The position numbers and the translations under genes are program-made. Of a stretch of 64,000 bases of DNA, positions 1-64,000 are shown piece by piece (the first letter of the stretch is position 1; each line of letters starts with the position of its first letter). Source of the stretch: Caldicellulosiruptor owensensis OL (GTDB taxonomy: Bacteria; Bacillota; Thermoanaerobacteria; Caldicellulosiruptorales; Caldicellulosiruptoraceae). The stretch covers positions 2,090,501 through 2,154,500 of the forward strand of contig NC_014657.1 of NCBI RefSeq assembly GCF_000166335.1, in the 5' to 3' direction. Under the pieces are notes generated by a model that saw only the letters and a program-made list of their open reading frames with translations, did not search any database and was not told where the DNA came from.

Positions 1-297
1 AATATTAAAAATGTAACTTTGAAGGACATCGATATATATCTTTCATTTGGGAAAAACAGACCTCAGTTTGCCAAGAGAATTGACCTCCTTCCCAGTGAAT
101 GTCCAGATTTTCCTGAGTACATGAGAAAAATTCCATGGATATTTGCAAAAGATACTGTAAATCTCAAGCTTTTGAATATAAACTATGGATATGGTTTGAG
201 CAGTCTCAATAAAGATTACGATATAGAAGGTCTTTTTGAGAACCTGACAAATTGCCTCTTTTCTAATGTGGCAAAGAGCGAAAAGTTTGTGGTATAA
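1..297 (+). CDS. Hypothetical protein, C-terminal part (runs off left edge)
   Basis: The frame is open from base 1 with no stop before the TAA at 295-297, so the gene begins outside the window and only about 98 C-terminal residues are seen. A TTG at 19 could start a short protein, but no Shine-Dalgarno sequence precedes it. The residues are mixed polar and aromatic, with no membrane segment and no motif I recognise. It ends 46 bases before the next gene on the same strand. Confidence 0.5.
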   Translation, partial: NIKNVTLKDIDIYLSFGKNRPQFAKRIDLLPSECPDFPEYMRKIPWIFAKDTVNLKLLNINYGYGLSSLNKDYDIEGLFENLTNCLFSNVAKSEKFVV

Positions 298-343
298 TTA
301 TTAAAAAGAGAAATCTTGTGTTTTGAGCAAAGGTGGGTATAAG

Positions 344-919
344 TTGGAGACAAGCTTCCCCAATAAATATGAGTACTACACATATGAAGAATTTTTGACT
401 CTTCAAAAAGAGGAAAACCGATTTAAAATTGAATACGACAATGGCTTTATCTTTTCTATGGCCCCTGCTCATCCAAACCATGATAGAGTGAAGAATAAAA
501 TTGCAACAGCGTTTATTAATCATCTTGGATTTGGTGGCATGTGTGAAGTTTTCACAAGTGATATTGCTGTTGTTTTTGAAAATCAAGATGAAATTTATGA
601 ATTTCAACCAGATATAATGGTATGCTGCAACTCCAAACTTTTTCATGGGCCAAAGTACAAGGGAATTCCTCGCTTGATTGTTGAAATACTATCATATTCG
701 ACTGAACACCGTGACAGAACAATTAAACTGTCTGTGTATGAAAAATTTCAAGTACCTGAGTACTGGATAGTTGACATTTCAAATGAGTGCATTGAGGTTT
801 ACAGCAACAATATTAATGGGAAATATTACTCAATAAATAAATACAAAAAAGGTATGACAATAAAGGTATTTGATAACCTTGTTTTGGATGTTAATGAAAT
901 ATTTAGCGTGATAAAATAA
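344..919 (+). CDS. Uma2-family (DUF820) endonuclease-like protein
   Basis: The protein of about 191 residues has the Uma2/DUF820 layout, a PD-(D/E)XK-type restriction fold. It shows an N-terminal YTYEEFL segment, a GFIFSMAP strand, FQPDIMVCC carrying the catalytic-type Asp, and PRLIVEILSYST with the Glu, followed by KLSVYEKFQVPEYWIVD. Length matches the family. I prefer the TTG at 344 because AAAGGTGG lies 7 bases upstream; a TTG at 323 would include that ribosome site in the coding region. Family members are common in multicopy in Firmicutes and cyanobacteria, and their cellular role is not firmly known. The family call is secure; the nuclease function is inferred. Confidence 0.85.
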   Translation: METSFPNKYEYYTYEEFLTLQKEENRFKIEYDNGFIFSMAPAHPNHDRVKNKIATAFINHLGFGGMCEVFTSDIAVVFENQDEIYEFQPDIMVCCNSKLFHGPKYKGIPRLIVEILSYSTEHRDRTIKLSVYEKFQVPEYWIVDISNECIEVYSNNINGKYYSINKYKKGMTIKVFDNLVLDVNEIFSVIK

Positions 920-979
920 ATTTAAAAGATTTTTACAAACAAAAGATTTGGTAACAAGATAATCGAAAACAACAAAGAA

Positions 980-1025
980 AAAGAGGCTGTCCAAAAAGAT
1001 GAGATGACAGCCTCTTTATTTTTAC
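980..1025 (+). terminator. Terminator-like hairpin inside the IS1182 left end
   Basis: Arms AAAGAGGCTGTC (980-991) and GACAGCCTCTTT (1006-1017) are perfect complements and are followed by a T-rich tract. The outer arm is also the element's terminal inverted repeat. The hairpin probably blocks read-through from the flanking gene into the transposase. Confidence 0.7.
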
Positions 1026-2784
1026 TGTATTTACACTATGATATATTTATGATATAATATCTCAAAAATGATTACATAAGGAGGATCAATATGCCCCGCA
1101 AACATGATAAAATCGTCTTTAAAGAATACAACCCCAACCAATTAATAATGCCAATCGACCCTGAAGCCTTTATCCCTCAAACTCATCTGGTAAGAGCAAT
1201 CGATAAAATCGTTGATAAAATAGATATCTCAACCATAATAGAAAAATACAAAGGTGGTGGGACTTCCAGCTACCATCCTTTGATGCTTTTGAAAGTTCTT
1301 ATCTATGCTTACATACAGGGTATATACTCTTCAAGAAAGATAGCAAAGGCGCTTCAAGAGAATATAACCTTTATGTGGCTTTCAAAACTTCAAACCCCTG
1401 ATTTCAGAACTATCAATAGATTCAGAAAAGAAATAATAGGTGATTGCATTGAAGAAATTTTTGCAGAAGTTATTGAACTTCTTGTAAAACTGGGGTATGT
1501 AAACTTTGAGTATTACTATCTTGACGGAACAAAGATTGAGGCAAACGCGAACAAGTATACGTTTGTATGGGCAAAAAGCACAAGAACATACAAAAGGAAA
1601 TTAAGAGAAAAAGTAAAAAACATCCTTGATGAAATAGAAAGGATAAACGAGGAAGAAGACAGAACTCTTGGCGAGTTGGATGTCAATTTAGAAGCTGATT
1701 ATGATAGCCAAGAGCTTGAACAAAAAGTTGAAGAACTCTCCCAAAAGCTAGCAGAAGCTAGCTTTGGGAGCAAAAGAAAAGAAAGGAGAGTGAAAAAACT
1801 TGTAAAAACTCTCCAAAATGACTGCATATTAAGACTCAAGAAATATGAGTCTTATGAGCAGATCTTAAGTGGTAGAAATAGCTTTTCAAAAACAGACCAT
1901 GATGCCACATTTATGAGGATGAAGGATGACCATATGAAAAACGGGATGCTAAAACCCGGGTATAATGTACAAATCGGCACACAGAATCGATTTGTCATAG
2001 GTTTTAGCATCCATCAGAGTCCCACAGACACTGTCTGTTTAAAAGAACATCTTGAGCTTGTGGAGAAGATAACAGGCCACATGCCTAAGAATGTCATAGC
2101 AGACAGTGGCTATGGGTCTGAAGAAAACTACCTTCATCTGAAGAAATGTGGCATCAATAGCTACATTAAGTATAACACATTTGATTTGGAACAGACAAGG
2201 AAATTTAAGAAGGACAAGTTCAATAGCAGGAATTGGGAGTATATTGCCTCTGAAGATGTATATATTTGTCCTGCTGGTAAGAAGGTAAAATACTTATATC
2301 CGAGGATAGATGTAAATGAGAGGGGATTTGTAAGTTGGGAGAAGATATATCAATGTGAGGAAGTATGTAATGGATGTGAGTACAGAGATAAGTGTTACAG
2401 AGGCAAGAGATGGAAGAAGAGATTTAGGATAAGGCCAAGATTGGAGAAGTTAAAGAATGAAGTAAGAGAAAGGCTTTTGAGCGAAGAGGGCAAAGAGATT
2501 TACAGCAGAAGGAAGATAGAGGTTGAGACGGTATTTGGGTTAATAAAGAATAATAAGGGATTTAGGAGGTTCCTGCTCAGGGGCTTGAAGGGTGTGAAGC
2601 TTGAGTGGGGTTTGGTTTGTATTGCCTATAACATAGAAAGGTTAGCAAAGATAATAATAGAGGGTTGGGGCAAAATTGCCAGCCAACCCTCTTGCTTTTT
2701 ACTGCATAGTTCAATATTAACATTTAATGCCATCAAATGGTTGATTCTGGTTATTAAAAATTATTGTTTTTGGACAGCCCCTTT
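983..2784 (+). mobile_element. IS1182-family insertion sequence, apparently complete
   Basis: Terminal inverted repeats are visible: GAGGCTGTCCAAAAA at 983-997 and its near-complement around 2766-2784 (about 17 of 19 positions agree when flanking A residues are included). Between them is one long transposase gene with its own promoter. I could not see a clear target duplication. The exact outer ends may differ by a few bases. Confidence 0.85.
1030..1058 (+). promoter_or_regulatory. Transposase promoter (-35 TTTACA, -10 TATAAT)
   Basis: TTTACA at 1030-1035 and TATAAT at 1053-1058 are 17 bases apart. A strong ribosome site (AAGGAGGATC, 1078-1087) precedes the ATG at 1091. Confidence 0.7.
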
Positions 2785-2791
2785 GATATAG
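1091..2791 (+). CDS. IS1182-family transposase
   Basis: The 566-residue DDE transposase has the family's N-terminal block (HPLMLLKVLIYAYIQG, RTINRFRK). The catalytic Asp lies in YYLDGTKIEANANKY, the second Asp in VIADSGYGSEENY, and the Glu in RKIEVETVFGLIK with the downstream NKGFRRFLLRG motif. A Cys cluster (CPAG, CNGCEYRDKC) is typical. A charged coiled-coil insertion sits around residues 170-240. The reading frame crosses the right inverted repeat, so the last dozen residues are encoded by the repeat and the flank. Full-length and probably active. Confidence 0.95.
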   Translation: MPRKHDKIVFKEYNPNQLIMPIDPEAFIPQTHLVRAIDKIVDKIDISTIIEKYKGGGTSSYHPLMLLKVLIYAYIQGIYSSRKIAKALQENITFMWLSKLQTPDFRTINRFRKEIIGDCIEEIFAEVIELLVKLGYVNFEYYYLDGTKIEANANKYTFVWAKSTRTYKRKLREKVKNILDEIERINEEEDRTLGELDVNLEADYDSQELEQKVEELSQKLAEASFGSKRKERRVKKLVKTLQNDCILRLKKYESYEQILSGRNSFSKTDHDATFMRMKDDHMKNGMLKPGYNVQIGTQNRFVIGFSIHQSPTDTVCLKEHLELVEKITGHMPKNVIADSGYGSEENYLHLKKCGINSYIKYNTFDLEQTRKFKKDKFNSRNWEYIASEDVYICPAGKKVKYLYPRIDVNERGFVSWEKIYQCEEVCNGCEYRDKCYRGKRWKKRFRIRPRLEKLKNEVRERLLSEEGKEIYSRRKIEVETVFGLIKNNKGFRRFLLRGLKGVKLEWGLVCIAYNIERLAKIIIEGWGKIASQPSCFLLHSSILTFNAIKWLILVIKNYCFWTAPLI

Positions 2792-2813
2792 ACTCAATAT
2801 TAAAATCTTTATT

Positions 2814-5564
2814 TTATGGATTTACCACAGCAACAACCTTGCCATCATAGCCTAAAAGAAGATAAACTCTTTGACCTGTCTTGAACGTATCTGACAATAT
2901 CCATGAACTGTCACAGTTTTCGCTTATTTCATACGTCTTTTCAACAAGCTTTCCTGTTGTTATATCAAATATGCTTGCAACTATAGCCCTCGGGGTAAAC
3001 CTCGTCGGCTGGTAACTCTTCAAGTAACAATCAACTTTGTTGTCTACTATAAGAATATAGCTATTTTTGTCCCATATATCCTTTACTTCATAAACCACAT
3101 TGTATTTTTGGATATAACTGTAATCCACAACATCTCCATCTTTTATAAACTTCTTGCTGCCGCTTATATCCAAATCTCCTACTTTCAAAGTCAGATATGT
3201 CTGCTCACCTGCAATGTAAGGCTTGCTGTACACAGGGTCAAATATCACACAGTACTCATATCCTCTTTTCTTATTAGACAGTCCAAACACAAGCGATGTT
3301 GACATCTGAAGTTTGCTAACTGCTGTTGAAAAATCAATCTTTGAACCATTATAGTAGTATGTTATGTTCTGAGGCAAAATCATCTCAACTTGATTTCCAC
3401 CTTTGTCAACCATCACTTTGTTTGAAATAGCAGAAAGCACTGTCACACCTTCGGTTGAATTTAGCTTCTTGTACACAAGGGTTATTTGATTGTCTTGATC
3501 AATGTAAAGTCCATACTTTGCTCCAAGCTCTAAATTTGTATTTTGGTTCTCCGGCAATGTCAAAATCCCTTGTTCTGTCAAAACTTCATTCACATCAAGC
3601 CCTTTTGTAGTTGAATATGTCCCTAAAATTACTGTCTCTACATACTTACCGTAGCTGTCATAGTACGGGTCTTGAATTATTGCATATTCATATGAATTCC
3701 CTGATATGTTGTAGCCAAAGTAAATCTTTTGCTCTGCTTTTATTATGTTTTTCAAACTATTATAATCAACCTTTGTCCCATTATAATAATACACTGGCTT
3801 TTGTGGAAGATATCCTGCAGTCGTTGAATTCCCTCTTTTCAGACTTACCTTTGTATCACTTATAACCTCTTTTATCTCAGCTGTATCTACCTTGTTGAGT
3901 TTTTTCACAACCTTTGTTATGGTGTCATTTTTTATATACACCCCATACTTTGCATAAGCTGTGAGCTTTCCTGCTGTGGATTTTACCGCGTATATCCCTT
4001 TGTCTGTTAAAACCTCATTTTCAGAAAGCTTATCTGATACAATTGCATCTGCAAGAACTATTACCTCTGTATACGTCCCATACTCGGGTGAGTATGGGTC
4101 CTGCAAAGCAATGTACTCGCAGGTCTTCCCATCCTTTGTATATCCAAAATATACCTTCTGACCAGATTTTAAAATTCCTTTTAAATCGCTGTAGTTCACT
4201 TTGCTCCCGTTGTAATAATAAACAGGTTTTTGTGGCAGAACTATGTTCTCCTGCTTATTCCCTGACTTTAACTTCACATTCGTATCACTTACTATATCTG
4301 TAATTTCATATGCCTCTGTTTTATTCAACTTCTTCACAACCAGATTTATTCTGTCTTCCTTTATATAAACAGCATATTTAAAACCAATCTCAAGTTTTGC
4401 ACTCTTATCTGCAAGATAATATATCCCTTTGTCTGTCAATACTTGATTGTTCTCAAGCGCACTGTTCAAAAGTGCATCCTGTAAAACTATCACCTCTGTG
4501 TATGTTCCATACTTTGTACCCTGCGGGTCTAATATGACATATGCCATCACCTTGCCTGTTTCACTGTCTTTTGACAGGTATATTGTCTGGTCTTCCTTTA
4601 AAATATTTGAAATTGCATCATAACTCTGTTTTGTGCCCTGATAATAATATACCGGTTTTGACAAAAGACTTATCTTAACTGTTTTCCCTTCTTTCTCAGC
4701 TTCTATTATACCTGAGTCTATATTCTTTACAGTATACTTTTCGGCAACCCATATCTTCTGGGCTATCTTTGTTATGGTATCATCTTTGATATATACCCCA
4801 TACTTTGCTCCTATCTCAATACCATCCGGCTTTATCCCACTTGCAAGATAGTATATCCCTTTATCTGTTTGAATCTGGTTTTCTGTCAAAGACGACGATG
4901 TCTTGTAATTTGCTAAAATTAATACCTCATCATAGTTTCCATATATATCTTGCGGATACAAATCGTTTATTACTACATATTCTACTTTGCTTTTGTCAAG
5001 TGAGTATACAAAACTTACCTTTTGATTTGGCTTTACTACATTCTCAATTGTCTCATAATTTTGTTTTACGCCTGATACATAATATACTGCAGAAGCCGGT
5101 AAATTTGTCGACTTTGTTTTTCCACCTTCCGAAAAATATACCGTCTTCCCGCTCACCTTTGTAATAACAAACTGGTACGATTCTGTATCTTCACCAAACA
5201 CCTTTGTTATCTTTCCACTGTCAACTTTAACCATGTATCTTTTGCCACTGTCAAAACTTGTTTTTGTTGTATTGATTAAAACTCCTGCATCTGTCAAAAC
5301 CTCGTTTGACGAAAGTTTGCCTGAGGTTTTAGACATCTGTATAACCAGCACAGAACTGTAAAGTCCGGTTGCTTCATAAAACTTTAAATTACTTCCTTTT
5401 GGCTGGGCATCTAAAAGACGTGACAGCATCTTTGCAAATGCCCAGCGAAATACTTTGTCTGATGCTGAAAAATTTAAATCCTTTGTAATCCCAAGCTGTT
5501 TTGCTTTATCAATATAGTTTTGTGGCCATACACCGCTTACATCTGAATCAGAATACCCGAGCAT
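2814..5564 (-). CDS. SLH-domain repeat protein, N-terminus lost
   Basis: The 916-residue frame begins inside an S-layer-homology (SLH) domain (MLGYSDSD, QNYIDKAKQLGIT). About five or six degenerate copies of a module of roughly 125 residues follow, each with NEVLTDKGIY, KYGVYIKDDTITKV, PQKPVYYYNG and YFGY-like segments, then a non-repetitive C-terminus. SLH domains bind cell-wall polymer, so this should be a cell-surface protein. The SLH frame can be read back a few codons (TLLVRM) before a stop, and a good signal peptide lies just upstream in another frame. The 5' end therefore looks deleted or frameshifted and the product may not be exported. Last gene of the efflux-type operon. Confidence 0.75.
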   Translation of the reverse strand: MLGYSDSDVSGVWPQNYIDKAKQLGITKDLNFSASDKVFRWAFAKMLSRLLDAQPKGSNLKFYEATGLYSSVLVIQMSKTSGKLSSNEVLTDAGVLINTTKTSFDSGKRYMVKVDSGKITKVFGEDTESYQFVITKVSGKTVYFSEGGKTKSTNLPASAVYYVSGVKQNYETIENVVKPNQKVSFVYSLDKSKVEYVVINDLYPQDIYGNYDEVLILANYKTSSSLTENQIQTDKGIYYLASGIKPDGIEIGAKYGVYIKDDTITKIAQKIWVAEKYTVKNIDSGIIEAEKEGKTVKISLLSKPVYYYQGTKQSYDAISNILKEDQTIYLSKDSETGKVMAYVILDPQGTKYGTYTEVIVLQDALLNSALENNQVLTDKGIYYLADKSAKLEIGFKYAVYIKEDRINLVVKKLNKTEAYEITDIVSDTNVKLKSGNKQENIVLPQKPVYYYNGSKVNYSDLKGILKSGQKVYFGYTKDGKTCEYIALQDPYSPEYGTYTEVIVLADAIVSDKLSENEVLTDKGIYAVKSTAGKLTAYAKYGVYIKNDTITKVVKKLNKVDTAEIKEVISDTKVSLKRGNSTTAGYLPQKPVYYYNGTKVDYNSLKNIIKAEQKIYFGYNISGNSYEYAIIQDPYYDSYGKYVETVILGTYSTTKGLDVNEVLTEQGILTLPENQNTNLELGAKYGLYIDQDNQITLVYKKLNSTEGVTVLSAISNKVMVDKGGNQVEMILPQNITYYYNGSKIDFSTAVSKLQMSTSLVFGLSNKKRGYEYCVIFDPVYSKPYIAGEQTYLTLKVGDLDISGSKKFIKDGDVVDYSYIQKYNVVYEVKDIWDKNSYILIVDNKVDCYLKSYQPTRFTPRAIVASIFDITTGKLVEKTYEISENCDSSWILSDTFKTGQRVYLLLGYDGKVVAVVNP

Positions 5565-5640
5565 TCGAACAAGTAATGTTTGTATTTAACACAATAAAAC
5601 ATATCATGATAAAAAAAACCAATACCTTTTTTATTTTCAT
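5548..5640 (-). pseudogene. Orphan signal-peptide start of the SLH protein
   Basis: A ribosome site (GGAGGGG) precedes an ATG at 5640 that opens a 30-codon frame. It encodes a basic start (MKIKK), a hydrophobic core and a small-residue cleavage-type end, then hits TGA. The next frame carries the SLH domain. I read it as the original start of the SLH gene, cut off from its body by a deletion or indel that removed the first SLH repeats. Confidence 0.6.
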
Positions 5641-5662
5641 GTTTCATATCCCCTCCAAAGCT

Positions 5663-6661
5663 TTATTCATATCTCAACGCTTCTATTGGATTTAATTTAG
5701 ACGCTTTTGATGCCGGGAAAAGACCAAAGACAATTCCTATCCCGACAGATATTAAAAGTGCTAACACAGCCCATGGCAGTGAAAATACAGCCGTCATTAT
5801 CTTGAACCTGTTTAAGATAACTGTTGTTAAAAATCCAAATACAATTCCCACAATTCCACCAAGCCCTGTTACAACAGACGCTTCTATTAAAAACTGAACA
5901 AGGATGTTTCTTCTTTTTGCACCGATTGCTTTTCTGATACCAATCTCTCTTGTTCTCTCTGTTACAGAAACAAGCATTATGTTCATTATACCAATTCCGC
6001 CAACAATAAGTGAAATCGCTGCAATTCCTGCAAGCATAAGCGTTAGCGTCTGTGTAACAGTATTTAAAGTGTCAAGAAGCTGGGCTGTGTTAAATACTCT
6101 GTATGAAGTTGTGTCATTGTATATTTTGTAAAGAAAATCATTCAAATATTGCATGACAGCATCACTCTTGTTCGGATCTGTCACTTTTAATGCAAAGTTT
6201 CTGATTATAGCATTTCGTGTAAGCCTTTGCGCAACTGTAACAGGAACTATTATCTGGTCATCGTCAGACTGTTCTTGAGAGTTTGCCCTTTCCTGAAGCA
6301 CACCAACAATTGTAAAAACCTGACCATTTATTTTAATCTTCTGACCCACAGGGTTTTGTCCTGAAAATAGCTTTTTCACAATGTACGTTCCAACAAGTAC
6401 AACCTTCTGACGCTTGTCAACATCTATTGGCAATATAAACCTTCCACTTGAAACATTAACATCTCTCACTACCGAGTAATCAGCAGTTGTTCCTATCATT
6501 GTTGTATCATGTGTTTGAGTACCCACTTTTAATGTAACAGAGCTTGAAACAGTTGGGGCAAGAGCTTCTATATCGTCCTGATGCTGGTCAACAAAACTTT
6601 GAAGCTGCTCGTATGTAACATTTCTGTTACTGCCGCGACCGGTAATGTTTATCTGAATCAA
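5663..6661 (-). CDS. MacB-type ABC transporter permease, N-terminally truncated
   Basis: This resembles the C-terminal part of MacB/LolC-type permeases. It has an extracytoplasmic domain of about 190 residues, then three membrane helices around 205-235, 255-282 and 290-318, with the family sequences [28 protein letters not shown] and [17 protein letters not shown] (quoted as landmarks only). The first membrane helix and normal start are missing. The homologous frame reads back only to [10 protein letters not shown] before a stop, and the upstream ATPase gene runs into it out of frame. I infer that about 60 codons and the intergenic junction were deleted. A TTG at 6661 is the only start and lacks a ribosome site. 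Confidence 0.75.
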
Positions 6662-7352
6662 GTTTGTTCCAAGCTGCTGAAGCCTGCCTATCTTCTATGA
6701 TTTGCCCATCCGAAATACGAACAATCCTTTTCGCCTGAGCTGCTATGTTGTTGTCATGAGTAATTAAAACTATGGTATTGCCTTGCGCATGAAGCTCTTT
6801 AAAAATCTGCATTATCTCCGCACCAGATTTTGAGTCAAGGTTACCTGTCGGCTCGTCAGCTAAAATTATTGGTGGATTGGTAACAAGCGCCCTTGCTATC
6901 GCAACCCTTTGCTGCTGACCACCAGACAGCTGTCTTGGTCTGTGATTGAGCCTGTCTGACAATCCTACTCTCTCTAACGCCTCTTTTGCAAGCCTGTGCC
7001 TCTTTGATGCCGAAATCCCTTGATATATTAGCGGAAGTTCAACATTTTCAAGTGCAGTAAGCTGCGCAATCAGGTTAAACTGCTGAAATACAAAACCTAT
7101 CTTCCTGTTTCGTATCTCTGCAAGCTGGTTGTCTGAAAGTTTGCTGACCTCATTCCCATCTAAAATATATGTCCCAGATGTTGGTGTGTCAAGACACCCT
7201 ATGATGTTCATAAGCGTGGATTTGCCAGAACCAGACGGACCTAATATGGCTACAAATTCGTTTTTCTCTATCTTGAGATTTACGCCGTTTAATGCATATA
7301 CATCAGTGTCCCCAATCTTGTAAATCTTGTAAATATCAATAAGCTCTATCAT
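6627..7352 (-). CDS. MacB/LolD-type ABC transporter ATP-binding protein
   Basis: This 241-residue ATPase is complete in its core: Walker [10 protein letters not shown] (about residue 39), Q-loop, signature LSGGQQQR, Walker [13 protein letters not shown] and H-loop LITHD. It energises a MacB-type permease that works with an HlyD-like adaptor to export peptides, lipids or drugs. The last 15 or so residues are aberrant: they are the permease gene read in another frame, so the 3' end overlaps the truncated permease by 35 bases. The catalytic domain should be unaffected. Confidence 0.9.
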
Positions 7353-7391
7353 TACCTTTTACCACCTTCTTTTAGCTTGAACTTTTATCAT

Positions 7392-9387
7392 TTATCTGTT
7401 TGTATTGCTCCCACCGGTTGACCCGCTGCCACTTGTGTTATTTGATCTGTTCTGATTAAACTGTCTGTATTGTCTGAACTCACCCGGTGCACCGCCAGGT
7501 CCACCACCAAACCCTCCAAAGATATTAAATGCCTGCTGATTCTGTGTTTGTGTTGTTGAAGATGATGTTGCAAGCGGTGGCAAAACAACAATGTCACCTT
7601 CATTAAGCCTGCTTACTATCTCAATGTACGAGTCATTGTTAATACCTACCTCAACAGGTCTCAAAACTGAGCCTTTGTAGTAACTATTCTGCAAAAGACT
7701 TGCAAATCTTCTCGACCTCTGCTCTGAAAAATTCCCCTGTGCTGAAGATGAACTCTGAGCCTGCCTGCATTGTACCTGACTTTGATCTCCTTGCTGGGAC
7801 TGTACTCCTTCCTCTTGCTGCCATCTGCGTGCCGGGAAATTAGTGCTACTTTGTTCATTTGAAGCTGAATTTTCACTTTCAAAGCTTGGTCCCGGGAAAA
7901 ACGCTCCATTTTCGCCCTGAGTTTCATCCTGTGTCGATGATGTTTTTACAAACACAAAATATCTGGTGCCAAGCTTTTGAACTGCTTCAAGCGGGGACCA
8001 TTAAAACATTTTGTTTCTGGTTTACTATAATTTCGGCATTTGCGTTCATGCCTATTTTAAGATTCGCCGGGTTATCAATTGAAATTGTGACAGAATATAC
8101 TGTTACACCGTTTTGTGTACTCCCTTCAAGTGGAATTTTTGATACTCTGCCAGTAAGCGGGTTTGTTTGGGTTTCTTGCAATGCATCAACAGTTATATTT
8201 ACTTTTTGTCCTACTTTTATTTTAGCAATATCAAGTTCGTCTATGTCAACCCTGAATACTAAATTTTTGTCATCAAAGACAGTTGCAAGCACTTCACCTG
8301 CTTTTATATTGTCTCCCTTTTTAAAGTTAATATCTGTCACAACACCATCAAACGGTGCCTTGATACGATAGTTATCTAAATTATCCTGAGCTTCTTTTAG
8401 CTGGTTTTGTAAATTCTTTAGCTGTTGCTGGTAGTTTTTGAGCTGTTTTCGATAGTCATAATTTTCCAGTTTCAAAATTACACTTTCCTTTTCAACAAAC
8501 TGATTGTTCTTAACATAAATGCTCTCAACTTCCCCATCAACCTGAGACTTTATTTGTTGTTTGAGAGCATATTCCAAAGATGCGCTCTGAATGCTCATAT
8601 AATCCTGTCCGTTAATTGTCACCTGCACGTTTGCCAACATGCCTTCTTGAAGCGCCCCGGGATTTTTGATTTGTGTTTCAGCATCAAATACTCTGCTGCC
8701 ATACTCGTTTGTGTAAACAGTATTTCCTATGTATGTTATCGTTCCATAAACAGGCTGGGCTAAATCCTGTACATATATAAGTACCTTCATACCTTCTTTT
8801 AGTTTACCAAAGATGGCAGATGGAAATGAAACAGTACATTTCAATGTGGAAGTGTCAACTATATTTGCAATTGTTGTACCTTTTGAAACTCTATCTCCTT
8901 CTTGAATATTCAGGTTCTTCACAATACCAGAGATAGGAGCTGTTACTGTTAAATTTTTTATCTGATCTTGAACATCAGAGATTGAGGATCGAACATCGTC
9001 TATCTGACTTTGGATTGACTCAATTTTTTCTTTTGCATCAGAATCTTCAAGTTCGAATATCACATCTCCTTTTTTTACCCTGTCACCATCTTTGAAATTG
9101 ACAGCTGTGATTGTGGATGCAACTGTGGAGGTAAGGCTTGTACTCTGGGCAGACTCAATCGGACCTGAACCAGATACTGTTACAGTTATATCCCCTCTTG
9201 TGACTCTTGCTGTTCGCTGAGCTTGCACCACAGTGTTTGCCTTTTTACCTGAATAGTAGCGGTATATTCCAAAGCCTGAGATGACTATAGCTGGAATTAT
9301 AAATGTTATAATCACAGCTTTTATAGCTTTTTTTGAACTAAATTTATTCCCTACTTTAGGAATGCTAATTTTCTTTATTTTTCCCAT
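7392..9387 (-). pseudogene. HlyD/MacA-type efflux adaptor, split by one-base frameshift
   Basis: The first frame (9387 to 7987) encodes an N-terminal membrane anchor, two biotinyl-lipoyl-like halves, a coiled-coil region around residues 300-345 and beta-barrel segments, and ends abruptly at NVLMVPA. The next frame (to 7392) continues with EAVQKLGTRYFVFVKTSS, a low-complexity Ser/Gln/Gly segment and the VEVGINNDSYIEIVSRLNEG C-terminal barrel. Removing one base from the four-base run at 7993-7996 restores VPLEAVQKLG, the usual family sequence. The gene is broken, or the run is a sequencing error. It would link the ATPase/permease to the cell envelope. Confidence 0.85.
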
Positions 9388-9422
9388 CTAAACACCCTTC
9401 CTTTCACTATTGAATTCTTCGA

Positions 9423-10235
9423 CTATTTTTTTGAATATGTTCCCATAACCATAACCCTTTTAGGTGTTGTTTTTTTACTATCAGAAAACCAGATGTACAC
9501 TATATTGTTTGATTTCAAATCCTTGACAGTCAGCTTCTTTTCTACCATCTGACCGTTTTGAAATCTTCTTGTAACAATCTCTGTGGATTTTGAAATTGCA
9601 ACTGTCTTTGTCTGGCTTGATAGCTTTAGATTCATCATACCTCTGCCAAATCCACCTTGAGGCGGCTGACCGGCTGGTCTTTGCTGAGGTTGATTGTTTG
9701 ACATGTTTTGCCTTGGCTGTGGTCTTTCAATTGTTGCAACTGTGATGGTTATTCTGCTTGACTCAGCTTTTTTGATAACACCAATAGTTTCTGGTGTCTG
9801 ATACGGGTCGTATGTACCCTGGACAAGGATTTTTGAGATGGTTTTCTTTTTGCTATCTGCATACCAGATGTAGAGAATATTGTTTGTCTTTAAGTCCTTT
9901 GTTGACAGCTTCTTTTCTGTTACCTGACCATTTTGAAATACTCTTGTTACAATAGATGTTTTGCTTGAAACTGTAATTGTCTGTGTATTGGACGTCAGCT
10001 CTATCCTGCCCCTTCCAAATCCCCTGCCATCGTTTTGAGAAGAGAGATTTGCGATGTAGATTGTGATTTTACTGCCTGAGATGTTTTTTACAACACCAAT
10101 CAAGTCCGGCTGGGAATTTTGAGCACTTTTCGATTGGGCATGCGATATATTCCACGATAAGATCAACTCTGCAGCTATAAAAGTCAATATCAACATAAGG
10201 CACATATAAGTTTTTAGGCTTTTTGGCATTCTCAT
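9423..10235 (-). CDS. Exported protein with two tandem repeats
   Basis: A 270-residue protein with a basic start and hydrophobic signal segment ending near AELILSWNISHAQS. Two repeats of about 100 residues follow, each built as IGVVKN..S.ITI, LTSNTQTITVSSKT, IVTRVFQNGQ, EKKLS.KDLK.NNILYIWY and a closing strand. A Gln/Pro/Gly linker separates them. I chose the ATG at 10235, because the ribosome site GGAAGGAGG lies inside the extended frame that begins at 10259. First gene of the adaptor/ABC operon; probably an extracytoplasmic partner. Function not recognised. Confidence 0.75.
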   Translation of the reverse strand: MRMPKSLKTYMCLMLILTFIAAELILSWNISHAQSKSAQNSQPDLIGVVKNISGSKITIYIANLSSQNDGRGFGRGRIELTSNTQTITVSSKTSIVTRVFQNGQVTEKKLSTKDLKTNNILYIWYADSKKKTISKILVQGTYDPYQTPETIGVIKKAESSRITITVATIERPQPRQNMSNNQPQQRPAGQPPQGGFGRGMMNLKLSSQTKTVAISKSTEIVTRRFQNGQMVEKKLTVKDLKSNNIVYIWFSDSKKTTPKRVMVMGTYSKK

Positions 10236-10364
10236 TTTTTTATTTCTGCCTCCTTCCATGAAGATTTTTCCTTTTTAAATATATTAGCAGTAATTTGTGA
10301 ATAAATTTTTAAATTTTTATAAACAAATTTTAATGAAATGTGAAAAATTCAAGGTTAAAAAAAA

Positions 10365-10397
10365 ACAGGGTAAGTACTTTAAAAGTACCTACCCTGT
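10365..10397 (-). terminator. Rho-independent terminator (distal) of the S-layer gene
   Basis: Arms ACAGGGTAAGTACTTT and its near-complement (one mismatch) form a long stem. On the minus strand it is followed by a run of T (10357-10365 read as A on plus). Confidence 0.85.
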
Positions 10398-10440
10398 TGA
10401 AATTACCTGTTAAACCACATCATTTAGTAACTTAAAAAAT

Positions 10441-10478
10441 AAAGGGTGTAGCAGGAATTTATCCCACCACACCCTTCA
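10441..10478 (-). terminator. Rho-independent terminator (proximal) of the S-layer gene
   Basis: Arms AAGGGTGT and ACACCCTT flank a loop. The minus-strand exit is T-rich (10430-10441). It lies just after the S-layer stop codon, in tandem with the terminator at 10365-10397. Double terminators suit a very highly expressed gene. Confidence 0.8.
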
Positions 10479-10488
10479 TTTTTATTTA

Positions 10489-13407
10489 TTATTGTACACT
10501 AATTGTACCAGATGTATAGTCTGAAGACATTGCATTCTGTGCAGGGCTTACGTCCTTAACCTGAGATGCTGTAACAGTAACTGTATAGCTACCTTTTGAC
10601 AATCCTGTTATCAATATTCCAACTACATTTGTACCGTTTGATATAGTTGTCTTAGTAGCTGTTACAATATTTCCTGCAGAATCCTTCACAGTTACAGCAG
10701 CATTCGGGTCTGCTATGCTTACAGCTTCGCTGAATGCAATTGTTATTGTTCCAACACCACCTGTTACACTTGCTACTGTTGGTGCAATACCATCACCAAT
10801 ATTTGACCATACATTACCACTTGTTGTGTATGTCTTTTCATAAATACTCTTGATAGTTGTTCCATTAGATACCAATGTGTATACTCCACCAACATTCGAA
10901 GGTACGTTGAGGTTTGCAAGTGTAAACTCGACTTTTGTATCGCCAACACTATATGAAGCTGAACTGAAGTAGTAATTCTTAGAACCATCTGTTACATAGA
11001 ATGCATTTGGTGCAATTGACAGTATACCCTGGTTGAATGTTACAGATACCTTATTAGCAGCTGTAAATTTGACATCGTCAATTGCCAAAGCTTGAACAGC
11101 AGTTGTTAATGTTTGATTTGTTAAAACTACTTCATTTCCGGCAACATCTTTTACACCAAAAATTATCAAACTACCATTTGTAACATCATTGCTGAATGTT
11201 AGTTTAACAATTCTATCACTTATAGTAGTTGCACTGCTTGGCTTTACAGTATTGTTAAGTATATAATTATTAACATTTTTCATTGTATCAGAATTCATAG
11301 CTTCATCAAATACAACGTAAACATTGGATACGTTAGCACTGACAATATCATATGCAACAGCTTTAACTGTTGGTCTCTTAATATCAGGTAAGGTTACAGT
11401 AAAGCTCAAATCCGCTACTTTAAGTTGAAGTGGTGTAGCTTCATAAAAGCCTGTTAATACAACTGTGCAGCTTCCACTCTTATCATATGCAGGAATTATA
11501 ATCTTGCTATTAGCTGTATCTACTGTGTAGCCTACTGATGTTCCATTGATCTTAACTGCTGCATTGCCGTCTTTGTTATAGATCGGCTTGCTGAGGGTAA
11601 CTGTAATATTGTTGCTACTGTCAACACTTGTTCCTGTGATAGTAACAGGTGATGTATCAAGTGTTAATGTTTTTGCAACTCCTGTCACACTTGCAGTATT
11701 TCCTGCAAGGTCAACAACTGTGTAATCAATTGTTACAACGCCAACCAAGCCAAGACTAATATTTACAGTTGCTGTTACTGTTGAACCACTTATTGATGCT
11801 GTTGCATTATTACCATTTATTTTAACACTGCTTACACTACCAATATCCTCATCAAATATAAGCTGTACAACAGCTTTGCTGGAATCTGTATAAACAAGCT
11901 TTACATCTTTTAACTGTGGAGCTGTTGTGTCCGCTGTTACAGCTACATTACCGCTGTAGGCAACAGCATTGTAACCTGCAAAGTCTTTCACTTCATTTGT
12001 GACTTCAACTTTATGATCGCCAGCACTGAGTGCATTTGTTAATACAACTTTTAAAGTATTGGCTACATAATCTGGAGTTACACTATTTGCAACTTGATTC
12101 ACACCATCAACTTTAAGCCATGTGAGGTACCCTACGGTTGATGGAGGAATTACCGGCTCACTAAATGTAATGTTAAGTATATTTTGCTTCAAAGCCTCTA
12201 CTTTTGTGACAGTTGGCTGCTTTGTATCTTGCACTGTTACATTTGCTGTGTAGTCACTTGCAAGTGTCTTGCCATATTTGGACTTAACAGTATTTGCTAA
12301 TACTGCAACTTTTACTGTTGAGAACTGGGTTGCAGCATTATCTAAAACAATCACTGCACCTTTCTTATCTGCTGTTACCCCAACTGTAAAACCACTTGTG
12401 GAATCATTTACTTTAAATGCACTTGTTGTAACACTGTTTGTATCCAACTCATCATTAAATGTAACTGTTATTGTCTTGAGGTTGTCTGTTGCAACTTTTG
12501 CAACTTGCAGGTTAGCCGGAGCACCTACAAACTTCTTGCCTGTATCCTGACCTTTGAAGTAAACTTTGTATTCAGTATTTGGAGTCTGAGCAGCTGTCTT
12601 TAATACAAGTTTTCCTGCACCAAAGTCAGACGCCTGGGAATCAATCAATGTTACTGCAATTGTCTTTGTTTCATCAGATGCATTTTTAATCTCGAAATCA
12701 AGAGGAATTACATCTCCATCTTCAAGTGTTGCAGGCTCATTGTTAAGGTATACATCAACATAAACCTCAATTGTATCATTTGCAACTGCTTTTACATCCT
12801 TAACCACTATAACCTTTTCTGGTTGGAAGAATGCATTTGCAAATGCTACTGCTGCTTGACCTCTGATTACAACATCGCCGATTCCAACTTCATCTTCAAT
12901 ACCATTAAAGAATCCAAGGTCAAGAGCTTTTCTTACATAGTTGAGAGGCCATTTTCCTGCTGCTGGGCTCTCGCCTTTTGCAGCAACAAGCATCTTGCAA
13001 AGTTCTTCAAACTTAACCGGTTTGTCTGGCTTGAATGTTCCATCCGGATAACCATTTACAATACCGAGGTCTTTACCTGCCTCAACATACGCAAATGCCC
13101 AGTGGTCCTTTGGAACATCGGTAAATGATGGCTCTACATCCTTGTAGTCATTGATGACATCTTCTTGACCTGTTGCTCTGATAATCATTGCCAGGATTTC
13201 TGCTCTTGTGAGTGACTTTTCAAGCATCAGGTCACCTTGCTCATTACCTTTCAAGATACCCTTCTCAACAAGCACTTTTGCTGCCTGGTCATACACAGAA
13301 CCTGTTGATTCTGTTGTAGCTTCGTTCTGTGCAAACGCAGGCGCAATTATTGAGAGAGCAAAAAGCATTACTGTTACGATAGCTATGAGTCTTTTAAACT
13401 TTTTCAT
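10489..13407 (-). CDS. S-layer protein with SLH domains and Ig-like repeats
   Basis: A 972-residue secreted protein. A classic signal peptide ends near AFAQN. SLH domains cover about residues 35-215 (LTRAEILAMIIRATG, DVPKDHWAFAYVEAGKDLGIVNGYPDGTFKPD). The rest consists of repeated Ig-like/Big-type beta domains recognisable by repeated ITVTFN, ITFSEPV and VQLIFDED strands. SLH domains anchor to secondary cell-wall polymer; the repeats likely form the lattice. Start ATG 13407 has AAGGAGG upstream. A good promoter, stem-loop leader and double terminator suggest one of the major surface proteins. It stands alone as a transcription unit. Confidence 0.9.
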   Translation of the reverse strand: MKKFKRLIAIVTVMLFALSIIAPAFAQNEATTESTGSVYDQAAKVLVEKGILKGNEQGDLMLEKSLTRAEILAMIIRATGQEDVINDYKDVEPSFTDVPKDHWAFAYVEAGKDLGIVNGYPDGTFKPDKPVKFEELCKMLVAAKGESPAAGKWPLNYVRKALDLGFFNGIEDEVGIGDVVIRGQAAVAFANAFFQPEKVIVVKDVKAVANDTIEVYVDVYLNNEPATLEDGDVIPLDFEIKNASDETKTIAVTLIDSQASDFGAGKLVLKTAAQTPNTEYKVYFKGQDTGKKFVGAPANLQVAKVATDNLKTITVTFNDELDTNSVTTSAFKVNDSTSGFTVGVTADKKGAVIVLDNAATQFSTVKVAVLANTVKSKYGKTLASDYTANVTVQDTKQPTVTKVEALKQNILNITFSEPVIPPSTVGYLTWLKVDGVNQVANSVTPDYVANTLKVVLTNALSAGDHKVEVTNEVKDFAGYNAVAYSGNVAVTADTTAPQLKDVKLVYTDSSKAVVQLIFDEDIGSVSSVKINGNNATASISGSTVTATVNISLGLVGVVTIDYTVVDLAGNTASVTGVAKTLTLDTSPVTITGTSVDSSNNITVTLSKPIYNKDGNAAVKINGTSVGYTVDTANSKIIIPAYDKSGSCTVVLTGFYEATPLQLKVADLSFTVTLPDIKRPTVKAVAYDIVSANVSNVYVVFDEAMNSDTMKNVNNYILNNTVKPSSATTISDRIVKLTFSNDVTNGSLIIFGVKDVAGNEVVLTNQTLTTAVQALAIDDVKFTAANKVSVTFNQGILSIAPNAFYVTDGSKNYYFSSASYSVGDTKVEFTLANLNVPSNVGGVYTLVSNGTTIKSIYEKTYTTSGNVWSNIGDGIAPTVASVTGGVGTITIAFSEAVSIADPNAAVTVKDSAGNIVTATKTTISNGTNVVGILITGLSKGSYTVTVTASQVKDVSPAQNAMSSDYTSGTISVQ

Positions 13408-13440
13408 AACTACTCACCAAACCTCCTTGTATGATTTTTA

Positions 13441-13476
13441 GTGATGAGACTATTACTTTTTTTATAGCCTCATCAC
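13441..13476 (-). other. Stem-loop at the 5' end of the S-layer mRNA
   Basis: GTGATGAG-CTAT and ATAG-CTCATCAC pair with one mismatch around an A-rich loop. The minus-strand exit has no T tract, so it is not a terminator. It lies directly downstream of the predicted start site (near 13480). A 5' stem-loop of this kind usually stabilises long-lived mRNA; that role is inferred. Confidence 0.65.
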
Positions 13477-13487
13477 TTACAGCTAAA

Positions 13488-13516
13488 ATTTTATCAAGCG
13501 GTTTTTTAATAGTCAA
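13488..13516 (-). promoter_or_regulatory. S-layer gene promoter (-35 TTGACT, -10 TAAAAT)
   Basis: On the minus strand TTGACT (13511-13516) and TAAAAT (13488-13493) are 17 bases apart. Transcription would start near 13480, giving a leader of about 73 bases. Confidence 0.75.
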
Positions 13517-13566
13517 TAGGTCTGCCTTAACTGTAACCAAACTGTAAAATTGGTGAAACAATTTTA

Positions 13567-15708
13567 TTACACTTTGAAAACTTGCATAGCATCTTTTAAG
13601 TCCTGTGCAAGCTTGTTGAGGTTTTCTGCCATAGCACGAAGTTCTTCAATTGCAGCAAGCTGCTCCTGGGTTGATGCAGAAACCTCCTCAGATGATGCAG
13701 CAGTCTCCTGTGAAATTGCTGAGATATTTTCCACACTTTTGATTATTACATCCTTTTCTTTATCTATAGCCTGAATAGATTCGTTAATGTCATCAATTCC
13801 TTTTATAACATAACTCATTGCCTCTTTTATGCTAACAAAAGCCTGAGCAACATCTTTTACAGCAATATTTTGTTTTTCAATAACATCTTCTACTTTATCA
13901 GCAACATCCTGAGCAGCTTTAGTCTGGTTCACAATTCTTTTAATCATCTCTTCAACTTCTCTCGTTGACTCTTTTGACTGATCAGCAAGCTTTCTAATTT
14001 CGCTTGCAACAACTGCAAACCCTCTTCCTGCATCCCCTGCTTTTGCAGCCTCAATTGAAGCATTAAGCGCTAAAAGTTTTGTCTGCTCAGATATGCTGGA
14101 CAAAACCTGTATAATTTTACCTATCGACCTTGAATACTCTGCAAGTTGGTTGATTGTGTTTATCATTGTACTTGTTATGTTAACCGTATCCTGCGATACA
14201 TTGTTCAATACCTCAACTACACTTTCACCTTTCTCGGAAAGTTCAGATACGTCTTTGGTTAGTTTTTCCATTTTGTTTGATGATTCAACAATGGTTTCTA
14301 TTTTATCACCGAAACGTGAAACAACCTCAACAACGCTTGTCGCTTCTTTTGCCTGATTTGACGCACCTTCTGCAATTTCAGAAATTGCCTTTGCAACCTC
14401 GTTTGATGCAGCAGCAGTTTCTCCTGCCACTGTTGAAAGGGTTGAAATTGCGGATGTTACTTCGCTGCTGAGATTTACACCTTTTTCTATAAGCTGTTTA
14501 ATATTTTTTGTCATGTTGTTAAAACTGTGAGCCATCAAACCAATCTCGTCATCCCGTCTTATATCAAGGCTTACTGTCAAATCACCTTTTTCTGCAACCT
14601 CAAATGCCTTTGTTATCTTTTCTATATCCCTTACAATCCTAAATGCAAAGTATATACCAAGGACAAGCGCAATCAACGTAAATATGATTGTCAGTACAAT
14701 AGACAATATTTCCAGCTTTCTTGCACTCGAGATAATCTGTGCAAGTGGTATCATACCAACAACCGCCCATGGAGTATCCGGTATCAGTGAATATGTTATA
14801 AGATATGGTTGCTTTGAGTAAATTGTCTCAAATGCACCAGAAAGTTTTTCTGACTTTATATTAGACAATACTTTTTTTACAAACTCGGTATTAGCGTCTG
14901 GAATATTTTTGAAATTGTTTTCCCATTCTGTTGGAAGTACAACTTTCCCTTGAGATGATACAGCAAGCATAAACCCGCCTTGCTGAGATATCTGGGTATC
15001 CTGAAGCTGATCTCTCAGCCAGTTTTTACTTATATCTAAAAGCATTACACCAAGAGTTTCATTTGTTGCAATATCTTTAAATGGAAGTCCTATACAAAAA
15101 GCATATTCCGGCATACTTGTATTGTTTTTTTGAGCTATCTCATCAAACTCTTTATCATGTGCTTCAATTAAAATAGGTCCACCTGCATCAATAATTTTTT
15201 TATACCACCATGCATTCTTTATTTTTGAATAATCAATGTCAAAAGTTATAGCAGGATTGAACAATGATTTCTCTTTGTTGACCAATATGTAGATACCTGC
15301 AATCATGTTATTTGAAATTAAAATGTTCTGCAATGCTTTCTGGGCATCTGTTTGTAATGTAATTTTTTCATAATCTTCTAAAGCAGCCTGTTTGCTTTCT
15401 GAATAATACCTTTGAACAAGCTCGTTTGACATAAGCTGGGTTGCATTATTTTGAGCAGTTTTTATTGCAAGCTGAAAATACCTTGCAGTAGAATCCGTGG
15501 CAGCAAGATATGACTTTTTACTTTCATTGATAACAGAATTTACTGACATGGTGATAGACAAAATATCAATTATGACTATTGGAACTATAACTATGCATGC
15601 AATAAGCAGAGCAAATCTCTTGGCAAGTTTCCCACTCTTTAGAAACGACAAAAATAGCTGCTTATAATCCTTTTTAATTCCAGATTGGGCTATATGTCTC
15701 TTTTTCAC
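13567..15708 (-). CDS. Methyl-accepting chemotaxis protein (double-Cache type)
   Basis: About 713 residues. A membrane helix lies near residues 35-60, an extracellular Cache-type sensor domain at about 60-325, a second helix at about 330-355, a HAMP domain next, and a cytoplasmic signalling domain. The hairpin tip reads [23 protein letters not shown], and the helices contain methylation-type Glu/Gln-rich heptads. It senses an external ligand and signals to CheA/CheW. GTG at 15720 is also possible, but GTG at 15708 has GGGAGAG at better spacing. Ends close to the S-layer promoter. Confidence 0.93.
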
Positions 15709-15906
15709 AAACTCTCCCACCCTTTTTATTTTGTTATGTTAATTTTGATTATATCTTATTTTACCTGCCAATACAATAATAAGCCATTTTTTATACACAA
15801 TTTGACAAAAAAATAGTTGTAATTTACTAAAAGTTGTATAATAAAAGTGTTTCAAAAATCTTCTTAATTTATTGTAGCTGTTTAATCTATATTCTTTACA
15901 AATAAT

Positions 15907-15939
15907 AGCCCTGTAAAAGGCTTTTCCTTCTACAGGGCT
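15907..15939 (-). terminator. Terminator after the oxaloacetate decarboxylase operon
   Basis: Perfect arms AGCCCTGTA and TACAGGGCT. The T run is better on the plus side (15939-15943) than on the minus side. Position after oadB still makes it the likely operon terminator, possibly bidirectional. Confidence 0.55.
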
Positions 15940-15987
15940 TTTTCAAATCTTTTTCAAATAACAGTTATAATAGCAGTATAAACACCA

Positions 15988-17124
15988 TTACCTGAACAAA
16001 GTCAACAGCACACCTGCTGCAACTGCAGAACCAATAACACCTGCAACGTTTGGTCCCATTGCATGCATGAGTAAAAAGTTCGATGGATTTTCTTTTTGAC
16101 CTACAACCTGTGAAACACGCGCTGCCATCGGAACTGCAGAAACACCTGCAGAACCAATCAAAGGATTTATCTTACCTCCGGAAAGCTTGTACATAATTTT
16201 GCCAAACACAACTCCACCAACTGTTGCAAATATAAATGCTAAAAGACCCAAAAAGATTATTCCAAGAGTTTTTGGATTTAAAAACCTATCTGCTGTTGCA
16301 GTTGCACCAACCGAAAGCCCTAAAAAGATGGTAATTATGTTAATCAGAGCATTCTGAGCAGTGTCAGACAATCTTTCAACAACTCCACATTCTCTAAAAA
16401 GATTTCCAAGCATCAGACAGCCTATAAGCGGTGCAACAGATGGTAAAAGTAAAGACACAACTATTGTTACTGCAATTGGGAAGATTATTCTTTCAAGCTT
16501 TGAAACTTCTCTTAGCTGTTCCATCTTGACCATACGCTCTTCTTTTGTGGTAAGAATCTTCATGATTGGTGGCTGAATTAAAGGTATAAGTGCCATGTAA
16601 GAGTATGCTGCAATTGCAATTGCTCCAAGAAGGTGTGGTGCAAGTTTTGTTGTAAGAAAGATAGCAGTTGGACCATCAGCACCTCCTATAATTCCAATTG
16701 ATGCTGCTTCCTGTGGAGTATAACCAAGAAGAAGAGCAAACATAAAAGCAAAATAAATTCCAAACTGGGCAGCAGCACCAAGAAAAAGACTAACAGGTCT
16801 TGCAATTAGCGGTCCAAAGTCTGTCATAGCACCAACGCCTAAAAATATAAGTGGTGGATAAATGCCAAGTTTTACTCCTTGATATAGGTAGTATACAAGT
16901 CCTCCCTTATCGTGGCTTGACAAAAATGAAAATGGCAAGTTTGCAAGCATCATGCCAAATGCAATAGGAAGCAAAAGCAGGGGCTCAAATTTTTTGCCAA
17001 TTGCAAGATACATCAAAACGCATGATATTGTAAGCATTATTGCCTGTCCCAGAGTGATTTTTGCAAACCCAGAGGTAACTAAAATATCTGAAACTGCTTT
17101 TATTATCATATGAAAAAATTCCAT
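15988..17124 (-). CDS. oadB: Na+-transporting oxaloacetate decarboxylase beta subunit
   Basis: The 378-residue integral membrane protein has about nine to eleven hydrophobic segments and the family's [13 protein letters not shown] motif, whose Asp is needed for Na+ transport. Another conserved stretch is [20 protein letters not shown]. It decarboxylates the carboxybiotin carried by the partner protein and exports two Na+ per turn, making an energy-conserving pump. It is 17 bases from the biotin-carrier gene and last in the operon. Close relatives serve methylmalonyl- or glutaconyl-CoA decarboxylases; the alpha subunit here indicates oxaloacetate or pyruvate chemistry. Confidence 0.93.
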
Positions 17125-17141
17125 CTTTAAGTTTTCCCCCT

Positions 17142-17513
17142 TTACTTAAAGATTGCCAGTATATCACCACTTGCAACCTGAGCTCCCTTTGATACTAAAA
17201 CTTTTTCAACCATACCATCTTCAGGTGCCATAATCTCATTTTCCATCTTCATTGCTTCTAAGATAAAAAGCACATCGCCTTTTTTGACCTTCTGCCCTTC
17301 CTGAATATTTACAGACAGAATCTTCCCCGGCATTGGAGCAGAAATTTTTATCCCGCTTGTTACTACCTTTGAAATTTCCTCACTCGAAGCTTTTTTGGAA
17401 GCTGCAGAAATATCTGTCTGACCATTTCCATTTGAAACCCTTTCAACCTCAACCTCAAACTTTTTGCCGTTGATTGTTACAATGTATTTCATAATCAAAA
17501 TCACCCTCCGCAA
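17142..17513 (-). CDS. Biotin carboxyl carrier protein of the decarboxylase
   Basis: A 123-residue biotinyl-domain protein. An N-terminal strand region is followed by a short Ser/Ala-rich linker and a C-terminal biotinyl domain carrying EAMKMENE, whose Lys is biotinylated. It shuttles the carboxyl group from the alpha subunit to the membrane beta subunit. A separate carrier, as here, is common in Firmicutes; in enterobacteria it is fused to OadA. Confidence 0.93.
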
Positions 17514-17526
17514 ACAAATTGTTTTT

Positions 17527-17883
17527 TTATTCTTTTACTGGCTTAATTGATTTTATTTTCAGCTCAGAAAGAGGAATATCAGAATCAAATGCAACTGCAG
17601 CCAAGATTGCTGCAATCTCTTCATCCTCAGCATCTAAGATGTATGCCTCGCCAGATGTAAAACCTGTCTTTTCAAGCAGGCTATCCTCTTGCGTTTCATC
17701 TATTTCAATAGAAGAAAAATGACTATCTTGAGCCTTCATTGGCTTTTCGAATCTCTGCAAAAACTTTGATAAAAGACTTATAATTCCGCACAAAAGTGCA
17801 AGCACAGCAAATACAATAAGCATACCGATTACTGTCACTTCAAGCCCAAGAATAAACCTCTGCCCCAAAGTAGTATATTCCAT
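17527..17883 (-). CDS. OadG-like gamma subunit
   Basis: A 118-residue protein with one N-terminal membrane helix (about residues 12-38) and a charged tail. The tail includes a DEEIAAILAAVAFDSD segment typical of OadG-type small subunits, which hold the alpha subunit and carrier to the membrane beta subunit. It lies between oadA and the carrier gene with 13-24 base gaps, so the operon is tightly translated. Confidence 0.85.
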   Translation of the reverse strand: MEYTTLGQRFILGLEVTVIGMLIVFAVLALLCGIISLLSKFLQRFEKPMKAQDSHFSSIEIDETQEDSLLEKTGFTSGEAYILDAEDEEIAAILAAVAFDSDIPLSELKIKSIKPVKE

Positions 17884-17907
17884 TTTTTCACCTTCTTACA
17901 CTATATT

Positions 17908-19299
17908 TCACAATATTCCTTCTATTGTATATTCAATTTTTCTTTCTTTTGACTCTTTCTTTTTACCTCTGTTTTTTAAAAACTCCTCAGCAACCTGAGG
18001 GAAAAGAATATAAGAAAGAACATCTTCATCTGTTTTTGCAAAATCTTTTATTTGCTCTTTTGTCTTTTCAAAAACAGGCTCCAATGTGTCTGCAAACCTT
18101 CCTTCAATAGGCTTTTCGCTGCCGAGCACCTTTTTTACAAGCTCAGGATTTATTTTCCCGGGCGGCTTTCCATACTCCCCTCTTATATATGCCTTTACCT
18201 CTTTAAGTATTACCTTATATCTTTCTCCAGCAAGGACATTCGCAGCCGCTTGTGTTCCAACCATCTGGCTCATCGGTGTTACAAGAGGCGGATAACCTAA
18301 ATCTTCACGAACTCTGGGAACTTCTTTCAAAACCTCTTCCAGTTTGTTAAGCGCATTTTGCTGTTTCAGCTGTGCAATAAGGTTTGAAAGCATTCCACCC
18401 GGAATCTGGTACACAAGAGCATCTGTATCTGTTGAAAGAACAAAAGGATTTAAAATCCCATTTTTTATAAATTTATCCTTTACAGGCTTGAAAAAGTCGT
18501 TTATCTCTTTTAAAAGCTTATCGTTAAGATTTGTGTCATACCCCATCTGCTTGAGTGCATAGTTCAGCGTCTCTGTTGGAGGCTGAGATGTACCTCCTGA
18601 AAAACTTGAGATTGCTGTGTCAATTCCATCAACACCAGCTTCAACTGCTTTGAGATAGGTCAAAATTCCGAGTCCTGTGGTTGAATGTGTGTGAAGAAAA
18701 ACTGGCAGCTTTACATTTTCCTTTAAAGCTTTCACAAGCTCGTACGCTTCTTTTGGGCTCATAATACCTGCCATGTCCTTTATGCAGATTGAATGAACGC
18801 CCATACTCTCAAGTTCTCTGCCAATCTTCACATACATCTCAAGACTGTGAATGGGGCTTATGGTATACACAATTGTACCCTGAGCATGACCGCCTGCTTT
18901 GATTGTTTCATCAACTGCAACTTCAATGTTTCGAAGATCGTTTAGCGCATCAAATATCCTTATTATATCCATTCCATTTTCGATAGATTTTCGAACAAAC
19001 ATTTTTACAACATCATCTGGATAGTGCCTGTAACCCAAAAGGTTTTGTCCTCGAAGAAGCATCTGAAGCTTTGTGTTTTTCACCTTTGACTTTATTTTCC
19101 TCAAGCGCTCCCATGGATCTTCATTCAGATACCTCAGACACGAGTCAAATGTTGCACCACCCCAGCACTCAATTGAATAATACCCCGCCTGATCAATTTT
19201 CTCTAAAATACCTTCGAAATCCTCATAAGGCATTCTTGTAGCAATCAGAGACTGCTGGGCATCTCTTAAAACTGTTTCGGTAAAATAAATCCTTTTCAT
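17908..19299 (-). CDS. oadA: Oxaloacetate decarboxylase alpha subunit / pyruvate carboxylase B-like
   Basis: The 463-residue carboxyltransferase has the DRE-TIM signature ETVLRDAQQSLIATRM near the N-terminus, WGGATFDSCLRYL, the metal-binding HTHSTTGLG segment, and the C-terminal conserved-carboxylase region. It transfers the carboxyl group of oxaloacetate to biotin, releasing pyruvate. It lacks a fused biotinyl domain, which is supplied by the separate carrier. Start ATG 19299 has AAAAGGAG upstream. First gene of the oadA-oadG-carrier-oadB operon. In a fermenter this couples decarboxylation to a Na+ gradient. Confidence 0.93.
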   Translation of the reverse strand: MKRIYFTETVLRDAQQSLIATRMPYEDFEGILEKIDQAGYYSIECWGGATFDSCLRYLNEDPWERLRKIKSKVKNTKLQMLLRGQNLLGYRHYPDDVVKMFVRKSIENGMDIIRIFDALNDLRNIEVAVDETIKAGGHAQGTIVYTISPIHSLEMYVKIGRELESMGVHSICIKDMAGIMSPKEAYELVKALKENVKLPVFLHTHSTTGLGILTYLKAVEAGVDGIDTAISSFSGGTSQPPTETLNYALKQMGYDTNLNDKLLKEINDFFKPVKDKFIKNGILNPFVLSTDTDALVYQIPGGMLSNLIAQLKQQNALNKLEEVLKEVPRVREDLGYPPLVTPMSQMVGTQAAANVLAGERYKVILKEVKAYIRGEYGKPPGKINPELVKKVLGSEKPIEGRFADTLEPVFEKTKEQIKDFAKTDEDVLSYILFPQVAEEFLKNRGKKKESKERKIEYTIEGIL

Positions 19300-19460
19300 T
19301 TCTTTTCAACTCCTTTTACCGCCTGCATTTCATGCCTGTTATAAGTGAATTTTTTAACAAGACACGCATAGAAGATATTTTAGCAAGTTTTTTTTTATTT
19401 TTCTACATCAAAGTTAACAAACTTGTTTGTGAAGTTTTCATATTAAAAACTTTTTTCACT

Positions 19461-19511
19461 ACCTATTACCCCCAAAAGCTTACCTAAGATATCATATACA
19501 GGCATGGAAAT
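19461..19511 (-). pseudogene. Remnant of a chemoreceptor 3' end
   Basis: About 50 bases closely resemble 19831-19881, the 3' end of the next chemoreceptor gene (encoding SMPVYDGFGKLLGVIGA). They are followed by the same hairpin repeat and the 5' end of the Rpn gene. This points to a duplicated and then deleted block. Confidence 0.55.
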
Positions 19512-19522
19512 TTACAAAAATT

Positions 19523-19558
19523 AAAGGCGCTTTGAAGCTTTCGCCCCAAAACGCCTTT
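19523..19558 (-). repeat. Hairpin repeat, copy 1 of 3
   Basis: AAAGGCG and CGCCTTT arms flank a conserved GCTTTGAAGCT...GCCCCAAAA interior. The same unit recurs at 21383-21419 and 23749-23785. The minus-strand exit is T-rich, so it can act as a terminator. Confidence 0.8.
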
Positions 19559-19571
19559 GTTTTGGAGAATG

Positions 19572-19768
19572 ATTGCTCCTTAAAAAGTTTAAAAATACTT
19601 CCTTGAACTGAAATAATCTTTTGAATGTCAAATCATACTGGTTATGCGGTACTTTCTGCTGCATTTACTTTATCCTTATAATTAATTTTTATCCAGCTAT
19701 AGTTTTTTCTTCTGTTTAAAATTATACCATAAAGACAAAGAGCATACAAGCAACATCTCACTACTTAC
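19572..19768 (-). repeat. 197-bp direct repeat, copy 1 (Rpn gene 5' fragment)
   Basis: Almost identical to 22384-22580 with no length change. It contains the first 30 or so codons of the Rpn-family gene plus its upstream region. Here the coding part is cut off after about 31 residues, so it is a dead duplicate. Confidence 0.85.
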
Positions 19769-19807
19769 ATGATTAGTGTAAACCTTAAAAACCTCTTTGC
19801 TAACATT

Positions 19808-21343
19808 TCACATTGAGAGCTTTATATCAGCACCTATCACTCCCAAAAGTTTGCCAAAGCCGTCATATACAGGCATAGAAACTGTGATGCAGTAGTTTTT
19901 TGTAATAGCTGAGATGTAAGCTGAAGATACATATGTGTGCCCTGCCATTGCCTTTGTGAACCACTCTCTGACTTTTGCGTTTTCTATGCCCTCTGGCGGA
20001 TTTGAGTAGATGAACGTTCCATCAGGGTTGTTTGTCCACAGAGCCTCAAATATATTAGAAAATTTTTGAAGACTCTGGTCTATAACCTCTTTGTGATTGA
20101 ACTCTTTCTGCCAGCTTAAAACAAGCTGTGGAATCACTTCATTTTCAATTATTTCAACAGCCTCTGCAATGCGCTGCTGGTTTACCTCTATCTCTACTCT
20201 CTTTGTGATCTTTGCTGAGATGTTATTTCTGACAGATTCAAACTCCCTGCACATGTCAACAAGCCTGTTCATAAGCTGCATAAGCCTTGCTGCAGTTTTT
20301 TGGCTCACCTCCACAGAGCTCAAAATTCTGCTGGTGCTCCTATCGACAGCGGTGTAGTCATTCTCAAGTCTTGATACATAGTGCTTAAGGTCATTCACAA
20401 TAGAGTATTGGAGCGAAAGCTTTTCTGAGGCTTGGGAAATCTTCTTGTTTATATAGTCAACAAGCTGCGAAACCTGATTTAGTTTCTGGAAAGTAGTTTT
20501 GCTATACTCTACTTGTGTTAATATCATGTCCTTGCTCTTCTCGCTGAGGCTTGAAATTCCATCAACTATACCAGAAATCTCAATGATAAAGTCTCCAATC
20601 TCGTCTGCAGTTGATTTTGTATCATTTGAAAGCCTTCGGATTTGGTCAGCAATAACATGAAAGCCTGTTTTGAAATTCTCGCCAAGCACACTTTCAAGCT
20701 TTGCAGATTCAATAGAAGCGTTCAGTGCAAGGATGTTTATCTGCTCTGAAATTTTCACAATTGTTCCAAGAAAATCTTCTACTTTTTTGAAAACAGCCTT
20801 GAGCTTTGCTATTTGGTCTGCCATTTTCTGGGTGTATGCTGTATTTTCTGAAACCATATTTTCCAAATCAATTGAAATCTCTGCAAGCAGCTTTTGAATG
20901 TCTTCTTGAATGTTCTGGTTCTTTTCTTTGAAATGAGCCATGAATTCTTCAAGGCTTGAGACATTTTCATAGGCACTCTCAATGTGCTCAAGCACAAGCT
21001 TCAAGGCTACCAGAAGCCCTGATATAGAATTTTGAATGTCCTTGCTGTTTGAAAGCACAAGATTGGATTGTTGCTGGTTCTTTTCTGCACTCGTTTCGAT
21101 GTCATAAGCAACAGACAAGATCTTGTTGTAAGCAAGGTCGATCTCTTTAAATATGTCACTTAGAAAACCCTGAAAAGATGCCGCCCAGTCTTTTACAGGT
21201 GTCAAAAAGAGCTTTTCAAATGCGTTGAGGTTGTTTTTGCCATGCAAAATAGAAAGTGTTCTGTCAACAAAAATTTTTAAAATCAGAATGGAAAATACAG
21301 TCGATAGCACAAGCGCAGCCAAGATAGTCAATACAACCTGCAT
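19808..21343 (-). CDS. Chemoreceptor-like protein with C-terminal Cache-type domain
   Basis: 511 residues in an unusual order. An N-terminal membrane helix (about 5-28) is followed by a cytoplasmic MCP-type signalling region with tip [22 protein letters not shown]-terminal domain of about 130 residues (FSNIFEALWTNNPDGTFIYSNPPEG, KAMAGHTYVSSAYISAITKNYCITVSMPVYD) resembles a single Cache sensor. Conventional receptors place the sensor outside and before the signalling domain; here it would be cytoplasmic and after it. No second membrane segment or HAMP is obvious. It may sense an intracellular ligand. Confidence 0.85.
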   Translation of the reverse strand: MQVVLTILAALVLSTVFSILILKIFVDRTLSILHGKNNLNAFEKLFLTPVKDWAASFQGFLSDIFKEIDLAYNKILSVAYDIETSAEKNQQQSNLVLSNSKDIQNSISGLLVALKLVLEHIESAYENVSSLEEFMAHFKEKNQNIQEDIQKLLAEISIDLENMVSENTAYTQKMADQIAKLKAVFKKVEDFLGTIVKISEQINILALNASIESAKLESVLGENFKTGFHVIADQIRRLSNDTKSTADEIGDFIIEISGIVDGISSLSEKSKDMILTQVEYSKTTFQKLNQVSQLVDYINKKISQASEKLSLQYSIVNDLKHYVSRLENDYTAVDRSTSRILSSVEVSQKTAARLMQLMNRLVDMCREFESVRNNISAKITKRVEIEVNQQRIAEAVEIIENEVIPQLVLSWQKEFNHKEVIDQSLQKFSNIFEALWTNNPDGTFIYSNPPEGIENAKVREWFTKAMAGHTYVSSAYISAITKNYCITVSMPVYDGFGKLLGVIGADIKLSM

Positions 21344-21382
21344 CTTGCAAAACCCCCCTGAAAAAAGTTTTACAAAAAAATT

Positions 21383-21419
21383 AAAGGCGCTTTGAAGCTA
21401 ATTGCCCCAAAACGCCTTT
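21383..21419 (-). repeat. Hairpin repeat, copy 2 of 3, terminator of the Rpn gene
   Basis: Same unit as 19523-19558. On the minus strand the stem is followed by a T-rich tract, and it lies about 70 bases past the Rpn stop codon. Confidence 0.8.
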
Positions 21420-21486
21420 GTTTTGGACAACGTTTGAATTTGTTACTTTTATTATAACACAGATATCAGAAAATAGCAAAACAAAA

Positions 21487-22476
21487 TTAAGAATATTTCG
21501 TATATTCTTCTCTTATCTTCTTTATCCTCTCAATCTCAACTCCAGTTGCCTCAGCTATAAAATTATCATCAAACCCTTTTTGAATAAGCCTCCTCACAAT
21601 CTCCTCTTCTTTCCGCCGTATACCTTCCTGTATACCTTTCTGTATACCTTCCTGTATGCCTTCCTCATAGCCCTTTTCTTTGCCTTTTTCTTCTGCCTCT
21701 TTGTAATACTCCTGTATCAACTGCTGAACATTGAATATAAACTCACCCACATCTTCCACCCCCTCAGCTTCTATCTTCTTCAGCAGTTCATCTATCCTGC
21801 TTTTCATCTCCTCTCTCACCTGCGGCTTTACTATCCTGAGCAGCCATGAACAAAACACTTTTAACTGCGACTGTGGTAACTTACAAACATATTCTGACAC
21901 TTCTCTGAGCTTTTCTACAAACTCCTCTGCATTTCTTCTTGACTTTTCTAAATACAGAATAATACTTAAAAGGTCTAACCTACTTTTTAGCCTCTCATCA
22001 TCAAGCCTGTTTACATCAACCAGAATATAGTTAAACATATCATCCTTGAATATATCAAAACCTTTAAATATCTGGGTCGGTATGTTCCAGCTGCTTCTAC
22101 CATTGTACAGCACTATCGGAACAATCGGCGGTAATAACTCATCTGCCTTCTCTTCCATGTGTCTTTTCCATACCAAGCTCATATACTCAAACAATCTTCT
22201 CGGCATACTTTTGTCTGCTGTGGATTGTGGTTCTATTAACACATAAAAGTATATGTCCGTATCTTCTAATCTTGCTCTATATATGACATCTGCTTCTTTT
22301 TCTACAAACTCGTCCTTAATAAAACTCCTGTCAATAAACTCTAAACTCTCAGCATCTATTCTATTTACCCATTCTCTATTTATATTGCTCCTTAAAAAGT
22401 TTAAAAATACTTCCTTGAACTGAAATAATCTTTTGAATGTCAAATCATACTGGTTATGCGGTACTTTCTGCTGCAT
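21487..22476 (-). CDS. Rpn-family recombination-promoting nuclease / PD-(D/E)XK transposase-like
   Basis: A 329-residue protein of the Rpn/YhgA-like family. It opens HNQYDLTFKRLFQFKEVFLNFLR. The nuclease core includes EADVIYRARLEDTDIYFYVLIEPQST, with Asp and Glu of a PD-(D/E)XK-type site, followed by FEYMSLVWKRH and IVPIVLYNG. A tandem EGIQKGIQEGI repeat and a charged helical tail near residue 270 are typical. Family members cut DNA and promote RecA-independent recombination in E. coli, and some are phage-defence related. A partial copy lies at 19572-19768. Confidence 0.88.
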   Translation of the reverse strand: MQQKVPHNQYDLTFKRLFQFKEVFLNFLRSNINREWVNRIDAESLEFIDRSFIKDEFVEKEADVIYRARLEDTDIYFYVLIEPQSTADKSMPRRLFEYMSLVWKRHMEEKADELLPPIVPIVLYNGRSSWNIPTQIFKGFDIFKDDMFNYILVDVNRLDDERLKSRLDLLSIILYLEKSRRNAEEFVEKLREVSEYVCKLPQSQLKVFCSWLLRIVKPQVREEMKSRIDELLKKIEAEGVEDVGEFIFNVQQLIQEYYKEAEEKGKEKGYEEGIQEGIQKGIQEGIRRKEEEIVRRLIQKGFDDNFIAEATGVEIERIKKIREEYTKYS

Positions 22477-22580
22477 TTACTTCATCCTTATAATTAATTT
22501 TTATCCAGCTATAGTTTTTTCTTCTGTTTAAAATTATACCATAAAGACAAAGAGCATACAAGCAACATCTCACTACTTAC
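22384..22580 (-). repeat. 197-bp direct repeat, copy 2 (intact Rpn 5' end and upstream)
   Basis: Partner of 19572-19768. It includes the ATG at 22476, the first codons and about 100 bases of upstream DNA. Confidence 0.85.
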
Positions 22581-22730
22581 CTCGAATCGGTGTAGAGATA
22601 TTTACCCCAGTGAAAGAATGTGCAAAAATAGTGAGGAGAAACAAAGTTAAATTCAAACTAACTAAATCCCTTTCTATGGTTATGTTATAATGGTTAATAT
22701 GAGGAAAAAATAAAAAAGGAGCCATGTGTG

Positions 22731-23415
22731 ATGATGGATGTTGAAATATTAGACCCAATAGGATATGAAATATGTAGAAATATTGCTAAAAGCAATTTAG
22801 CAGAAAAATTCTACCTTGCAGGCGGCACTGCGTTAGCATTGCAACTTTGCCACAGAAAGTTATATGATTTGGATTTTTTTCAAAAAGAAGTTAGTGAAAG
22901 AATAAAATTTGAATACATTTACAACATCTTAGCCAAGTTGTTTCCCAGAAAAGATGTAAATATTATTATAAAGCAAATTGACCAAATGACTTCAACTAGA
23001 TGTGGAGTAAAGATAAGTTTCATTGCATATCCCTTCCCTTTGATTGAACCATTAGTCCAGGGTGATAAAATAGACATTCGTTTAAAAGGAATCAATTTAG
23101 CATCTCCAAAGGAAATAGCTTTGATGAAAGCGTATACCATTGGTAGACGACCAACATATAGAGATTATATTGTAAATTTAGAATGCATTTTAGAAAAAGC
23201 ACCTCAGAAATTTGTTATAGAGGGAGAACTAGTTTTTTCTAAAAAATTATTTTTTTGAACAGCTTATGTATACAGAAGATTTGAGTGATAAAGAAACAGC
23301 ACTAATCTCTGTAATTGGTGTAGCACCAAAAGTAAATGAAATAGAAATGTTTTTAACCCAGCAAGCTAAAGCAGCAATTGAAAAGTATATAAAGAAAAGA
23401 GGTATGCTACTGTGA
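22731..23415 (+). pseudogene. AbiEii-type nucleotidyltransferase toxin, frameshifted at a T7 run
   Basis: The first 175 residues match AbiEii/AbiGii toxins: EKFYLAGGTALALQLCHRK, then DLDFF with the metal-binding acidic residues of the nucleotidyltransferase fold. The frame stops at 23256-23258 just after a run of seven T (23250-23256). With six T the protein continues through EQLMYTEDLSDKETALISVIG to a stop at 23413-23415, overlapping the next gene. ATG 22731 has AAAAAGGAG upstream. Either a real null, a switchable run, or a sequencing error. Confidence 0.8.
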
Positions 23416-23750
23416 AACTTCCGGAGGATTTTGAAATCTTATTCAAAAATTATAACTTTGAAATGTTAGATACAGAAAAACACAAAGAACTAATAATAAA
23501 GACAGTATTAGCAAAAGGTGATTGGAGACATATTGAAAAACTCTTTACTATTTATAGTTTCAACGAAATAAAAGATGTATTCTTGAAAGATTTCTATGGA
23601 GTCCAAGAACTCCCTATCCCTCCAATTTATCTTTGGGGAAGTCTATTTCTCGATGAAAAAGAGTACTGGAAATTTAGAAATATGAGAAGAAAGCTAAATT
23701 CAATAGAAAAGTGGAAACAAACAAGAAAAATTTACAACACTATCAAATAA
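23412..23750 (+). CDS. DUF6922-like protein, partner of the AbiEii toxin
   Basis: A 112-residue protein of the pattern LPEDFEILFKNYNFEMLDTEKHKELIIKTVLAKGDW, then a Trp/Tyr-rich PPIYLWGSLFLDEKEYWKF segment. I recognise this as DUF6922-like; such proteins often sit beside AbiEii-type nucleotidyltransferases and may be the antitoxin side of a type IV-like pair (inference). The GTG start overlaps the repaired toxin stop by four bases, so the two are translationally coupled. The stop lies in hairpin repeat copy 3. Confidence 0.7.
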   Translation: MKLPEDFEILFKNYNFEMLDTEKHKELIIKTVLAKGDWRHIEKLFTIYSFNEIKDVFLKDFYGVQELPIPPIYLWGSLFLDEKEYWKFRNMRRKLNSIEKWKQTRKIYNTIK

Positions 23751-23785
23751 AGGCGCTTTGAAGCTAATTGCCCCAAAACGCCTTT
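23749..23785 (+). repeat. Hairpin repeat, copy 3 of 3
   Basis: Same AAAGGCG...CGCCTTT unit as 19523-19558 and 21383-21419. It overlaps the stop codon of the DUF6922-like gene and is followed by weak T content, so it may terminate that gene. Confidence 0.75.
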
Positions 23786-23879
23786 GATTAGGCAAATACT
23801 TGAATTTTATGCTTTTATTAGGTACAGATAGTAAGAAGCAACAACATGAAATATGTCTTTGCTATGTACTAAACTTTAA

Positions 23880-25985
23880 TTAAAATGAACCTTGATTTTC
23901 GGTTATAAATCGCGATGTTGTTGTATCAAGCTCTACTGATAATTTCTTTATTTCTTCTATCATATTTTTAAGTTCCTCTATAGAAGCAAGCTGCTGTTCA
24001 GTTGCAGCTGACACCTCTTCTGCCGATGCAGCTGTTTGCTCTGTAACTGCTGAAATGCTTTCTACACTATTGAAAATTTTATCCTTTTTGTATTCTATGT
24101 CTTCTAATATCCTTAAGGACTTTTTCATATTCTCATAAAGCTCTGAAATGATATCACGCATTGATTTAAAAGTAACATGTACATTTTCAAGTGCATTCTC
24201 CTGAAGTTTTATTAAACTTTCAACGTCAGCCGCAACTTTATCAGAAAACTTTGCTTTTGAAAGGATGTTTTTTATAATATCTTCAACATCTTTTGTCGAT
24301 TCTCTTGACTGTTGAGCAAGTTTTCTTATTTCGGCTGCAACAACAGAAAATCCTTTCCCTGCCTCACCAGCCTTTGCCGCTTCAATTGCAGCGTTCAATG
24401 CTAAGAGCTTTGTTTGCTCAGAAATACCTGAAAGCAGGTTCATTATCTTTCCTATTTTTTCAGCCCATTCTATGAGTTCTCTTACATTGACAATCATGTT
24501 CTTTGTAGTATCCTGTGACTTTTTTGCAACTTGATACAATGTTTCAATTGCTGAAAATCCTTCATTAGTCTGAACCAGTACGTTTTCTGATACTTTATTC
24601 ATGTTCTTAAAATCATTTACCATATTGCCAATTTCATTTGAAAACTCTGTCATCTGCTGAGAAATTGCTGTAGCTTCCCCTGCTTGCTGTGATGCACCTT
24701 CAGCAATTTCTGAAACTGCTTTAGTAACCTCATTTGAGGCAGCTACAGTTTCAGCAGCAACTCCTGCAATTACTGATATTGATTTATTAACTCTCTTTGA
24801 AAGTTCTTTGATTTTTATAATAAGCTCCTTTAGCTGGTGAACCATACCATTAAATCCTTCTGAAAGCATCCCTATTTCATCATCGGTGTTAACCTTTGCT
24901 GCAATAGTCAAATCTCCTTTTGCTGCCCTGTTCATTAAATTAAGGAGTATCTTAATACTGCTGGTTATCCTAAGTGTTACAATAAGCCCAATAGTAATTC
25001 CTAAAATACCAAATATTATACTTGTTAAAATTATGTATATTTGTAATTTTATAATCTTTGAATTAATATCGCTAACAGGCACAAGCGAAACATATAAATA
25101 ACCGCTATCAGGACTTTTTGAATAACTTACAAGCCATTTTCCTGAAAGCTTTAGCTCAAAATTATCAATCTCTTTTTTATTAGCTCTCTGTAGCAAATTA
25201 ACACTCAGAGCTTTTAAATTTTTCTTCAAACTCTCACTCATATTGTTCGGAAAAATAACATTTGCATTTGGTGTAACAATAAAAGATGTGCTATTTTTGG
25301 TAACTTTTATGTTCGAAAGCATTTCATCAAAAATATCTTTTCCAATATCAATAACTATTAGTCCAGCTTTGTTGCCACTTGAAGAATCATATAACACCCT
25401 TATAACTGATGTAGTATACTCTCTTATATCAGAACCCACTCCTTTTAAAACATCGTTAAAATACTGGTTATGGTCAGAGCACCATATAAATCCCTGGTCA
25501 CTTTCAAATGCTAATTTTGCCCAACTGCTGTTCATAAGATTTTTAAAATTTATATTTTCAAAACTCAATGTAGGATATCCTAACGACGATTCCTTATCAA
25601 TTAAAATATAAACCCCTGATAAAAACTGGTTGGCAGAAACAATGCTCAACAAAGCTCTTTGAGCATTCTTTTTCCACTCCAATTTTTCATAATCATCTTT
25701 ACTTGTTCTTTGGACATTTAAATACTTTTGTATAGTCTCATTTGTAGCAAGCTGAAAAGATAAATCTTTTGTGCGCTCCAGTATTTGATCAAAGTATTTA
25801 CCTGACTGGAAAGTAGAAGTTGAAATACTGCTTTGAAGATTTTGTCTCAGAGTAGATGTAGATAATGTTACAGCAAAAATATCTATTGCAAGAACCAAAA
25901 TCAAAATTACAGAAAATATCAAAAGTGAAATTTTCCCTGGCAACGTTGAAAGTAACTTTCTAAATTTTTTTATATCTACAGACAA
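23880..25985 (-). CDS. Methyl-accepting chemotaxis protein (Cache type)
   Basis: 701 residues. An N-terminal membrane helix (about 15-40), extracellular Cache-type sensor to about 310, second helix (about 315-340), HAMP and signalling domain with tip [24 protein letters not shown] close paralogue of the receptor at 13567-15708: both have the same [18 protein letters not shown] sensor opening and similar tails. It lies next to a sugar ABC operon on the same strand, so its ligand might be a sugar; this is inference only. Confidence 0.93.
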
Positions 25986-26077
25986 CTTTTATCCCTCCCG
26001 AATACTAAACATCATGAAAATCAGGGCCATCTAACAATGGAGATAAAATCCATCTTGAGACAGCCCAGATACATAAT

Positions 26078-26929
26078 TTATTCTTTTACAGCACCAGCAG
26101 TAAGCCCAGACACAATTCTTTGCTGGAACACAAATACCATAAGTATAAGTGGAATCATTACCACAATTGCAGCTGCTGAAATCTCATCCCATGGAATTGT
26201 GTATCGTCCCTGGAACATTACAATCCCCACAGATACTGTTCTCCAGATATCATCTGTATTAATAACAAGTGCAAACAAAAACTCATTCCAGGCAGAAATA
26301 AAAATTAAAATTGCTGCAGTAAAAATTCCTGGTGCTATAAGCGGAGTTATAATTTTATAAAAAATCTGAAATGTGTTGCACCCATCAATCTTTGCTGCTT
26401 CATCAATTTCATGAGAAACACCTTGATAAAATGTTGTCAGATACCAGATTGCAAGTGGTAGTGAAAATGTGGTGTACGGGATTAAAAGCCCAAAAAAGCT
26501 GTTTCTAAGCCCAAGATTTTTTACCATAACATATATAGGTGAAACAATTGTTATCTGCGGAAACATAGACACAGCTAATGACAGACTTAAAACAATATTT
26601 TTTATCTTCGGTGAGATATTTGTTTTTGCAATCGCATATGCTGCAAAACTGGCAATAACAATTGAGATAACCGTAGTTTCAAGTCCTATTACAAAGCTGT
26701 TTAAAATATATCTTGCAAACGGTCGTTCAGTAAATACCATCTTGTAATTGCCAATATGAGGCTTTAAAGTTATCACTGATGAAATATTAAAAATTTCACT
26801 TTTAGGTCTTATTGATGTAAGAAATAGCCAGTAGAAAGGAAACAAAATTACAATTAAGGTTAGTATAATCATCAATCTCATTACAATCTTTACTATTTTT
26901 TCGCCAGCCAGTTTCTTTTTTCTCTTCAT
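26078..26929 (-). CDS. Carbohydrate ABC transporter permease (MalG type)
   Basis: 283 residues with six membrane segments. The EAA loop reads YEAAKIDGCNTFQIFYKIITPLIAPG in its central part (DEAAKIDGC...F..I..P), which contacts the ATPase. MalG/ThuG-like, inner membrane. The neighbours provide the second permease and binding protein; no ATPase is encoded here, so a shared MsmK/UgpC-type ATPase elsewhere is likely. Nine bases separate it from the MalF-type gene. Confidence 0.92.
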   Translation of the reverse strand: MKRKKKLAGEKIVKIVMRLMIILTLIVILFPFYWLFLTSIRPKSEIFNISSVITLKPHIGNYKMVFTERPFARYILNSFVIGLETTVISIVIASFAAYAIAKTNISPKIKNIVLSLSLAVSMFPQITIVSPIYVMVKNLGLRNSFFGLLIPYTTFSLPLAIWYLTTFYQGVSHEIDEAAKIDGCNTFQIFYKIITPLIAPGIFTAAILIFISAWNEFLFALVINTDDIWRTVSVGIVMFQGRYTIPWDEISAAAIVVMIPLILMVFVFQQRIVSGLTAGAVKE

Positions 26930-26938
26930 CTTACTTTA

Positions 26939-28222
26939 TCACCTCTTTTGATGTGAAAATACTTCTGTGCCAAGAATCTTTATATAGATAAAGCTGATAA
27001 TTGTTACCATTATGAAAATCAAAACTGCTAAAGTTGAACCCCGTCCAAAGTCAAGCTGGTTAAACAAAGTTTTATAAGTATAAACTGAAACTGTTTCTGT
27101 TGAGTTTGCGGGTCCACCACCAGTTAAAACATAAATTAAGTCAAATACTCTGAATGCATCCAAAGTTCTAAAAAGCAGGGCAACAAGTATAGTAGGTTTT
27201 AATATCGGCAAAGTAATCCTGAAAAACTGATAAACTGCATTCGCACCGTCAACTTTTGCAGCTTCATAAAGCGACTCTGGAATTGTCTGAAGCCCTGCAA
27301 CAAGCAAAATTGCAATATACGGTGTTGTCTTCCATATATCTGCTGTCATTGCGGCAATCATCGCGTTTGTAGTGCTTGATAAAAGATCAGCCGGAGTTTT
27401 TATAATTCCAATGTCAGCAAAAAACTTTGCCAAGATGCCAACCTGCCCATCATACATAAACTTCCACATCAAACCAGATATAACTGTTGGAATTGCCCAT
27501 GGCAGAAGAACAATGCTTTTGAAAACATTTTTTAGGTTTTCTACTTTATGCATAACAACTGCAAGCATTAAACCAAATACAAGCTCAAAAAACACTGTTA
27601 CAATTGTAAACAAAAGAGTATTTTTTACAGCTGATAAAAGTCTTAAATCTTTAAGATAATAGCTATAGTTCTTCAACCCTACAAAGTTTGGTTTTACTAT
27701 AATCTGTTCAAATGCTAAAAGGGCCTGTTTTAAATCAGCTACCTCCTGAGTATCTGGCAAACCATTTGTGAGATTTATAATTTTTTCAACATATATGTTA
27801 TACTGGTTTATCTCTCTACTGGAAACCGGTAAATATTTTAAATCTGTTGTAACAGGTTTAAAATTGTTGAGCAAATCATTGACTTTATTTAATCTTTCTA
27901 CTCTTTCCTTGCTGTTAAAGACACTTTTTTGCATAAGCGGTATCAGAGATTTAATTTCTCTTATTGCTTTCTTCTGTTTGTTATTTAAAGAATCTAAGTT
28001 TAAACTTTCAAGAATTGAACTTACTGTAAACTGAGTATTTGCAAAGTTTTCAACATCTATTTTGTAAGAAAATGAAACCTCACTTTTTGTAGGATTATTG
28101 AGCTGAATATCAAATAAACTGAACACAAACACCTGTATCAGCGGAATCACTGCAACAAAAATAAATATCAAAACTGCAGGAAGTAAAAATAAATATCCAA
28201 ATAGTTTTTCTTTTCTGTCCAT
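26939..28222 (-). CDS. Carbohydrate ABC transporter permease (MalF type, large extracytoplasmic loop)
   Basis: 427 residues. A first membrane helix near residues 8-32 is followed by a loop of about 145 residues, then the usual permease core with EAA motif (ESLYEAAKVDGANAVYQFF). Most Firmicute sugar permeases of this class lack such a loop; E. coli MalF has one that touches the binding protein. Here it is helical and Lys/Leu-rich. ATG 28222 has AAAGGGGAGG upstream. Second gene of the operon. Confidence 0.92.
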   Translation of the reverse strand: MDRKEKLFGYLFLLPAVLIFIFVAVIPLIQVFVFSLFDIQLNNPTKSEVSFSYKIDVENFANTQFTVSSILESLNLDSLNNKQKKAIREIKSLIPLMQKSVFNSKERVERLNKVNDLLNNFKPVTTDLKYLPVSSREINQYNIYVEKIINLTNGLPDTQEVADLKQALLAFEQIIVKPNFVGLKNYSYYLKDLRLLSAVKNTLLFTIVTVFFELVFGLMLAVVMHKVENLKNVFKSIVLLPWAIPTVISGLMWKFMYDGQVGILAKFFADIGIIKTPADLLSSTTNAMIAAMTADIWKTTPYIAILLVAGLQTIPESLYEAAKVDGANAVYQFFRITLPILKPTILVALLFRTLDAFRVFDLIYVLTGGGPANSTETVSVYTYKTLFNQLDFGRGSTLAVLIFIMVTIISFIYIKILGTEVFSHQKR

Positions 28223-28305
28223 TTTTTTCCTCCCCTTTAAACTTGATTGGCAGGCTCAAGAAAATCAAGAAAATCTTGAACCTGCCAATGGAATTATTAT
28301 TAGAA

Positions 28306-29583
28306 TTACTTTGAGATCTTGACAACTTCTTTTAATTTCTTATCCATGTCAAGAACAGCTGTTTTTACATCTTTCTTTCCATTTACAATGTTTGAAAGTT
28401 CAATTTGCATAACATCCGAAATCTTTGGATAAATTGGTGAAACAGGTCTTGGAACAGCAGCTAAAATAGCCTCAACAAACTTCTTGTCTCCAATAAGCGG
28501 ATTTGCCTTGATTACATCCTTGTCATTGAAAAGTGGTTTGTACACCGGAACATTTCCATTGTAAATAGCCATAAGTTTTTGACCTTCTTTTTGTACAAGG
28601 AACTTTAAAAGTCTCCATGAAGCCTCAGGATTTTTGGAGAATTTATTTATACCTACCATCCAACCGCCAAGACAAGCAGCTGAGCCTTTTGAACCTTTTG
28701 GAAGCGGTAAAATTCCAACTTTACCTTTAACTTTTGATTGTGGACTGTTAATCATTGCCCACATATAAGGCCAGTTTCTTGCAAAGACTGAAAGACCATT
28801 TATGAAAGCTGTATGTGTTTCAACCTCTGTGAAAGTGTTAATGTTTGGTGGAACAATCCCAGATGTTATAACCTTTCTCATCATGTTAAGTCCGTCTATT
28901 GTTCCCTGGTTGTAAACTACAATATTTCCACTCTCGTCAACAACCCTTCCACCATAAGATGCAATGTACTCGATTGCATCACAAACAAGACCCTCGTATT
29001 GCTTTGCCTGCATTAAAAATCCATACTTTGTTCCGTTTTTCCCTTTATATTTTTTAGCAACCTTAATCAAATCATCCCATGTCTTTGGAAGTTCATTTTG
29101 GGGAACGATGTCTTTTCTATAATACAGAACACCGGCATCAATAAACCTTGGAAATGCCCACATCTGACCTTTGAACCTTGCAGCATCAATTGTTCCTTTA
29201 ATGTAGTCATTGAGATTAATCTTGTCGCGCTTTATAAATCTGTCAAGAGGAAGTGTGTAACCTGCCTGAGCAAACTCAGCTGGCCAGATAACATCCATGT
29301 CAAACACGTCAATGTCGGACCCACCAGCGCTCAGTACTGTTACAAGCTGATCATGATTTTGTCCTGTGTCAGAAGGATTTTCTTTGAAGATTACTTTGAT
29401 ATCAGGGTTTTTCTTCATAAATTCTTGGAGAATCTTGTTAGTAGCCTGAGTCTCATCCTTGCCTCTAACATAGGTAATTGTAACCTGTTTTTTAGAGGCA
29501 GCATTAGAATTAGTAAGACCAAATGCTAAAAATAAACCTGCGCAGAAGATAATTAAGGTTACAATAGCAATAAACCTTTTCAT
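28306..29583 (-). CDS. Extracellular sugar-binding protein (family 1 SBP)
   Basis: 425 residues with a signal peptide. Typical MalE-like features: ITYVRGKDETQATNKILQEF, QNHDQLVTVLSAGGSDIDVFDMDVIWPAEFAQAG (read as landmarks), a Trp-rich middle and GGWMVGINKFSKNPE. Captures an oligosaccharide outside the cell for the two permeases downstream. The signal end (LTNSNAAS) lacks a lipobox Cys, so membrane tethering is not evident. Start ATG 29583 has AAAGGAGG. Confidence 0.92.
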   Translation of the reverse strand: MKRFIAIVTLIIFCAGLFLAFGLTNSNAASKKQVTITYVRGKDETQATNKILQEFMKKNPDIKVIFKENPSDTGQNHDQLVTVLSAGGSDIDVFDMDVIWPAEFAQAGYTLPLDRFIKRDKINLNDYIKGTIDAARFKGQMWAFPRFIDAGVLYYRKDIVPQNELPKTWDDLIKVAKKYKGKNGTKYGFLMQAKQYEGLVCDAIEYIASYGGRVVDESGNIVVYNQGTIDGLNMMRKVITSGIVPPNINTFTEVETHTAFINGLSVFARNWPYMWAMINSPQSKVKGKVGILPLPKGSKGSAACLGGWMVGINKFSKNPEASWRLLKFLVQKEGQKLMAIYNGNVPVYKPLFNDKDVIKANPLIGDKKFVEAILAAVPRPVSPIYPKISDVMQIELSNIVNGKKDVKTAVLDMDKKLKEVVKISK

Positions 29584-29635
29584 TTAAAAATACCTCCTTT
29601 TAGTAATTTATGATATAATATAAATTGGGGGTTAT

Positions 29636-29662
29636 ATATTATCCCATAATATGGGATAATAT
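29636..29662. promoter_or_regulatory. 27-bp near-perfect palindrome in the sugar operon leader
   Basis: Perfect 13-base arms ATATTATCCCATA and TATGGGATAATAT around one central base, about 50 bases before the binding-protein start. It differs from the LacI site and could be a second operator or an RNA hairpin. Confidence 0.6.
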
Positions 29663-29670
29663 CGTTTTTA

Positions 29671-29704
29671 CGCCTGGTCTGATTTAAAAAATTTTTTGAC
29701 CAGG
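29671..29704 (-). terminator. Strong hairpin between lacI and the sugar operon
   Basis: GCCTGGTC and GACCAGGC pair perfectly; the A/T-rich interior can extend the stem. No U tract follows on the minus strand. It may end lacI transcripts or act within the operon leader. Confidence 0.45.
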
Positions 29705-29724
29705 CAATTATTTTTAATAACTAA

Positions 29725-29738
29725 CGTAATCGTTTACG
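29725..29738. promoter_or_regulatory. LacI-family operator of the sugar operon
   Basis: CGTAATCGTTTACG has the two-fold symmetry and central CG of LacI/GalR-family operators. It lies immediately after the predicted -10 element, where a bound repressor would block initiation. Confidence 0.8.
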
Positions 29739-29746
29739 CTAAATAA

Positions 29747-29775
29747 AATATATTATATCTTGTTCAATTTGTCAA
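29747..29775 (-). promoter_or_regulatory. Sugar operon promoter (-35 TTGACA, -10 TATATT)
   Basis: On the minus strand TTGACA (29770-29775) and TATATT (29747-29752) are 17 bases apart. The start site falls in the LacI operator. The leader is then about 155 bases long and contains the two hairpins above. Confidence 0.75.
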
Positions 29776-29796
29776 TAGGTTTTTAAAAAAACTCTA

Positions 29797-30813
29797 TTAC
29801 TTTGTTATATTTGCATTTTTGGTTGATTCTTTTGGAATTATTGAAGTGTCAAGGATGTATTTGCCTTTTGAAACTTCTTCTCCTGCTAAAATGTTTATCA
29901 AAAGTTGTGCAGCCAACTTTCCCATTTCATATCGCGGCTGATGAACTGTGGTAATTTTAGGCGTCACCATTGAAGAAAGTTCAATATCGTCAAATCCCAT
30001 AATGCCGAGCTCCTCAGGAATCGAAAAACCAAGTTCTTTTGCTGCGTCACATGCGCCAATTGCCATTTCATCGTTCGAACAAAAGATAGCATCAGGAGGT
30101 GGAAATATTTTTAAAAGTTCCTTTGCAAGTCTATAGCCGCTTTCATACTTAAAATCACCATATTTAATGTATCTTTCGTTAAACTCTAATCCCAAATTTT
30201 CAAGAGCTATCCTGTAACCTTTTAATCTGTCCTGTGATAATACTGCTCCTATCTTACCAGTTATCTTAGCAATTCTCCTATATCCACATTTGTACAAAAA
30301 CATTGTGGCATCATACGCTGCCTTAAAATTGTCGATGCATACAGTCACAAGCTCGTCAGAAAAATAGTCAGAAATCACAACCATAGGGAACTGTCTTGAT
30401 ACTTCAACAATCCTCTGTGGCTGGCTCATACTCCCAACAATTAAGATTCCATCTGCTATCTGCCCTTTCATCATCCGATAATATTCTTCTTCAATTTCTT
30501 GAGAATCTGAAAAATCACCAAGGATTATATTATACCCTTTTTCGCGCACCTCTGTCTCAATACCTTTTATGAGCTTGTTGTAAAAGTAGTTCTCTATATC
30601 AGGTATCATTACCAGAATATTTTTAGTTTCTTTGCTTCTGAGTCTTCTTGCACTTTGATTTGGAATATACCCAAGCTGCTCTATAATTTTTAAGATTTCC
30701 TTTCTTTTTTCCTCGCTTACTCCTTCTTTGCCGCTCAGCACCCTTGAAATTGTCGCAACAGAATAGCCAGTTATCTTTGCTATGTCTTTTATTGTGTACT
30801 TCATCTTCCTCAT
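29797..30813 (-). CDS. LacI-family transcriptional regulator
   Basis: 338 residues. N-terminal LacI helix-turn-helix (TIKDIAKITGYSVATISRVLSGKEGVSEEKR) with hinge helix RRLRSKETKN, then a periplasmic-binding-protein-like effector domain (LGIMGFDDIELSSMVTPKITTVHQPRYEMG). Likely represses the downstream sugar ABC operon until the transported sugar binds. A similar operator precedes its own gene, implying autoregulation. Confidence 0.93.
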   Translation of the reverse strand: MRKMKYTIKDIAKITGYSVATISRVLSGKEGVSEEKRKEILKIIEQLGYIPNQSARRLRSKETKNILVMIPDIENYFYNKLIKGIETEVREKGYNIILGDFSDSQEIEEEYYRMMKGQIADGILIVGSMSQPQRIVEVSRQFPMVVISDYFSDELVTVCIDNFKAAYDATMFLYKCGYRRIAKITGKIGAVLSQDRLKGYRIALENLGLEFNERYIKYGDFKYESGYRLAKELLKIFPPPDAIFCSNDEMAIGACDAAKELGFSIPEELGIMGFDDIELSSMVTPKITTVHQPRYEMGKLAAQLLINILAGEEVSKGKYILDTSIIPKESTKNANITK

Positions 30814-30840
30814 TCTTTTCTTCTTTGATCTATATTGATA

Positions 30841-30854
30841 CGTAATCGATTTCG
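30841..30854. promoter_or_regulatory. Second LacI-type operator, upstream of lacI
   Basis: CGTAATCGATTTCG matches the operator at 29725-29738 at 12 of 14 positions and lies 28 bases before the lacI start codon. Confidence 0.65.
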
Positions 30855-31040
30855 GCTTTAAATAAAAATATAGCAGTTAACTTTGACGAAATCAATACAT
30901 ATTTTGTATAAAATGTGCGAAATTTTGTTGAACAAAGACAACAAAAAGCCCTGTCCCTTTTGTTATTAAGCTGCCTCTTGCAATTGCTCTTGCCATATTA
31001 TTCTGACCTATTTTATTAAATTATCCTAAACACTACTGCA

Positions 31041-31085
31041 TTTTGCCATCAAATAGTGGCAAAAATAAAATTGATGTGTTATAAT
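31041..31085 (+). promoter_or_regulatory. Promoter with palindromic operator for the antitoxin gene
   Basis: TTTTGCCA (31041-31048) and TGGCAAAA (31057-31064) form a perfect inverted repeat overlapping a weak -35. TATAAT is at 31080-31085, 17 bases past TGGCAA. MqsA-type antitoxins usually autoregulate through such palindromes. Confidence 0.6.
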
Positions 31086-31130
31086 TAAATTGAATCTAAA
31101 ACCTTTACGAAAGAAGGCGATTTAGATTGA

Positions 31131-31254
31131 AGGATTAAAGAAAGAAATTGTTTTAAAATACCTTATAGAAATCAAAAAGCTTATTGTAAACGGTAAATGG
31201 TATTTAGTACTGATTTCATGAAGATGAACCTCAAAAGGGTGGCGATAAAAAATG
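31131..31254 (+). pseudogene. Toxin gene remnant with internal deletion
   Basis: One frame encodes LKKEIVLKYLIEIKKLIVNG-KWYLV and stops at TGA near 31220. Another frame just after encodes FHEDEPQKGGDKK and ends in TGA overlapping the antitoxin ATG (ATGA). The two read as the first and last parts of a small MqsR-like toxin of the usual toxin-antitoxin order, with the middle removed. The family is not certain. Confidence 0.55.
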
Positions 31255-32262
31255 AACAAAACTTATTGTCCGAATTGCAAAAAGAATGTTTCTTTCACAA
31301 TCAAAAAAGAAGTTATAAAAGAATTCAAAGGTATAGAAGTAAATGTGGAAGAGTATATACCACTTTGCAATGAGTGTGGAAATGAACTGTTTGTGGCTGA
31401 AATCGAAAACGAAAACCTCAAAAGACTTTACACACGCTATAGAGAAATAACAGGTTTAATTACCCCCGAAGAGATTCAAAAGATAAGGGAAAAATACAAT
31501 CTTTCACAAAGAGAACTGGGACAAATTCTTGGCTGGGGGAAAATGACAATAAACAGATACGAGCGAGGTGCTTTGCCTTCAAAGTCACACAGTGATATTT
31601 TGAAATTAATTCAAACCTCTGAAGATTTTTTCTACAAAAAAGTTGAAGAAGCATTTCTCTGTGGAAGAATAACTGAAAGGACATATGACAAAATAAAAAC
31701 AAACAGGAAAAACCATGTTGCTGAGATACGAAAAAAAATTATTACTGCAGAACTCGATTCCCCTGAAAGTATTTATAACGGCTTTAAAAATTTTGACCTG
31801 GAAAAGTTGGAAAACCTGATAAGTTATCTTTCAGATAAAGTTGAGAATTTATATTTGAGCTCCCTAAACAAGTACTTATGGTATATCGACTTTTTGCATT
31901 TTAAACGTTATTCACGGTCTATTACCGGCTTGAGCTATATACGTTACACATATGGCCCAGTTATTAAAGGGTTTGTATACAATGAAATAGCAACTTATCC
32001 AAGTGATAAATTCTTTGTAGAAGAATATGAAACAGAAGATGGAGCAATCAAAACAAGCTTCAAAAGCAGAAAAAATTATGATTTATCGCTGTTCACACAA
32101 GAGGAATTAGATACTATCAATATAGTAATAAATTTTTTGAAAGATAAGAACTGCAGAACCATTTCAGAGCTATCTCACCAAGAGCTTGCATGGCAACAAA
32201 CACCGATGAAAGAATTAATTTCGTACGAATATTCAAAAGCCCTTAAATTAGAAAGCAGTTAA
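31252..32262 (+). CDS. MqsA/SocA-like antitoxin (zinc finger, HTH, DUF4065)
   Basis: 336 residues. An N-terminal zinc-ribbon (CPNCKKN...CNECGNE, residues 6-45) is followed by an XRE-type helix-turn-helix (IREKYNLSQRELGQILGWGKMTINRYERG, about 78-107). The C-terminal half is a DUF4065/SocA-type domain (YLWYIDFLHFKRYSRSITGLSYIRYTYGPV). Antitoxins of this type bind operator DNA and neutralise or deliver a toxin to proteolysis. Its cognate toxin upstream is deleted, leaving a solitary antitoxin. Ribosome site AAAGGGTGGCG lies 10 bases upstream. Confidence 0.88.
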   Translation: MNKTYCPNCKKNVSFTIKKEVIKEFKGIEVNVEEYIPLCNECGNELFVAEIENENLKRLYTRYREITGLITPEEIQKIREKYNLSQRELGQILGWGKMTINRYERGALPSKSHSDILKLIQTSEDFFYKKVEEAFLCGRITERTYDKIKTNRKNHVAEIRKKIITAELDSPESIYNGFKNFDLEKLENLISYLSDKVENLYLSSLNKYLWYIDFLHFKRYSRSITGLSYIRYTYGPVIKGFVYNEIATYPSDKFFVEEYETEDGAIKTSFKSRKNYDLSLFTQEELDTINIVINFLKDKNCRTISELSHQELAWQQTPMKELISYEYSKALKLESS

Positions 32263-32268
32263 GGTTAT

Positions 32269-32320
32269 GAATAGTGTTTAAAGTATTAAAAACTATTTAA
32301 AATTTTACTAAACACTATTC
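32269..32320 (+). terminator. Terminator after the antitoxin gene
   Basis: Perfect 12-base arms GAATAGTGTTTA and TAAACACTATTC around an A/T-rich loop, ending in a short T run, directly after the antitoxin stop codon. Confidence 0.6.
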
Positions 32321-32323
32321 TTT

Positions 32324-32347
32324 GCATAGGCTATATTCAGCCTATGC
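32324..32347 (-). ncRNA. Possible omega/reRNA end hairpin of the TnpB element
   Basis: Perfect 9-base arms GCATAGGCT and AGCCTATGC around a 6-base loop at the TnpB 3' end. TnpB guide RNAs overlap this end of the element, so the hairpin may be part of the relic's RNA scaffold. Only position and structure support this. Confidence 0.35.
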
Positions 32348-32951
32348 TGGGTGTAACCCCACACCCTCTATCCCCTTAGCAAATGCTTCGGGGAATACTT
32401 TTCTTATAATATTATACGCACTGTTCACATCCGCATTTATTAATATCCCTTTGTTGCTCCTAAATAAGCCTCTCTTTATTCTTCGACGTGGATTATAGTT
32501 TGTTCTATTTACTTCTTCTCCATCTAAAAAACTGCAGCCACTTGTGTAGCTCTCCTCTTTTAATCCTGCACTGCTGATTTGTGAAAATAGAAATAGCTTT
32601 GCCGCCTTTCTTCTTATACTTTGGCAATTTAGGTCTGCCCAAAAATTTGGTTTTATCTTTACTCTACTCTTCTATAGCTTTAAAAAATGACTTCCAGTTG
32701 CTATCAAGAAGTCTTAGCACTTGCTGTGATGTTTGGGCAGGCAAGTTTCTATAAGTCTCATGGTCTTTTAACATTTTGTCAAGTTCTCTGTATCTTATCC
32801 ATCTGCCATTGTGTATAAATTCCTGTATCACAACGTAGTTAGCAAAGTTGTATAAATTCTTTGCTGCAAAACATATTTCATCACAATAATTCCATAACTC
32901 ATGATTTCTCTTTATCTGTATTCTCTCCACTCTCTTGACTATTATCTTCAA
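32342..32951 (-). pseudogene. tnpB: TnpB (RNA-guided nuclease) pseudogene
   Basis: The N-terminal 95 residues (LWNYCDEICFAAKNLYNFANYV, RYRELDKMLKDH) match IS605/IS607 TnpB. After an in-frame TAG the same frame continues with FLGRPKLPKYKKKGGK. A frame change and deletion then lead to the C-terminal end: SYTSGCSFLDGEEVNRTNY, RRIKRGLFRSNKG and ADVNSAYNI with the last RuvC Asp, then VGLHPA. The middle, with the first RuvC and bridge parts, is missing, so it cannot cut DNA. Confidence 0.85.
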
Positions 32952-33544
32952 ACACCTCTCTTTCTAAAAGCTTTCTTATTTTTTGAATTTTTCTTTTGCT
33001 GTTAAATTTCATGCTATAACAGTGTAGCAAACTTATAATTTCTTCAATTATTTCCTGAGAATCAAGCTTCTCACTCCCAACTTCCGATACAACAACTATT
33101 TCAGTGTTAAATTTTCTAAATAAGTGTTTAAACAATTCAAATTCTACTCTGCTCAACCTATCTTTATAGGCTATAACAACCCTCTCTACCTTACCTGCAA
33201 GAATATCTATCGGGCATTTTAAAAAATTCATTTCTTTTTTCAAAGCTAATTCCACTTGCTATGTCAGAAAATACTCCATGTATTTTATAGCCATTACTAA
33301 AGCAAAACTGTTTTAACAGTTCAATTTGATTTTCTAAATCCTTCTTTTGTTTTGGAGTTGAAACCCTTGCATAAATATATGTTTTTCTTTCAACACCTTT
33401 CATAAAAATTTTGTATACGTCTTCTTCGTTGTAATCATAAAATCCATTTGGCATAACTGTTACTCTTATTTTCCCTTCTTTTACATACTTAGTTAGGGTT
33501 GGCCTTGATATTTTTAATAATTCCAAAATTTCTTTTGCTTTCAT
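32899..33544 (-). pseudogene. IS607-family serine recombinase (OrfA), frameshifted
   Basis: Frame one (33544 to 33191) encodes the MerR-like helix-turn-helix (AKEILELLKISRPTLTKYVKEG) and the catalytic start YARVSTPKQKKDLENQI with its Ser. Frame two (33255 to 32899) continues DILAGKVERVVIAYKDRLSR and the C-terminal helices. The frames overlap around NEFFK at about 33205-33220, where one indel splits them. ATG 33544 has GGGTGAT upstream. Confidence 0.85.
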
Positions 33545-33805
33545 ATTTATATCACCCATCAATATTATAGCACTTCAACAAAGCAAAATAAATATGTTTT
33601 ATTAATAACTTTAATGTATTTAAACTATTTTAATATTTTTCTATGCTATACTTTCTTCCCCATAAATAATCCCCTTTTTTCTACTAATTATTTTCTTTTG
33701 GCATTTTAATTATATCAATTATATATTTTCAACTTCAATATAATTATTCTAGCTTTTCCTTTTTATCAATTTTTAGTTGCACAGAATCTTTGCTTAATAT
33801 TTCTA

Positions 33806-33834
33806 TTTACCAAACATATTTTCGATGATATAAT
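33806..33834 (+). promoter_or_regulatory. dinB promoter (-35 TTTACC, -10 TATAAT)
   Basis: TTTACC at 33806-33811 and TATAAT at 33829-33834 are 17 bases apart. The roughly 300 bases between the IS607 relic and dinB hold no other recognisable feature. Confidence 0.65.
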
Positions 33835-33843
33835 ATGTGTATA

Positions 33844-33857
33844 CAAACTCGTGTTCG
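33844..33857. promoter_or_regulatory. SOS box (LexA site) at dinB
   Basis: CAAAC-TCGT-GTTCG matches the Gram-positive LexA consensus CGAAC-N4-GTTCG with one mismatch, placed on the expected start site of dinB. Confidence 0.7.
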
Positions 33858-33871
33858 ATAGGTGAGAAAAA

Positions 33872-35107
33872 GTGGGGAGGGTAATTTTGCACTGTGACCT
33901 CAATAACTTCTATGCATCTGTTGAATGTCTTTATCGTCCTGAGCTAAAGAACAAACCTGTTGCTGTTTGCGGCGAAAGTGAACTTCGGCATGGAATAGTT
34001 CTTGCAAAAAACCAGATTGCAAAATTATATGGTATTCAAACAGGTGATGTTATATGGCAGGCACTGAAAAAATGTCCAAACCTTGTTGTTTTAAAGCCTA
34101 ATTTCCCTCTTTATATTCGATTTTCAAAGCTTGCTCAACAAATTTACTCTGAGTATACAGATTTAATAGAACCTTTTGGAATTGACGAGTGCTGGCTTGA
34201 TGTGACAGAGTCTACAAAAATCTTAGGAAGTGGCAGAAAGATTGCTTATGAAATCAAAGAAAGAGTAAAAAGTGAGCTTGGTCTGACTTTATCTGTTGGA
34301 GTATCCTTTAACAAGGTGTTTGCAAAGCTTGGAAGCGACTACAAAAAACCTGATGCTGTAACAGTTATCACAAAAGAAAACTTTAAACAAATTGTCTGGC
34401 CGCTGCCCACAAAAGACCTTTTGTATGTCGGTAGCGCAACAGAAAAGAAGTTAAGTTCAAGGGCAATTTATACAATAGGTGATATAGCCAAAAGCTCACC
34501 TGAATATCTTAAAAGAATCCTTGGCAAATGGGGTGAAGTGCTCTGGATATTTGCAAATGGACTTGACACCACACCAGTTACTCCCCCACTTTTTGAAGAC
34601 AACATCAAAGGAATTGGCAATAGCATAACACTGCCCAGAGATTTGACTTCCTATGAAGATGCAGAATACGTTATTCGAATGCTTTCTGAATCTGTTGCAC
34701 AGAGGCTTCGTCAGCAGTATTTAAAATGTTTTACCATTCAAGTTTGGATAAGAGATAGCTCTCTTTTTGCAATCACAAGGCAGGAAAAACTCCAAACACC
34801 CACTTTTTTGGCAAGAGAGATAGCTCAAAAAGCTTTTGAGATATTCAAAAAAAATTGGAGCTTTAAAAATAGCATAAGATCACTTGGTGTAAGAGCTACA
34901 GACCTTGTTTGTGCAAACTCATTTTATCAACTTGAGTTTGACAGTTTGAAAAAGTTCAAGTTAGAACAACTTGAGAAAACAATTGATAGAATAAGAAAAA
35001 GATTTGGGCACACATCGGTGCTGCCCGCAGTGCTTTTAACAAAACCAGATTTGCCTTGCGAGATTGCCTTGCACAATAAAATCCACCCTGTTGCATTTTT
35101 TAAATAA
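33872..35107 (+). CDS. dinB: DNA polymerase IV (Y-family translesion polymerase)
   Basis: 411 residues, full length. Catalytic motifs: ILHCDLNNFYASVE (first Asp) and PFGIDECWLDVT (Asp-Glu), then LGLTLSVGVSFNKVFAKLGSDYKKPD of the palm/thumb, helix-hairpin-helix and C-terminal little-finger domain. It copies past DNA lesions in the SOS response. GTG 33872 has AGGTGAG five bases upstream. The first residues are MGRVILHCD, the usual DinB start. An SOS box supports damage induction. Confidence 0.95.
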   Translation: MGRVILHCDLNNFYASVECLYRPELKNKPVAVCGESELRHGIVLAKNQIAKLYGIQTGDVIWQALKKCPNLVVLKPNFPLYIRFSKLAQQIYSEYTDLIEPFGIDECWLDVTESTKILGSGRKIAYEIKERVKSELGLTLSVGVSFNKVFAKLGSDYKKPDAVTVITKENFKQIVWPLPTKDLLYVGSATEKKLSSRAIYTIGDIAKSSPEYLKRILGKWGEVLWIFANGLDTTPVTPPLFEDNIKGIGNSITLPRDLTSYEDAEYVIRMLSESVAQRLRQQYLKCFTIQVWIRDSSLFAITRQEKLQTPTFLAREIAQKAFEIFKKNWSFKNSIRSLGVRATDLVCANSFYQLEFDSLKKFKLEQLEKTIDRIRKRFGHTSVLPAVLLTKPDLPCEIALHNKIHPVAFFK

Positions 35108-35151
35108 AATTTTGTTTTTCAAAACAAACATGAAAGGGTGAGGTTTTTAAA

Positions 35152-35391
35152 ATGAGAAAAATATTTGTAGAGATCTATGCTCACTTTTCAAAGGAAGGAG
35201 AAATAACCCCGATTTCGTTTGTCTGGCTTGATGGGAAAACATATGAGATTGATAAAATCATAGAAAAAAGACCTGCTGCCTCTTTAAAAGTAGGCGGACA
35301 AGGCATAAGATATAAAATCCTTGTCCGCTCAAAAGTCCTGTATCTTTTTTGTGATGAGAATAGGTGGTTTGTGGAATTTATTCACTATTAA
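35152..35391 (+). CDS. Small conserved-looking protein downstream of dinB
   Basis: 79 residues, beta-rich (KIFVEIYAHFSKEGEITPISFVWLDGKTYEIDKI, read as strands), ending FVEFIHY. A strong ribosome site (GGGTGAGG) sits 45 bases after dinB, so the two are probably co-transcribed and DNA-damage induced. No family recognised with certainty. Confidence 0.75.
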   Translation: MRKIFVEIYAHFSKEGEITPISFVWLDGKTYEIDKIIEKRPAASLKVGGQGIRYKILVRSKVLYLFCDENRWFVEFIHY

Positions 35392-36002
35392 TTAATTTTC
35401 GAAAACATTTCTTTTAAGTAATCACCATTTACAATCTTAATAAATTCATCTGGATGCTTTTTTATAAATTTTTTTAAAAACTCAATGTAAATTTTTAATT
35501 GTATGGAGAGCTCTCCATCATTTTCTCTTACAAATCTCTCAATGTCACTTAAAAATTTATTAGGAGATGATACATTTATAGCTATATCCTTTTTAATATA
35601 ACTAATATATTTCTTTTCCTTCATCTGAAGCTTTAATTCCTTAGACTCTAAATCAATGTAAGAAAGACCAAAAAATTCTGGTTTCCCACCTCTTTCAAGC
35701 AATCTACAATACCCAATAAGCACCGTAAATATTTTTCCTTTTATCTTTTTATTACTAATTCCACATTCTTCTCTAAACTCTCTTTCCATAGAATTAATAA
35801 GAAACTTAAAAAAATTACCCTCACTATTGATTAAATCAATTATATCCGCTGAACCAGAACCCGAGGGAGCAAACTTTTTTGCATTTTGTGCAGATTTAGG
35901 AGACTGAACAGTTATAATCATCTTTTTATCCTTTGTGAAAACAAGTGTTGCAGTCCCTATATGATTTGAACATTCACTTTCATCTAATGTTTTTAATGTC
36001 AT
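35388..36002 (-). CDS. NUDIX-like domain protein, probably C-terminal half of a 2TM-NUDIX protein
   Basis: 204 residues. The stretch GSADIIDLIN...MEREFREECGI has the RE-x2-EE-x-G core of a Nudix box, which hydrolyses nucleoside diphosphates linked to another moiety. An N-terminal strand TATLVFTKDKKMIITVQSP and Gly/Ser loop precede it. The frame stays open upstream to about 36130 with protein-like sequence (IRLEYTDYFSSLC), joining the end of the membrane gene at an A7 run, so the ATG at 36002 may be internal. Its stop codon overlaps the convergent small dinB-linked gene. Confidence 0.65.
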   Translation of the reverse strand: MTLKTLDESECSNHIGTATLVFTKDKKMIITVQSPKSAQNAKKFAPSGSGSADIIDLINSEGNFFKFLINSMEREFREECGISNKKIKGKIFTVLIGYCRLLERGGKPEFFGLSYIDLESKELKLQMKEKKYISYIKKDIAINVSSPNKFLSDIERFVRENDGELSIQLKIYIEFLKKFIKKHPDEFIKIVNGDYLKEMFSKIN

Positions 36003-36127
36003 ATTTTTGAAATTAATAAATAGACTAAATCCATCAAAAATAATATGTTTGTCATTTTCTTTACATATTTTTACTGCCGTTATTTCGTTCGTACATAAAC
36101 TTGAAAAATAATCAGTATACTCTAATC

Positions 36128-36694
36128 TTATTTTTTTGAAGAGTCCACCAACAAATCTTTAGTAATTTCAGCTGCTAACCTTACTTTTTTGTCATTAAAA
36201 ATGATCTTAGAACCATGAATATCAAACAAAATGTAAGGTACAATTTCTTTAATTTTTTCTGGAACCTCATATTTTTGGGATGTCAATTCATATTCTTTTT
36301 TAATTGCATTTTTTGACATGCAATATAAATAATCATTAACATCGTCGGAAAAATAAACATAACTGTCTTTAAACCGTTGGATTTTATAATTTGAGTCCTT
36401 TACGCTTTTCTCATCTCCATCTATTTTTACTTTACTTAAAATATCATCCTTTCTCGTTTCTACATAAAAGTAAGACATTCTAATCCTCCGCAAATTTTTA
36501 AAATCATTTAAGAGAAGAAGAAATGAAATAATAAAAGTTACAACAGAAATTAAAGAATAGATATCAAAAGTTCTAAAGTCTTTTTTCCAGCTCATGTAAG
36601 TACTAATTACAAAAATAACAAAGTTTACTATAAAACCACCTTTATTTTTCCATAAATAAAAGTATAACTGTAACTTACCCTTTAATACATCCAT
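36128..36694 (-). CDS. Two-helix membrane protein, probably N-terminal half of a 2TM-NUDIX protein
   Basis: About 188 residues with two membrane helices (near residues 20-40 and 50-70), then a beta-rich cytoplasmic region (RMSYFYVETRKDDIL, YVYFSDDVNDYLYC) and a helical end DLLVDSSKK. ATG 36694 has GGGTGAT seven bases upstream. Adding one base to the A7 run at 36131-36137 fuses it in frame with the NUDIX-like gene, giving about 430 residues. Two-helix NUDIX proteins are known among nucleotide-signalling defence effectors; this link is inference. No CD-NTase is nearby. Confidence 0.65.
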   Translation of the reverse strand: MDVLKGKLQLYFYLWKNKGGFIVNFVIFVISTYMSWKKDFRTFDIYSLISVVTFIISFLLLLNDFKNLRRIRMSYFYVETRKDDILSKVKIDGDEKSVKDSNYKIQRFKDSYVYFSDDVNDYLYCMSKNAIKKEYELTSQKYEVPEKIKEIVPYILFDIHGSKIIFNDKKVRLAAEITKDLLVDSSKK

Positions 36695-36964
36695 ATTTAT
36701 AATCACCCAGTCTACTTGCAAATCTGTAAGATTATGTTATCAACCAATACTTATATATACAAAAAAGACAAAATTTGATGTTTAAATCTGAAAGAATAAT
36801 TAAATAAAATGGTAACATAAAGTTTTAAAGCTTTTTTACAAGTAAAGAAGTATTCAAACACAATTATACCATCTGGTAAAACAAAATAGAATGCTTTTTT
36901 AAAAAATAGCAGGCAGTTGAAAGAATTAAAAAATTAAAAGAATTTCTTTGTTGTATGCTAATAA

Positions 36965-36993
36965 TTGATGTTTTTATGTACTAATTTTATGAT
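36965..36993 (+). promoter_or_regulatory. Promoter of the small gene at 37021 (TTGATG, TATGAT)
   Basis: TTGATG (36965-36970) and TATGAT (36988-36993) are 17 bases apart. Nothing else is recognised in the roughly 300 bases before it. Confidence 0.5.
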
Positions 36994-37020
36994 ATAGGAG
37001 AAATATTCAGATTAAGCAAA

Positions 37021-37260
37021 ATGGCAGAAATTTATAACAAGCTGCATCATGGGAAAGTAAAAATATGGTTTGATAAAAAGAAATTTATTATTGGAAGAAT
37101 ATTCGACTATTATTATGAACCGGAATACAGGAAAGAAGAAGTTATTGAAGAAGAGGAAGAAAGAATTCTTATTGAGGTTATCAAACCCAATTTTCTTCAG
37201 AAGGGAGATATCTTGCTTCTGCACGATAATGAATTTGAGAGAATTGAAGAAATTGTATAA
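37021..37260 (+). CDS. Small acidic hypothetical protein
   Basis: 79 residues, rich in Glu and aromatics: WFDKKKFIIGRIFDYYYEPEY, then EEVIEEEEERILIEVIKP and GDILLLHDNEFERIEEIV. It has a promoter and a terminator (37356-37390), but a poorly spaced ribosome site (TAGGAG about 20 bases upstream). Function not recognised. Confidence 0.55.
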   Translation: MAEIYNKLHHGKVKIWFDKKKFIIGRIFDYYYEPEYRKEEVIEEEEERILIEVIKPNFLQKGDILLLHDNEFERIEEIV

Positions 37261-37355
37261 TAATTGATTGAAAAATTCGATTTTTATTTATTGTTTTTAT
37301 TTTCCATTTCTCTAAGCTTATGTATATTTATCAGAGATAGTCTTAATGATAAGTG

Positions 37356-37390
37356 AAAACCTACTAATGCTGGGCATTAGAAGTTTTTTC
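37356..37390 (+). terminator. Terminator after the small gene
   Basis: GAAAACCTACTAATGC pairs imperfectly with GCATTAGAAGTTTTTTC, with a three-base loop and built-in T tract. It overlaps the repaired 3' end of the opposite-strand antitoxin gene. Confidence 0.7.
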
Positions 37391-37634
37391 TCTAAACTCT
37401 ATCTCAAGTTCAAACCCCAACTTTTGAGCAATTTAATATAACATTTACAGTAGAATTATAATCCCCACTTTCAAGTTTTGACTCCATAGCCTGACTAATT
37501 CCAAGTTTTGCTGCTAATTCTTTCTGGGAAAGATTATTTTTAATTCTATACTGGATAATCTTCACAGCAATGCCTACCAAAATGTCGTCCAGTTTAAAAT
37601 ATTTTTTATCTTTCTTCATTTGTATATCTTTCAA
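37364..37634 (-). pseudogene. XRE-type antitoxin (HigA-like), frameshifted
   Basis: The helix-turn-helix is intact: IIQYRIKNNLSQKELAAKLG and ISQAMESKLESGD. The frame ends NCSKVGV at 37410. Removing one A from 37432-37434 restores LIAQKLGFELEIEFREK, the standard end of such antitoxins, running to a stop at 37364. It lies downstream of the HigB-like gene in the usual toxin-antitoxin order. Confidence 0.8.
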
Positions 37635-37766
37635 CTATTTTGTAGGCTGAAATTAATCTCTTATTATCTAATATTTTACTCATCTCCCTGCAAACTATTC
37701 TTGGCAAACTATTTTTGTTATATTATATCCATTTGCACGCGATTTATAATCAATAACATCTATCTC

Positions 37767-38114
37767 TCAATTTGTAATTAGTTGTAAGCCTTCATATACA
37801 GATTTTAGGTCTTCTATTCGCTCTTTTGCTTTTTCAATCGCATATGAATAACTTTTTGGATTATTTTTTGTGCTCTTACTTTTTTCAGGAAAAGCATAAA
37901 GTAATACTACTATTTCTCTTCCTTGCAAAGCAAAAAAAGCAAACAATATTCGAATATTATGAACATCTATCACTTTTAATGAATATAAATAACCGTGCTT
38001 GCTCAATCTCTCAAAGCTTTTTTGTTGAATACAATTTTTCTTTAGGTTCTCTAAAAAAATAATTTTCTTTCTAAATTGTTTTCCAAAATCAGTTTCTTTC
38101 CCACTTTCGCCCAA
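37767..38114 (-). pseudogene. HigB/RelE-like toxin, 3' part, cut by IS256
   Basis: Contains the C-terminal two thirds of a HigB-type mRNA interferase: FGKQFRKKIIFLENL, SLKVIDVHNIRILFAFFALQGREIVVLLYAFPEK (landmarks), and AIEKAKERIEDL. The frame is open back to DLDEIL near 38126, where the IS256 element starts, so the natural start is lost. The missing first residues appear to lie on the far side of the element (39431-39530). TTG at 38114 is the only start left. Confidence 0.75.
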
Positions 38115-38139
38115 AATCTCATCTAAATCGGGTCAATGG

Positions 38140-39432
38140 GTGTTAAAATAAAGTTGTGTCTGATATATAATAAAATCACAAGGGAGGTTGGTTATAATGG
38201 ATTAAAATACCTATTATGAAACTGTAAAAAATATGGCTATTGAAAATGTGTTAAATAAATACTGTACCGAACAAGATCCTGCTCGCCCAGCACTAAAAAA
38301 ATTGTTAGAAGATTTGCTTGATTGGTTCATGCTTTCTGAGCGTGAAATATATCTTTCAAAAAATGATGATGACAAAGGTAATGGATTTTATGATAGAAAA
38401 CTTGCAACACCTATAGGCAACCTCGAAATATCTGTTCCAAGAACTCGAGAAGGTAGTTTCAGACCTCATATCCTTCCTAAACCATATAAAAGAATTGACC
38501 AATCCTATACAGAACTTCTCATGTCTTTGGTTATTAACGGTTATTCCGAAACAGCACTTCTAAATACTCTCAAAAGCCTTAATTTACCGTATTCTGAAGA
38601 TGAACTTACTAAAATCAAGAATAATCTCAAAAACGAATTAGATCTTTTTAAACAAAGAGAGTTGCCTCAACAAGCATTTGCTCTAATAATAGATGCATAT
38701 CATTGTGAAATTAAAGATTCTTCAAAGGTTAAAAAGGCTGCGTGTTATATCATCCTTGGAATTGATATGGATGGCAAAAAAGATATCTTTGGCATGTACA
38801 CCTCCTTTGGTAAAGAAAACAGAGCAGATTGGAATAAAGTCTTTGAAGATTTAATAAATCGCAGCCTTAAAAAAGTTTTGATAGTTGTAAGTGATGATTT
38901 CCCTGGCATAATTGAAACAATTAAAGCTGTATATCCATATGCCGACCATCAACTTTGTCTTGTCCATCTTCAAAGAAATGTCAGAAAACACATGGATAAA
39001 ACTAATGCATCAAACTTTAATAAAGAATTGGATAAGATTAAACTTTCTTCTTCTTTTGATGAGGCAATAGAAAAATTTGAGCAATTATGTAGCAAATTTA
39101 AAGAAAAATATCCCCGATTTATAAACAGTATCTCACAAAAATCAGGCCATTTCTTTGCTTTTACGAAATACCCTGATGAAGTAAGAAAACATATTTATAG
39201 CACAAATGCCGTTGAAAGTGTTAACAGCCTGATTGAAAAGATTAGAATAAAATCTGGTGGATACTTTAACTCAATGGATATTTTAGAAATCAATATATAC
39301 CTACAACGCGAAAATCTAAAGCAGACCAAATGGAAAAAACCTGCCTCAATGATAAAGGCTCACATTTATGATATTCACCAACTTTTCCAGTTACGCTACT
39401 TTACCCAGACACAAAATTCTTGACAAGTCTCT
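38140..39432 (+). mobile_element. IS256-family insertion sequence
   Basis: Contains one full transposase. Inner inverted-repeat ends TTGTGTCTG (near 38154) and CAGACACAA (near 39405) are seen; the outer repeat is imperfect. GTCAAT occurs at both junctions and may be part of the target duplication. It interrupts a higB-like gene. Confidence 0.75.
38233..39423 (+). CDS. IS256-family (Mutator-type) transposase
   Basis: 396 residues, full length. N-terminal FYDRKLATPIGNLEISVPRTREG; catalytic Asp in ALIIDAYHCEIKD; second Asp in VVSDDFPGIIETI with the signature YPYADHQLCLVHLQRNVRKHM; catalytic Glu in IYSTNAVESVNSLIEKIR. DDE chemistry, copy-out/paste-in. An upstream ATG at 38198 meets a stop after two codons, so ATG 38233 is used. 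Confidence 0.95.
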   Translation: MAIENVLNKYCTEQDPARPALKKLLEDLLDWFMLSEREIYLSKNDDDKGNGFYDRKLATPIGNLEISVPRTREGSFRPHILPKPYKRIDQSYTELLMSLVINGYSETALLNTLKSLNLPYSEDELTKIKNNLKNELDLFKQRELPQQAFALIIDAYHCEIKDSSKVKKAACYIILGIDMDGKKDIFGMYTSFGKENRADWNKVFEDLINRSLKKVLIVVSDDFPGIIETIKAVYPYADHQLCLVHLQRNVRKHMDKTNASNFNKELDKIKLSSSFDEAIEKFEQLCSKFKEKYPRFINSISQKSGHFFAFTKYPDEVRKHIYSTNAVESVNSLIEKIRIKSGGYFNSMDILEINIYLQRENLKQTKWKKPASMIKAHIYDIHQLFQLRYFTQTQNS

Positions 39433-39530
39433 CGTCAATTAAAGAAGGATAAGCATATACATAGTCGCTGTTATAATTCTCTACATAAACTATTTTATTA
39501 AGTATGTAACATTGGATTAAACACCTCAAC
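39431..39530 (-). pseudogene. Probable 5' fragment of the interrupted higB gene
   Basis: The minus strand encodes KIVYVENYNSDYVYAYPSLIDE up to the IS256 junction. This joins sensibly to DLDEILGESGKE on the other side. A ribosome site (GAGGTG) and ATG are nearby but out of frame, so the start is also damaged. Confidence 0.45.
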
Positions 39531-39700
39531 TATATAACTTATAAGCTATATTGTCAACAACATTTTTGATTTTTTTGCGTTTTCAAGATTTTGACTTCCC
39601 ACTTTAATCTCATTTAAATTCTTTTAACTTTCTTTTTGGAAGATCCTCTCTTTAATCATAAATATACCCTTTTATCAACCATTTTCAACAAGAAAAAATT

Positions 39701-39754
39701 TAGGGATAAGTGCAAATTTGAACTCTCAATTTTCAGCAATTGCACTTATCCCTA
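39701..39754 (-). terminator. Long-stem terminator of the flavodoxin-like gene
   Basis: Perfect 15-base arms TAGGGATAAGTGCAA and TTGCACTTATCCCTA with a 24-base loop. The minus-strand exit is T-rich. The stem shares GGGATAAGTG with the hairpin at 40531-40579. The rest of 39431-39700 shows no gene. Confidence 0.75.
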
Positions 39755-39784
39755 CTGTAATTATTAACCTCTATCTTCAATATT

Positions 39785-40366
39785 TTAAATTTTATTATAT
39801 TCCCCTTTCACAATCTCTTTTCCCACCTCAAAAGCCTTTTCAAGTAATTCTTTTCTATTTGCCACTTCACCTGCAGGATTCAAATTATTGTTACCTATTA
39901 TAGCTTTTATCTCCATATTAAATGCCCATTTAAAAAATCCAGCTATCTCGTTCATTATCTTTTCTCCATCTGTTCCACCGCCTTGAGTATATACAAGTAC
40001 ACACTTTTTGCCGCCAGGTAGTCTTGACCCTTCTCCAATCTTTAAAAGGGCATACAGTCTGTCTAAAAATAATTTTGTTTGGGCTGTAACATAGCTCATG
40101 TAAATTGGAGAACCAACAACCAGTGCATCGGCAGAATACAGAGCATCATATATTTTTTGCATGTCATCTTGTTGTTGGCACCTGCCATTTTCCTGGCAAA
40201 AATTACATCCCTGGCAGGGACGAATATTCAGTTCATTCAATTTAAATATTTCCACCTGAGCGCCTGCCTCTTTTGCACCACTAAGAACCCTTTCAACCAA
40301 AATCTCTGTGTTGCCACCTTTGCGCGGACTGCCAATAACTGTTGATTTAAAAAAAACCCTTTCCAT
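39785..40366 (-). CDS. Flavodoxin-like NAD(P)H-dependent oxidoreductase (iron-sulfur flavoprotein type)
   Basis: About 193 residues. FMN-binding loop GSPRKGGNTEILVERVL near the N-terminus, Cys cluster CQGCNFCQENGRC (about residues 53-65) that can hold a 4Fe-4S cluster, and VVGSPIYMSYVTAQTKLFLDR. Such proteins transfer electrons or reduce quinones and oxidants in anaerobes. ATG 40366 (M3 of the longer frame from TTG 40372) has GAGGG eight bases upstream. Confidence 0.88.
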   Translation of the reverse strand: MERVFFKSTVIGSPRKGGNTEILVERVLSGAKEAGAQVEIFKLNELNIRPCQGCNFCQENGRCQQQDDMQKIYDALYSADALVVGSPIYMSYVTAQTKLFLDRLYALLKIGEGSRLPGGKKCVLVYTQGGGTDGEKIMNEIAGFFKWAFNMEIKAIIGNNNLNPAGEVANRKELLEKAFEVGKEIVKGEYNKI

Positions 40367-40530
40367 TTCCAATCCCTCAAACCCGCATAAAATCTGCCTG
40401 GCATTTCCTGGGAGGCAATAAAGTTTTTCCGTAATTGACCTGTTTTTATACTAAATTTTCCCAAATACTGCCCTATTTTGTGTGAAAAAAAGCCTTTCCA
40501 AATGGGAAGTGTTAAGGAGAAAAGGAAAAA

Positions 40531-40579
40531 GGGATAAGTGGCGTAAAGCCTCTACCCTCAAGGCTTCACCACTTATCCC
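40531..40579 (-). terminator. Long hairpin sharing its arm with 39701-39754
   Basis: GGGATAAGTGG and CCACTTATCCC pair perfectly, with an inner AAGCCT/AGGCTT stem. The minus-strand exit is a T-rich run. Could terminate leftward transcription from the lipoprotein/tns side. Confidence 0.6.
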
Positions 40580-40778
40580 ACTTCTTGTTCAATGCTGCTT
40601 GAACCTTAAACCCTTTCCCTTTTTCCTACCCAAACAGAACAACTTTTTTCGCACGCGGAAAAGGTTTATTTGAAATATACATCGTTTGGAAATAAGTGGC
40701 AAGTGTAAAGGTTTAAGTTTAATAACTTAGTGTTATGTAATTGCAAACAATTAATAAATATCATTAATTTAATAATTA

Positions 40779-41000
40779 CTATATATTAATTCTTTTATCA
40801 CTCAGAATTCCCCAAATATAAGAAGGTCCTCTTACAATATTTCCAATTTCGCCTGGACCATCATATATCCTTTCAATAATTTCATATTTTGAATCTTTAT
40901 CTATACTTCCATTGTTCCAATCTAAAAGCCATTTCATTACACCATTGTGAACCTTCTCAAACTGATAACCTACAATATAACAAAATTTTCCTTGGACACT
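40779..41000 (-). pseudogene. Orphan C-terminal gene fragment
   Basis: A 73-codon minus-strand frame with no start: FCYIVGYQFEKVHNGVMKW, LLDWNNGSIDKDSKYEIIERI, GPGEIGNIVRGPSYIWGIL, then a stop at 40779. The composition is clearly protein-like. The upstream end meets a stop at 41001-41003. Family not recognised; remnant of a deleted gene beside the Tn7-type block. 41001-41227 shows no further gene. Confidence 0.55.
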
Positions 41001-41227
41001 TTAAGCTCCCCCGTTCTTTACTATCTTTTAACCAATTTTAACCTATCCAAATGATTTCGTTTTTTCTTGCCGCAATGCAATATTATTTTTATTCAACGAT
41101 ATAAATACTTTTACAACCTTCTTTATACTCTCCCGTTACTCTACTCTAATACCAAGTTATGGGAAATAAATCGCAACTCAATATCTCTGTGATTTAAATT
41201 AATACACTAAATTGGATTCACGAAAAT

Positions 41228-41980
41228 TTACAAACCCTCGGAAATCTTATCACTGCCACCTGTTGAAGTTTTCCTCTTTTTACGCGAAACTACAATAGCT
41301 GCACCAACAATAATCAAAACCAGAATTCCTCCCACAACACAAAGGATAATGTTTCTTATATTTGGAACCTCAACATCCACTTGGATTTTATTATCCATCC
41401 CAGGAATAAGCTGCCATTCTAATGTGCGTCCATCATCTTTTACTGAAGATGCATTGTGATTAGTAGCTTTATAGGGTAGAGTAAGAATAAAACGCATCTT
41501 TATCTGACTTAGCATCGCATTACCTAAACCTTCAAGTTCATCTTCAGGTTTTTCTTTCATATCGGTTAAATCTATATGACCATCAAGAAAATACCTGTCT
41601 TTGAAAAATCCTTTTTCGATTCTCAAAGGAGTTTCTCCCTTTATATTTGCTTGATTATCAGCATTTATAAAAAGGTTCTTCATATTTGTTGCTTCTTCCA
41701 GTGTTTTGAAATGCTTCGATGCAATTATACCAGTTATTTGATCATTGCTGTAACTTACAACCTTATAACCTTGAGATTCTGCATCACGGCGCATCGTCTC
41801 AAGCGGATTCTCACCTTCAGAACTCAACAGACTAAGAAGGCCACTATTTATTCCAAATTTATATTGTACATCAGCACTTGAATCTTTATTAATTGTTAGA
41901 TGACATTCAACTTCCGCACATCCCGATAAAAGTAATAACGATAAAATTAAAACTGCTATCAAACTCCACCTTTTTTTCAC
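41228..41980 (-). CDS. Membrane-anchored lipoprotein (DUF3153-like)
   Basis: About 250 residues. Lipoprotein signal with lipobox LSGC, a beta/alpha extracytoplasmic domain with CHLTINKDSSADVQYKFGI and an ITGIIASKHFKTLEEATN segment, and a C-terminal membrane helix (about 215-238) followed by RKKRK. The opening resembles DUF3153-type envelope lipoproteins. GTG 41980 follows AAAAGGAG by ten bases; the longer frame to 42043 would overlap tnsD. It directly follows the tns genes on the same strand. Confidence 0.75.
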   Translation of the reverse strand: MKKRWSLIAVLILSLLLLSGCAEVECHLTINKDSSADVQYKFGINSGLLSLLSSEGENPLETMRRDAESQGYKVVSYSNDQITGIIASKHFKTLEEATNMKNLFINADNQANIKGETPLRIEKGFFKDRYFLDGHIDLTDMKEKPEDELEGLGNAMLSQIKMRFILTLPYKATNHNASSVKDDGRTLEWQLIPGMDNKIQVDVEVPNIRNIILCVVGGILVLIIVGAAIVVSRKKRKTSTGGSDKISEGL

Positions 41981-42023
41981 TATTTTTGCACTCCTTTTAA
42001 TCAAATTTTTAATTTTGCAATTT

Positions 42024-43901
42024 TTATTTCTCTCGAATTTCACTTATATAATTCTCTAACTCTTGACGAAATTCCTTTCTTATGCCCGCCTTTCTCAAAA
42101 CTTTCCACAATCTTATCTCTTCACCTTCCTTTTTCAATTCCCTAATTGCCCACTTTATCCTTCTTAATTGAAAATCCCTTCTGCTTTCCTTTACCGAATC
42201 AATGTATTGCTTTGTAAGGGGCAGCTTGTCCAAATGTTTCTCTAGGAGTCCTCTTATACCTAATTTACTGCCGACCAAACTTAAACTAATCCGTTCAGGC
42301 TTTTCAGTAGAGTTCAGCATTTCCTCGACTACCACTTTTACCTTGTCTAATATTTCCTTATCCCTTTTATCCCAATCAACACGCGCATTTCTATATTTAT
42401 ATATCGGCTCTGGAGAATTAGACTTAAGCCATTCCTTATCGTTTCGATATAACCAGGCATAAACTGCCTTGTTTAGCTGCCGCAGCTCCGTTTTGCTTTT
42501 GTCAGGATACTGATTCATCAATTTCAGCCATTCCTCTCTGTAATAATCCCTCTTATCAGCAGCCGTAACGCTGTCCCCTTTATCTTTGAACATTTCTCGA
42601 TCGTTTCCTTTCTCCCAACAAGTCTCAAGTCCCAGCTTGGCAGCATATTTCTTTACCGTCTTCGGATCTGCTCCCATCAGCTTCGCTGTTTGCCTCAAGC
42701 TCAATCCCTTTTCGACAAGTTCCTTAAGCTTCGCCTCCCACACATGCCCGAATTGCTTAATCTTCCCAACCTTATACCGAGATTCTTCAGTAACATCAGG
42801 CCCTGTCCTTGCATATACAAATCCGCAGTCACAGGTAAATGTCCCAACAGGCTTCTTTGTATCGTTGCTGTAAGAGATCTTTAATTGCTTTACCACAGGT
42901 TTAAGGTAATGCTCCGCTACAGGGTTAAGGCACGGCCAGGGTCCGTCTCCGAAAGGCTTATAGGTTAACTGCTTGTAAAACAAATCTGAGATGGTTATAC
43001 CCAAAAACCTTGCCAAAAGCAAATGCCTGATGGGATGACTTGCCCTGTTTCTCCCTCTGACCATATCTGCAAGCCAATTATTCTCACTGCCGATTTCAAT
43101 ACTCGATTGCACAAGTGTCAAAAATTCCTCTCCGTAAAACTGTACAAACTCCTCGGTTAATTTTTTCTGCATTACATTCCCATTTATAGTAGCAAAGCCT
43201 TGCTCTATTAGCTTCGCTTTATACTGTTCATTAAACCATTCCATAGGACGCCGTTCAAACCGGTTGTTAAGCAGAAACTCAACATCTTTTGCCAGTTCTG
43301 TTAAATGCAGCATAGTCTTATTCGAGTATGCACATACACCGTCTTGCTTTATACAATTTTCCTCGCTGGCGGCAACATACTGGTGCTTATTGTAACCCTT
43401 AATCGGCACTTTGCTGTTGCAAAGCACTACCTGATGTTTGGAACAGACAAGCACCCCTGGAATCTGATGTATACGGTGCCAGTATAGCTCTCCGTATTGT
43501 TCCTTATCTTCTTCATTACATAAGGGGCAGAATTTGAAATATTTGTTTGCCGCTATACTGCTCGCCATAATCCCCGTTTTGCCGTAAATCCCTTTCCCAT
43601 TTCGTTTCATCATGTTATCCCTGACCCACTGGCTCCTCTTTGGAGACAGGAAAGCTGTGTAAAACGGGAAAAGAGTATGGTTGTCTATAAGATAATCTGT
43701 CGTATATTCATTGTTAAGCGGCAGGTTGCTTATTAAAGCATTAATGTTCGATGGAAGTTCCACTACAGCCGTGGCATTTTTAGTACTGAAAGCGTCTTCC
43801 ATGGTGGCTTTAAAGCTGATATTTCCGCTCCGTAGGTGGTACCGCGCCAGGACGCTGTATAAAAGCTCATCGGGGTAAGGTGTAGGAAAGAAGGGCATCA
43901 T
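42024..43901 (-). CDS. tnsD: TnsD/TniQ-family target-selection protein
   Basis: About 625 residues. It begins FFPTPYPDELLYSVLARYH, the TniQ/TnsD signature, with zinc-finger residues CPLC...HRIHQIPGVLVCSKH (about residues 130-165). A long C-terminal half contains two predicted helix-turn-helix segments (LSLRQTAKLMGADPKTVKKYAAKLG and a later AVYAWLYRND region). TnsD of Tn7 binds a fixed chromosomal site and recruits TnsC. The length favours a DNA-binding TnsD rather than the short TniQ of CRISPR-associated transposons. It overlaps tnsC by a few bases; ATG 43901 is preferred, GTG 43910 is possible. Confidence 0.88.
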   Translation of the reverse strand: MMPFFPTPYPDELLYSVLARYHLRSGNISFKATMEDAFSTKNATAVVELPSNINALISNLPLNNEYTTDYLIDNHTLFPFYTAFLSPKRSQWVRDNMMKRNGKGIYGKTGIMASSIAANKYFKFCPLCNEEDKEQYGELYWHRIHQIPGVLVCSKHQVVLCNSKVPIKGYNKHQYVAASEENCIKQDGVCAYSNKTMLHLTELAKDVEFLLNNRFERRPMEWFNEQYKAKLIEQGFATINGNVMQKKLTEEFVQFYGEEFLTLVQSSIEIGSENNWLADMVRGRNRASHPIRHLLLARFLGITISDLFYKQLTYKPFGDGPWPCLNPVAEHYLKPVVKQLKISYSNDTKKPVGTFTCDCGFVYARTGPDVTEESRYKVGKIKQFGHVWEAKLKELVEKGLSLRQTAKLMGADPKTVKKYAAKLGLETCWEKGNDREMFKDKGDSVTAADKRDYYREEWLKLMNQYPDKSKTELRQLNKAVYAWLYRNDKEWLKSNSPEPIYKYRNARVDWDKRDKEILDKVKVVVEEMLNSTEKPERISLSLVGSKLGIRGLLEKHLDKLPLTKQYIDSVKESRRDFQLRRIKWAIRELKKEGEEIRLWKVLRKAGIRKEFRQELENYISEIREK

Positions 43902-43906
43902 CCAGA

Positions 43907-45568
43907 TCACCCCACCTGGAATATAACATTATCTATACCTTTTATGAGCCCCTTCGCCTTTAACGCCTCATAAGCCGTCATCTGCTTCTTCCTGCCTTCC
44001 TCGACAATGAAGCGGATGTCGTTTTCATCCATCTTCCCGGAAGTGCGCCTGGTTTTATGATTCGTCTTTTCTACAGAAGAAGAAAGAAGCTGAATCGCCT
44101 TTACTACCAGCTCTGAAACATTGCTTTTTTCTCCTTCTGCTTCTATAACCTGTTCTACCGCTTTTTGGGCTTTTTTCGCTTCAATATTAAGCTCCAGCAG
44201 TTTTATAATCGCCTGCTCCTTAACAGAAAGTGCCGCTTCCTTCTCTTCTTTCTGTTTTTGCTTTTGCAGCGCTTTCAGCCGCATTTCCGCCTCTACGGTT
44301 TGTTTGCTCCTGTCAAGAAAACCTGCAAAGTCAACATTCACCGTACAAATATCGTCATATTTTGCAATTTCCCTTAAACTCCCCTTCTTCAAGGCCTGCA
44401 GCATGGGCTGAACCAGCTGTAAATTTTCTTTCGCCGCTTGCCTTATAAGGTTAGGAGTTATTTCTTCTTTCCCCGAGATGATTGCTTTAATTTGTGACAT
44501 AGCGTAGAGCTTTACGGCAATATCAGTGATCCCCTGGCTTTCTTCATAAAGTGCATCATTGATTTCATCGGTGAGCGGGGTTTCTTTCCTGGTCCACTGA
44601 TAGCCCCAGAGGGCGTCTATTAGAAGCTGCCATGTGTCGTCTTTTTTTAACCTTTCCCAGATCATATCACCCTGTCCGCTGCCCCGCCGTGCCTGTCTGA
44701 ATTGAGATTGCAGCACGCTCAAAGCCTTTGGCGTACCTATCAAAACTATGGGTAAGCCAAGCATGTTAACCAGGCTGACGAAAAAGTTTAGCATTCGCTG
44801 ATCTCCGCCGCTTTTTGCTTCATTTAGATGCTGAATTTCATCGATTACAAGCATGCCAAGGCCGAGGTTCTGAGCAATCTTGCAGATAGCAGTTACCATA
44901 TTGTCGACGCTATAACGCCCGTTTCCGAATTTTTTATAGTAGTCTGTCCCCAACAGGTCGTCCACTTTGTTGAAAAATTCAATACACAAACCTTTTATGG
45001 AACCGTCGAACGGGCAGTCAAGTTTGAGCCAGACCAGTTGATACATGCTGAATTTAGTTCCCTTATAGTGCGAATGGACTATCACCTGGGGATACATGCG
45101 CAGGATTTGGTTTACCGCCGTGCTTTTGCCCATACCGCTTACACCGATTATGCTAAAGCCTGAAGCAGTTGTCCGAAACAATTCATTGCTTTCCAAAATT
45201 CCGTTAATTCCCTTTATTACTTCTGATTTTTTCAGATACTGCACAAACTGGGGCTTTAAAGGGTTGCGGGCAAGGTAGCCCTGCCTCAATACCCTTGAAA
45301 TCCTGCTTTCCAGGTCAAGGCAAACGGGAAGGGGCTGAAATATTTGAAAAAGCCGCTGAACCATGTGGATGCGGTAATGGCTTTCAAGGTTTCGCTCCTG
45401 GGGATGATATGGCGGGTAATAAGCAAGCCTTTCAGCCGCCTCTTCAGCACTTAAAATCATAGGGAGGGCTTCGATGAAGGGATTTCCTCGATATTCTGGA
45501 ACAACCTGTTCTTTATATTCCGCCTTAACAGCTAAAGTGCCGTTTGGTATTTTCAGCTTATCCATCAT
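43907..45568 (-). CDS. tnsC: TnsC-type AAA+ ATPase of a Tn7-like transposon
   Basis: 553 residues. Walker A GVSGMGKSTAVNQI (about residue 145), Walker B GMLVIDEIQHL (about 240), sensor IVLIGTPKAL. N-terminal YPPYHPQERNLESHYRIHMVQ resembles TnsC of Tn7. A long coiled-coil Lys/Glu/Ala-rich C-terminal region follows (about 430-500). TnsC polymerises on target DNA, links TnsD to the TnsA/B transposase and enforces target immunity. The gene starts within the last codons of tnsB. Confidence 0.92.
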   Translation of the reverse strand: MMDKLKIPNGTLAVKAEYKEQVVPEYRGNPFIEALPMILSAEEAAERLAYYPPYHPQERNLESHYRIHMVQRLFQIFQPLPVCLDLESRISRVLRQGYLARNPLKPQFVQYLKKSEVIKGINGILESNELFRTTASGFSIIGVSGMGKSTAVNQILRMYPQVIVHSHYKGTKFSMYQLVWLKLDCPFDGSIKGLCIEFFNKVDDLLGTDYYKKFGNGRYSVDNMVTAICKIAQNLGLGMLVIDEIQHLNEAKSGGDQRMLNFFVSLVNMLGLPIVLIGTPKALSVLQSQFRQARRGSGQGDMIWERLKKDDTWQLLIDALWGYQWTRKETPLTDEINDALYEESQGITDIAVKLYAMSQIKAIISGKEEITPNLIRQAAKENLQLVQPMLQALKKGSLREIAKYDDICTVNVDFAGFLDRSKQTVEAEMRLKALQKQKQKEEKEAALSVKEQAIIKLLELNIEAKKAQKAVEQVIEAEGEKSNVSELVVKAIQLLSSSVEKTNHKTRRTSGKMDENDIRFIVEEGRKKQMTAYEALKAKGLIKGIDNVIFQVG

Positions 45569-47720
45569 TTTTTTGAAGAGCCTCCCTCTGCTTCCTCCTT
45601 AACAGTTCCAGCTGCCCTCCCTCTTCCTCCACAGTTTTTTGACTGTTTCCAAGCGTGACAACGGGAGCCAAACCTTTCGAAGTCTCTTTTTTCAGCTCAA
45701 AGGCTTCCTTCTCCCTATTGGCAAGCTTTTCCGCCTGACGGTTTGCCCTGATGCTTTTTTTCTTCTTCGTATCACTTTCTCCGTCATCCTTTGTCACAGC
45801 TGCGGCTTTCTGTGCCTCTTGGACAATATGCTGGATTTCGGTAATCAGCTCCGCTTTTGCCTGGGCTTCACTATCGGCTGCCTTTTTCTGTTTAAGCTTT
45901 TCTTCAGCCAAAAGGTTTTGAATCTCGTCAAAGGTCTTATCCTTGTACCTTACTTGATGGTCAAGCAGGCAGCATTTTTCAAAATTAATACCGTCAGCAT
46001 CCTTTATGTAAATATAGTTCATATTCCTCGGGTCGAAGCATATCTCTACCTTCCAGGTCCCATTAATCCTGGCTTTCTCCGTCCACCTTTCCTTCAGCAT
46101 AAGCGGTGACCCGTAGTACAGATCCTTGAACTTTATTCCCCTCGGCGTAACAGTTGCAGTATCAGTAGGCATCAAATGGAGCTTTACAATGTCCTCCGGT
46201 ACATTCCGCAGTTTCCCTGAACGGTTTTCTATTCCCCATCTCCAAAGCTCCCGCGGGATACACTCCACATCGTCGGCAACCATCATCTCTTCACGGTTAT
46301 AATTCTTCAGATAATGCTGGTTGTTGTGGTAAAGCACGCACTTTATAATGATTTGCGTAAACTGGTAAATATCAAGTTTTGCATCAAGCCTGTAATCCCT
46401 GTCTCCCCTTTCTCTACCATCAGGATCGACGGTACCAGGGACAACAGACTTGTACTGCAAATTTACGGTTCTGAAATACTGCTCGATAATCCCCTTCCAA
46501 TCGCAGCGATAGGGTGGCGTATTCATTATCTTCACATGCAGGCCGTTTACAAGGTTTTCTACATTTTTCCCTTCCAGTTCCCCACGGTCGGCGAGGATAG
46601 CCTCGGGAAGATGGTGCACTGGCCAGTCCTCTTCAGTTATTTCAATTCCGTATTCTTTGCAGAAAGCAACTTTATCACTTGCCGCATTCGCGATCGCCAT
46701 CATCGCTCCGTTCCATGAAGGACCTTCCAGACCAACATAAATCCCTACAACCATCCTGCTGAAAACATCGATAATAGCGTAGATCACTGGCCGACCGATG
46801 ATCCAATTGCGGTTGTACCTTGACACGAGATACACATCCGCCAGCGTCGCATCTACCTGAAAGATGGAGCCTGGGCCCATAGCCTCCGCAGTAGAACTTC
46901 CTAAGACTGGCCTGTACTCATGCTCATACTTCTTGGGACTGAAACGGGTGGATATTTCTTTCTTTATATTACGCTCTTTCTCAAACCAGTAGCGAAACTG
47001 CCAGAAGGTGGGGATTTCCGATGCAGGCTTTAATATTGGAACCTTAACGCCGTTTTCGATTTTAAATCCTTCGGAAAAATACTCTTTACGCATCAGTTCA
47101 TAAGTTAGCCGCAGGGAATGCTTGGCAGAAGAGTAGTAAAACTTGTTAATGGCATTGCGGAATATCCTTTTAATTTCGTTATCCACATTGATTCCTTCTC
47201 CGATAACATCTGTATGCTGCCTAGGCCTGCCCCTTTTAGCAGTGCCAATTCTTTTCTCTTTTCCTCTGCCACCGCATAAATAAAATGACGGCAGCAGAGC
47301 ATTTTTTGTCTTCCCGTTTCTCCAGTATTTTTTAAGGTAGTTTCCGATCGTCTTTACGGATACACCGCTTTTTTCAGCAATGGCTCTGATGTATTTGCTC
47401 CGTTCTTTTCGATAATAGATGTGAGGTTCAAGGGTGACAATTCCGCCAATCAGTTCCCATGCCTTGTCCCGCATCTGCCGTTCTTTTTCAGAAAGTTTGT
47501 CCTCATCTACAATTCGTAAATACGGGTCGTCGTGTAAGACAACAGCAAATCCCTCACTTATGGCTTCTTCAATCTCGCTAATCGTTACTGCAAAAGGAAA
47601 TTCATTTGCTTCAACATCAATCACGAAAGCCAAATCGGATTGGCGATCCAGCCATAAAATCCGCTCAATACTTGTTTCTCCACCGTTTTCCCATTTGATA
47701 AGCATATTAACCGCCAGCAT
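45558..47720 (-). CDS. tnsB: TnsB-type DDE transposase
   Basis: About 720 residues. Helix-turn-helix region around 110-140 (RAIAEKSGVSVKTIGNYLKKYWRNG). rve-type core: Asp in GSIFQVDATLADVYL (about 290), Asp in ILADRGELEGKNVENL (about 377), Glu in WKGIIEQYFRTVN (about 413). A Mu-type beta-barrel follows, then a charged coiled-coil tail that in Tn7 contacts TnsC. TnsB cuts and joins the 3' ends. ATG 47720 follows a GGGGGGAAGG ribosome site, inside the end of tnsA. Confidence 0.93.
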   Translation of the reverse strand: MLAVNMLIKWENGGETSIERILWLDRQSDLAFVIDVEANEFPFAVTISEIEEAISEGFAVVLHDDPYLRIVDEDKLSEKERQMRDKAWELIGGIVTLEPHIYYRKERSKYIRAIAEKSGVSVKTIGNYLKKYWRNGKTKNALLPSFYLCGGRGKEKRIGTAKRGRPRQHTDVIGEGINVDNEIKRIFRNAINKFYYSSAKHSLRLTYELMRKEYFSEGFKIENGVKVPILKPASEIPTFWQFRYWFEKERNIKKEISTRFSPKKYEHEYRPVLGSSTAEAMGPGSIFQVDATLADVYLVSRYNRNWIIGRPVIYAIIDVFSRMVVGIYVGLEGPSWNGAMMAIANAASDKVAFCKEYGIEITEEDWPVHHLPEAILADRGELEGKNVENLVNGLHVKIMNTPPYRCDWKGIIEQYFRTVNLQYKSVVPGTVDPDGRERGDRDYRLDAKLDIYQFTQIIIKCVLYHNNQHYLKNYNREEMMVADDVECIPRELWRWGIENRSGKLRNVPEDIVKLHLMPTDTATVTPRGIKFKDLYYGSPLMLKERWTEKARINGTWKVEICFDPRNMNYIYIKDADGINFEKCCLLDHQVRYKDKTFDEIQNLLAEEKLKQKKAADSEAQAKAELITEIQHIVQEAQKAAAVTKDDGESDTKKKKSIRANRQAEKLANREKEAFELKKETSKGLAPVVTLGNSQKTVEEEGGQLELLRRKQREALQKNDG

Positions 47721-48567
47721 AAGCCTTCCCCCCTTTTCTGGCGGCATCGGTTATATCGACACTATAAGCGGGACGAGTAAGGTCAATCGGCTCGTCCATG
47801 TTCACATTGATCCTTTTGACCGCAAGAAGGTGCCTGAACAGGAACATCCCTGTTCCTGGAGCCAATACATAATCTTTATCAAACAGCAATGCCGTCTTTC
47901 TTATCGACTCGGAACTTTGGGAGAGTCTTAATAAAAAGGCCTCTACCAACTCAGCCAAGTCACCTTCAGACAGCCCTGCATCAGCATAAGCATAGCGCGC
48001 CGAATGTATCCATTCAATGTTTTTTGCTTTGATAACAGGAATATCTTTATTCGTTACGATTCCCCAGTCGATACCCCTTGCCTCCCAGTATCGTCTCTCT
48101 ATTTCAAGCCGTTCAAGGCTTATTCTCTTCTCCAGCTCACTTGCCGCCTTAAGGCTCCTCGCCACATACTTTAAATTATCATCCCGATCCTTCACCGTGA
48201 TCAAAAACGAAGTTGAAATAACATAGTTGGTTCCTGATTTTTTGTCGGTAAAAAGATCAAACCGCAGGTCTTCTCTATTCTGCACCCAGTCTTCATAATC
48301 CAGGAGGGGAAAATGTTCTCTGATGTCAATTACTGAATCTTCCCATTCAAGCAGGTAAAAAAATCTGGCCTCGCTATCCGTAAAAAGATGGTGAATCCGC
48401 CCTGTCTTCCACCCGAAAATTCGGTGGCAGCGGCCCTTTGACGGAAAATCCTGCACGGTCAACCACGGCTTGTAAGCCTTTCCCTCCCCCTGGCCGCGCC
48501 CTTCTTTGATAAATTTTTTATATTTTTCTTCTGTCCAGTCGGTATTACATTTCCCAATATTCATCAT
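47707..48567 (-). CDS. tnsA: TnsA-type endonuclease
   Basis: 286 residues. N-terminal catalytic region typical of TnsA: GRIHHLFTDSEARFFYLLEWEDSVIDIREHFPLLD with the Glu, DLRFDLFTDKKSGTNYVISTSFLITVKDR with the Asp and Lys of a restriction-like site, then a winged-helix C-terminal domain (RLEIERRYWEARGIDWGIVTNKDI). TnsA cuts the 5' strands so that Tn7 moves by cut-and-paste. An ATG with AAGGAG upstream begins the set; order tnsA-B-C-D is as in Tn7. Confidence 0.9.
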   Translation of the reverse strand: MMNIGKCNTDWTEEKYKKFIKEGRGQGEGKAYKPWLTVQDFPSKGRCHRIFGWKTGRIHHLFTDSEARFFYLLEWEDSVIDIREHFPLLDYEDWVQNREDLRFDLFTDKKSGTNYVISTSFLITVKDRDDNLKYVARSLKAASELEKRISLERLEIERRYWEARGIDWGIVTNKDIPVIKAKNIEWIHSARYAYADAGLSEGDLAELVEAFLLRLSQSSESIRKTALLFDKDYVLAPGTGMFLFRHLLAVKRINVNMDEPIDLTRPAYSVDITDAARKGGKAYAGG

Positions 48568-48594
48568 CTCCTTATAAAGAAATGCTATAATAAT

Positions 48595-48637
48595 TGCTGA
48601 GGAACTTTCGCTAAACTGTTTCGAAAGTTCCTCAGCA
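48595..48637 (-). terminator. 16-bp perfect hairpin upstream of tnsA
   Basis: Perfect arms TGCTGAGGAACTTTCG and CGAAAGTTCCTCAGCA with an 11-base loop, between the small gene at 48652 and tnsA. U content after the stem is poor in both directions. It may partly insulate tnsABCD from the upstream genes. Confidence 0.5.
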
Positions 48638-48651
48638 GAAAAGCCTAAAAT

Positions 48652-49164
48652 TTATTCAATCATAAAAGTTTCTCTTATATCATCCTCCGTCAGATTATTC
48701 TTTTTCAATGAGCAAGTTAATAATATCGTTACATACGCCTCAAAAGGGGTCAGTTTTTGAATTTTTTCTATCAAACCTTTAGCAATATTAATACCTTCTT
48801 CATCAAAATCAAAAGATTCATATTTTAAAACATCTTCAATGGATGCAATAATTATCTTTCTTGGGTCAATACTTCCTACATGATATAAAGTATTCCAGAA
48901 AGCGCGAAGTAATATATAAACTTCTTCTATCGTAAAATATCCCTGCAGCCTTTTTCTGGTGAAATTAAATAATCTCGTAAGGTCAATAATCATATCTCTA
49001 ATCTTAGCTTCAAGATAATAAACTTTATCTTCTTCAGTAATTGTTTCATCATCTTCTTGATAATCCTCCAAAGGATAAATACTGCCTGAAGGATAATTGC
49101 GTACGGCTTCGTAAACCATCGGACTGATTTCAATTTTTATATATTTTTCGATAAGATTTTTCAT
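48652..49164 (-). CDS. Hypothetical helical protein upstream of tnsA
   Basis: About 170 residues, mostly helical: IEKYIKIEISPMVYEAVRN, an acidic EDYQEDDETITEEDKVY stretch, then LTRLFNFTRKRLQGYF and FDEEGINIAKGLIEKIQKL. No recognised family. ATG 49164 has AAAGGATG upstream. Same strand as the tns genes and next to them, so it could be a transposon accessory gene. Confidence 0.65.
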   Translation of the reverse strand: MKNLIEKYIKIEISPMVYEAVRNYPSGSIYPLEDYQEDDETITEEDKVYYLEAKIRDMIIDLTRLFNFTRKRLQGYFTIEEVYILLRAFWNTLYHVGSIDPRKIIIASIEDVLKYESFDFDEEGINIAKGLIEKIQKLTPFEAYVTILLTCSLKKNNLTEDDIRETFMIE

Positions 49165-49200
49165 ACACATCATCCTTTCTTTTTTTGTTTTAATTAAAAT

Positions 49201-49449
49201 TCAAACTAAAGAATAACATTCCCTATATTCCTTATTGTTGTTATTTATATAAACACTAATTTCAGTTCCAATATCTAAACTAATATTTCCATCCCTATCT
49301 ACTATTGCAAGTTCGATAATTTCGGGAGTGGCATTACATTCAATTTCTTGCAATTCCTTTCCATTGCCTCCGCTCAAAAGGCTTTTTTTCCTTCCTTCTT
49401 CATTGAAAAGATACCTGATTCTTGCTTTTTTGTTTAATTCTGTTGTCAC
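49201..49449 (-). CDS. Small hypothetical protein
   Basis: About 82 residues, beta-rich C-terminus (PEIIELAIVDRDGNISLDIG, EISVYINNNNKEYREC). GTG 49449 lies ten bases after AAAGGGG; TTG 49458 is an alternative. In line with the XRE regulator upstream and the 170-residue gene downstream. No family recognised. Confidence 0.6.
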   Translation of the reverse strand: MTTELNKKARIRYLFNEEGRKKSLLSGGNGKELQEIECNATPEIIELAIVDRDGNISLDIGTEISVYINNNNKEYRECYSLV

Positions 49450-49492
49450 ATATATCAACCCCTTTCAATTTATTTCTAAAAGTTATTCGAGG

Positions 49493-49720
49493 TTACAATC
49501 CTGCATTTATAATAAAATCTTCTATATCCTTGCCGAGGGCCGCAGCAATTTTCCCAACTGTTTGCGGCCTTGGGATTACCTTATTATGTTCTATTCTTAT
49601 CAATGTTTTAGGACTCAAATTCGCTTCTTCTGCCAGCTGTGCTATACTTTTACCCTGTCTGGCACGCTCCAAGCGAATTTTGTTAAAATCGTATCTATAT
49701 GATTCTTGAGTTCTTTCCAT
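49493..49720 (-). CDS. XRE-family DNA-binding protein
   Basis: 75 residues, one Cro/C1-type helix-turn-helix: RLERARQGKSIAQLAEEANLSPKTLIRIEHNKVIP, then RPQTVGKIAAALG. ATG 49720 follows GGAGGTGATGAG. Divergent from a second XRE regulator across a 150-base region with a palindrome. This resembles a phage-type or plasmid-type switch and may control the tns-side genes. Confidence 0.85.
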   Translation of the reverse strand: MERTQESYRYDFNKIRLERARQGKSIAQLAEEANLSPKTLIRIEHNKVIPRPQTVGKIAAALGKDIEDFIINAGL

Positions 49721-49769
49721 CTCATCACCTCCCGTATTTATACCTTTGGTATATTTTTATTATATTTTA

Positions 49770-49786
49770 GACATTAGTATAATGTC
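49770..49786. promoter_or_regulatory. Palindromic operator between the divergent XRE genes
   Basis: GACATTA-GTA-TAATGTC has perfect 7-base arms, in the intergenic region between the two divergent regulators. A candidate repressor site. A TATAAT at 49847-49852 may serve the rightward gene. Confidence 0.6.
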
Positions 49787-49871
49787 AACTATTACAACAA
49801 AATTTTTTATACTTTTTTTATCGCAGATTTAATGATATACTGATAGTATAATTAAAGGGCAGGTGCTGAGA

Positions 49872-50405
49872 ATGTTTGGCGAAAGATTAAGAATGTTAAG
49901 AAACGAAAAAGGTTTCACCATGCAACAAATGGCAGAAATGCTAGGCATTACAATAGGTTCTTGGGCAAAATACGAGCGTAATGAGGCAGAACCATCTTTT
50001 GATAAGCTTGTAAAAATCGCCGATATCTTCAATGTAAGCGTTGACTTTCTGCTTGGCCGAACAAATGTTAGAAACGATAAGCTAGGAAATAATGAAACAA
50101 ACATAAAAAATTATATCGTTGATATTGAAAAAATTATAATAGAAAACCCTTCAGCTCTTTATTGCTTCCAAACTAACTTCGAAACTGTTCTGGAAAATTT
50201 TTCTAAAGAAATTATCTCAGAAAATCAACTTCAACCTTTACTCGAAGCTTTAAATGATCTCGTAATATATTTCAACGACTTAACAAGATTAAAATCAGAG
50301 AACAAGAAAATAAATAAAGAAATCTTAACTTACCATGAAAAGGAAAAAATCTCTATGTTGCAGCTTATGAATAAAATTTTTATGTTGTTGTTTCAACCTG
50401 ATTAA
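49872..50405 (+). CDS. XRE-family regulator (SinR/phage-repressor-like)
   Basis: About 177 residues. Helix-turn-helix at residues 5-60: RLRMLRNEKGFTMQQMAEMLGITIGSWAKYERNEAEPSFDKLVKIADIFNVSVDFLLGR (landmark blocks). A helical C-terminal region probably dimerises. ATG 49872 has AGGTG six bases upstream and yields MFGERLRMLR, a standard start for the family. Reads away from the tns block toward the recombinase. Confidence 0.88.
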   Translation: MFGERLRMLRNEKGFTMQQMAEMLGITIGSWAKYERNEAEPSFDKLVKIADIFNVSVDFLLGRTNVRNDKLGNNETNIKNYIVDIEKIIIENPSALYCFQTNFETVLENFSKEIISENQLQPLLEALNDLVIYFNDLTRLKSENKKINKEILTYHEKEKISMLQLMNKIFMLLFQPD

Positions 50406-50418
50406 GTATTAAAAAATA

Positions 50419-50538
50419 TTATGTAGCAAGATTTTTATTTCTTGTTTCTGTTTTCAAAAACGAAAATATCAAAAAATTCGTTTTTAAAATCGTAAAACTC
50501 GCTACATAACGATATCTTATGAAGCCATATTATGTAGC
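50419..50538. repeat. Three TTATGTAGC repeats before the recombinase gene
   Basis: TTATGTAGC occurs at 50419-50427 and 50530-50538, and inverted at 50501-50509. The first two form an extended inverted repeat (TTATGTAGC-AG-TTTTA type arms). Placement just upstream of a tyrosine recombinase suggests recombinase or regulator binding sites. Confidence 0.55.
50449..50492. repeat. 14-bp palindrome family, copies 1 and 2
   Basis: TGTTTTCAAAAACG (50449-50462) and CGTTTTTAAAATCG (50479-50492) belong to a family with consensus CG-N-TTTTAAAA-N-CG. Further copies lie up to 55.2 kb. Confidence 0.65.
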
Positions 50539-50570
50539 CAATCCAATTTACAGAACAGGAGGTAATTGTT

Positions 50571-51446
50571 GTGGATTGGTTGAAAAAGTTTGAAGAAGAC
50601 TTAAAACAAACTGGGAAGAGCCAAAATACAGTGGCAAGTTACTGCGCCGACATAAATGAATTTTTGCAATGGTTTGAGGAGACATATGCAAACAAATTCG
50701 ACGGTAGAATTCTTGAGCAAGACGCTCGCGAATACCGCAATTACTTGCTAAATGTGGTAAAGCAAAAGCCGTCCTCAATCAACAGGAAAATGGCTTCTTT
50801 AAAAAACTTCAACCAGTTTCTTATACAAGTCGGCACAGGAACAGAAGTAAACATTTGTGGTATTTCTGTTGCCGACATTCACGACAGAGAAATCAAAACT
50901 ATTAGCCGAAAAGAACTTAACAGGCTTAAGCGGGCAGTATACGCAAGCGGAAATAAGCGAGATATAGCTCTGATCGAACTTCTGATAAACACAGGAGTAA
51001 GAGTTTCCGAACTCGTTTCTTTAACCGTACAAGATATACATTTAACAGAAAGAAATGGCAGTCAAAACTACTCATATATCGCTGTGCGCAACGGTAAAGG
51101 CAATAAGTATCGAGAAATACCTTTAAACTCCCAAGTCAAAAGGGCTTTGGAAGAATACCTCTCCACAAGATCATCATCAAGTGATAAAATCTTCATTAGC
51201 CAGCGAGGTCCGTTGAGAAGAGAATCGGTTGATAAAATCATAAAAAAATATTGTCGCCTAGCTGGCATTGAAGAAATTTCCGCACATGTTCTCCGTCATA
51301 CATTCTGCACCCGTCTTGTTGCTGAAAATGTTCCCTTACCCATCATTTCAAAACTGGCTGGCCACTTAAGTGTTCAAACCACCATGGACTTCTATGTTCG
51401 AGTCAGCCGAGCTGATAAGGCCGCAGCAGTGGAAAAATTAACCTAA
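50571..51446 (+). CDS. Tyrosine recombinase (XerC/D-like integrase)
   Basis: 291 residues. N-terminal SAM-like core-binding domain (residues 1-90, TGKSQNTVASYCADINEFLQWF). Catalytic residues: Arg in LLINTGVRVSELVSL, Lys in a beta-hairpin near VRNGKGNKYREIPL, H-x2-R in HVLRHTFCTRL, His in KLAGHLSVQTT and Tyr in MDFYVRVS. Cuts and rejoins DNA at specific sites, for integration or plasmid dimer resolution. GTG 50571 has AGGAGG eight bases upstream. Confidence 0.93.
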   Translation: MDWLKKFEEDLKQTGKSQNTVASYCADINEFLQWFEETYANKFDGRILEQDAREYRNYLLNVVKQKPSSINRKMASLKNFNQFLIQVGTGTEVNICGISVADIHDREIKTISRKELNRLKRAVYASGNKRDIALIELLINTGVRVSELVSLTVQDIHLTERNGSQNYSYIAVRNGKGNKYREIPLNSQVKRALEEYLSTRSSSSDKIFISQRGPLRRESVDKIIKKYCRLAGIEEISAHVLRHTFCTRLVAENVPLPIISKLAGHLSVQTTMDFYVRVSRADKAAAVEKLT

Positions 51447-51461
51447 TGTAAACAAAAATAA

Positions 51462-51500
51462 CCGCAGGACAGTTTAAAACCTGCGGCTTTCGTTTTTGAA
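51462..51500 (+). terminator. Terminator of the recombinase gene
   Basis: CCGCAGG and CCTGCGG pair perfectly, followed by CTTTCGTTTTTG. The tail also contains a degenerate member of the palindrome family (51491-51504). Confidence 0.8.
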
Positions 51501-51524
51501 AAAGCTTTTCAGATGCAAAAAATT

Positions 51525-51686
51525 TTACTTGCCTACAAGAACCTCGTAAACTGCCTCATCTATATAACCATGTTCATACAGAGTCTCAGCCACTCTGAGG
51601 CCAAATTCCGCCACATCATGTTCGTAATGTGCGATACAAATTATCTGCTCCAAGGCATCTTCAGCATTGTATTTTTCTTCTTCCAA
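51525..51686 (-). CDS. Small acidic protein, 53 residues
   Basis: A minus-strand frame from TTG 51686 to TAA 51525: EEEKYNAEDALEQIICIAHY, EHDVAEFGLRVAETLYEHGY and IDEAVYEVLVGK. GC and codon use match the neighbouring accessory genes, and a ribosome-like CAGGGGTGG lies 10 bases upstream. Amphipathic helices predominate; possibly a small regulator or antitoxin. Convergent with the recombinase. Confidence 0.6.
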   Translation of the reverse strand: MEEEKYNAEDALEQIICIAHYEHDVAEFGLRVAETLYEHGYIDEAVYEVLVGK

Positions 51687-51796
51687 TTTAAATACACCAC
51701 CCCTGATTAAAATATGCTAAATTTATATGGATACATTATAGCGCGCAAAGCAAATGTATAAAAGCACTTCCTATCCCAAAATCTTTCAGGCATCTA

Positions 51797-52242
51797 CGAT
51801 TTTAAAATCGTTAAAATCGCTACTCGTTTTTAAAAACGAAGAAGGAGCAAAAAATTGCTCCCTTAAAACATGTAAATTTAAAGAAAAAGAAGGAGGATAT
51901 CAAAAACCTGCTCATCTTGAAAAATCCCATTTCGTTTTCAAAAACATATTAAGCAAATATCTTATTAAAAATCAAGATTTTTATACTGCAACCTCTTTGC
52001 TTTGTAACTTTTTTTAAATTTTATTACAAACTTACTCTAATATTTCCCCTCTGTGGAAGTTTTTGAAACTAACCGCATAAAGCTTAATTTGTTTTTAAAA
52101 TCGTATTCCCTATTCTAATTCCCGTAAATATACTATCAAAACACATATATAAAATTTTCAAAACGGAAACAAGAAATTGTAGTATTGTAGTTTTGTAGTT
52201 TTGTAGTAATTTTTTATCCTTATTTCGGCGTTTTTAAAATAG
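51797..52242. repeat. Palindrome cluster in non-coding DNA
   Basis: Members: CGATTTTAAAATCG 51797-51810, CGTTTTTAAAAACG 51825-51838, CGTTTTCAAAAACA 51933-51946, TGTTTTTAAAATCG 52090-52103, CGTTTTTAAAATAG 52229-52242. Two are perfect palindromes. The surrounding 51.7-52.4 kb shows no convincing gene. Confidence 0.7.
52178..52209. repeat. Four tandem 8-bp repeats (TGTAGTNN)
   Basis: TGTAGTAT, TGTAGTTT, TGTAGTTT, TGTAGTAA head to tail with no spacer, inside the palindrome-rich non-coding region. Iteron-like. Confidence 0.65.
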
Positions 52243-52437
52243 TGTGCCTCATATTGCTTATTATAAAAACATATCGAGAAAGCATAAAGACAAAGAAATC
52301 CTCTGTCCGCAGTTAATTTTCGCCTCTGTATGCGTTTTTGCCCTCAAAATGCTTCCATCCACAAATATTCAATTTCATAAAACTTAACTTTTTACCCCTC
52401 TCATCTTCACTCTTTTTTCCTGTTTCAACACAAAACG

Positions 52438-52462
52438 AAAAGCCCTGCAAGGACAGGGCTTT
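52438..52462 (-). terminator. Terminator of the gene at 52474
   Basis: AAAGCCCTG and CAGGGCTTT pair; the minus-strand exit is TTTTCGTTTT. It lies directly after the stop codon. Confidence 0.8.
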
Positions 52463-52473
52463 GGTGTCTGTTT

Positions 52474-52689
52474 CTAGATCAAAAAAGCTTCTGCAAGGCG
52501 CGTAGAAAGTGTAAAGATTTGTGCAGCAAATGGGAAATAATACCGTTTGCGCCAGACGAGTTTTTTGCCTGCGCCTTCCGGAGCAGCTAGAATAATCTCA
52601 GCGCTCCAAAAGCTCCAGCGAACTACATAAAACCAGAACGCACCTTTTTTCGGCGAGAATACAAACTTTTCATGCACTATTTTATACAT
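52474..52689 (-). CDS. Small aromatic-rich hypothetical protein
   Basis: 71 residues, rich in Trp, Phe and Lys (FVFSPKKGAFWFYVVRWSFWS, GKKLVWRKRYYFPFAAQIF). AGGAGG lies nine bases before ATG 52689 and a terminator follows, so expression is likely. No recognised family. Confidence 0.65.
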   Translation of the reverse strand: MYKIVHEKFVFSPKKGAFWFYVVRWSFWSAEIILAAPEGAGKKLVWRKRYYFPFAAQIFTLSTRLAEAFLI

Positions 52690-52780
52690 GAAACCCGCCT
52701 CCTGTCGGTATCTTCATGATCGCATCATATCACATTTTTTGCTGCTTGACAAGAATAGTAAAAAAATTTTTCAATAAAAC

Positions 52781-52810
52781 TTGACAAACCGAAGTGTCCT
52801 TTTCTATGAT
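52781..52810 (+). promoter_or_regulatory. Promoter TTGACA/TATGAT of the gene at 52846
   Basis: TTGACA (52781-52786) and TATGAT (52805-52810) are 18 bases apart. A second TTGACA begins at 52746 just upstream. Confidence 0.65.
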
Positions 52811-52845
52811 ACAGACGGATAAAAAAAATAAGGATGGTGTTGCCT

Positions 52846-53169
52846 ATGACGCTGAAGCGCAATAAACACTTTTGGACAATTGTCAGTCCGGCAGTTTGGC
52901 AAAAACTCTGCGAAATTGCAGAGAGAGAATCTCTACCGGTAACAAAGGTAGTGCTCCGGATTTTGTTTGCGGAATTTGATTATACGGGGGAAGAGATTTT
53001 GACTGATTATAGTTTCTCCTCTCGTACCGGGCACAAGATAATTGCGCGTGTAACCGAAAATGAACGCAAGAAACTCGAAGAGCTGGCAGAAAAACACGGC
53101 GTTACTGTTTGCCAGTTAACACGAAATGTTTTATATACTCATCTCATTGCGAAATCGAGTAAAATTTGA
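52846..53169 (+). CDS. Small putative ribbon-helix-helix-like DNA-binding protein
   Basis: 107 residues in two similar halves, each a strand followed by two helices: FWTIVSPAVWQKLCEIAERES-LPVTKVV and IARVTENERKKLEELAEKHG-VTVCQLTRNVL. The second half resembles a CopG/Arc ribbon-helix-helix unit. RHH proteins bind short palindromes and control plasmid copy number or toxin operons, so it is a candidate reader of the nearby 14-bp palindromes (inference). ATG 52846 has AAGGATGG upstream; the ATG at 52834 overlaps that site. Confidence 0.6.
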   Translation: MTLKRNKHFWTIVSPAVWQKLCEIAERESLPVTKVVLRILFAEFDYTGEEILTDYSFSSRTGHKIIARVTENERKKLEELAEKHGVTVCQLTRNVLYTHLIAKSSKI

Positions 53170-53289
53170 CTTTGTTCCCGCACTCTAATACGCTATATAT
53201 AAGTTTCTTTAAAAAAGTTGCCTAAAATACTTGATAATATAAAAATCCTTTTCTCACATCTATATAACAAAAAAGAGTGGGAGGATATA

Positions 53290-53508
53290 ATGGCACAAGT
53301 AACAGATAACAAAAATCTGAACCGTGATCCGAAGATCAAGAGACTGAGGTGAAAGGCAGTAGAACCGGCTGACCGACACGGACTGACCGAAGAGCAATGA
53401 GAAAAATTGCAGCAGGATATCTTGATATATGCGGCGCTTCTAAGTTGTGACGAAGTACGGGAAGAGTTGGAGCAACAGGTATGTGAAGAATTATGTGGGA
53501 CGGCGTGA
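53290..53508 (+). pseudogene. Small gene with two in-frame TGA codons
   Basis: From ATG 53290 (ribosome site GGGAGG five bases upstream) a protein-like frame of 72 codons runs to TGA 53506-53508, interrupted by TGA at 53350-53352 and 53398-53400. Both TGA codons sit where Trp would fit: KRLR-x-KAVEPADRHGLTEEQ-x-EKLQQDILIYAALL. Neighbouring genes use TGG for Trp and TGA as stop, so a double TGG-to-TGA mutation is the simplest reading. Recoding cannot be excluded. Confidence 0.55.
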
Positions 53509-53540
53509 TATAGCCACACCAGCCACGATGGGGATACATA

Positions 53541-53557
53541 CCGCTTCAAAGAAGCGG
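53541..53557 (+). promoter_or_regulatory. Leader hairpin upstream of the gene at 53587
   Basis: CCGCTTC-AAA-GAAGCGG, preceded by GATACATA and followed by an A-rich stretch and AAAAGGAG. A near-identical arrangement precedes the gene at 54251. Confidence 0.6.
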
Positions 53558-53586
53558 AAATACAAAAAAAGAAAAGGAGTGTGCTG

Positions 53587-54096
53587 ATGACAAAAAAAAG
53601 AATAAAAAGAAAAATAAGCAGACAAGAGGCAATTGAGGCACTGCGTACAAAGGTACGAGAAGCAGACGGGTCTCTCGTGACGCGCTGCATAACTGACGAA
53701 AGGTTATATAAAACAGTTATTTTTGAACATATGCTCACTCCAGTTAGCTTATACGATGAAGGACTCGTAGAGACAGATGACATTATCTCTACTTTTATCT
53801 CATCCTATGTGATTCACGACATGCTCGAAGAACTTTTTGAATTAGCTGATCTAAAAAAATATATAAGTCGTTTCATGGAAGAAACTGGAGAGAGTGGAGA
53901 GATGGGAACAAACAAACTGGAAGAAGTGCTCAATAGATTTTATAACGAGATATACGACGAACTAAAAAAGCATCAAGATAAAGTTGTAAAAATATTTTTC
54001 AGAATGTATCCAGGTCAAAAATGGGAAAACATCCCAACCGAAAAGCTGCAGGCTATACATGGATACATTATTCGAGGTTGTAAGATTATTCCGTAA
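53587..54096 (+). CDS. Hypothetical protein of the accessory element
   Basis: About 169 residues. A very basic start (TKKRIKRKISRQEAIEALRTKVREADG) is followed by helical acidic regions (ISSYVIHDMLEELFELADL, LEEVLNRFYNEIYDELKKHQ) and a Cys near the end. The basic start could bind nucleic acid. ATG 53587 is seven bases after AAGGAG. Unknown family. A GC-rich hairpin (CCCGCC-AGC-GGGCGGG, near 54107) follows its stop. Confidence 0.65.
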   Translation: MTKKRIKRKISRQEAIEALRTKVREADGSLVTRCITDERLYKTVIFEHMLTPVSLYDEGLVETDDIISTFISSYVIHDMLEELFELADLKKYISRFMEETGESGEMGTNKLEEVLNRFYNEIYDELKKHQDKVVKIFFRMYPGQKWENIPTEKLQAIHGYIIRGCKIIP

Positions 54097-54194
54097 TCGG
54101 CTTCCCGCCAGCGGGCGGGGAATACATAAAAAAAGAACGAGGATTTTTCCCTGTTCCGAAAGATTGCTTCTCCTAATTTCACCTGCATACATAC

Positions 54195-54212
54195 CGTCTC
54201 CACAGAGACGGA
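54195..54212 (+). promoter_or_regulatory. Leader hairpin upstream of the gene at 54251
   Basis: CCGTCTC-CACA-GAGACGG, preceded by CATACATA and followed by an A-rich stretch and GAAAAGGAG. Same layout as 53541-53557 with different stem sequence but equal pairing. Confidence 0.6.
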
Positions 54213-54250
54213 ACAAAAACGAAAAGGAGTGATGCACACTGAAGATTATA

Positions 54251-55123
54251 TTGCAGACTTACAATGAATACAACTCCGTAATGCAAAAAATGGAAGAAGG
54301 AACGAGGATGAGTTGGGAGGATGTTGTAAACGAAGCTGTGCGAATCGCTCTGGAAAATGCAGACTGGACGGAACTAAAACCGTTCCGATACAAAGCTTCA
54401 AAATATGATGAAGGTTATTTTTGGAAACTCGTATATGTGAAGCTTGAATACGGAACATGGAAAAAAGCAAGAGAATATACAAAAAACGGCATAGAGCTGG
54501 ATGATGTTATAAATTTTGCACTACTGTTTGTTAAAAAATTTATGACAGCACGGATGAAAAAAGATATTCTTGATAAGAAATGGACGATAAAACGGGCGGC
54601 AATGGTAATCGAAAAAATCGCAGGTGGGGAATGTATAAGCGTAGAATCGGATCGTGTGGAATTCGAGGTTTGCCCGATCTGCAAGTCTGATGGTTTTATG
54701 GTCTTTTTTAACGATAATGACATCCTTCCATTTGGCTATTGTTTAAAATGCAGGTTCCACAACATCTGGGAAATTCTGTGCGAAACAGGAACGGGAAGTT
54801 TTATCGATGTAGTCCATAAAGCATGGGAAATTCTTGAAGAAAAAGACAGCAAAGAACAAGCAACAACAGTTGCAAAACAGGAATACAAACAAAAAACGAT
54901 ACAACAAAAGCCAAAACACAAGAGAATCACAGAACTCGAAGAGGAACGCAGAAGAATTATCGAAGAGAACTTTGAGGGGCCCTACAAGCCGCCGGAGGAA
55001 GAATACAGAGAAGCACAAGAAATCATTCGGTACCTTTCAAAAATATCTGCTGAAAAAGAGCGAAAGCCACCAACAAAACACTCATTTAAAAGCAACTCAA
55101 TGGAACCAACTTTGAAAAAATGA
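54251..55123 (+). CDS. Hypothetical zinc-ribbon protein
   Basis: About 290 residues. A central zinc-ribbon (FEVCPICKSDGFMVFFNDND...GYCLKCRFHN, about residues 138-172) with two CxxC pairs as in primase and replication factors, preceded by a helical domain (MTARMKKDILDKKWTIKRAAMVIEKI). A charged coiled-coil tail carries ELEEERRRIIEENFEGPYKPPEEEY. The start is unclear: AAAAGGAG points to ATG 54232, which opens only an 11-codon frame, so a short leader peptide, a CTG/TTG start (54239/54251) or an indel is possible. Confidence 0.65.
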   Translation: MQTYNEYNSVMQKMEEGTRMSWEDVVNEAVRIALENADWTELKPFRYKASKYDEGYFWKLVYVKLEYGTWKKAREYTKNGIELDDVINFALLFVKKFMTARMKKDILDKKWTIKRAAMVIEKIAGGECISVESDRVEFEVCPICKSDGFMVFFNDNDILPFGYCLKCRFHNIWEILCETGTGSFIDVVHKAWEILEEKDSKEQATTVAKQEYKQKTIQQKPKHKRITELEEERRRIIEENFEGPYKPPEEEYREAQEIIRYLSKISAEKERKPPTKHSFKSNSMEPTLKK

Positions 55124-55168
55124 ACCACCGACCAACCGCAAAGCCTTTCGGCATACTCTGCAATTGCT

Positions 55169-55200
55169 CGATTTTAAAATCGTATTTGATTTTAAAAACA
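55169..55200. repeat. 14-bp palindrome family, distal copies
   Basis: CGATTTTAAAATCG (55169-55182, identical to the copy at 51797) and TGATTTTAAAAACA (55187-55200), between two convergent genes. Confidence 0.65.
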
Positions 55201-55233
55201 AAAAAGGGGCTGTCCAACGGATAGCCCTTTTTT
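55199..55233. terminator. Bidirectional terminator between convergent genes
   Basis: AAAAAGGG-GCTGTCC pairs with GGATAGC-CCTTTTTT across AAC; A and T runs flank both sides. It can stop both the zinc-ribbon gene and the primase transcript. Confidence 0.8.
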
Positions 55234-55403
55234 GATTCGCTTAACTCTGCAATATATGCCTGGATACAAAAACTTTAAAAACTCATTTTTATCCTGTCCC
55301 ATCAAAAAATATAACAGACACATATGAAAAAAGAAGCTTTCATCCCACTCTTCGGGGCAAGCCGTTTCGCCCCCCACCTCCCTCATTGAGAAGTAAAGAA
55401 ATA

Positions 55404-55468
55404 AAGAGAAGTTATTTTTTTATTTATTTTTCATTCCGCTTTCCCATATTAGCCGATTCCAAAATTAC
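55404..55468. repeat. About 62-bp direct repeat, copy A
   Basis: Conserved GAGAAGTTAT, TTTTTCATTCCGCT and AGCCGATTCCAAAATT blocks. Copies at 57486-57549 and 57977-58040. Copy A overlaps the primase stop codon. Confidence 0.7.
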
Positions 55469-56568
55469 CTTATTTGTTGAGTGAGATAAAAATCTATTGC
55501 AGGCATCCTATTTTCATAAATCCTCCTAAATTCCTTTTCCGGAACCTCATCAGGGTCCTGATACCCATCGAGCTGAATAACACTGATTTCATCAAGATTA
55601 AAACCCGCTTTTGAAAACTGATTAATAATCCTGAGCACGCCGTTTTTCCCTGAATTTTCATCATCGCCTTTGCAGCTGTCATTATCAAGGCACAGAATTA
55701 TCTCGGCAGGTGAAAGTTCATACAGCATTTTCAACTGATATTTAGAAATTGATGTGCCCAAAAGTGCCACTGCAGTATATCCCATGCGGTGAAGTGCTAT
55801 TGCATCAAAAACACCTTCAACAAGAATAATTTTGTTCAAATCATAGTCTGCGCCTTGTGCTTCATATAACCCGTAAAGACATTCACTTTTTGCCCCTATA
55901 ACCTTATATTTACCAAAATACTCGGCCTTTTCTTCTGATAATGTTCGCCTTACAACTGCCTTCAGTTTTCCCTCTGTCGAATAAACAGGAAAAATAATAT
56001 CTTTTTCTTCAGGATCAAAGCCGAGATAAAAATTCTCGATGTCCCACTCCGTAAGTTTGCGCTCTTCGGTAAGATACCGAAGAGGATATTTGCTCTCTAA
56101 TAATGCATTATGCCATTCGCGAATTTGCGATTCCTGATATACGACATATTCTCCTTCTTCTTCAACCGTTCTAAATTCCCTTATGAATGAAAGAGTACTG
56201 TCTTTAAACGATAATAATCCTTTTTTATTTTTATAACTATACTTCATGATATTTCTGCACAACAAATCTATTTCCAAATTTGCCAAGCTTGCCATATAGC
56301 GAACTGTTCTTTCTCTGTCGTCTGTCTTCATTATCCGCATAACAAGATCAACCAGATTATAGCCATTCTTTTCGCACCCGTTGCTAAAACAGCAGAAAAC
56401 TCTCTTTTTTACATTTATTGAAAGGTTATAGCCGTTCGCATTTCTGTGGAAAGGGCAAACAATTCTAACTTCATCGCCATACCTTTTGTAGCTGACATCT
56501 AAATTCTCAAGCAGTTCAACTACATTTGTATTTCTTATCACCGTACGCTCAATCCTTTTTGAAATCAT
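55465..56568 (-). CDS. DNA primase (CHC2 zinc finger and Toprim)
   Basis: About 367 residues. CHC2-type zinc finger IVCPFHRNANG...RVFCCFSNGCEKNG (about residues 35-75) and Toprim domain with IILVEGVFDAIALHRMG (catalytic Glu) and IILCLDNDSCKGDDENSG (acidic pair, about 280-300). Shorter than bacterial DnaG, without a clear DnaB-binding end, as in phage and plasmid primases. ATG 56568 overlaps the stop of the upstream gene (ATGA), so the two are translationally coupled. Confidence 0.85.
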   Translation of the reverse strand: MISKRIERTVIRNTNVVELLENLDVSYKRYGDEVRIVCPFHRNANGYNLSINVKKRVFCCFSNGCEKNGYNLVDLVMRIMKTDDRERTVRYMASLANLEIDLLCRNIMKYSYKNKKGLLSFKDSTLSFIREFRTVEEEGEYVVYQESQIREWHNALLESKYPLRYLTEERKLTEWDIENFYLGFDPEEKDIIFPVYSTEGKLKAVVRRTLSEEKAEYFGKYKVIGAKSECLYGLYEAQGADYDLNKIILVEGVFDAIALHRMGYTAVALLGTSISKYQLKMLYELSPAEIILCLDNDSCKGDDENSGKNGVLRIINQFSKAGFNLDEISVIQLDGYQDPDEVPEKEFRRIYENRMPAIDFYLTQQIR

Positions 56569-57362
56569 GATACCGCCTCCGTTCCAATAACATTCTCGAT
56601 GTCTTCGTCTGTAATCATTAATTCTTTCGTGCAAATGCGCCGCAGCAGAAAACGAATCCCTTTCTCTTTTTCAGGGCCTTTTGCCGCACTGCAGTAAGTA
56701 TAAATAAACCCCAGCTGATGGAGAGTTTCTATATGTTTCTTTACAGTGTCCCATGTGCGCACGCATAAATACTCTTTCAGTTCCTCTTTTGTCACAGTAA
56801 CCATATAGCCGTTCTTTGCTTTTGCAAGCAGAAATATATACAGCATCTTTGCATTTATGTTTAGGCTTTTACAAAAAACAAGATTCAGCGGAATATAAGT
56901 TAAATATTCGGAATCATTTGGTTTTTTAAATTTATACAAGTTATTCATGTAGCGCTGATCGTCATTGGTTCTGCGCCTGCTTCGCACTGCGAGTATTGTT
57001 CCTCTTTCTGCTAATTTGTCAATTGCTTCAATTATAGTTGTATGAGAATGTCCTGATGAATCCTCCAATAATTCAATCGAAGGATATGCCTCGCAGTTTG
57101 CGTTGGAGTATGACTTAATCATTATATAGACCAATTTTTCCCATAAACTCATGTCCTTTGCATAAATAATCGAATCTTCAACATAAACGGCAGTATAACC
57201 GCCTGCTTTGTTCATGTTCATCAGTTCTTTCTCCGTAAAATTCAGCAAACCGTAATGAATCGTATAGGCCAATAAATTTTTTTGATTCGTTTCGTAAAAA
57301 ATTTTATATCCGTCCGATACCTGCTCAATTTTTATAACTTTATTCTTTTTGCTCTTACCCAT
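56565..57362 (-). CDS. Helix-turn-helix replication-initiation-type protein
   Basis: About 265 residues. Two winged-helix regions: MSLWEKLVYIMIKSYSNANCEAYPSIELLEDSSGHSHTTIIEAIDKLAERG and INAKMLYIFLLAKAK...VTKEELKEYLCVRTWDTVKKHIETLHQLG (landmarks). Pattern of plasmid RepA_N/phage replication initiators and conjugative-element HTH proteins. ATG 57362 has AAAGGAGGAGG upstream. Coupled to the primase gene. A 12-bp palindrome AGTACTAGTACT (57429-57440) lies just upstream and may be its operator. Confidence 0.7.
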   Translation of the reverse strand: MGKSKKNKVIKIEQVSDGYKIFYETNQKNLLAYTIHYGLLNFTEKELMNMNKAGGYTAVYVEDSIIYAKDMSLWEKLVYIMIKSYSNANCEAYPSIELLEDSSGHSHTTIIEAIDKLAERGTILAVRSRRRTNDDQRYMNNLYKFKKPNDSEYLTYIPLNLVFCKSLNINAKMLYIFLLAKAKNGYMVTVTKEELKEYLCVRTWDTVKKHIETLHQLGFIYTYCSAAKGPEKEKGIRFLLRRICTKELMITDEDIENVIGTEAVS

Positions 57363-57428
57363 CGGATCCTCCTCCTTTCTTAAAACTTGCTTGCGCGGGC
57401 GCGGCGGCAAACCGACACTCCCTCTTTG

Positions 57429-57440
57429 AGTACTAGTACT
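57429..57440. promoter_or_regulatory. 12-bp palindrome upstream of the replication gene
   Basis: AGTACTAGTACT, perfect, beside a TATAAG -10-like box on the minus strand. Possible autoregulatory site. Confidence 0.45.
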
Positions 57441-57485
57441 TATAAAGGTTTTATCTTAAAAAGTATCTATAGATGCATATATAGG

Positions 57486-57549
57486 CGTGAAGTTATCTTT
57501 TTATTTGTTTTTCATTCCGCTCTATCGCAAGAGCCGATTCCAAAATTTC
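57486..57549. repeat. About 62-bp direct repeat, copy B
   Basis: Best-conserved match to copy A (about 80 percent by eye), upstream of the replication operon. Confidence 0.7.
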
Positions 57550-57698
57550 GTCATTAAGCCTGCCCGCAAAGGCAAAATTCACTTAAGGGATTTTCCTTAT
57601 CATTTTAGAACATAACAGGTACAAAACTCAAATTTTACTCCCCCTGCCGTTAATTTTTTTCAGAGTCACTTGCTTCAAAAAAGAAACAGGAAATAAAA

Positions 57699-57724
57699 AA
57701 CAGCTGTCGGGGCTAACAGCTGTT
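57699..57724 (-). terminator. Terminator-like hairpin without an assigned gene
   Basis: AACAGCTG and CAGCTGTT pair; the minus-strand exit is a run of six T followed by ATTTCC. The nearest upstream minus-strand gene already has its own terminator at 58158-58182, so this one may end a short RNA from 57.73-58.15 kb. Confidence 0.7.
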
Positions 57725-57976
57725 CGGATTCTGCTGCAAAATTCGAAGTTTCTGCCCAAATAACCTATGGGTAAGAAGCGAGATTAAAAACGATTACAGA
57801 AATAGCTTTTTTGCCTTAAAATCTGAAAAGCACAAAATGGCATCAAAACATTCTTAGCTATACTTCTTCGGAAAAAATTTCTTTTGTCAAGTCGGCTTGG
57901 CGACTCGTGCCCAACTCCTTCTCTGAGAAAAAATATTGCCATAAATTATATGCATGATCAGTTAACATATTTTTAT

Positions 57977-58040
57977 TAGAGAAGTTATCTATTAAGTTGT
58001 TTTTCTTTCCTCCATTTCGTTGGATCCGATTCCAAAATTT
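57977..58040. repeat. About 62-bp direct repeat, copy C
   Basis: More diverged copy: GAGAAGTTATCT and CCGATTCCAAAATTT ends conserved, centre changed. It lies in an 830-base stretch (57411-58246) with no convincing gene. Confidence 0.6.
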
Positions 58041-58157
58041 TTGTTTAAAATCTTAATGCGTTGGTAAGATCATTTTGAAGATCTCACATAGTATAAATTC
58101 CTGTTCCTCATTTTCATTTATTCAGTTTTAGAAAATAACTAAAAGGAAAATAAAAAA

Positions 58158-58182
58158 AGCAACTACCATTGCTGATAGTTGC
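58158..58182 (-). terminator. Terminator of the PD-(D/E)XK gene
   Basis: GCAACTA and TAGTTGC pair; the minus-strand exit is TTTTTTTATTTTCC. It lies about 65 bases after the stop codon. Confidence 0.8.
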
Positions 58183-58246
58183 ATAAATACTTAATTCTTA
58201 TTAATGTTTTACATTATTCTTAAAAATACAGTTTTTAAGGACAACT

Positions 58247-59659
58247 TCACGGCAAAAGAGTTCTAAGTTTGCCTGTTTCACTGTATCCGAGAGTCTTTCC
58301 TCTAAGATAGCGCAATAAAATTCTTTTATCAACTGAATTTCCATTATCAATTTTCTCAATAAGAGAATACAATTGATTCCAAGTTAGGTGATAATAAAAT
58401 ATTCTTGAACCAAGATGAACATTATCACTTACGCGTCTTACCAAGTCATTATCTAAACCGTCTTGAGTTATTGAAACTAAAACTAAAGTCGTTTTCCCAA
58501 ACTGTTCCCGCAAAGCCTCTCCTAACAAGAAAAACCGCATAAGTTCATAACCGATTCCATCACTGCTTGCTACATGTTCAATATTATTTTTGAAAATACC
58601 TTTTTTATCACTGTAATAATCGGGAATTTTAGAAGGAGCTGATGTCACAGATGGCGAATCCAACTTTGCCTCGACCAATACTACCACATTTTTAAATACT
58701 GCTATTATGTCTGGCTCAGATCCATGCGAACAATTTTCACCAATCAAACTCCTTGCTTTCTGTAGGTCCTCCCATTCTGCCATTTTTTCTGTGTCAACAG
58801 ACCAATATACAACTTTTTCTATTTGCCCCCATGGGAATAGAGTATCTTTTTTGCCTATGTTGTCCTCAAAAATTTTGTTCAATAACCCCTCTCGCTCCAA
58901 GAAGCGAAATACATTCCAAACCAAAGAATCCTCATCTCTTTCTCGACCCATTCTGCTCCATGTGCGCTTTCCTGCCTTTGATAATTTAAGTGCTGTTTCT
59001 TTATCTTCTGGCCATAGCAACGATGTTGTAGGTTCCTCATATTCAAAGGTTGAGGGAGATATATAAATTCTGTGTTTCGGACATAAGTAACTTGATAGCT
59101 TGTCCTTACTGCTGTTAAGATTTAATCCGTCAGCAGTCATTCGCGGAGCAACAAAGTCACATCCGATAACGGGACAAGGAACATTTTCTTCTGTTATTAT
59201 CCTTTCTTGTCTAAGTGTCCATCTGTCGAGCATAAGCGGACTCTTGCTTTCAGCTCGCCTTTCAAATAAGGCATAGTAAGCAATCGTGCCAGGGCCTGCT
59301 TCGTCTTTCATAAATGCATCTATTGGAATCAGAGATATAAGACTGAACCCGATAGAATTTTCATGTTCTACTATTCTGCTAAGCTCTTCTTCAATTGAGC
59401 TCCTTTTAGATTGATAGCCTATACGCCATGCGTGAAATAACGATCCTCCTGAAGCACGATTTAGCCAAAAAATGCAATCATCCGTATAAACACCATAATT
59501 TCGAATATATATTGCACCACCACCTAATTTCACCTGAGCAGCGTGACCCCCGTAGCAATAACCGTCAGATGCAGCATTAGTAAGAAAATGTGCAGTTTTC
59601 TCGGGTAAGTCCATTGAAATATTCAACTTTATTAACTTTTGTTTCATTATATCACTCAT
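58247..59659 (-). CDS. PD-(D/E)XK nuclease-like protein with zinc-binding region
   Basis: 470 residues. A central Cys/His cluster (CPVIGCDF...YLCPKH, about 167-200) and, at about 312-332, SEPDIIAVFKNVVVLVEAKLD: the Asp and Glu-x-Lys of a PD-(D/E)XK nuclease. The long N-terminal region (GHAAQVKLGGGAIYIRNYG, FWLNRASGGSLFHAW) is unrecognised. 35 bases separate it from the HTH gene upstream, forming an operon. Neighbours are OLD and HsdR genes, so a defence or DNA-processing role is likely but inferred. Confidence 0.7.
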   Translation of the reverse strand: MSDIMKQKLIKLNISMDLPEKTAHFLTNAASDGYCYGGHAAQVKLGGGAIYIRNYGVYTDDCIFWLNRASGGSLFHAWRIGYQSKRSSIEEELSRIVEHENSIGFSLISLIPIDAFMKDEAGPGTIAYYALFERRAESKSPLMLDRWTLRQERIITEENVPCPVIGCDFVAPRMTADGLNLNSSKDKLSSYLCPKHRIYISPSTFEYEEPTTSLLWPEDKETALKLSKAGKRTWSRMGRERDEDSLVWNVFRFLEREGLLNKIFEDNIGKKDTLFPWGQIEKVVYWSVDTEKMAEWEDLQKARSLIGENCSHGSEPDIIAVFKNVVVLVEAKLDSPSVTSAPSKIPDYYSDKKGIFKNNIEHVASSDGIGYELMRFFLLGEALREQFGKTTLVLVSITQDGLDNDLVRRVSDNVHLGSRIFYYHLTWNQLYSLIEKIDNGNSVDKRILLRYLRGKTLGYSETGKLRTLLP

Positions 59660-59694
59660 TTAAACTTTTTGCCCCTTCCATTAAAATTATTATT

Positions 59695-60555
59695 CTACCC
59701 CTTTAAAACATAACCTTTTAAATTCTTATCAAAAACAACCTTGCCTTCTTCTATTTCATTAATTATTCTGAGGTCTCTATAAAACATTCTTTTTGAAATT
59801 GTATCAGGATATAGCATTTCGTCTAACCTTTCCTTTGTTAAAACCTCGCCTTTCATTAAACATTTATACATTAATAACACTCGCCTCAATCGTATAGAAC
59901 TTTCGCAGGCTCTTCTCCCAACCCCTTCATTATCTTTAATTACCGATAAAATAGTTAATCTCAGTTTTTCTGGATCACTAAAAATATTCTCCTTAAAATA
60001 TATATTCTGTATGCTGTAATCTGGCACTTCAGAAGAGTTTATAATGTATGTAGTTGGATTCTTTAAATCTTTCAATTCATCTTCAAACTCGGCTAACTCT
60101 GGCGGCAAGGGCTCTTCACATTCTTTCCAGAATTGAAACAGCTTGTATTTATCTTCATGATCAATAACTGCAAAATTGATAAATGCCAAAAAGTGTGGAA
60201 TTCCAAAAATGTCTTCAAGAACATCAGCAAAATATAGTTTTATTTTTGTTTCTTTTCCTTTTAATTTATCATAAACACTCAAGTTTTCTATACATTTGTT
60301 AAGAGTTATCAATTCCTGCTCATTTAGCCCATAAGCCAATATGGTAGAATAGTAAGAATAGTAAATATCATCTTCTGAACTGTCATATATTCTCATGTTA
60401 CCCCCATCCCTTCTCTTTAGCCTTTTAAAGTTATTATAATATTCATGTAATGAACAGGGGCTGTCATTCATCGCTTGAATCATTAAATTTCTAGAAATAA
60501 GGGGATAGGAAATTTCTTTTCCATAAATAGGTATTTTTGTTTTTTCCATTGACAA
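59695..60555 (-). CDS. HTH-domain protein paired with the nuclease
   Basis: 286 residues. The C-terminal part (about 220-285) reads RVLLMYKCLMKGEVLTKERLDEM and SKRMFYRDLRIINEIEEGKVVFDKNLKGYVL, the HTH_11-type winged helix found at the start of WYL regulators; here it is at the end and no WYL domain follows. The N-terminal 200 residues are helical and unrecognised. No strong ribosome site: TTG 60555 or ATG two codons in. A TTGACA promoter lies upstream. Confidence 0.65.
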   Translation of the reverse strand: MSMEKTKIPIYGKEISYPLISRNLMIQAMNDSPCSLHEYYNNFKRLKRRDGGNMRIYDSSEDDIYYSYYSTILAYGLNEQELITLNKCIENLSVYDKLKGKETKIKLYFADVLEDIFGIPHFLAFINFAVIDHEDKYKLFQFWKECEEPLPPELAEFEDELKDLKNPTTYIINSSEVPDYSIQNIYFKENIFSDPEKLRLTILSVIKDNEGVGRRACESSIRLRRVLLMYKCLMKGEVLTKERLDEMLYPDTISKRMFYRDLRIINEIEEGKVVFDKNLKGYVLKG

Positions 60556-60633
60556 GTATTGTAATGCGTTTCGAATATAAGATCCTTTCTATCCATGCAG
60601 CCAACTTGCTTTTTCTTGAACCATATTGCTCCA

Positions 60634-60663
60634 ATAATAATAATAATTGATTGATATTGTCAA
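60634..60663 (-). promoter_or_regulatory. Promoter of the HTH/nuclease operon (TTGACA, TATTAT)
   Basis: On the minus strand TTGACA (60658-60663) and TATTAT (60634-60639) are 18 bases apart, about 80 bases before the start codon. Confidence 0.6.
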
Positions 60664-60832
60664 ATATCATATTCTTTCTTTATTGTTTCTTTGCCAGATT
60701 GACTTTAAAAAAATTTATTTATTTTCCCCATCAATTTTATATGAATTTTCCCTTTTCAAAATCTTACATTGTGCTAATTCATAATGCGATATTTTATCTA
60801 CTGCAAGTTTTAGCTAAACCAATGGTTAATAC

Positions 60833-62809
60833 TCAAACACTAACACATCCTTGCCTACAACCATCTGATGTTTCAGAGATGTGAAAGATCCCATCAAGAA
60901 ATTCTTTTATTTCTACAACATTAAATATACTGGAAATTTTACATCCATTGTTCAATATAGAATTTATCTCAAAGATTTTTTCTAATGATAATTTATGGGT
61001 TTCGCTAACTAATCGGAAGTCTTTATTAAAAAAACTTTCAATATCCCCAGAGAGAATGCATATGCCGTTTATTCTTAATGTCCTTAAAATGGCTTCTAAT
61101 CTGTCAAACTTTTCCTCACCTCTAAAATCTTCTATTCTTTTTGCTGTATAAAACTTCTCTTCATAATTTTGCTTTATAATATTTCTAACTTTCGACACTA
61201 GCCCAAATATCTTCTTTCCCTCTTCTCCAAAACGACTAATAAAGAACCTTTCTCCTAAATTTTCGATACTCTCATGACACTTAGCACCTTTGTCTTTGTA
61301 CTTTCTAACTTTCTCTTCATCTTTATCCCTTAAAAAATAATCAAAATCAGCTACGATATAAGTGTCAATTCCTAATTTCAAAGTTAAGTCAACAAATTTA
61401 CTTATATTATCCTTGCCTCCAACACTTATAACCGATATGTTTTCTTCATTAAGTTTGTTGCCATACAGTTCCTCTGCGACCCATTTGATTATGTAGTTAT
61501 CATATCCCTCACAAACAATTACTTTATCTGCAAAAAACACCTCATTTTGATTGTTATCAACCAATACATCTTTAAACTTTTTCACATTTAATTGATGTAT
61601 AGCAGTTTTTCCTTCATTCTTTCTTGCAAGGATTATATTCATATTTGGTTCTATTGTTTTTAAAAATTCTGGACTATGTGTGGTAATTATAACCTGGTTT
61701 TTGCCGTCATTTAAAAACTCGTCCAACTTGTAATTAATAGTTCTGCAAGCATGAGGATGTAAATAAAGTTCTGGTTCTTCTAAACATAGTAAAGCAGATA
61801 ATTTTGTATTAACATAATTTATATAATAGCTAAATAAACCTATAATCGTAGCACTTTGAATGCCTGAACCTTTATCCGTAATTAATGATTTGTATCCATC
61901 GTCGATATATATGACCACATTTTTGTAAATATCTGGTTTTTCATCGGCACTAAATTGAAACAATATCTCAGTTCCAGGAAAAGCCGCATTAAAAGAACCG
62001 TTACTAATTTTTTGTTTTACATCACTAAATACTTCGTCAGCGATTTCTTTAACTCGTAAAAAAGCTTTCTTCAACTCATCATCTTTATTGTGGTTTTTAG
62101 TTAGATGCCGCAATAGTTTCCCATACCAGCTCCACTGGTTAATTCTTAACTGCACCATTGGATCTCTAAAAGAGGGTATTATCGCACTTTGAAGGAATTC
62201 ATTGCGAATTGGTGCTGAAAATGCCATCGTCCAATTTGAATTTTCATCTTCTCTATAAAAAAATCGCAAATCCTTCTTTACATCTCCATCTTCATTTCTA
62301 TATGCTTTCAAAACAAATGCAAATATATATTTATTTTCAAATTCCTCTATAACCTGGTCAATATTTTTCTTTGGATTTATATACTGTTTTTCTTCATATC
62401 TTAACTCATCAGGATTTATTAAAAATTCATTTTCAAAACAATTTTTTATAGCATCCTTATCTATCGATCGTGAATACTTATAAAACCCCGAGCACTTAAG
62501 CATCATATCATAAGGAATATCTTCTCCTTCATCTCGCCTCAATTCACAATAAATAAAAATATCATTAGTAACTACAATTTCCTCTTTCGTTTCATCCTTA
62601 ATTTTGTATGTGAAAAAATCCTTTTCTGTTATATTCTCATTTTTCACATATGCTGGATTACTTTCCCCTAAAACCAAATCTATTGCTTTAATAATATTGC
62701 TCTTACCACAATTGTTTTTCCCAACAATAATGTTTTTCCCCTTAGCAAAAGTTATATCGATATATTCAATGCTTCTAAAATTCTTAATAATTACCCTATG
62801 TAAATACAT
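60833..62809 (-). CDS. OLD-family ATP-dependent endonuclease
   Basis: About 658 residues. N-terminal SMC-like ATPase: YLHRVIIKNFRSIEYIDITF, Walker A VGKNNCGKSN, Walker B LCLEEPELYLHPHA (about 345) and VIITTHSPEFL. C-terminal Toprim nuclease: KVIVCEGYDNYIIKWVAE, then DTYIVADFDYFLRD with the acidic pair. OLD proteins degrade DNA and defend against phage; class 2 members pair with UvrD-like helicases (Gabija). No such helicase follows. ATG 62809 has GGAG upstream. 55 bases after hsdR, likely co-transcribed. Confidence 0.92.
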   Translation of the reverse strand: MYLHRVIIKNFRSIEYIDITFAKGKNIIVGKNNCGKSNIIKAIDLVLGESNPAYVKNENITEKDFFTYKIKDETKEEIVVTNDIFIYCELRRDEGEDIPYDMMLKCSGFYKYSRSIDKDAIKNCFENEFLINPDELRYEEKQYINPKKNIDQVIEEFENKYIFAFVLKAYRNEDGDVKKDLRFFYREDENSNWTMAFSAPIRNEFLQSAIIPSFRDPMVQLRINQWSWYGKLLRHLTKNHNKDDELKKAFLRVKEIADEVFSDVKQKISNGSFNAAFPGTEILFQFSADEKPDIYKNVVIYIDDGYKSLITDKGSGIQSATIIGLFSYYINYVNTKLSALLCLEEPELYLHPHACRTINYKLDEFLNDGKNQVIITTHSPEFLKTIEPNMNIILARKNEGKTAIHQLNVKKFKDVLVDNNQNEVFFADKVIVCEGYDNYIIKWVAEELYGNKLNEENISVISVGGKDNISKFVDLTLKLGIDTYIVADFDYFLRDKDEEKVRKYKDKGAKCHESIENLGERFFISRFGEEGKKIFGLVSKVRNIIKQNYEEKFYTAKRIEDFRGEEKFDRLEAILRTLRINGICILSGDIESFFNKDFRLVSETHKLSLEKIFEINSILNNGCKISSIFNVVEIKEFLDGIFHISETSDGCRQGCVSV

Positions 62810-62864
62810 TCTTCCCACTCCATCTTAAGACAGTCATATTTCACTAAAAACAAATACTTATCCA

Positions 62865-64000
62865 TTAAGCAGCATCTTCAAAGAGAGATACAGCCTGTTC
62901 AATGACCAATTTAACTACATTATCAAGCTTTTGTGGATCTTTGAAGCCCTTTCTTCTTAGTAATCTTTTTACCGTTGCCCTAATGGATGCCTTAATGTTT
63001 TCTTTTATAGTCCAATCTACCTGTCCCTCGGTTTTACTTTTTATAATTCGCACAAGCTCTCTTGCAATTTCCTTTGCCTCTTCGTCATTTAAAATAGCCT
63101 CTTCACCCTGACATACAATGTCGTAAAAAGCCATTTCTTCTTCCGTTAAGTTCATTTCTTTTGCCCGTTTGTCCATATTCTGCATTTCTTTTGCCAAATC
63201 AATAAGGTGTTTTATAACCTCAGCAGATGTAATAGCACGATTATGATACTTATTCAAAACTTTTTCTATCATTTCTTTAAAAGAAGCATACTTTACATGA
63301 TTCTTCCTGATCTTAGCCTTAATCTCATCATTGAGCAGTTTACGCAAAACCTCAATCTGCAAGTTTTTATTCTCATGCCCAATAAGTTTATTTAAAAATT
63401 CTTCACTCAGAATAGACAAGTCTGGTTTTTTAAGCCCCGCCGCATCGAATATGTCAATTGGTTTGTCGCTTGCAGCAACACCCTCGGAAATAATCTGCTT
63501 TATGGCACTGTCCAGCTCTTCGATTGATAACCCTTTAGGCGGCGTGTATTTGACAATATTGCTTCTTACTGCTTGGAAAAAGGCAACATCTGAACGAATA
63601 CGCATCGCTTCTTCTCGCGGTATTACAAGGGCAAAAGCCTTGCACAATGCCATGCACTGATCCAAAAAATTTTTCTTTGTGGTCTCATCCTTATTTATTA
63701 AGTCCATAGCCTGCTTTAAAAGACTTAATTTGTCCTCTGCACTTTTTTCTTCCCAACCCGAAAAATCAATGCCGTGGAAATACGAGCAAACAATATCATA
63801 CTTCTCCTGCATAATCCTTATTGCTTCGTCTATGGGTAAGGTAGCAGCCTCCTTGCCCGTGCTTCTTGTGTAGTTTGCCAGTGCCAGTTTTAAGTCATCA
63901 GCAATACCGATGTAATCTACAACCAATCCTGCAGGTTTGTCCTTAAAGACCCTGTTTACTCTGGCTATAGCCTGCATTAAGTTGTGCCCTCGCATTGGCT
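62865..64000 (-). CDS. hsdR: Type I restriction enzyme subunit HsdR, C-terminal part (runs off right edge)
   Basis: The frame is open at the right edge; at least 376 residues are seen. It opens with the last helicase motif (HNLMQAIARVNRVFKDKPAGLVVDYIGIADDLK), then a helical C-terminal DUF3387-type region that docks on the HsdM/HsdS methyltransferase. HsdR is the translocating and cutting subunit that degrades unmodified DNA. The partner hsdM/hsdS genes should lie to the right of the window. An OLD gene follows directly. Confidence 0.92.
   Translation of the reverse strand, partial: PMRGHNLMQAIARVNRVFKDKPAGLVVDYIGIADDLKLALANYTRSTGKEAATLPIDEAIRIMQEKYDIVCSYFHGIDFSGWEEKSAEDKLSLLKQAMDLINKDETTKKNFLDQCMALCKAFALVIPREEAMRIRSDVAFFQAVRSNIVKYTPPKGLSIEELDSAIKQIISEGVAASDKPIDIFDAAGLKKPDLSILSEEFLNKLIGHENKNLQIEVLRKLLNDEIKAKIRKNHVKYASFKEMIEKVLNKYHNRAITSAEVIKHLIDLAKEMQNMDKRAKEMNLTEEEMAFYDIVCQGEEAILNDEEAKEIARELVRIIKSKTEGQVDWTIKENIKASIRATVKRLLRRKGFKDPQKLDNVVKLVIEQAVSLFEDAA

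Follow-up and report, generated by a model that had tools for sequence, protein, structure and literature searches.

A putative regulator and a predicted nuclease carried with defense genes on a Tn7-like transposon of Caldicellulosiruptor owensensis

Two adjacent genes in the chromosome of Caldicellulosiruptor owensensis OL lie next to genes for an OLD-family nuclease and a type I restriction subunit, and the question raised by this locus is whether the two form a defense module of a new kind. The DNA analyzed, referred to as the window, is 64,000 nucleotides long (NC_014657.1, positions 2,090,501 to 2,154,500), and its features are collected in Table 1. The two genes are called B and A, in the order in which they are read. 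A sequence-only reading had described them as a candidate new two-gene defense module, in which a PD-(D/E)XK protein with a zinc-binding center is coupled to a helix-turn-helix protein, and had placed OLD and HsdR next door, where both are found.

Table 1. Positions of the gene pair, its putative signals and the surrounding transposon in the window
Feature	Position	Strand	Remarks
TnsD/TniQ target selector	42024..43910	-	
TnsC-type AAA protein (TniB)	43907..45568	-	
TnsB-type transposase (Mu-transpos_C)	45558..47747	-	
TnsA endonuclease	47707..48567	-	
Tn7-like transposon, part within window	40340..64000		left end TGTTGATTTAAA at 40340
Terminator-like hairpin and T run	58159..58182	-	directly 3' of A; consensus match only
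Gene A	58247..59659	-	ORF, 470 aa
A, N-terminal domain	residues 1-155		no assigned fold
A, zinc center	C162/C167/C193/H196		
A, predicted PD-(D/E)XK nuclease domain	residues about 232-445		C-terminal; D317, E330, K332
Gene B	59695..60396	-	most likely 233 aa; N-terminal domain about 1-140, predicted winged helix about 165-233
Promoter-like site TTGACA-18-TATTAT (11/12)	60634..60663	-	between OLD and B; consensus match only
OLD-family nuclease (AAA_15 and OLD TOPRIM)	60833..62818	-	neighboring defense gene
Type I restriction HsdR, 3' part	62865..64000	-	1033 aa, continues beyond window

Domain content and operon layout

A PD-(D/E)XK nuclease fold is supported for the C-terminus of A, which carries the features of the superfamily and makes A a predicted nuclease. 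The structure model of A was built from 4 sequences, has a pLDDT of 47 overall and is usable for residues 245-445. It is shallow, as are the other predicted structures, which cover the proteins of the window, of Fervidicella (L002) and of Thermovorax subterraneus (L003). Among solved structures, residues 232-445 of the model matched best the small subunit of R.BspD6I (Z 7.6) and Nt.BspD6I (Z 7.1), with further matches to VC1899/Can2, MspJI, EcoT38I, NucS, McrC, Shedu, and Card1. Z scores below 8 are middling, and most of the matches in this range for A are PD-(D/E)XK nucleases. An alignment of 5 full-length relatives of A (33-80% identity) shows D317 and K332 in every sequence and E330 in 4, with Asn in its place in the other (G059); the Cys3His zinc center, Cys162-x4-Cys167 and Cys193-x2-His196, is invariant. 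The assignment rests on the consistency of the structural matches, each middling in its Z score, together with the conserved D...ExK motif. These results and the Pfam matches bear out the earlier description of A.

The best sequence matches of the nuclease domain are REase-ARP (PF22558) and the PADLOC model PDC-M15A, both of them partial, and A differs from the two in its added N-terminal domain and zinc center. In Pfam, REase-ARP matched A at 9e-4 (19.4 bits, below the cut-off of 27) and one A homologue at 7.6e-7, and PDDEXK_13 matched one member of the A family. PDC-M15A matched weakly, at an E value of 3.2e-5 and over residues 226-332 only, and PADLOC found no other PDC-M15 component in B. 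PDB sequence searches with A returned nothing meaningful. Two structural candidates were discarded: RdrA, which gave the top Foldseek rows at a TM of about 0.1, and a ribosomal S6-like match to residues 71-137 of A, where pLDDT is below 50.

The reading frame of B extends to a TTG at 60555, which would give a protein of 286 aa, and the sequence-only reading had taken the operon to this point. This longer form was rejected because Thermovorax subterraneus, the nearest relative, has a TAG stop inside the matching upstream stretch, and because the ATG at 60396 is preceded by a ribosome-binding-like GGATGGGGGTA(A/G)C that is conserved between the two. B therefore most likely starts at 60396, and the frame from 60397 to 60555 is probably noncoding. 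Apart from this correction, what the sequence-only reading observed stands.

The C-terminal part of B is predicted to be a winged helix. In the model (pLDDT 70-93), the closest structures to this part by VIA-align over 64 residues are BrxR (Z 9.0, rmsd 1.6) and CapW (Z 8.1); the alignment spans a common winged-helix fold only and is weak by itself. Pfam HTH_11, which had been proposed for B together with the absence of a WYL domain, is below detection in B itself and reaches 6e-10 to 6e-11 in its relatives, and Pfam found no WYL domain in B or these relatives. For the N-terminal domain, which is about 140 aa long, Pfam, NCBIfam and the PDB sequences gave no match, and no Pfam STAS match was found in B or its relatives. 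The predicted structure of the domain is of low confidence and unreliable; strand-helix alternation seen by eye in the relatives suggests that it may be an alpha/beta sensor-like fold. A Pfam "Prophage_tail" match to B (0.034) was taken as chance.

Both genes are under purifying selection (dN/dS 0.15-0.24 for the two, 0.15-0.22 for A), and only 35 nt separate them. Since a promoter-like site precedes B and a terminator-like hairpin follows A, B-A is probably a short transcription unit of its own. Upstream of B lies a near-palindrome, GAATGACAGCCCCTGTTCATT, which is a candidate operator and is conserved in two related loci only.

A Tn7-like transposon and its cargo

The block HsdM-HsdS-HsdR-OLD-B-A is cargo of a complete-looking Tn7-like transposon, which the sequence-only reading had not noticed. 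Genes for TnsA, TnsB, TnsC, and TnsD/TniQ are present, and the insert of 31.7 kb starts with TGT at 40340 and ends with ACA at 72018. The latter position is in extended coordinates (locus L024), outside the window, 26 bp from the stop codon of glmS. A 5-bp target duplication, ATAAC, flanks the insert on both sides (left copy at 40335-40339), and the site is empty in a sister genome (G152, L093), whose sequence aligns continuously across it. HsdS and HsdM lie upstream of HsdR in the extended locus. The tns genes are at the end of the transposon distal to glmS.

In TnsABCD, insertion next to glmS and a cargo of restriction-modification (RM) and OLD genes, this element is like the Tn7-like transposons with defense cargo described in the text of Benler et al. 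(2021, PMC8649781). There, RM systems and then OLD are given as the commonest defense cargoes, and unknown defense systems are expected among the remaining cargo. No module like B-A was seen among the defense cargo named in the passages compared.

Thermovorax carries this block near glmS as well, and the stretches examined there hold no tns genes. The synonymous distance between the two is 0.04 for OLD, 0.23 for HsdR, 0.30 for B, and about 0.4 for A, and the step in identity falls between OLD and B. Judged from these distances, the island is a mosaic between Thermovorax and the window. B-A has thus had its own history, as would a separate module, although mosaicism alone is no proof of one. 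HsdR and OLD both show 98% protein identity (L003:1852-6985 against window 60833-64000) despite their five-fold synonymous difference.

Several other genes of the region were recorded. Inside the transposon, a Rep-like HTH_36 protein, a small CHC2/Toprim primase and a tyrosine recombinase (window 55465-57410 and 50571-51446) look as if they were a replicating or integrating element captured as cargo. Related small proteins of 111 and 113 aa lie on both sides of the cargo region (window 52834-53169 and L024:9284-9625), and both match one gene of locus L098 (30% and 91%). In one genus member, glmM is present twice at full length, the copies having the same identity (86%) and lying 243 kb apart (G408:C1:249208 and G408:C1:491924); the other members have one close copy each.

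Occurrence and partners of A and B

A search of 398 genomes of the phylum turned up A-like sequences in 7 genomes by sequence and in 9 by profile, the 2 extra genomes giving weak partial matches; Fervidicella adds one more. None was found in the other genus members searched. With so few carriers, A does not behave as one of the mostly unlinked housekeeping genes that would have spoken against a defense role. Neither A nor B has a relative in viral contigs or in phage and plasmid collections; one plasmid match to a B relative was only a DeoR-type helix and was set aside.

Conservation of the pair, which the sequence-only reading had proposed as a check, holds in part. B adjoins A in 3 of the 8 clear A loci (the window, Thermovorax (G226) and G001 (L017)), and these counts are small, the window and Thermovorax representing one lineage of the island. 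In G001 the order is again B then A, with A 45% and B about 20% identical, which makes the link older than the recent transfer. At the other 5 loci, B was not detected anywhere in the genome, with a profile that did find B-type domains in other genomes. Two of these genomes (Fervidicella and G002) have an intact A. The loci without B indicate that A does not depend on B as a repressor. As far as these genomes tell, A can stand alone and the pair is not obligate, and where B is linked the link is deep. A is broken in 3 of the 8 loci, by a frameshift in Thermovorax (which could also be a sequencing error), a truncation in G285 and fragmentation in G258.

Co-occurrence with defense genes, the other proposed check, was seen at 4 of the 8 A loci. 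Type I RM and OLD genes adjoin A in the window and in Thermovorax, and GmrSD genes in Fervidicella. In G258 (L021:4630-10212), the broken A lies directly behind a DruE-type helicase, and a type I RM operon follows behind A on the other strand. An HKD-SNF2 helicase is about 10 kb from A in G001, and L018 and L020 have ordinary neighbors, L020 being the locus of G059 with Asn in place of the catalytic Glu. The other stretches examined have no Tns genes near A. This context is suggestive, as a plain count rather than a statistic. Apart from the weak partial match to PDC-M15A, no PADLOC or NCBIfam model covers the B-A pair. The setting of the pair gives good support to a role in defense, but the idea of a strict two-gene system has to be given up, since 5 of the 8 A loci have no B, 3 of the 8 A genes are broken and relatives of B are paired with other nucleases.

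B-type proteins also stand ahead of other genes. A wide profile (A2) recovered mostly HTH proteins through the winged helix only, and it was replaced with a profile of the N-terminal domain alone. In G223 (L023), a B-type protein directly precedes a 433-aa nuclease-like protein with a D...ELK motif, which is found in a Butyrivibrio protein as well, and a gene for an MBL-fold protein follows. The same nuclease-like partner, apparently truncated, lies behind the B-type protein of G261 (L022). G225 (L062) has its B-type protein directly ahead of a protein of 233 aa with WDA...EAK, which an Azospirillum relative shares. Neither the 433-aa nor the 233-aa protein has a Pfam match, and both are read from their motifs as PD-(D/E)XK-like nucleases. 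An A-like match at G225:C6:10380 was discarded, since it was weak and its frame was unlike A; at this locus B is probably partnered by the next gene. Two side observations concern small genes and MBL genes. A B-type remnant in G070 (L064:9435-9557) lies beside a trio of small genes (YgiT-like, ImmA-like), and the same trio precedes the intact B-type copy of L022. MBL genes of similar kind occur near A in L017 and L019.

On the Butyrivibrio plasmid pCY186 (L100:2822-5906), an HTH-WYL-WCX protein takes the place of B ahead of the same nuclease-MBL pair. The three-gene unit there and in L023:6974-10221 is made of a regulator, which is a WYL protein on the plasmid and B-type in L023, the D...ELK nuclease-like protein and an RNase J-like MBL protein. 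In G272 (L065:8630-10607), the N-terminal domain of B exists on its own, as a protein of 104 aa encoded immediately after an HTH-WYL-WCX regulator, and G029 gave a match of the same kind. Comparison of pCY186 with L023 suggests that this slot can be filled by either a WYL controller or a B-type protein. In the simplest reading, B-type proteins act as controllers and can be exchanged with those of the WYL kind.

What the pair may do

We put at about even the chances that B-A is an effector module under regulation, directed against phages (or plasmids) and traveling as Tn7-like cargo, with B as controller and A as nuclease effector. In such a module, the winged helix of B would bind DNA near its own promoter and repress the B-A operon. 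The N-terminal domain of B would sense infection, DNA damage or a partner, and this would lift the repression. A would be the effector nuclease, and its N-terminal domain and zinc center may help choose the DNA (or RNA) to be cut. It might cut the DNA of the phage only or that of the host as well, as in abortive infection. This reading is drawn from the operon layout, the deep link between the genes, the BrxR/CapW match, the exchange of partners, the defense context, and the Tn7 carriage. Counted against it are the A loci without B, the Asn and ordinary neighbors of A in G059, and the N-terminal domains of A and B, which have no confident structure. B-A is a real unit of a probable regulator and a predicted nuclease, mobile, under selection and in a strong defense setting, and its parts are new while its logic is familiar.

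Known controllers of defense operons provide the closest comparisons. BrxR and CapW (PMC9122601, PMC9122588), WYL-type controllers of CBASS, BREX and further defense operons, resemble B in the position of the gene ahead of a defense effector and in having the nearest winged helix in fold, and a WYL protein takes the slot of B in the Butyrivibrio nuclease-MBL module. In contrast to them, B lacks both WYL and WCX, carries its winged helix at the C-terminus instead of the N-terminus, and has a new N-terminal domain in place of the sensor. CapS is a STAS-wHTH repressor that lies between an RM operon and an effector, and its repression is lifted once the kinase CapK has been switched on by DNA damage; in nearly 20% of loci, CapS and CapK are flanked by an RM operon on one side and an immune operon on the other (PMC13373217). 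This published case shows that the layout of a regulator between RM and effector exists, and WYL controllers act likewise in other systems. B is similar to CapS in its small size, in a possibly alpha/beta-like N-terminal domain followed by a wHTH, and in its place between RM operon and effector. It differs in that Pfam gave no match to STAS, the domain with a phosphorylatable Ser in CapK-CapS, and in that no GHKL kinase gene like capK adjoins it, as neither of its neighbors, OLD and A, matches such a kinase. Lacking WYL, a STAS match and an adjacent kinase gene, B belongs on present evidence to neither the WYL nor the CapS family. The locus also differs from Gabija, which pairs an OLD-type GajA with a UvrD-like GajB; here OLD is followed by B and A, and neither matches a helicase.

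On the exchange of partners, B makes more sense as a controller that can be swapped than as one of two halves of a new machine. More tentatively, B might found a new class of defense-operon controllers, in which a hitherto undescribed sensor domain, either joined with a wHTH or placed next to a WYL regulator, governs several unrelated PD-(D/E)XK modules, B-A being one new anti-phage system among them.

We consider it unlikely that A is a stand-alone restriction enzyme, either modification-dependent and type IV-like or guarded by the neighboring HsdM, with B tuning its dose once the element has entered a new cell, as C proteins do in type II systems. No dedicated methyltransferase adjoins A in any locus examined, intact solo copies exist and the relatives beside GmrSD, a type IV system, fit this explanation. 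However, it leaves unexplained why B has a conserved extra domain that is found with WYL regulators too, and it overlaps with the regulated effector module, differing in the trigger only. A type II RM system with a C protein is not what is seen here, as there is no methyltransferase beside A and B is a two-domain wHTH protein rather than a small Xre-type one.

Just as doubtful is an addiction unit resembling a toxin-antitoxin pair, by which the transposon would be retained, with A as a toxic nuclease and B as its repressor, its neutralizer or both. A regulator ahead of a toxic effector, carriage by a mobile element and the broken A genes would all suit such a unit. However, A is large, has separate recognition-like domains and, unlike an addiction toxin, persists without B in several genomes. 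Loss of A is also expected for a costly defense gene.

The chances are slimmer still that B and A are one enzyme, in which B is the DNA-recognition subunit that guides A, as in a two-subunit restriction enzyme. The genes are adjacent and co-directional, B has a winged helix and A a nuclease fold, and the order is kept in a distant relative, as this would require. The intact A copies without B speak against it, as do the pairing of B-type proteins with other nucleases and their replacement by a WYL regulator, which are more in line with a controller than with a subunit. Finally, that A has nothing to do with defense and works instead in DNA repair, in transposition or in regulating the element is very improbable: its place inside a Tn7-like transposon and the L020 copy, with ordinary neighbors and a changed catalytic residue, point that way, but A occurs without nearby Tns genes in the other stretches examined and half of its loci adjoin defense genes.

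The new controller domain of B is the most interesting part of this locus. If B is a controller of the proposed class, it would be a further dedicated kind beside WYL proteins, CapH/P and CapK/S, and it would govern at least three nuclease modules, none of them named in the libraries searched. The swap of B-type and WYL proteins before the same nuclease-MBL pair would allow a direct test of the signal that such controllers sense, and B-type regulators would offer a handle for finding further defense modules. The Tn7 carriage shows a route by which B-A moves among thermophiles.
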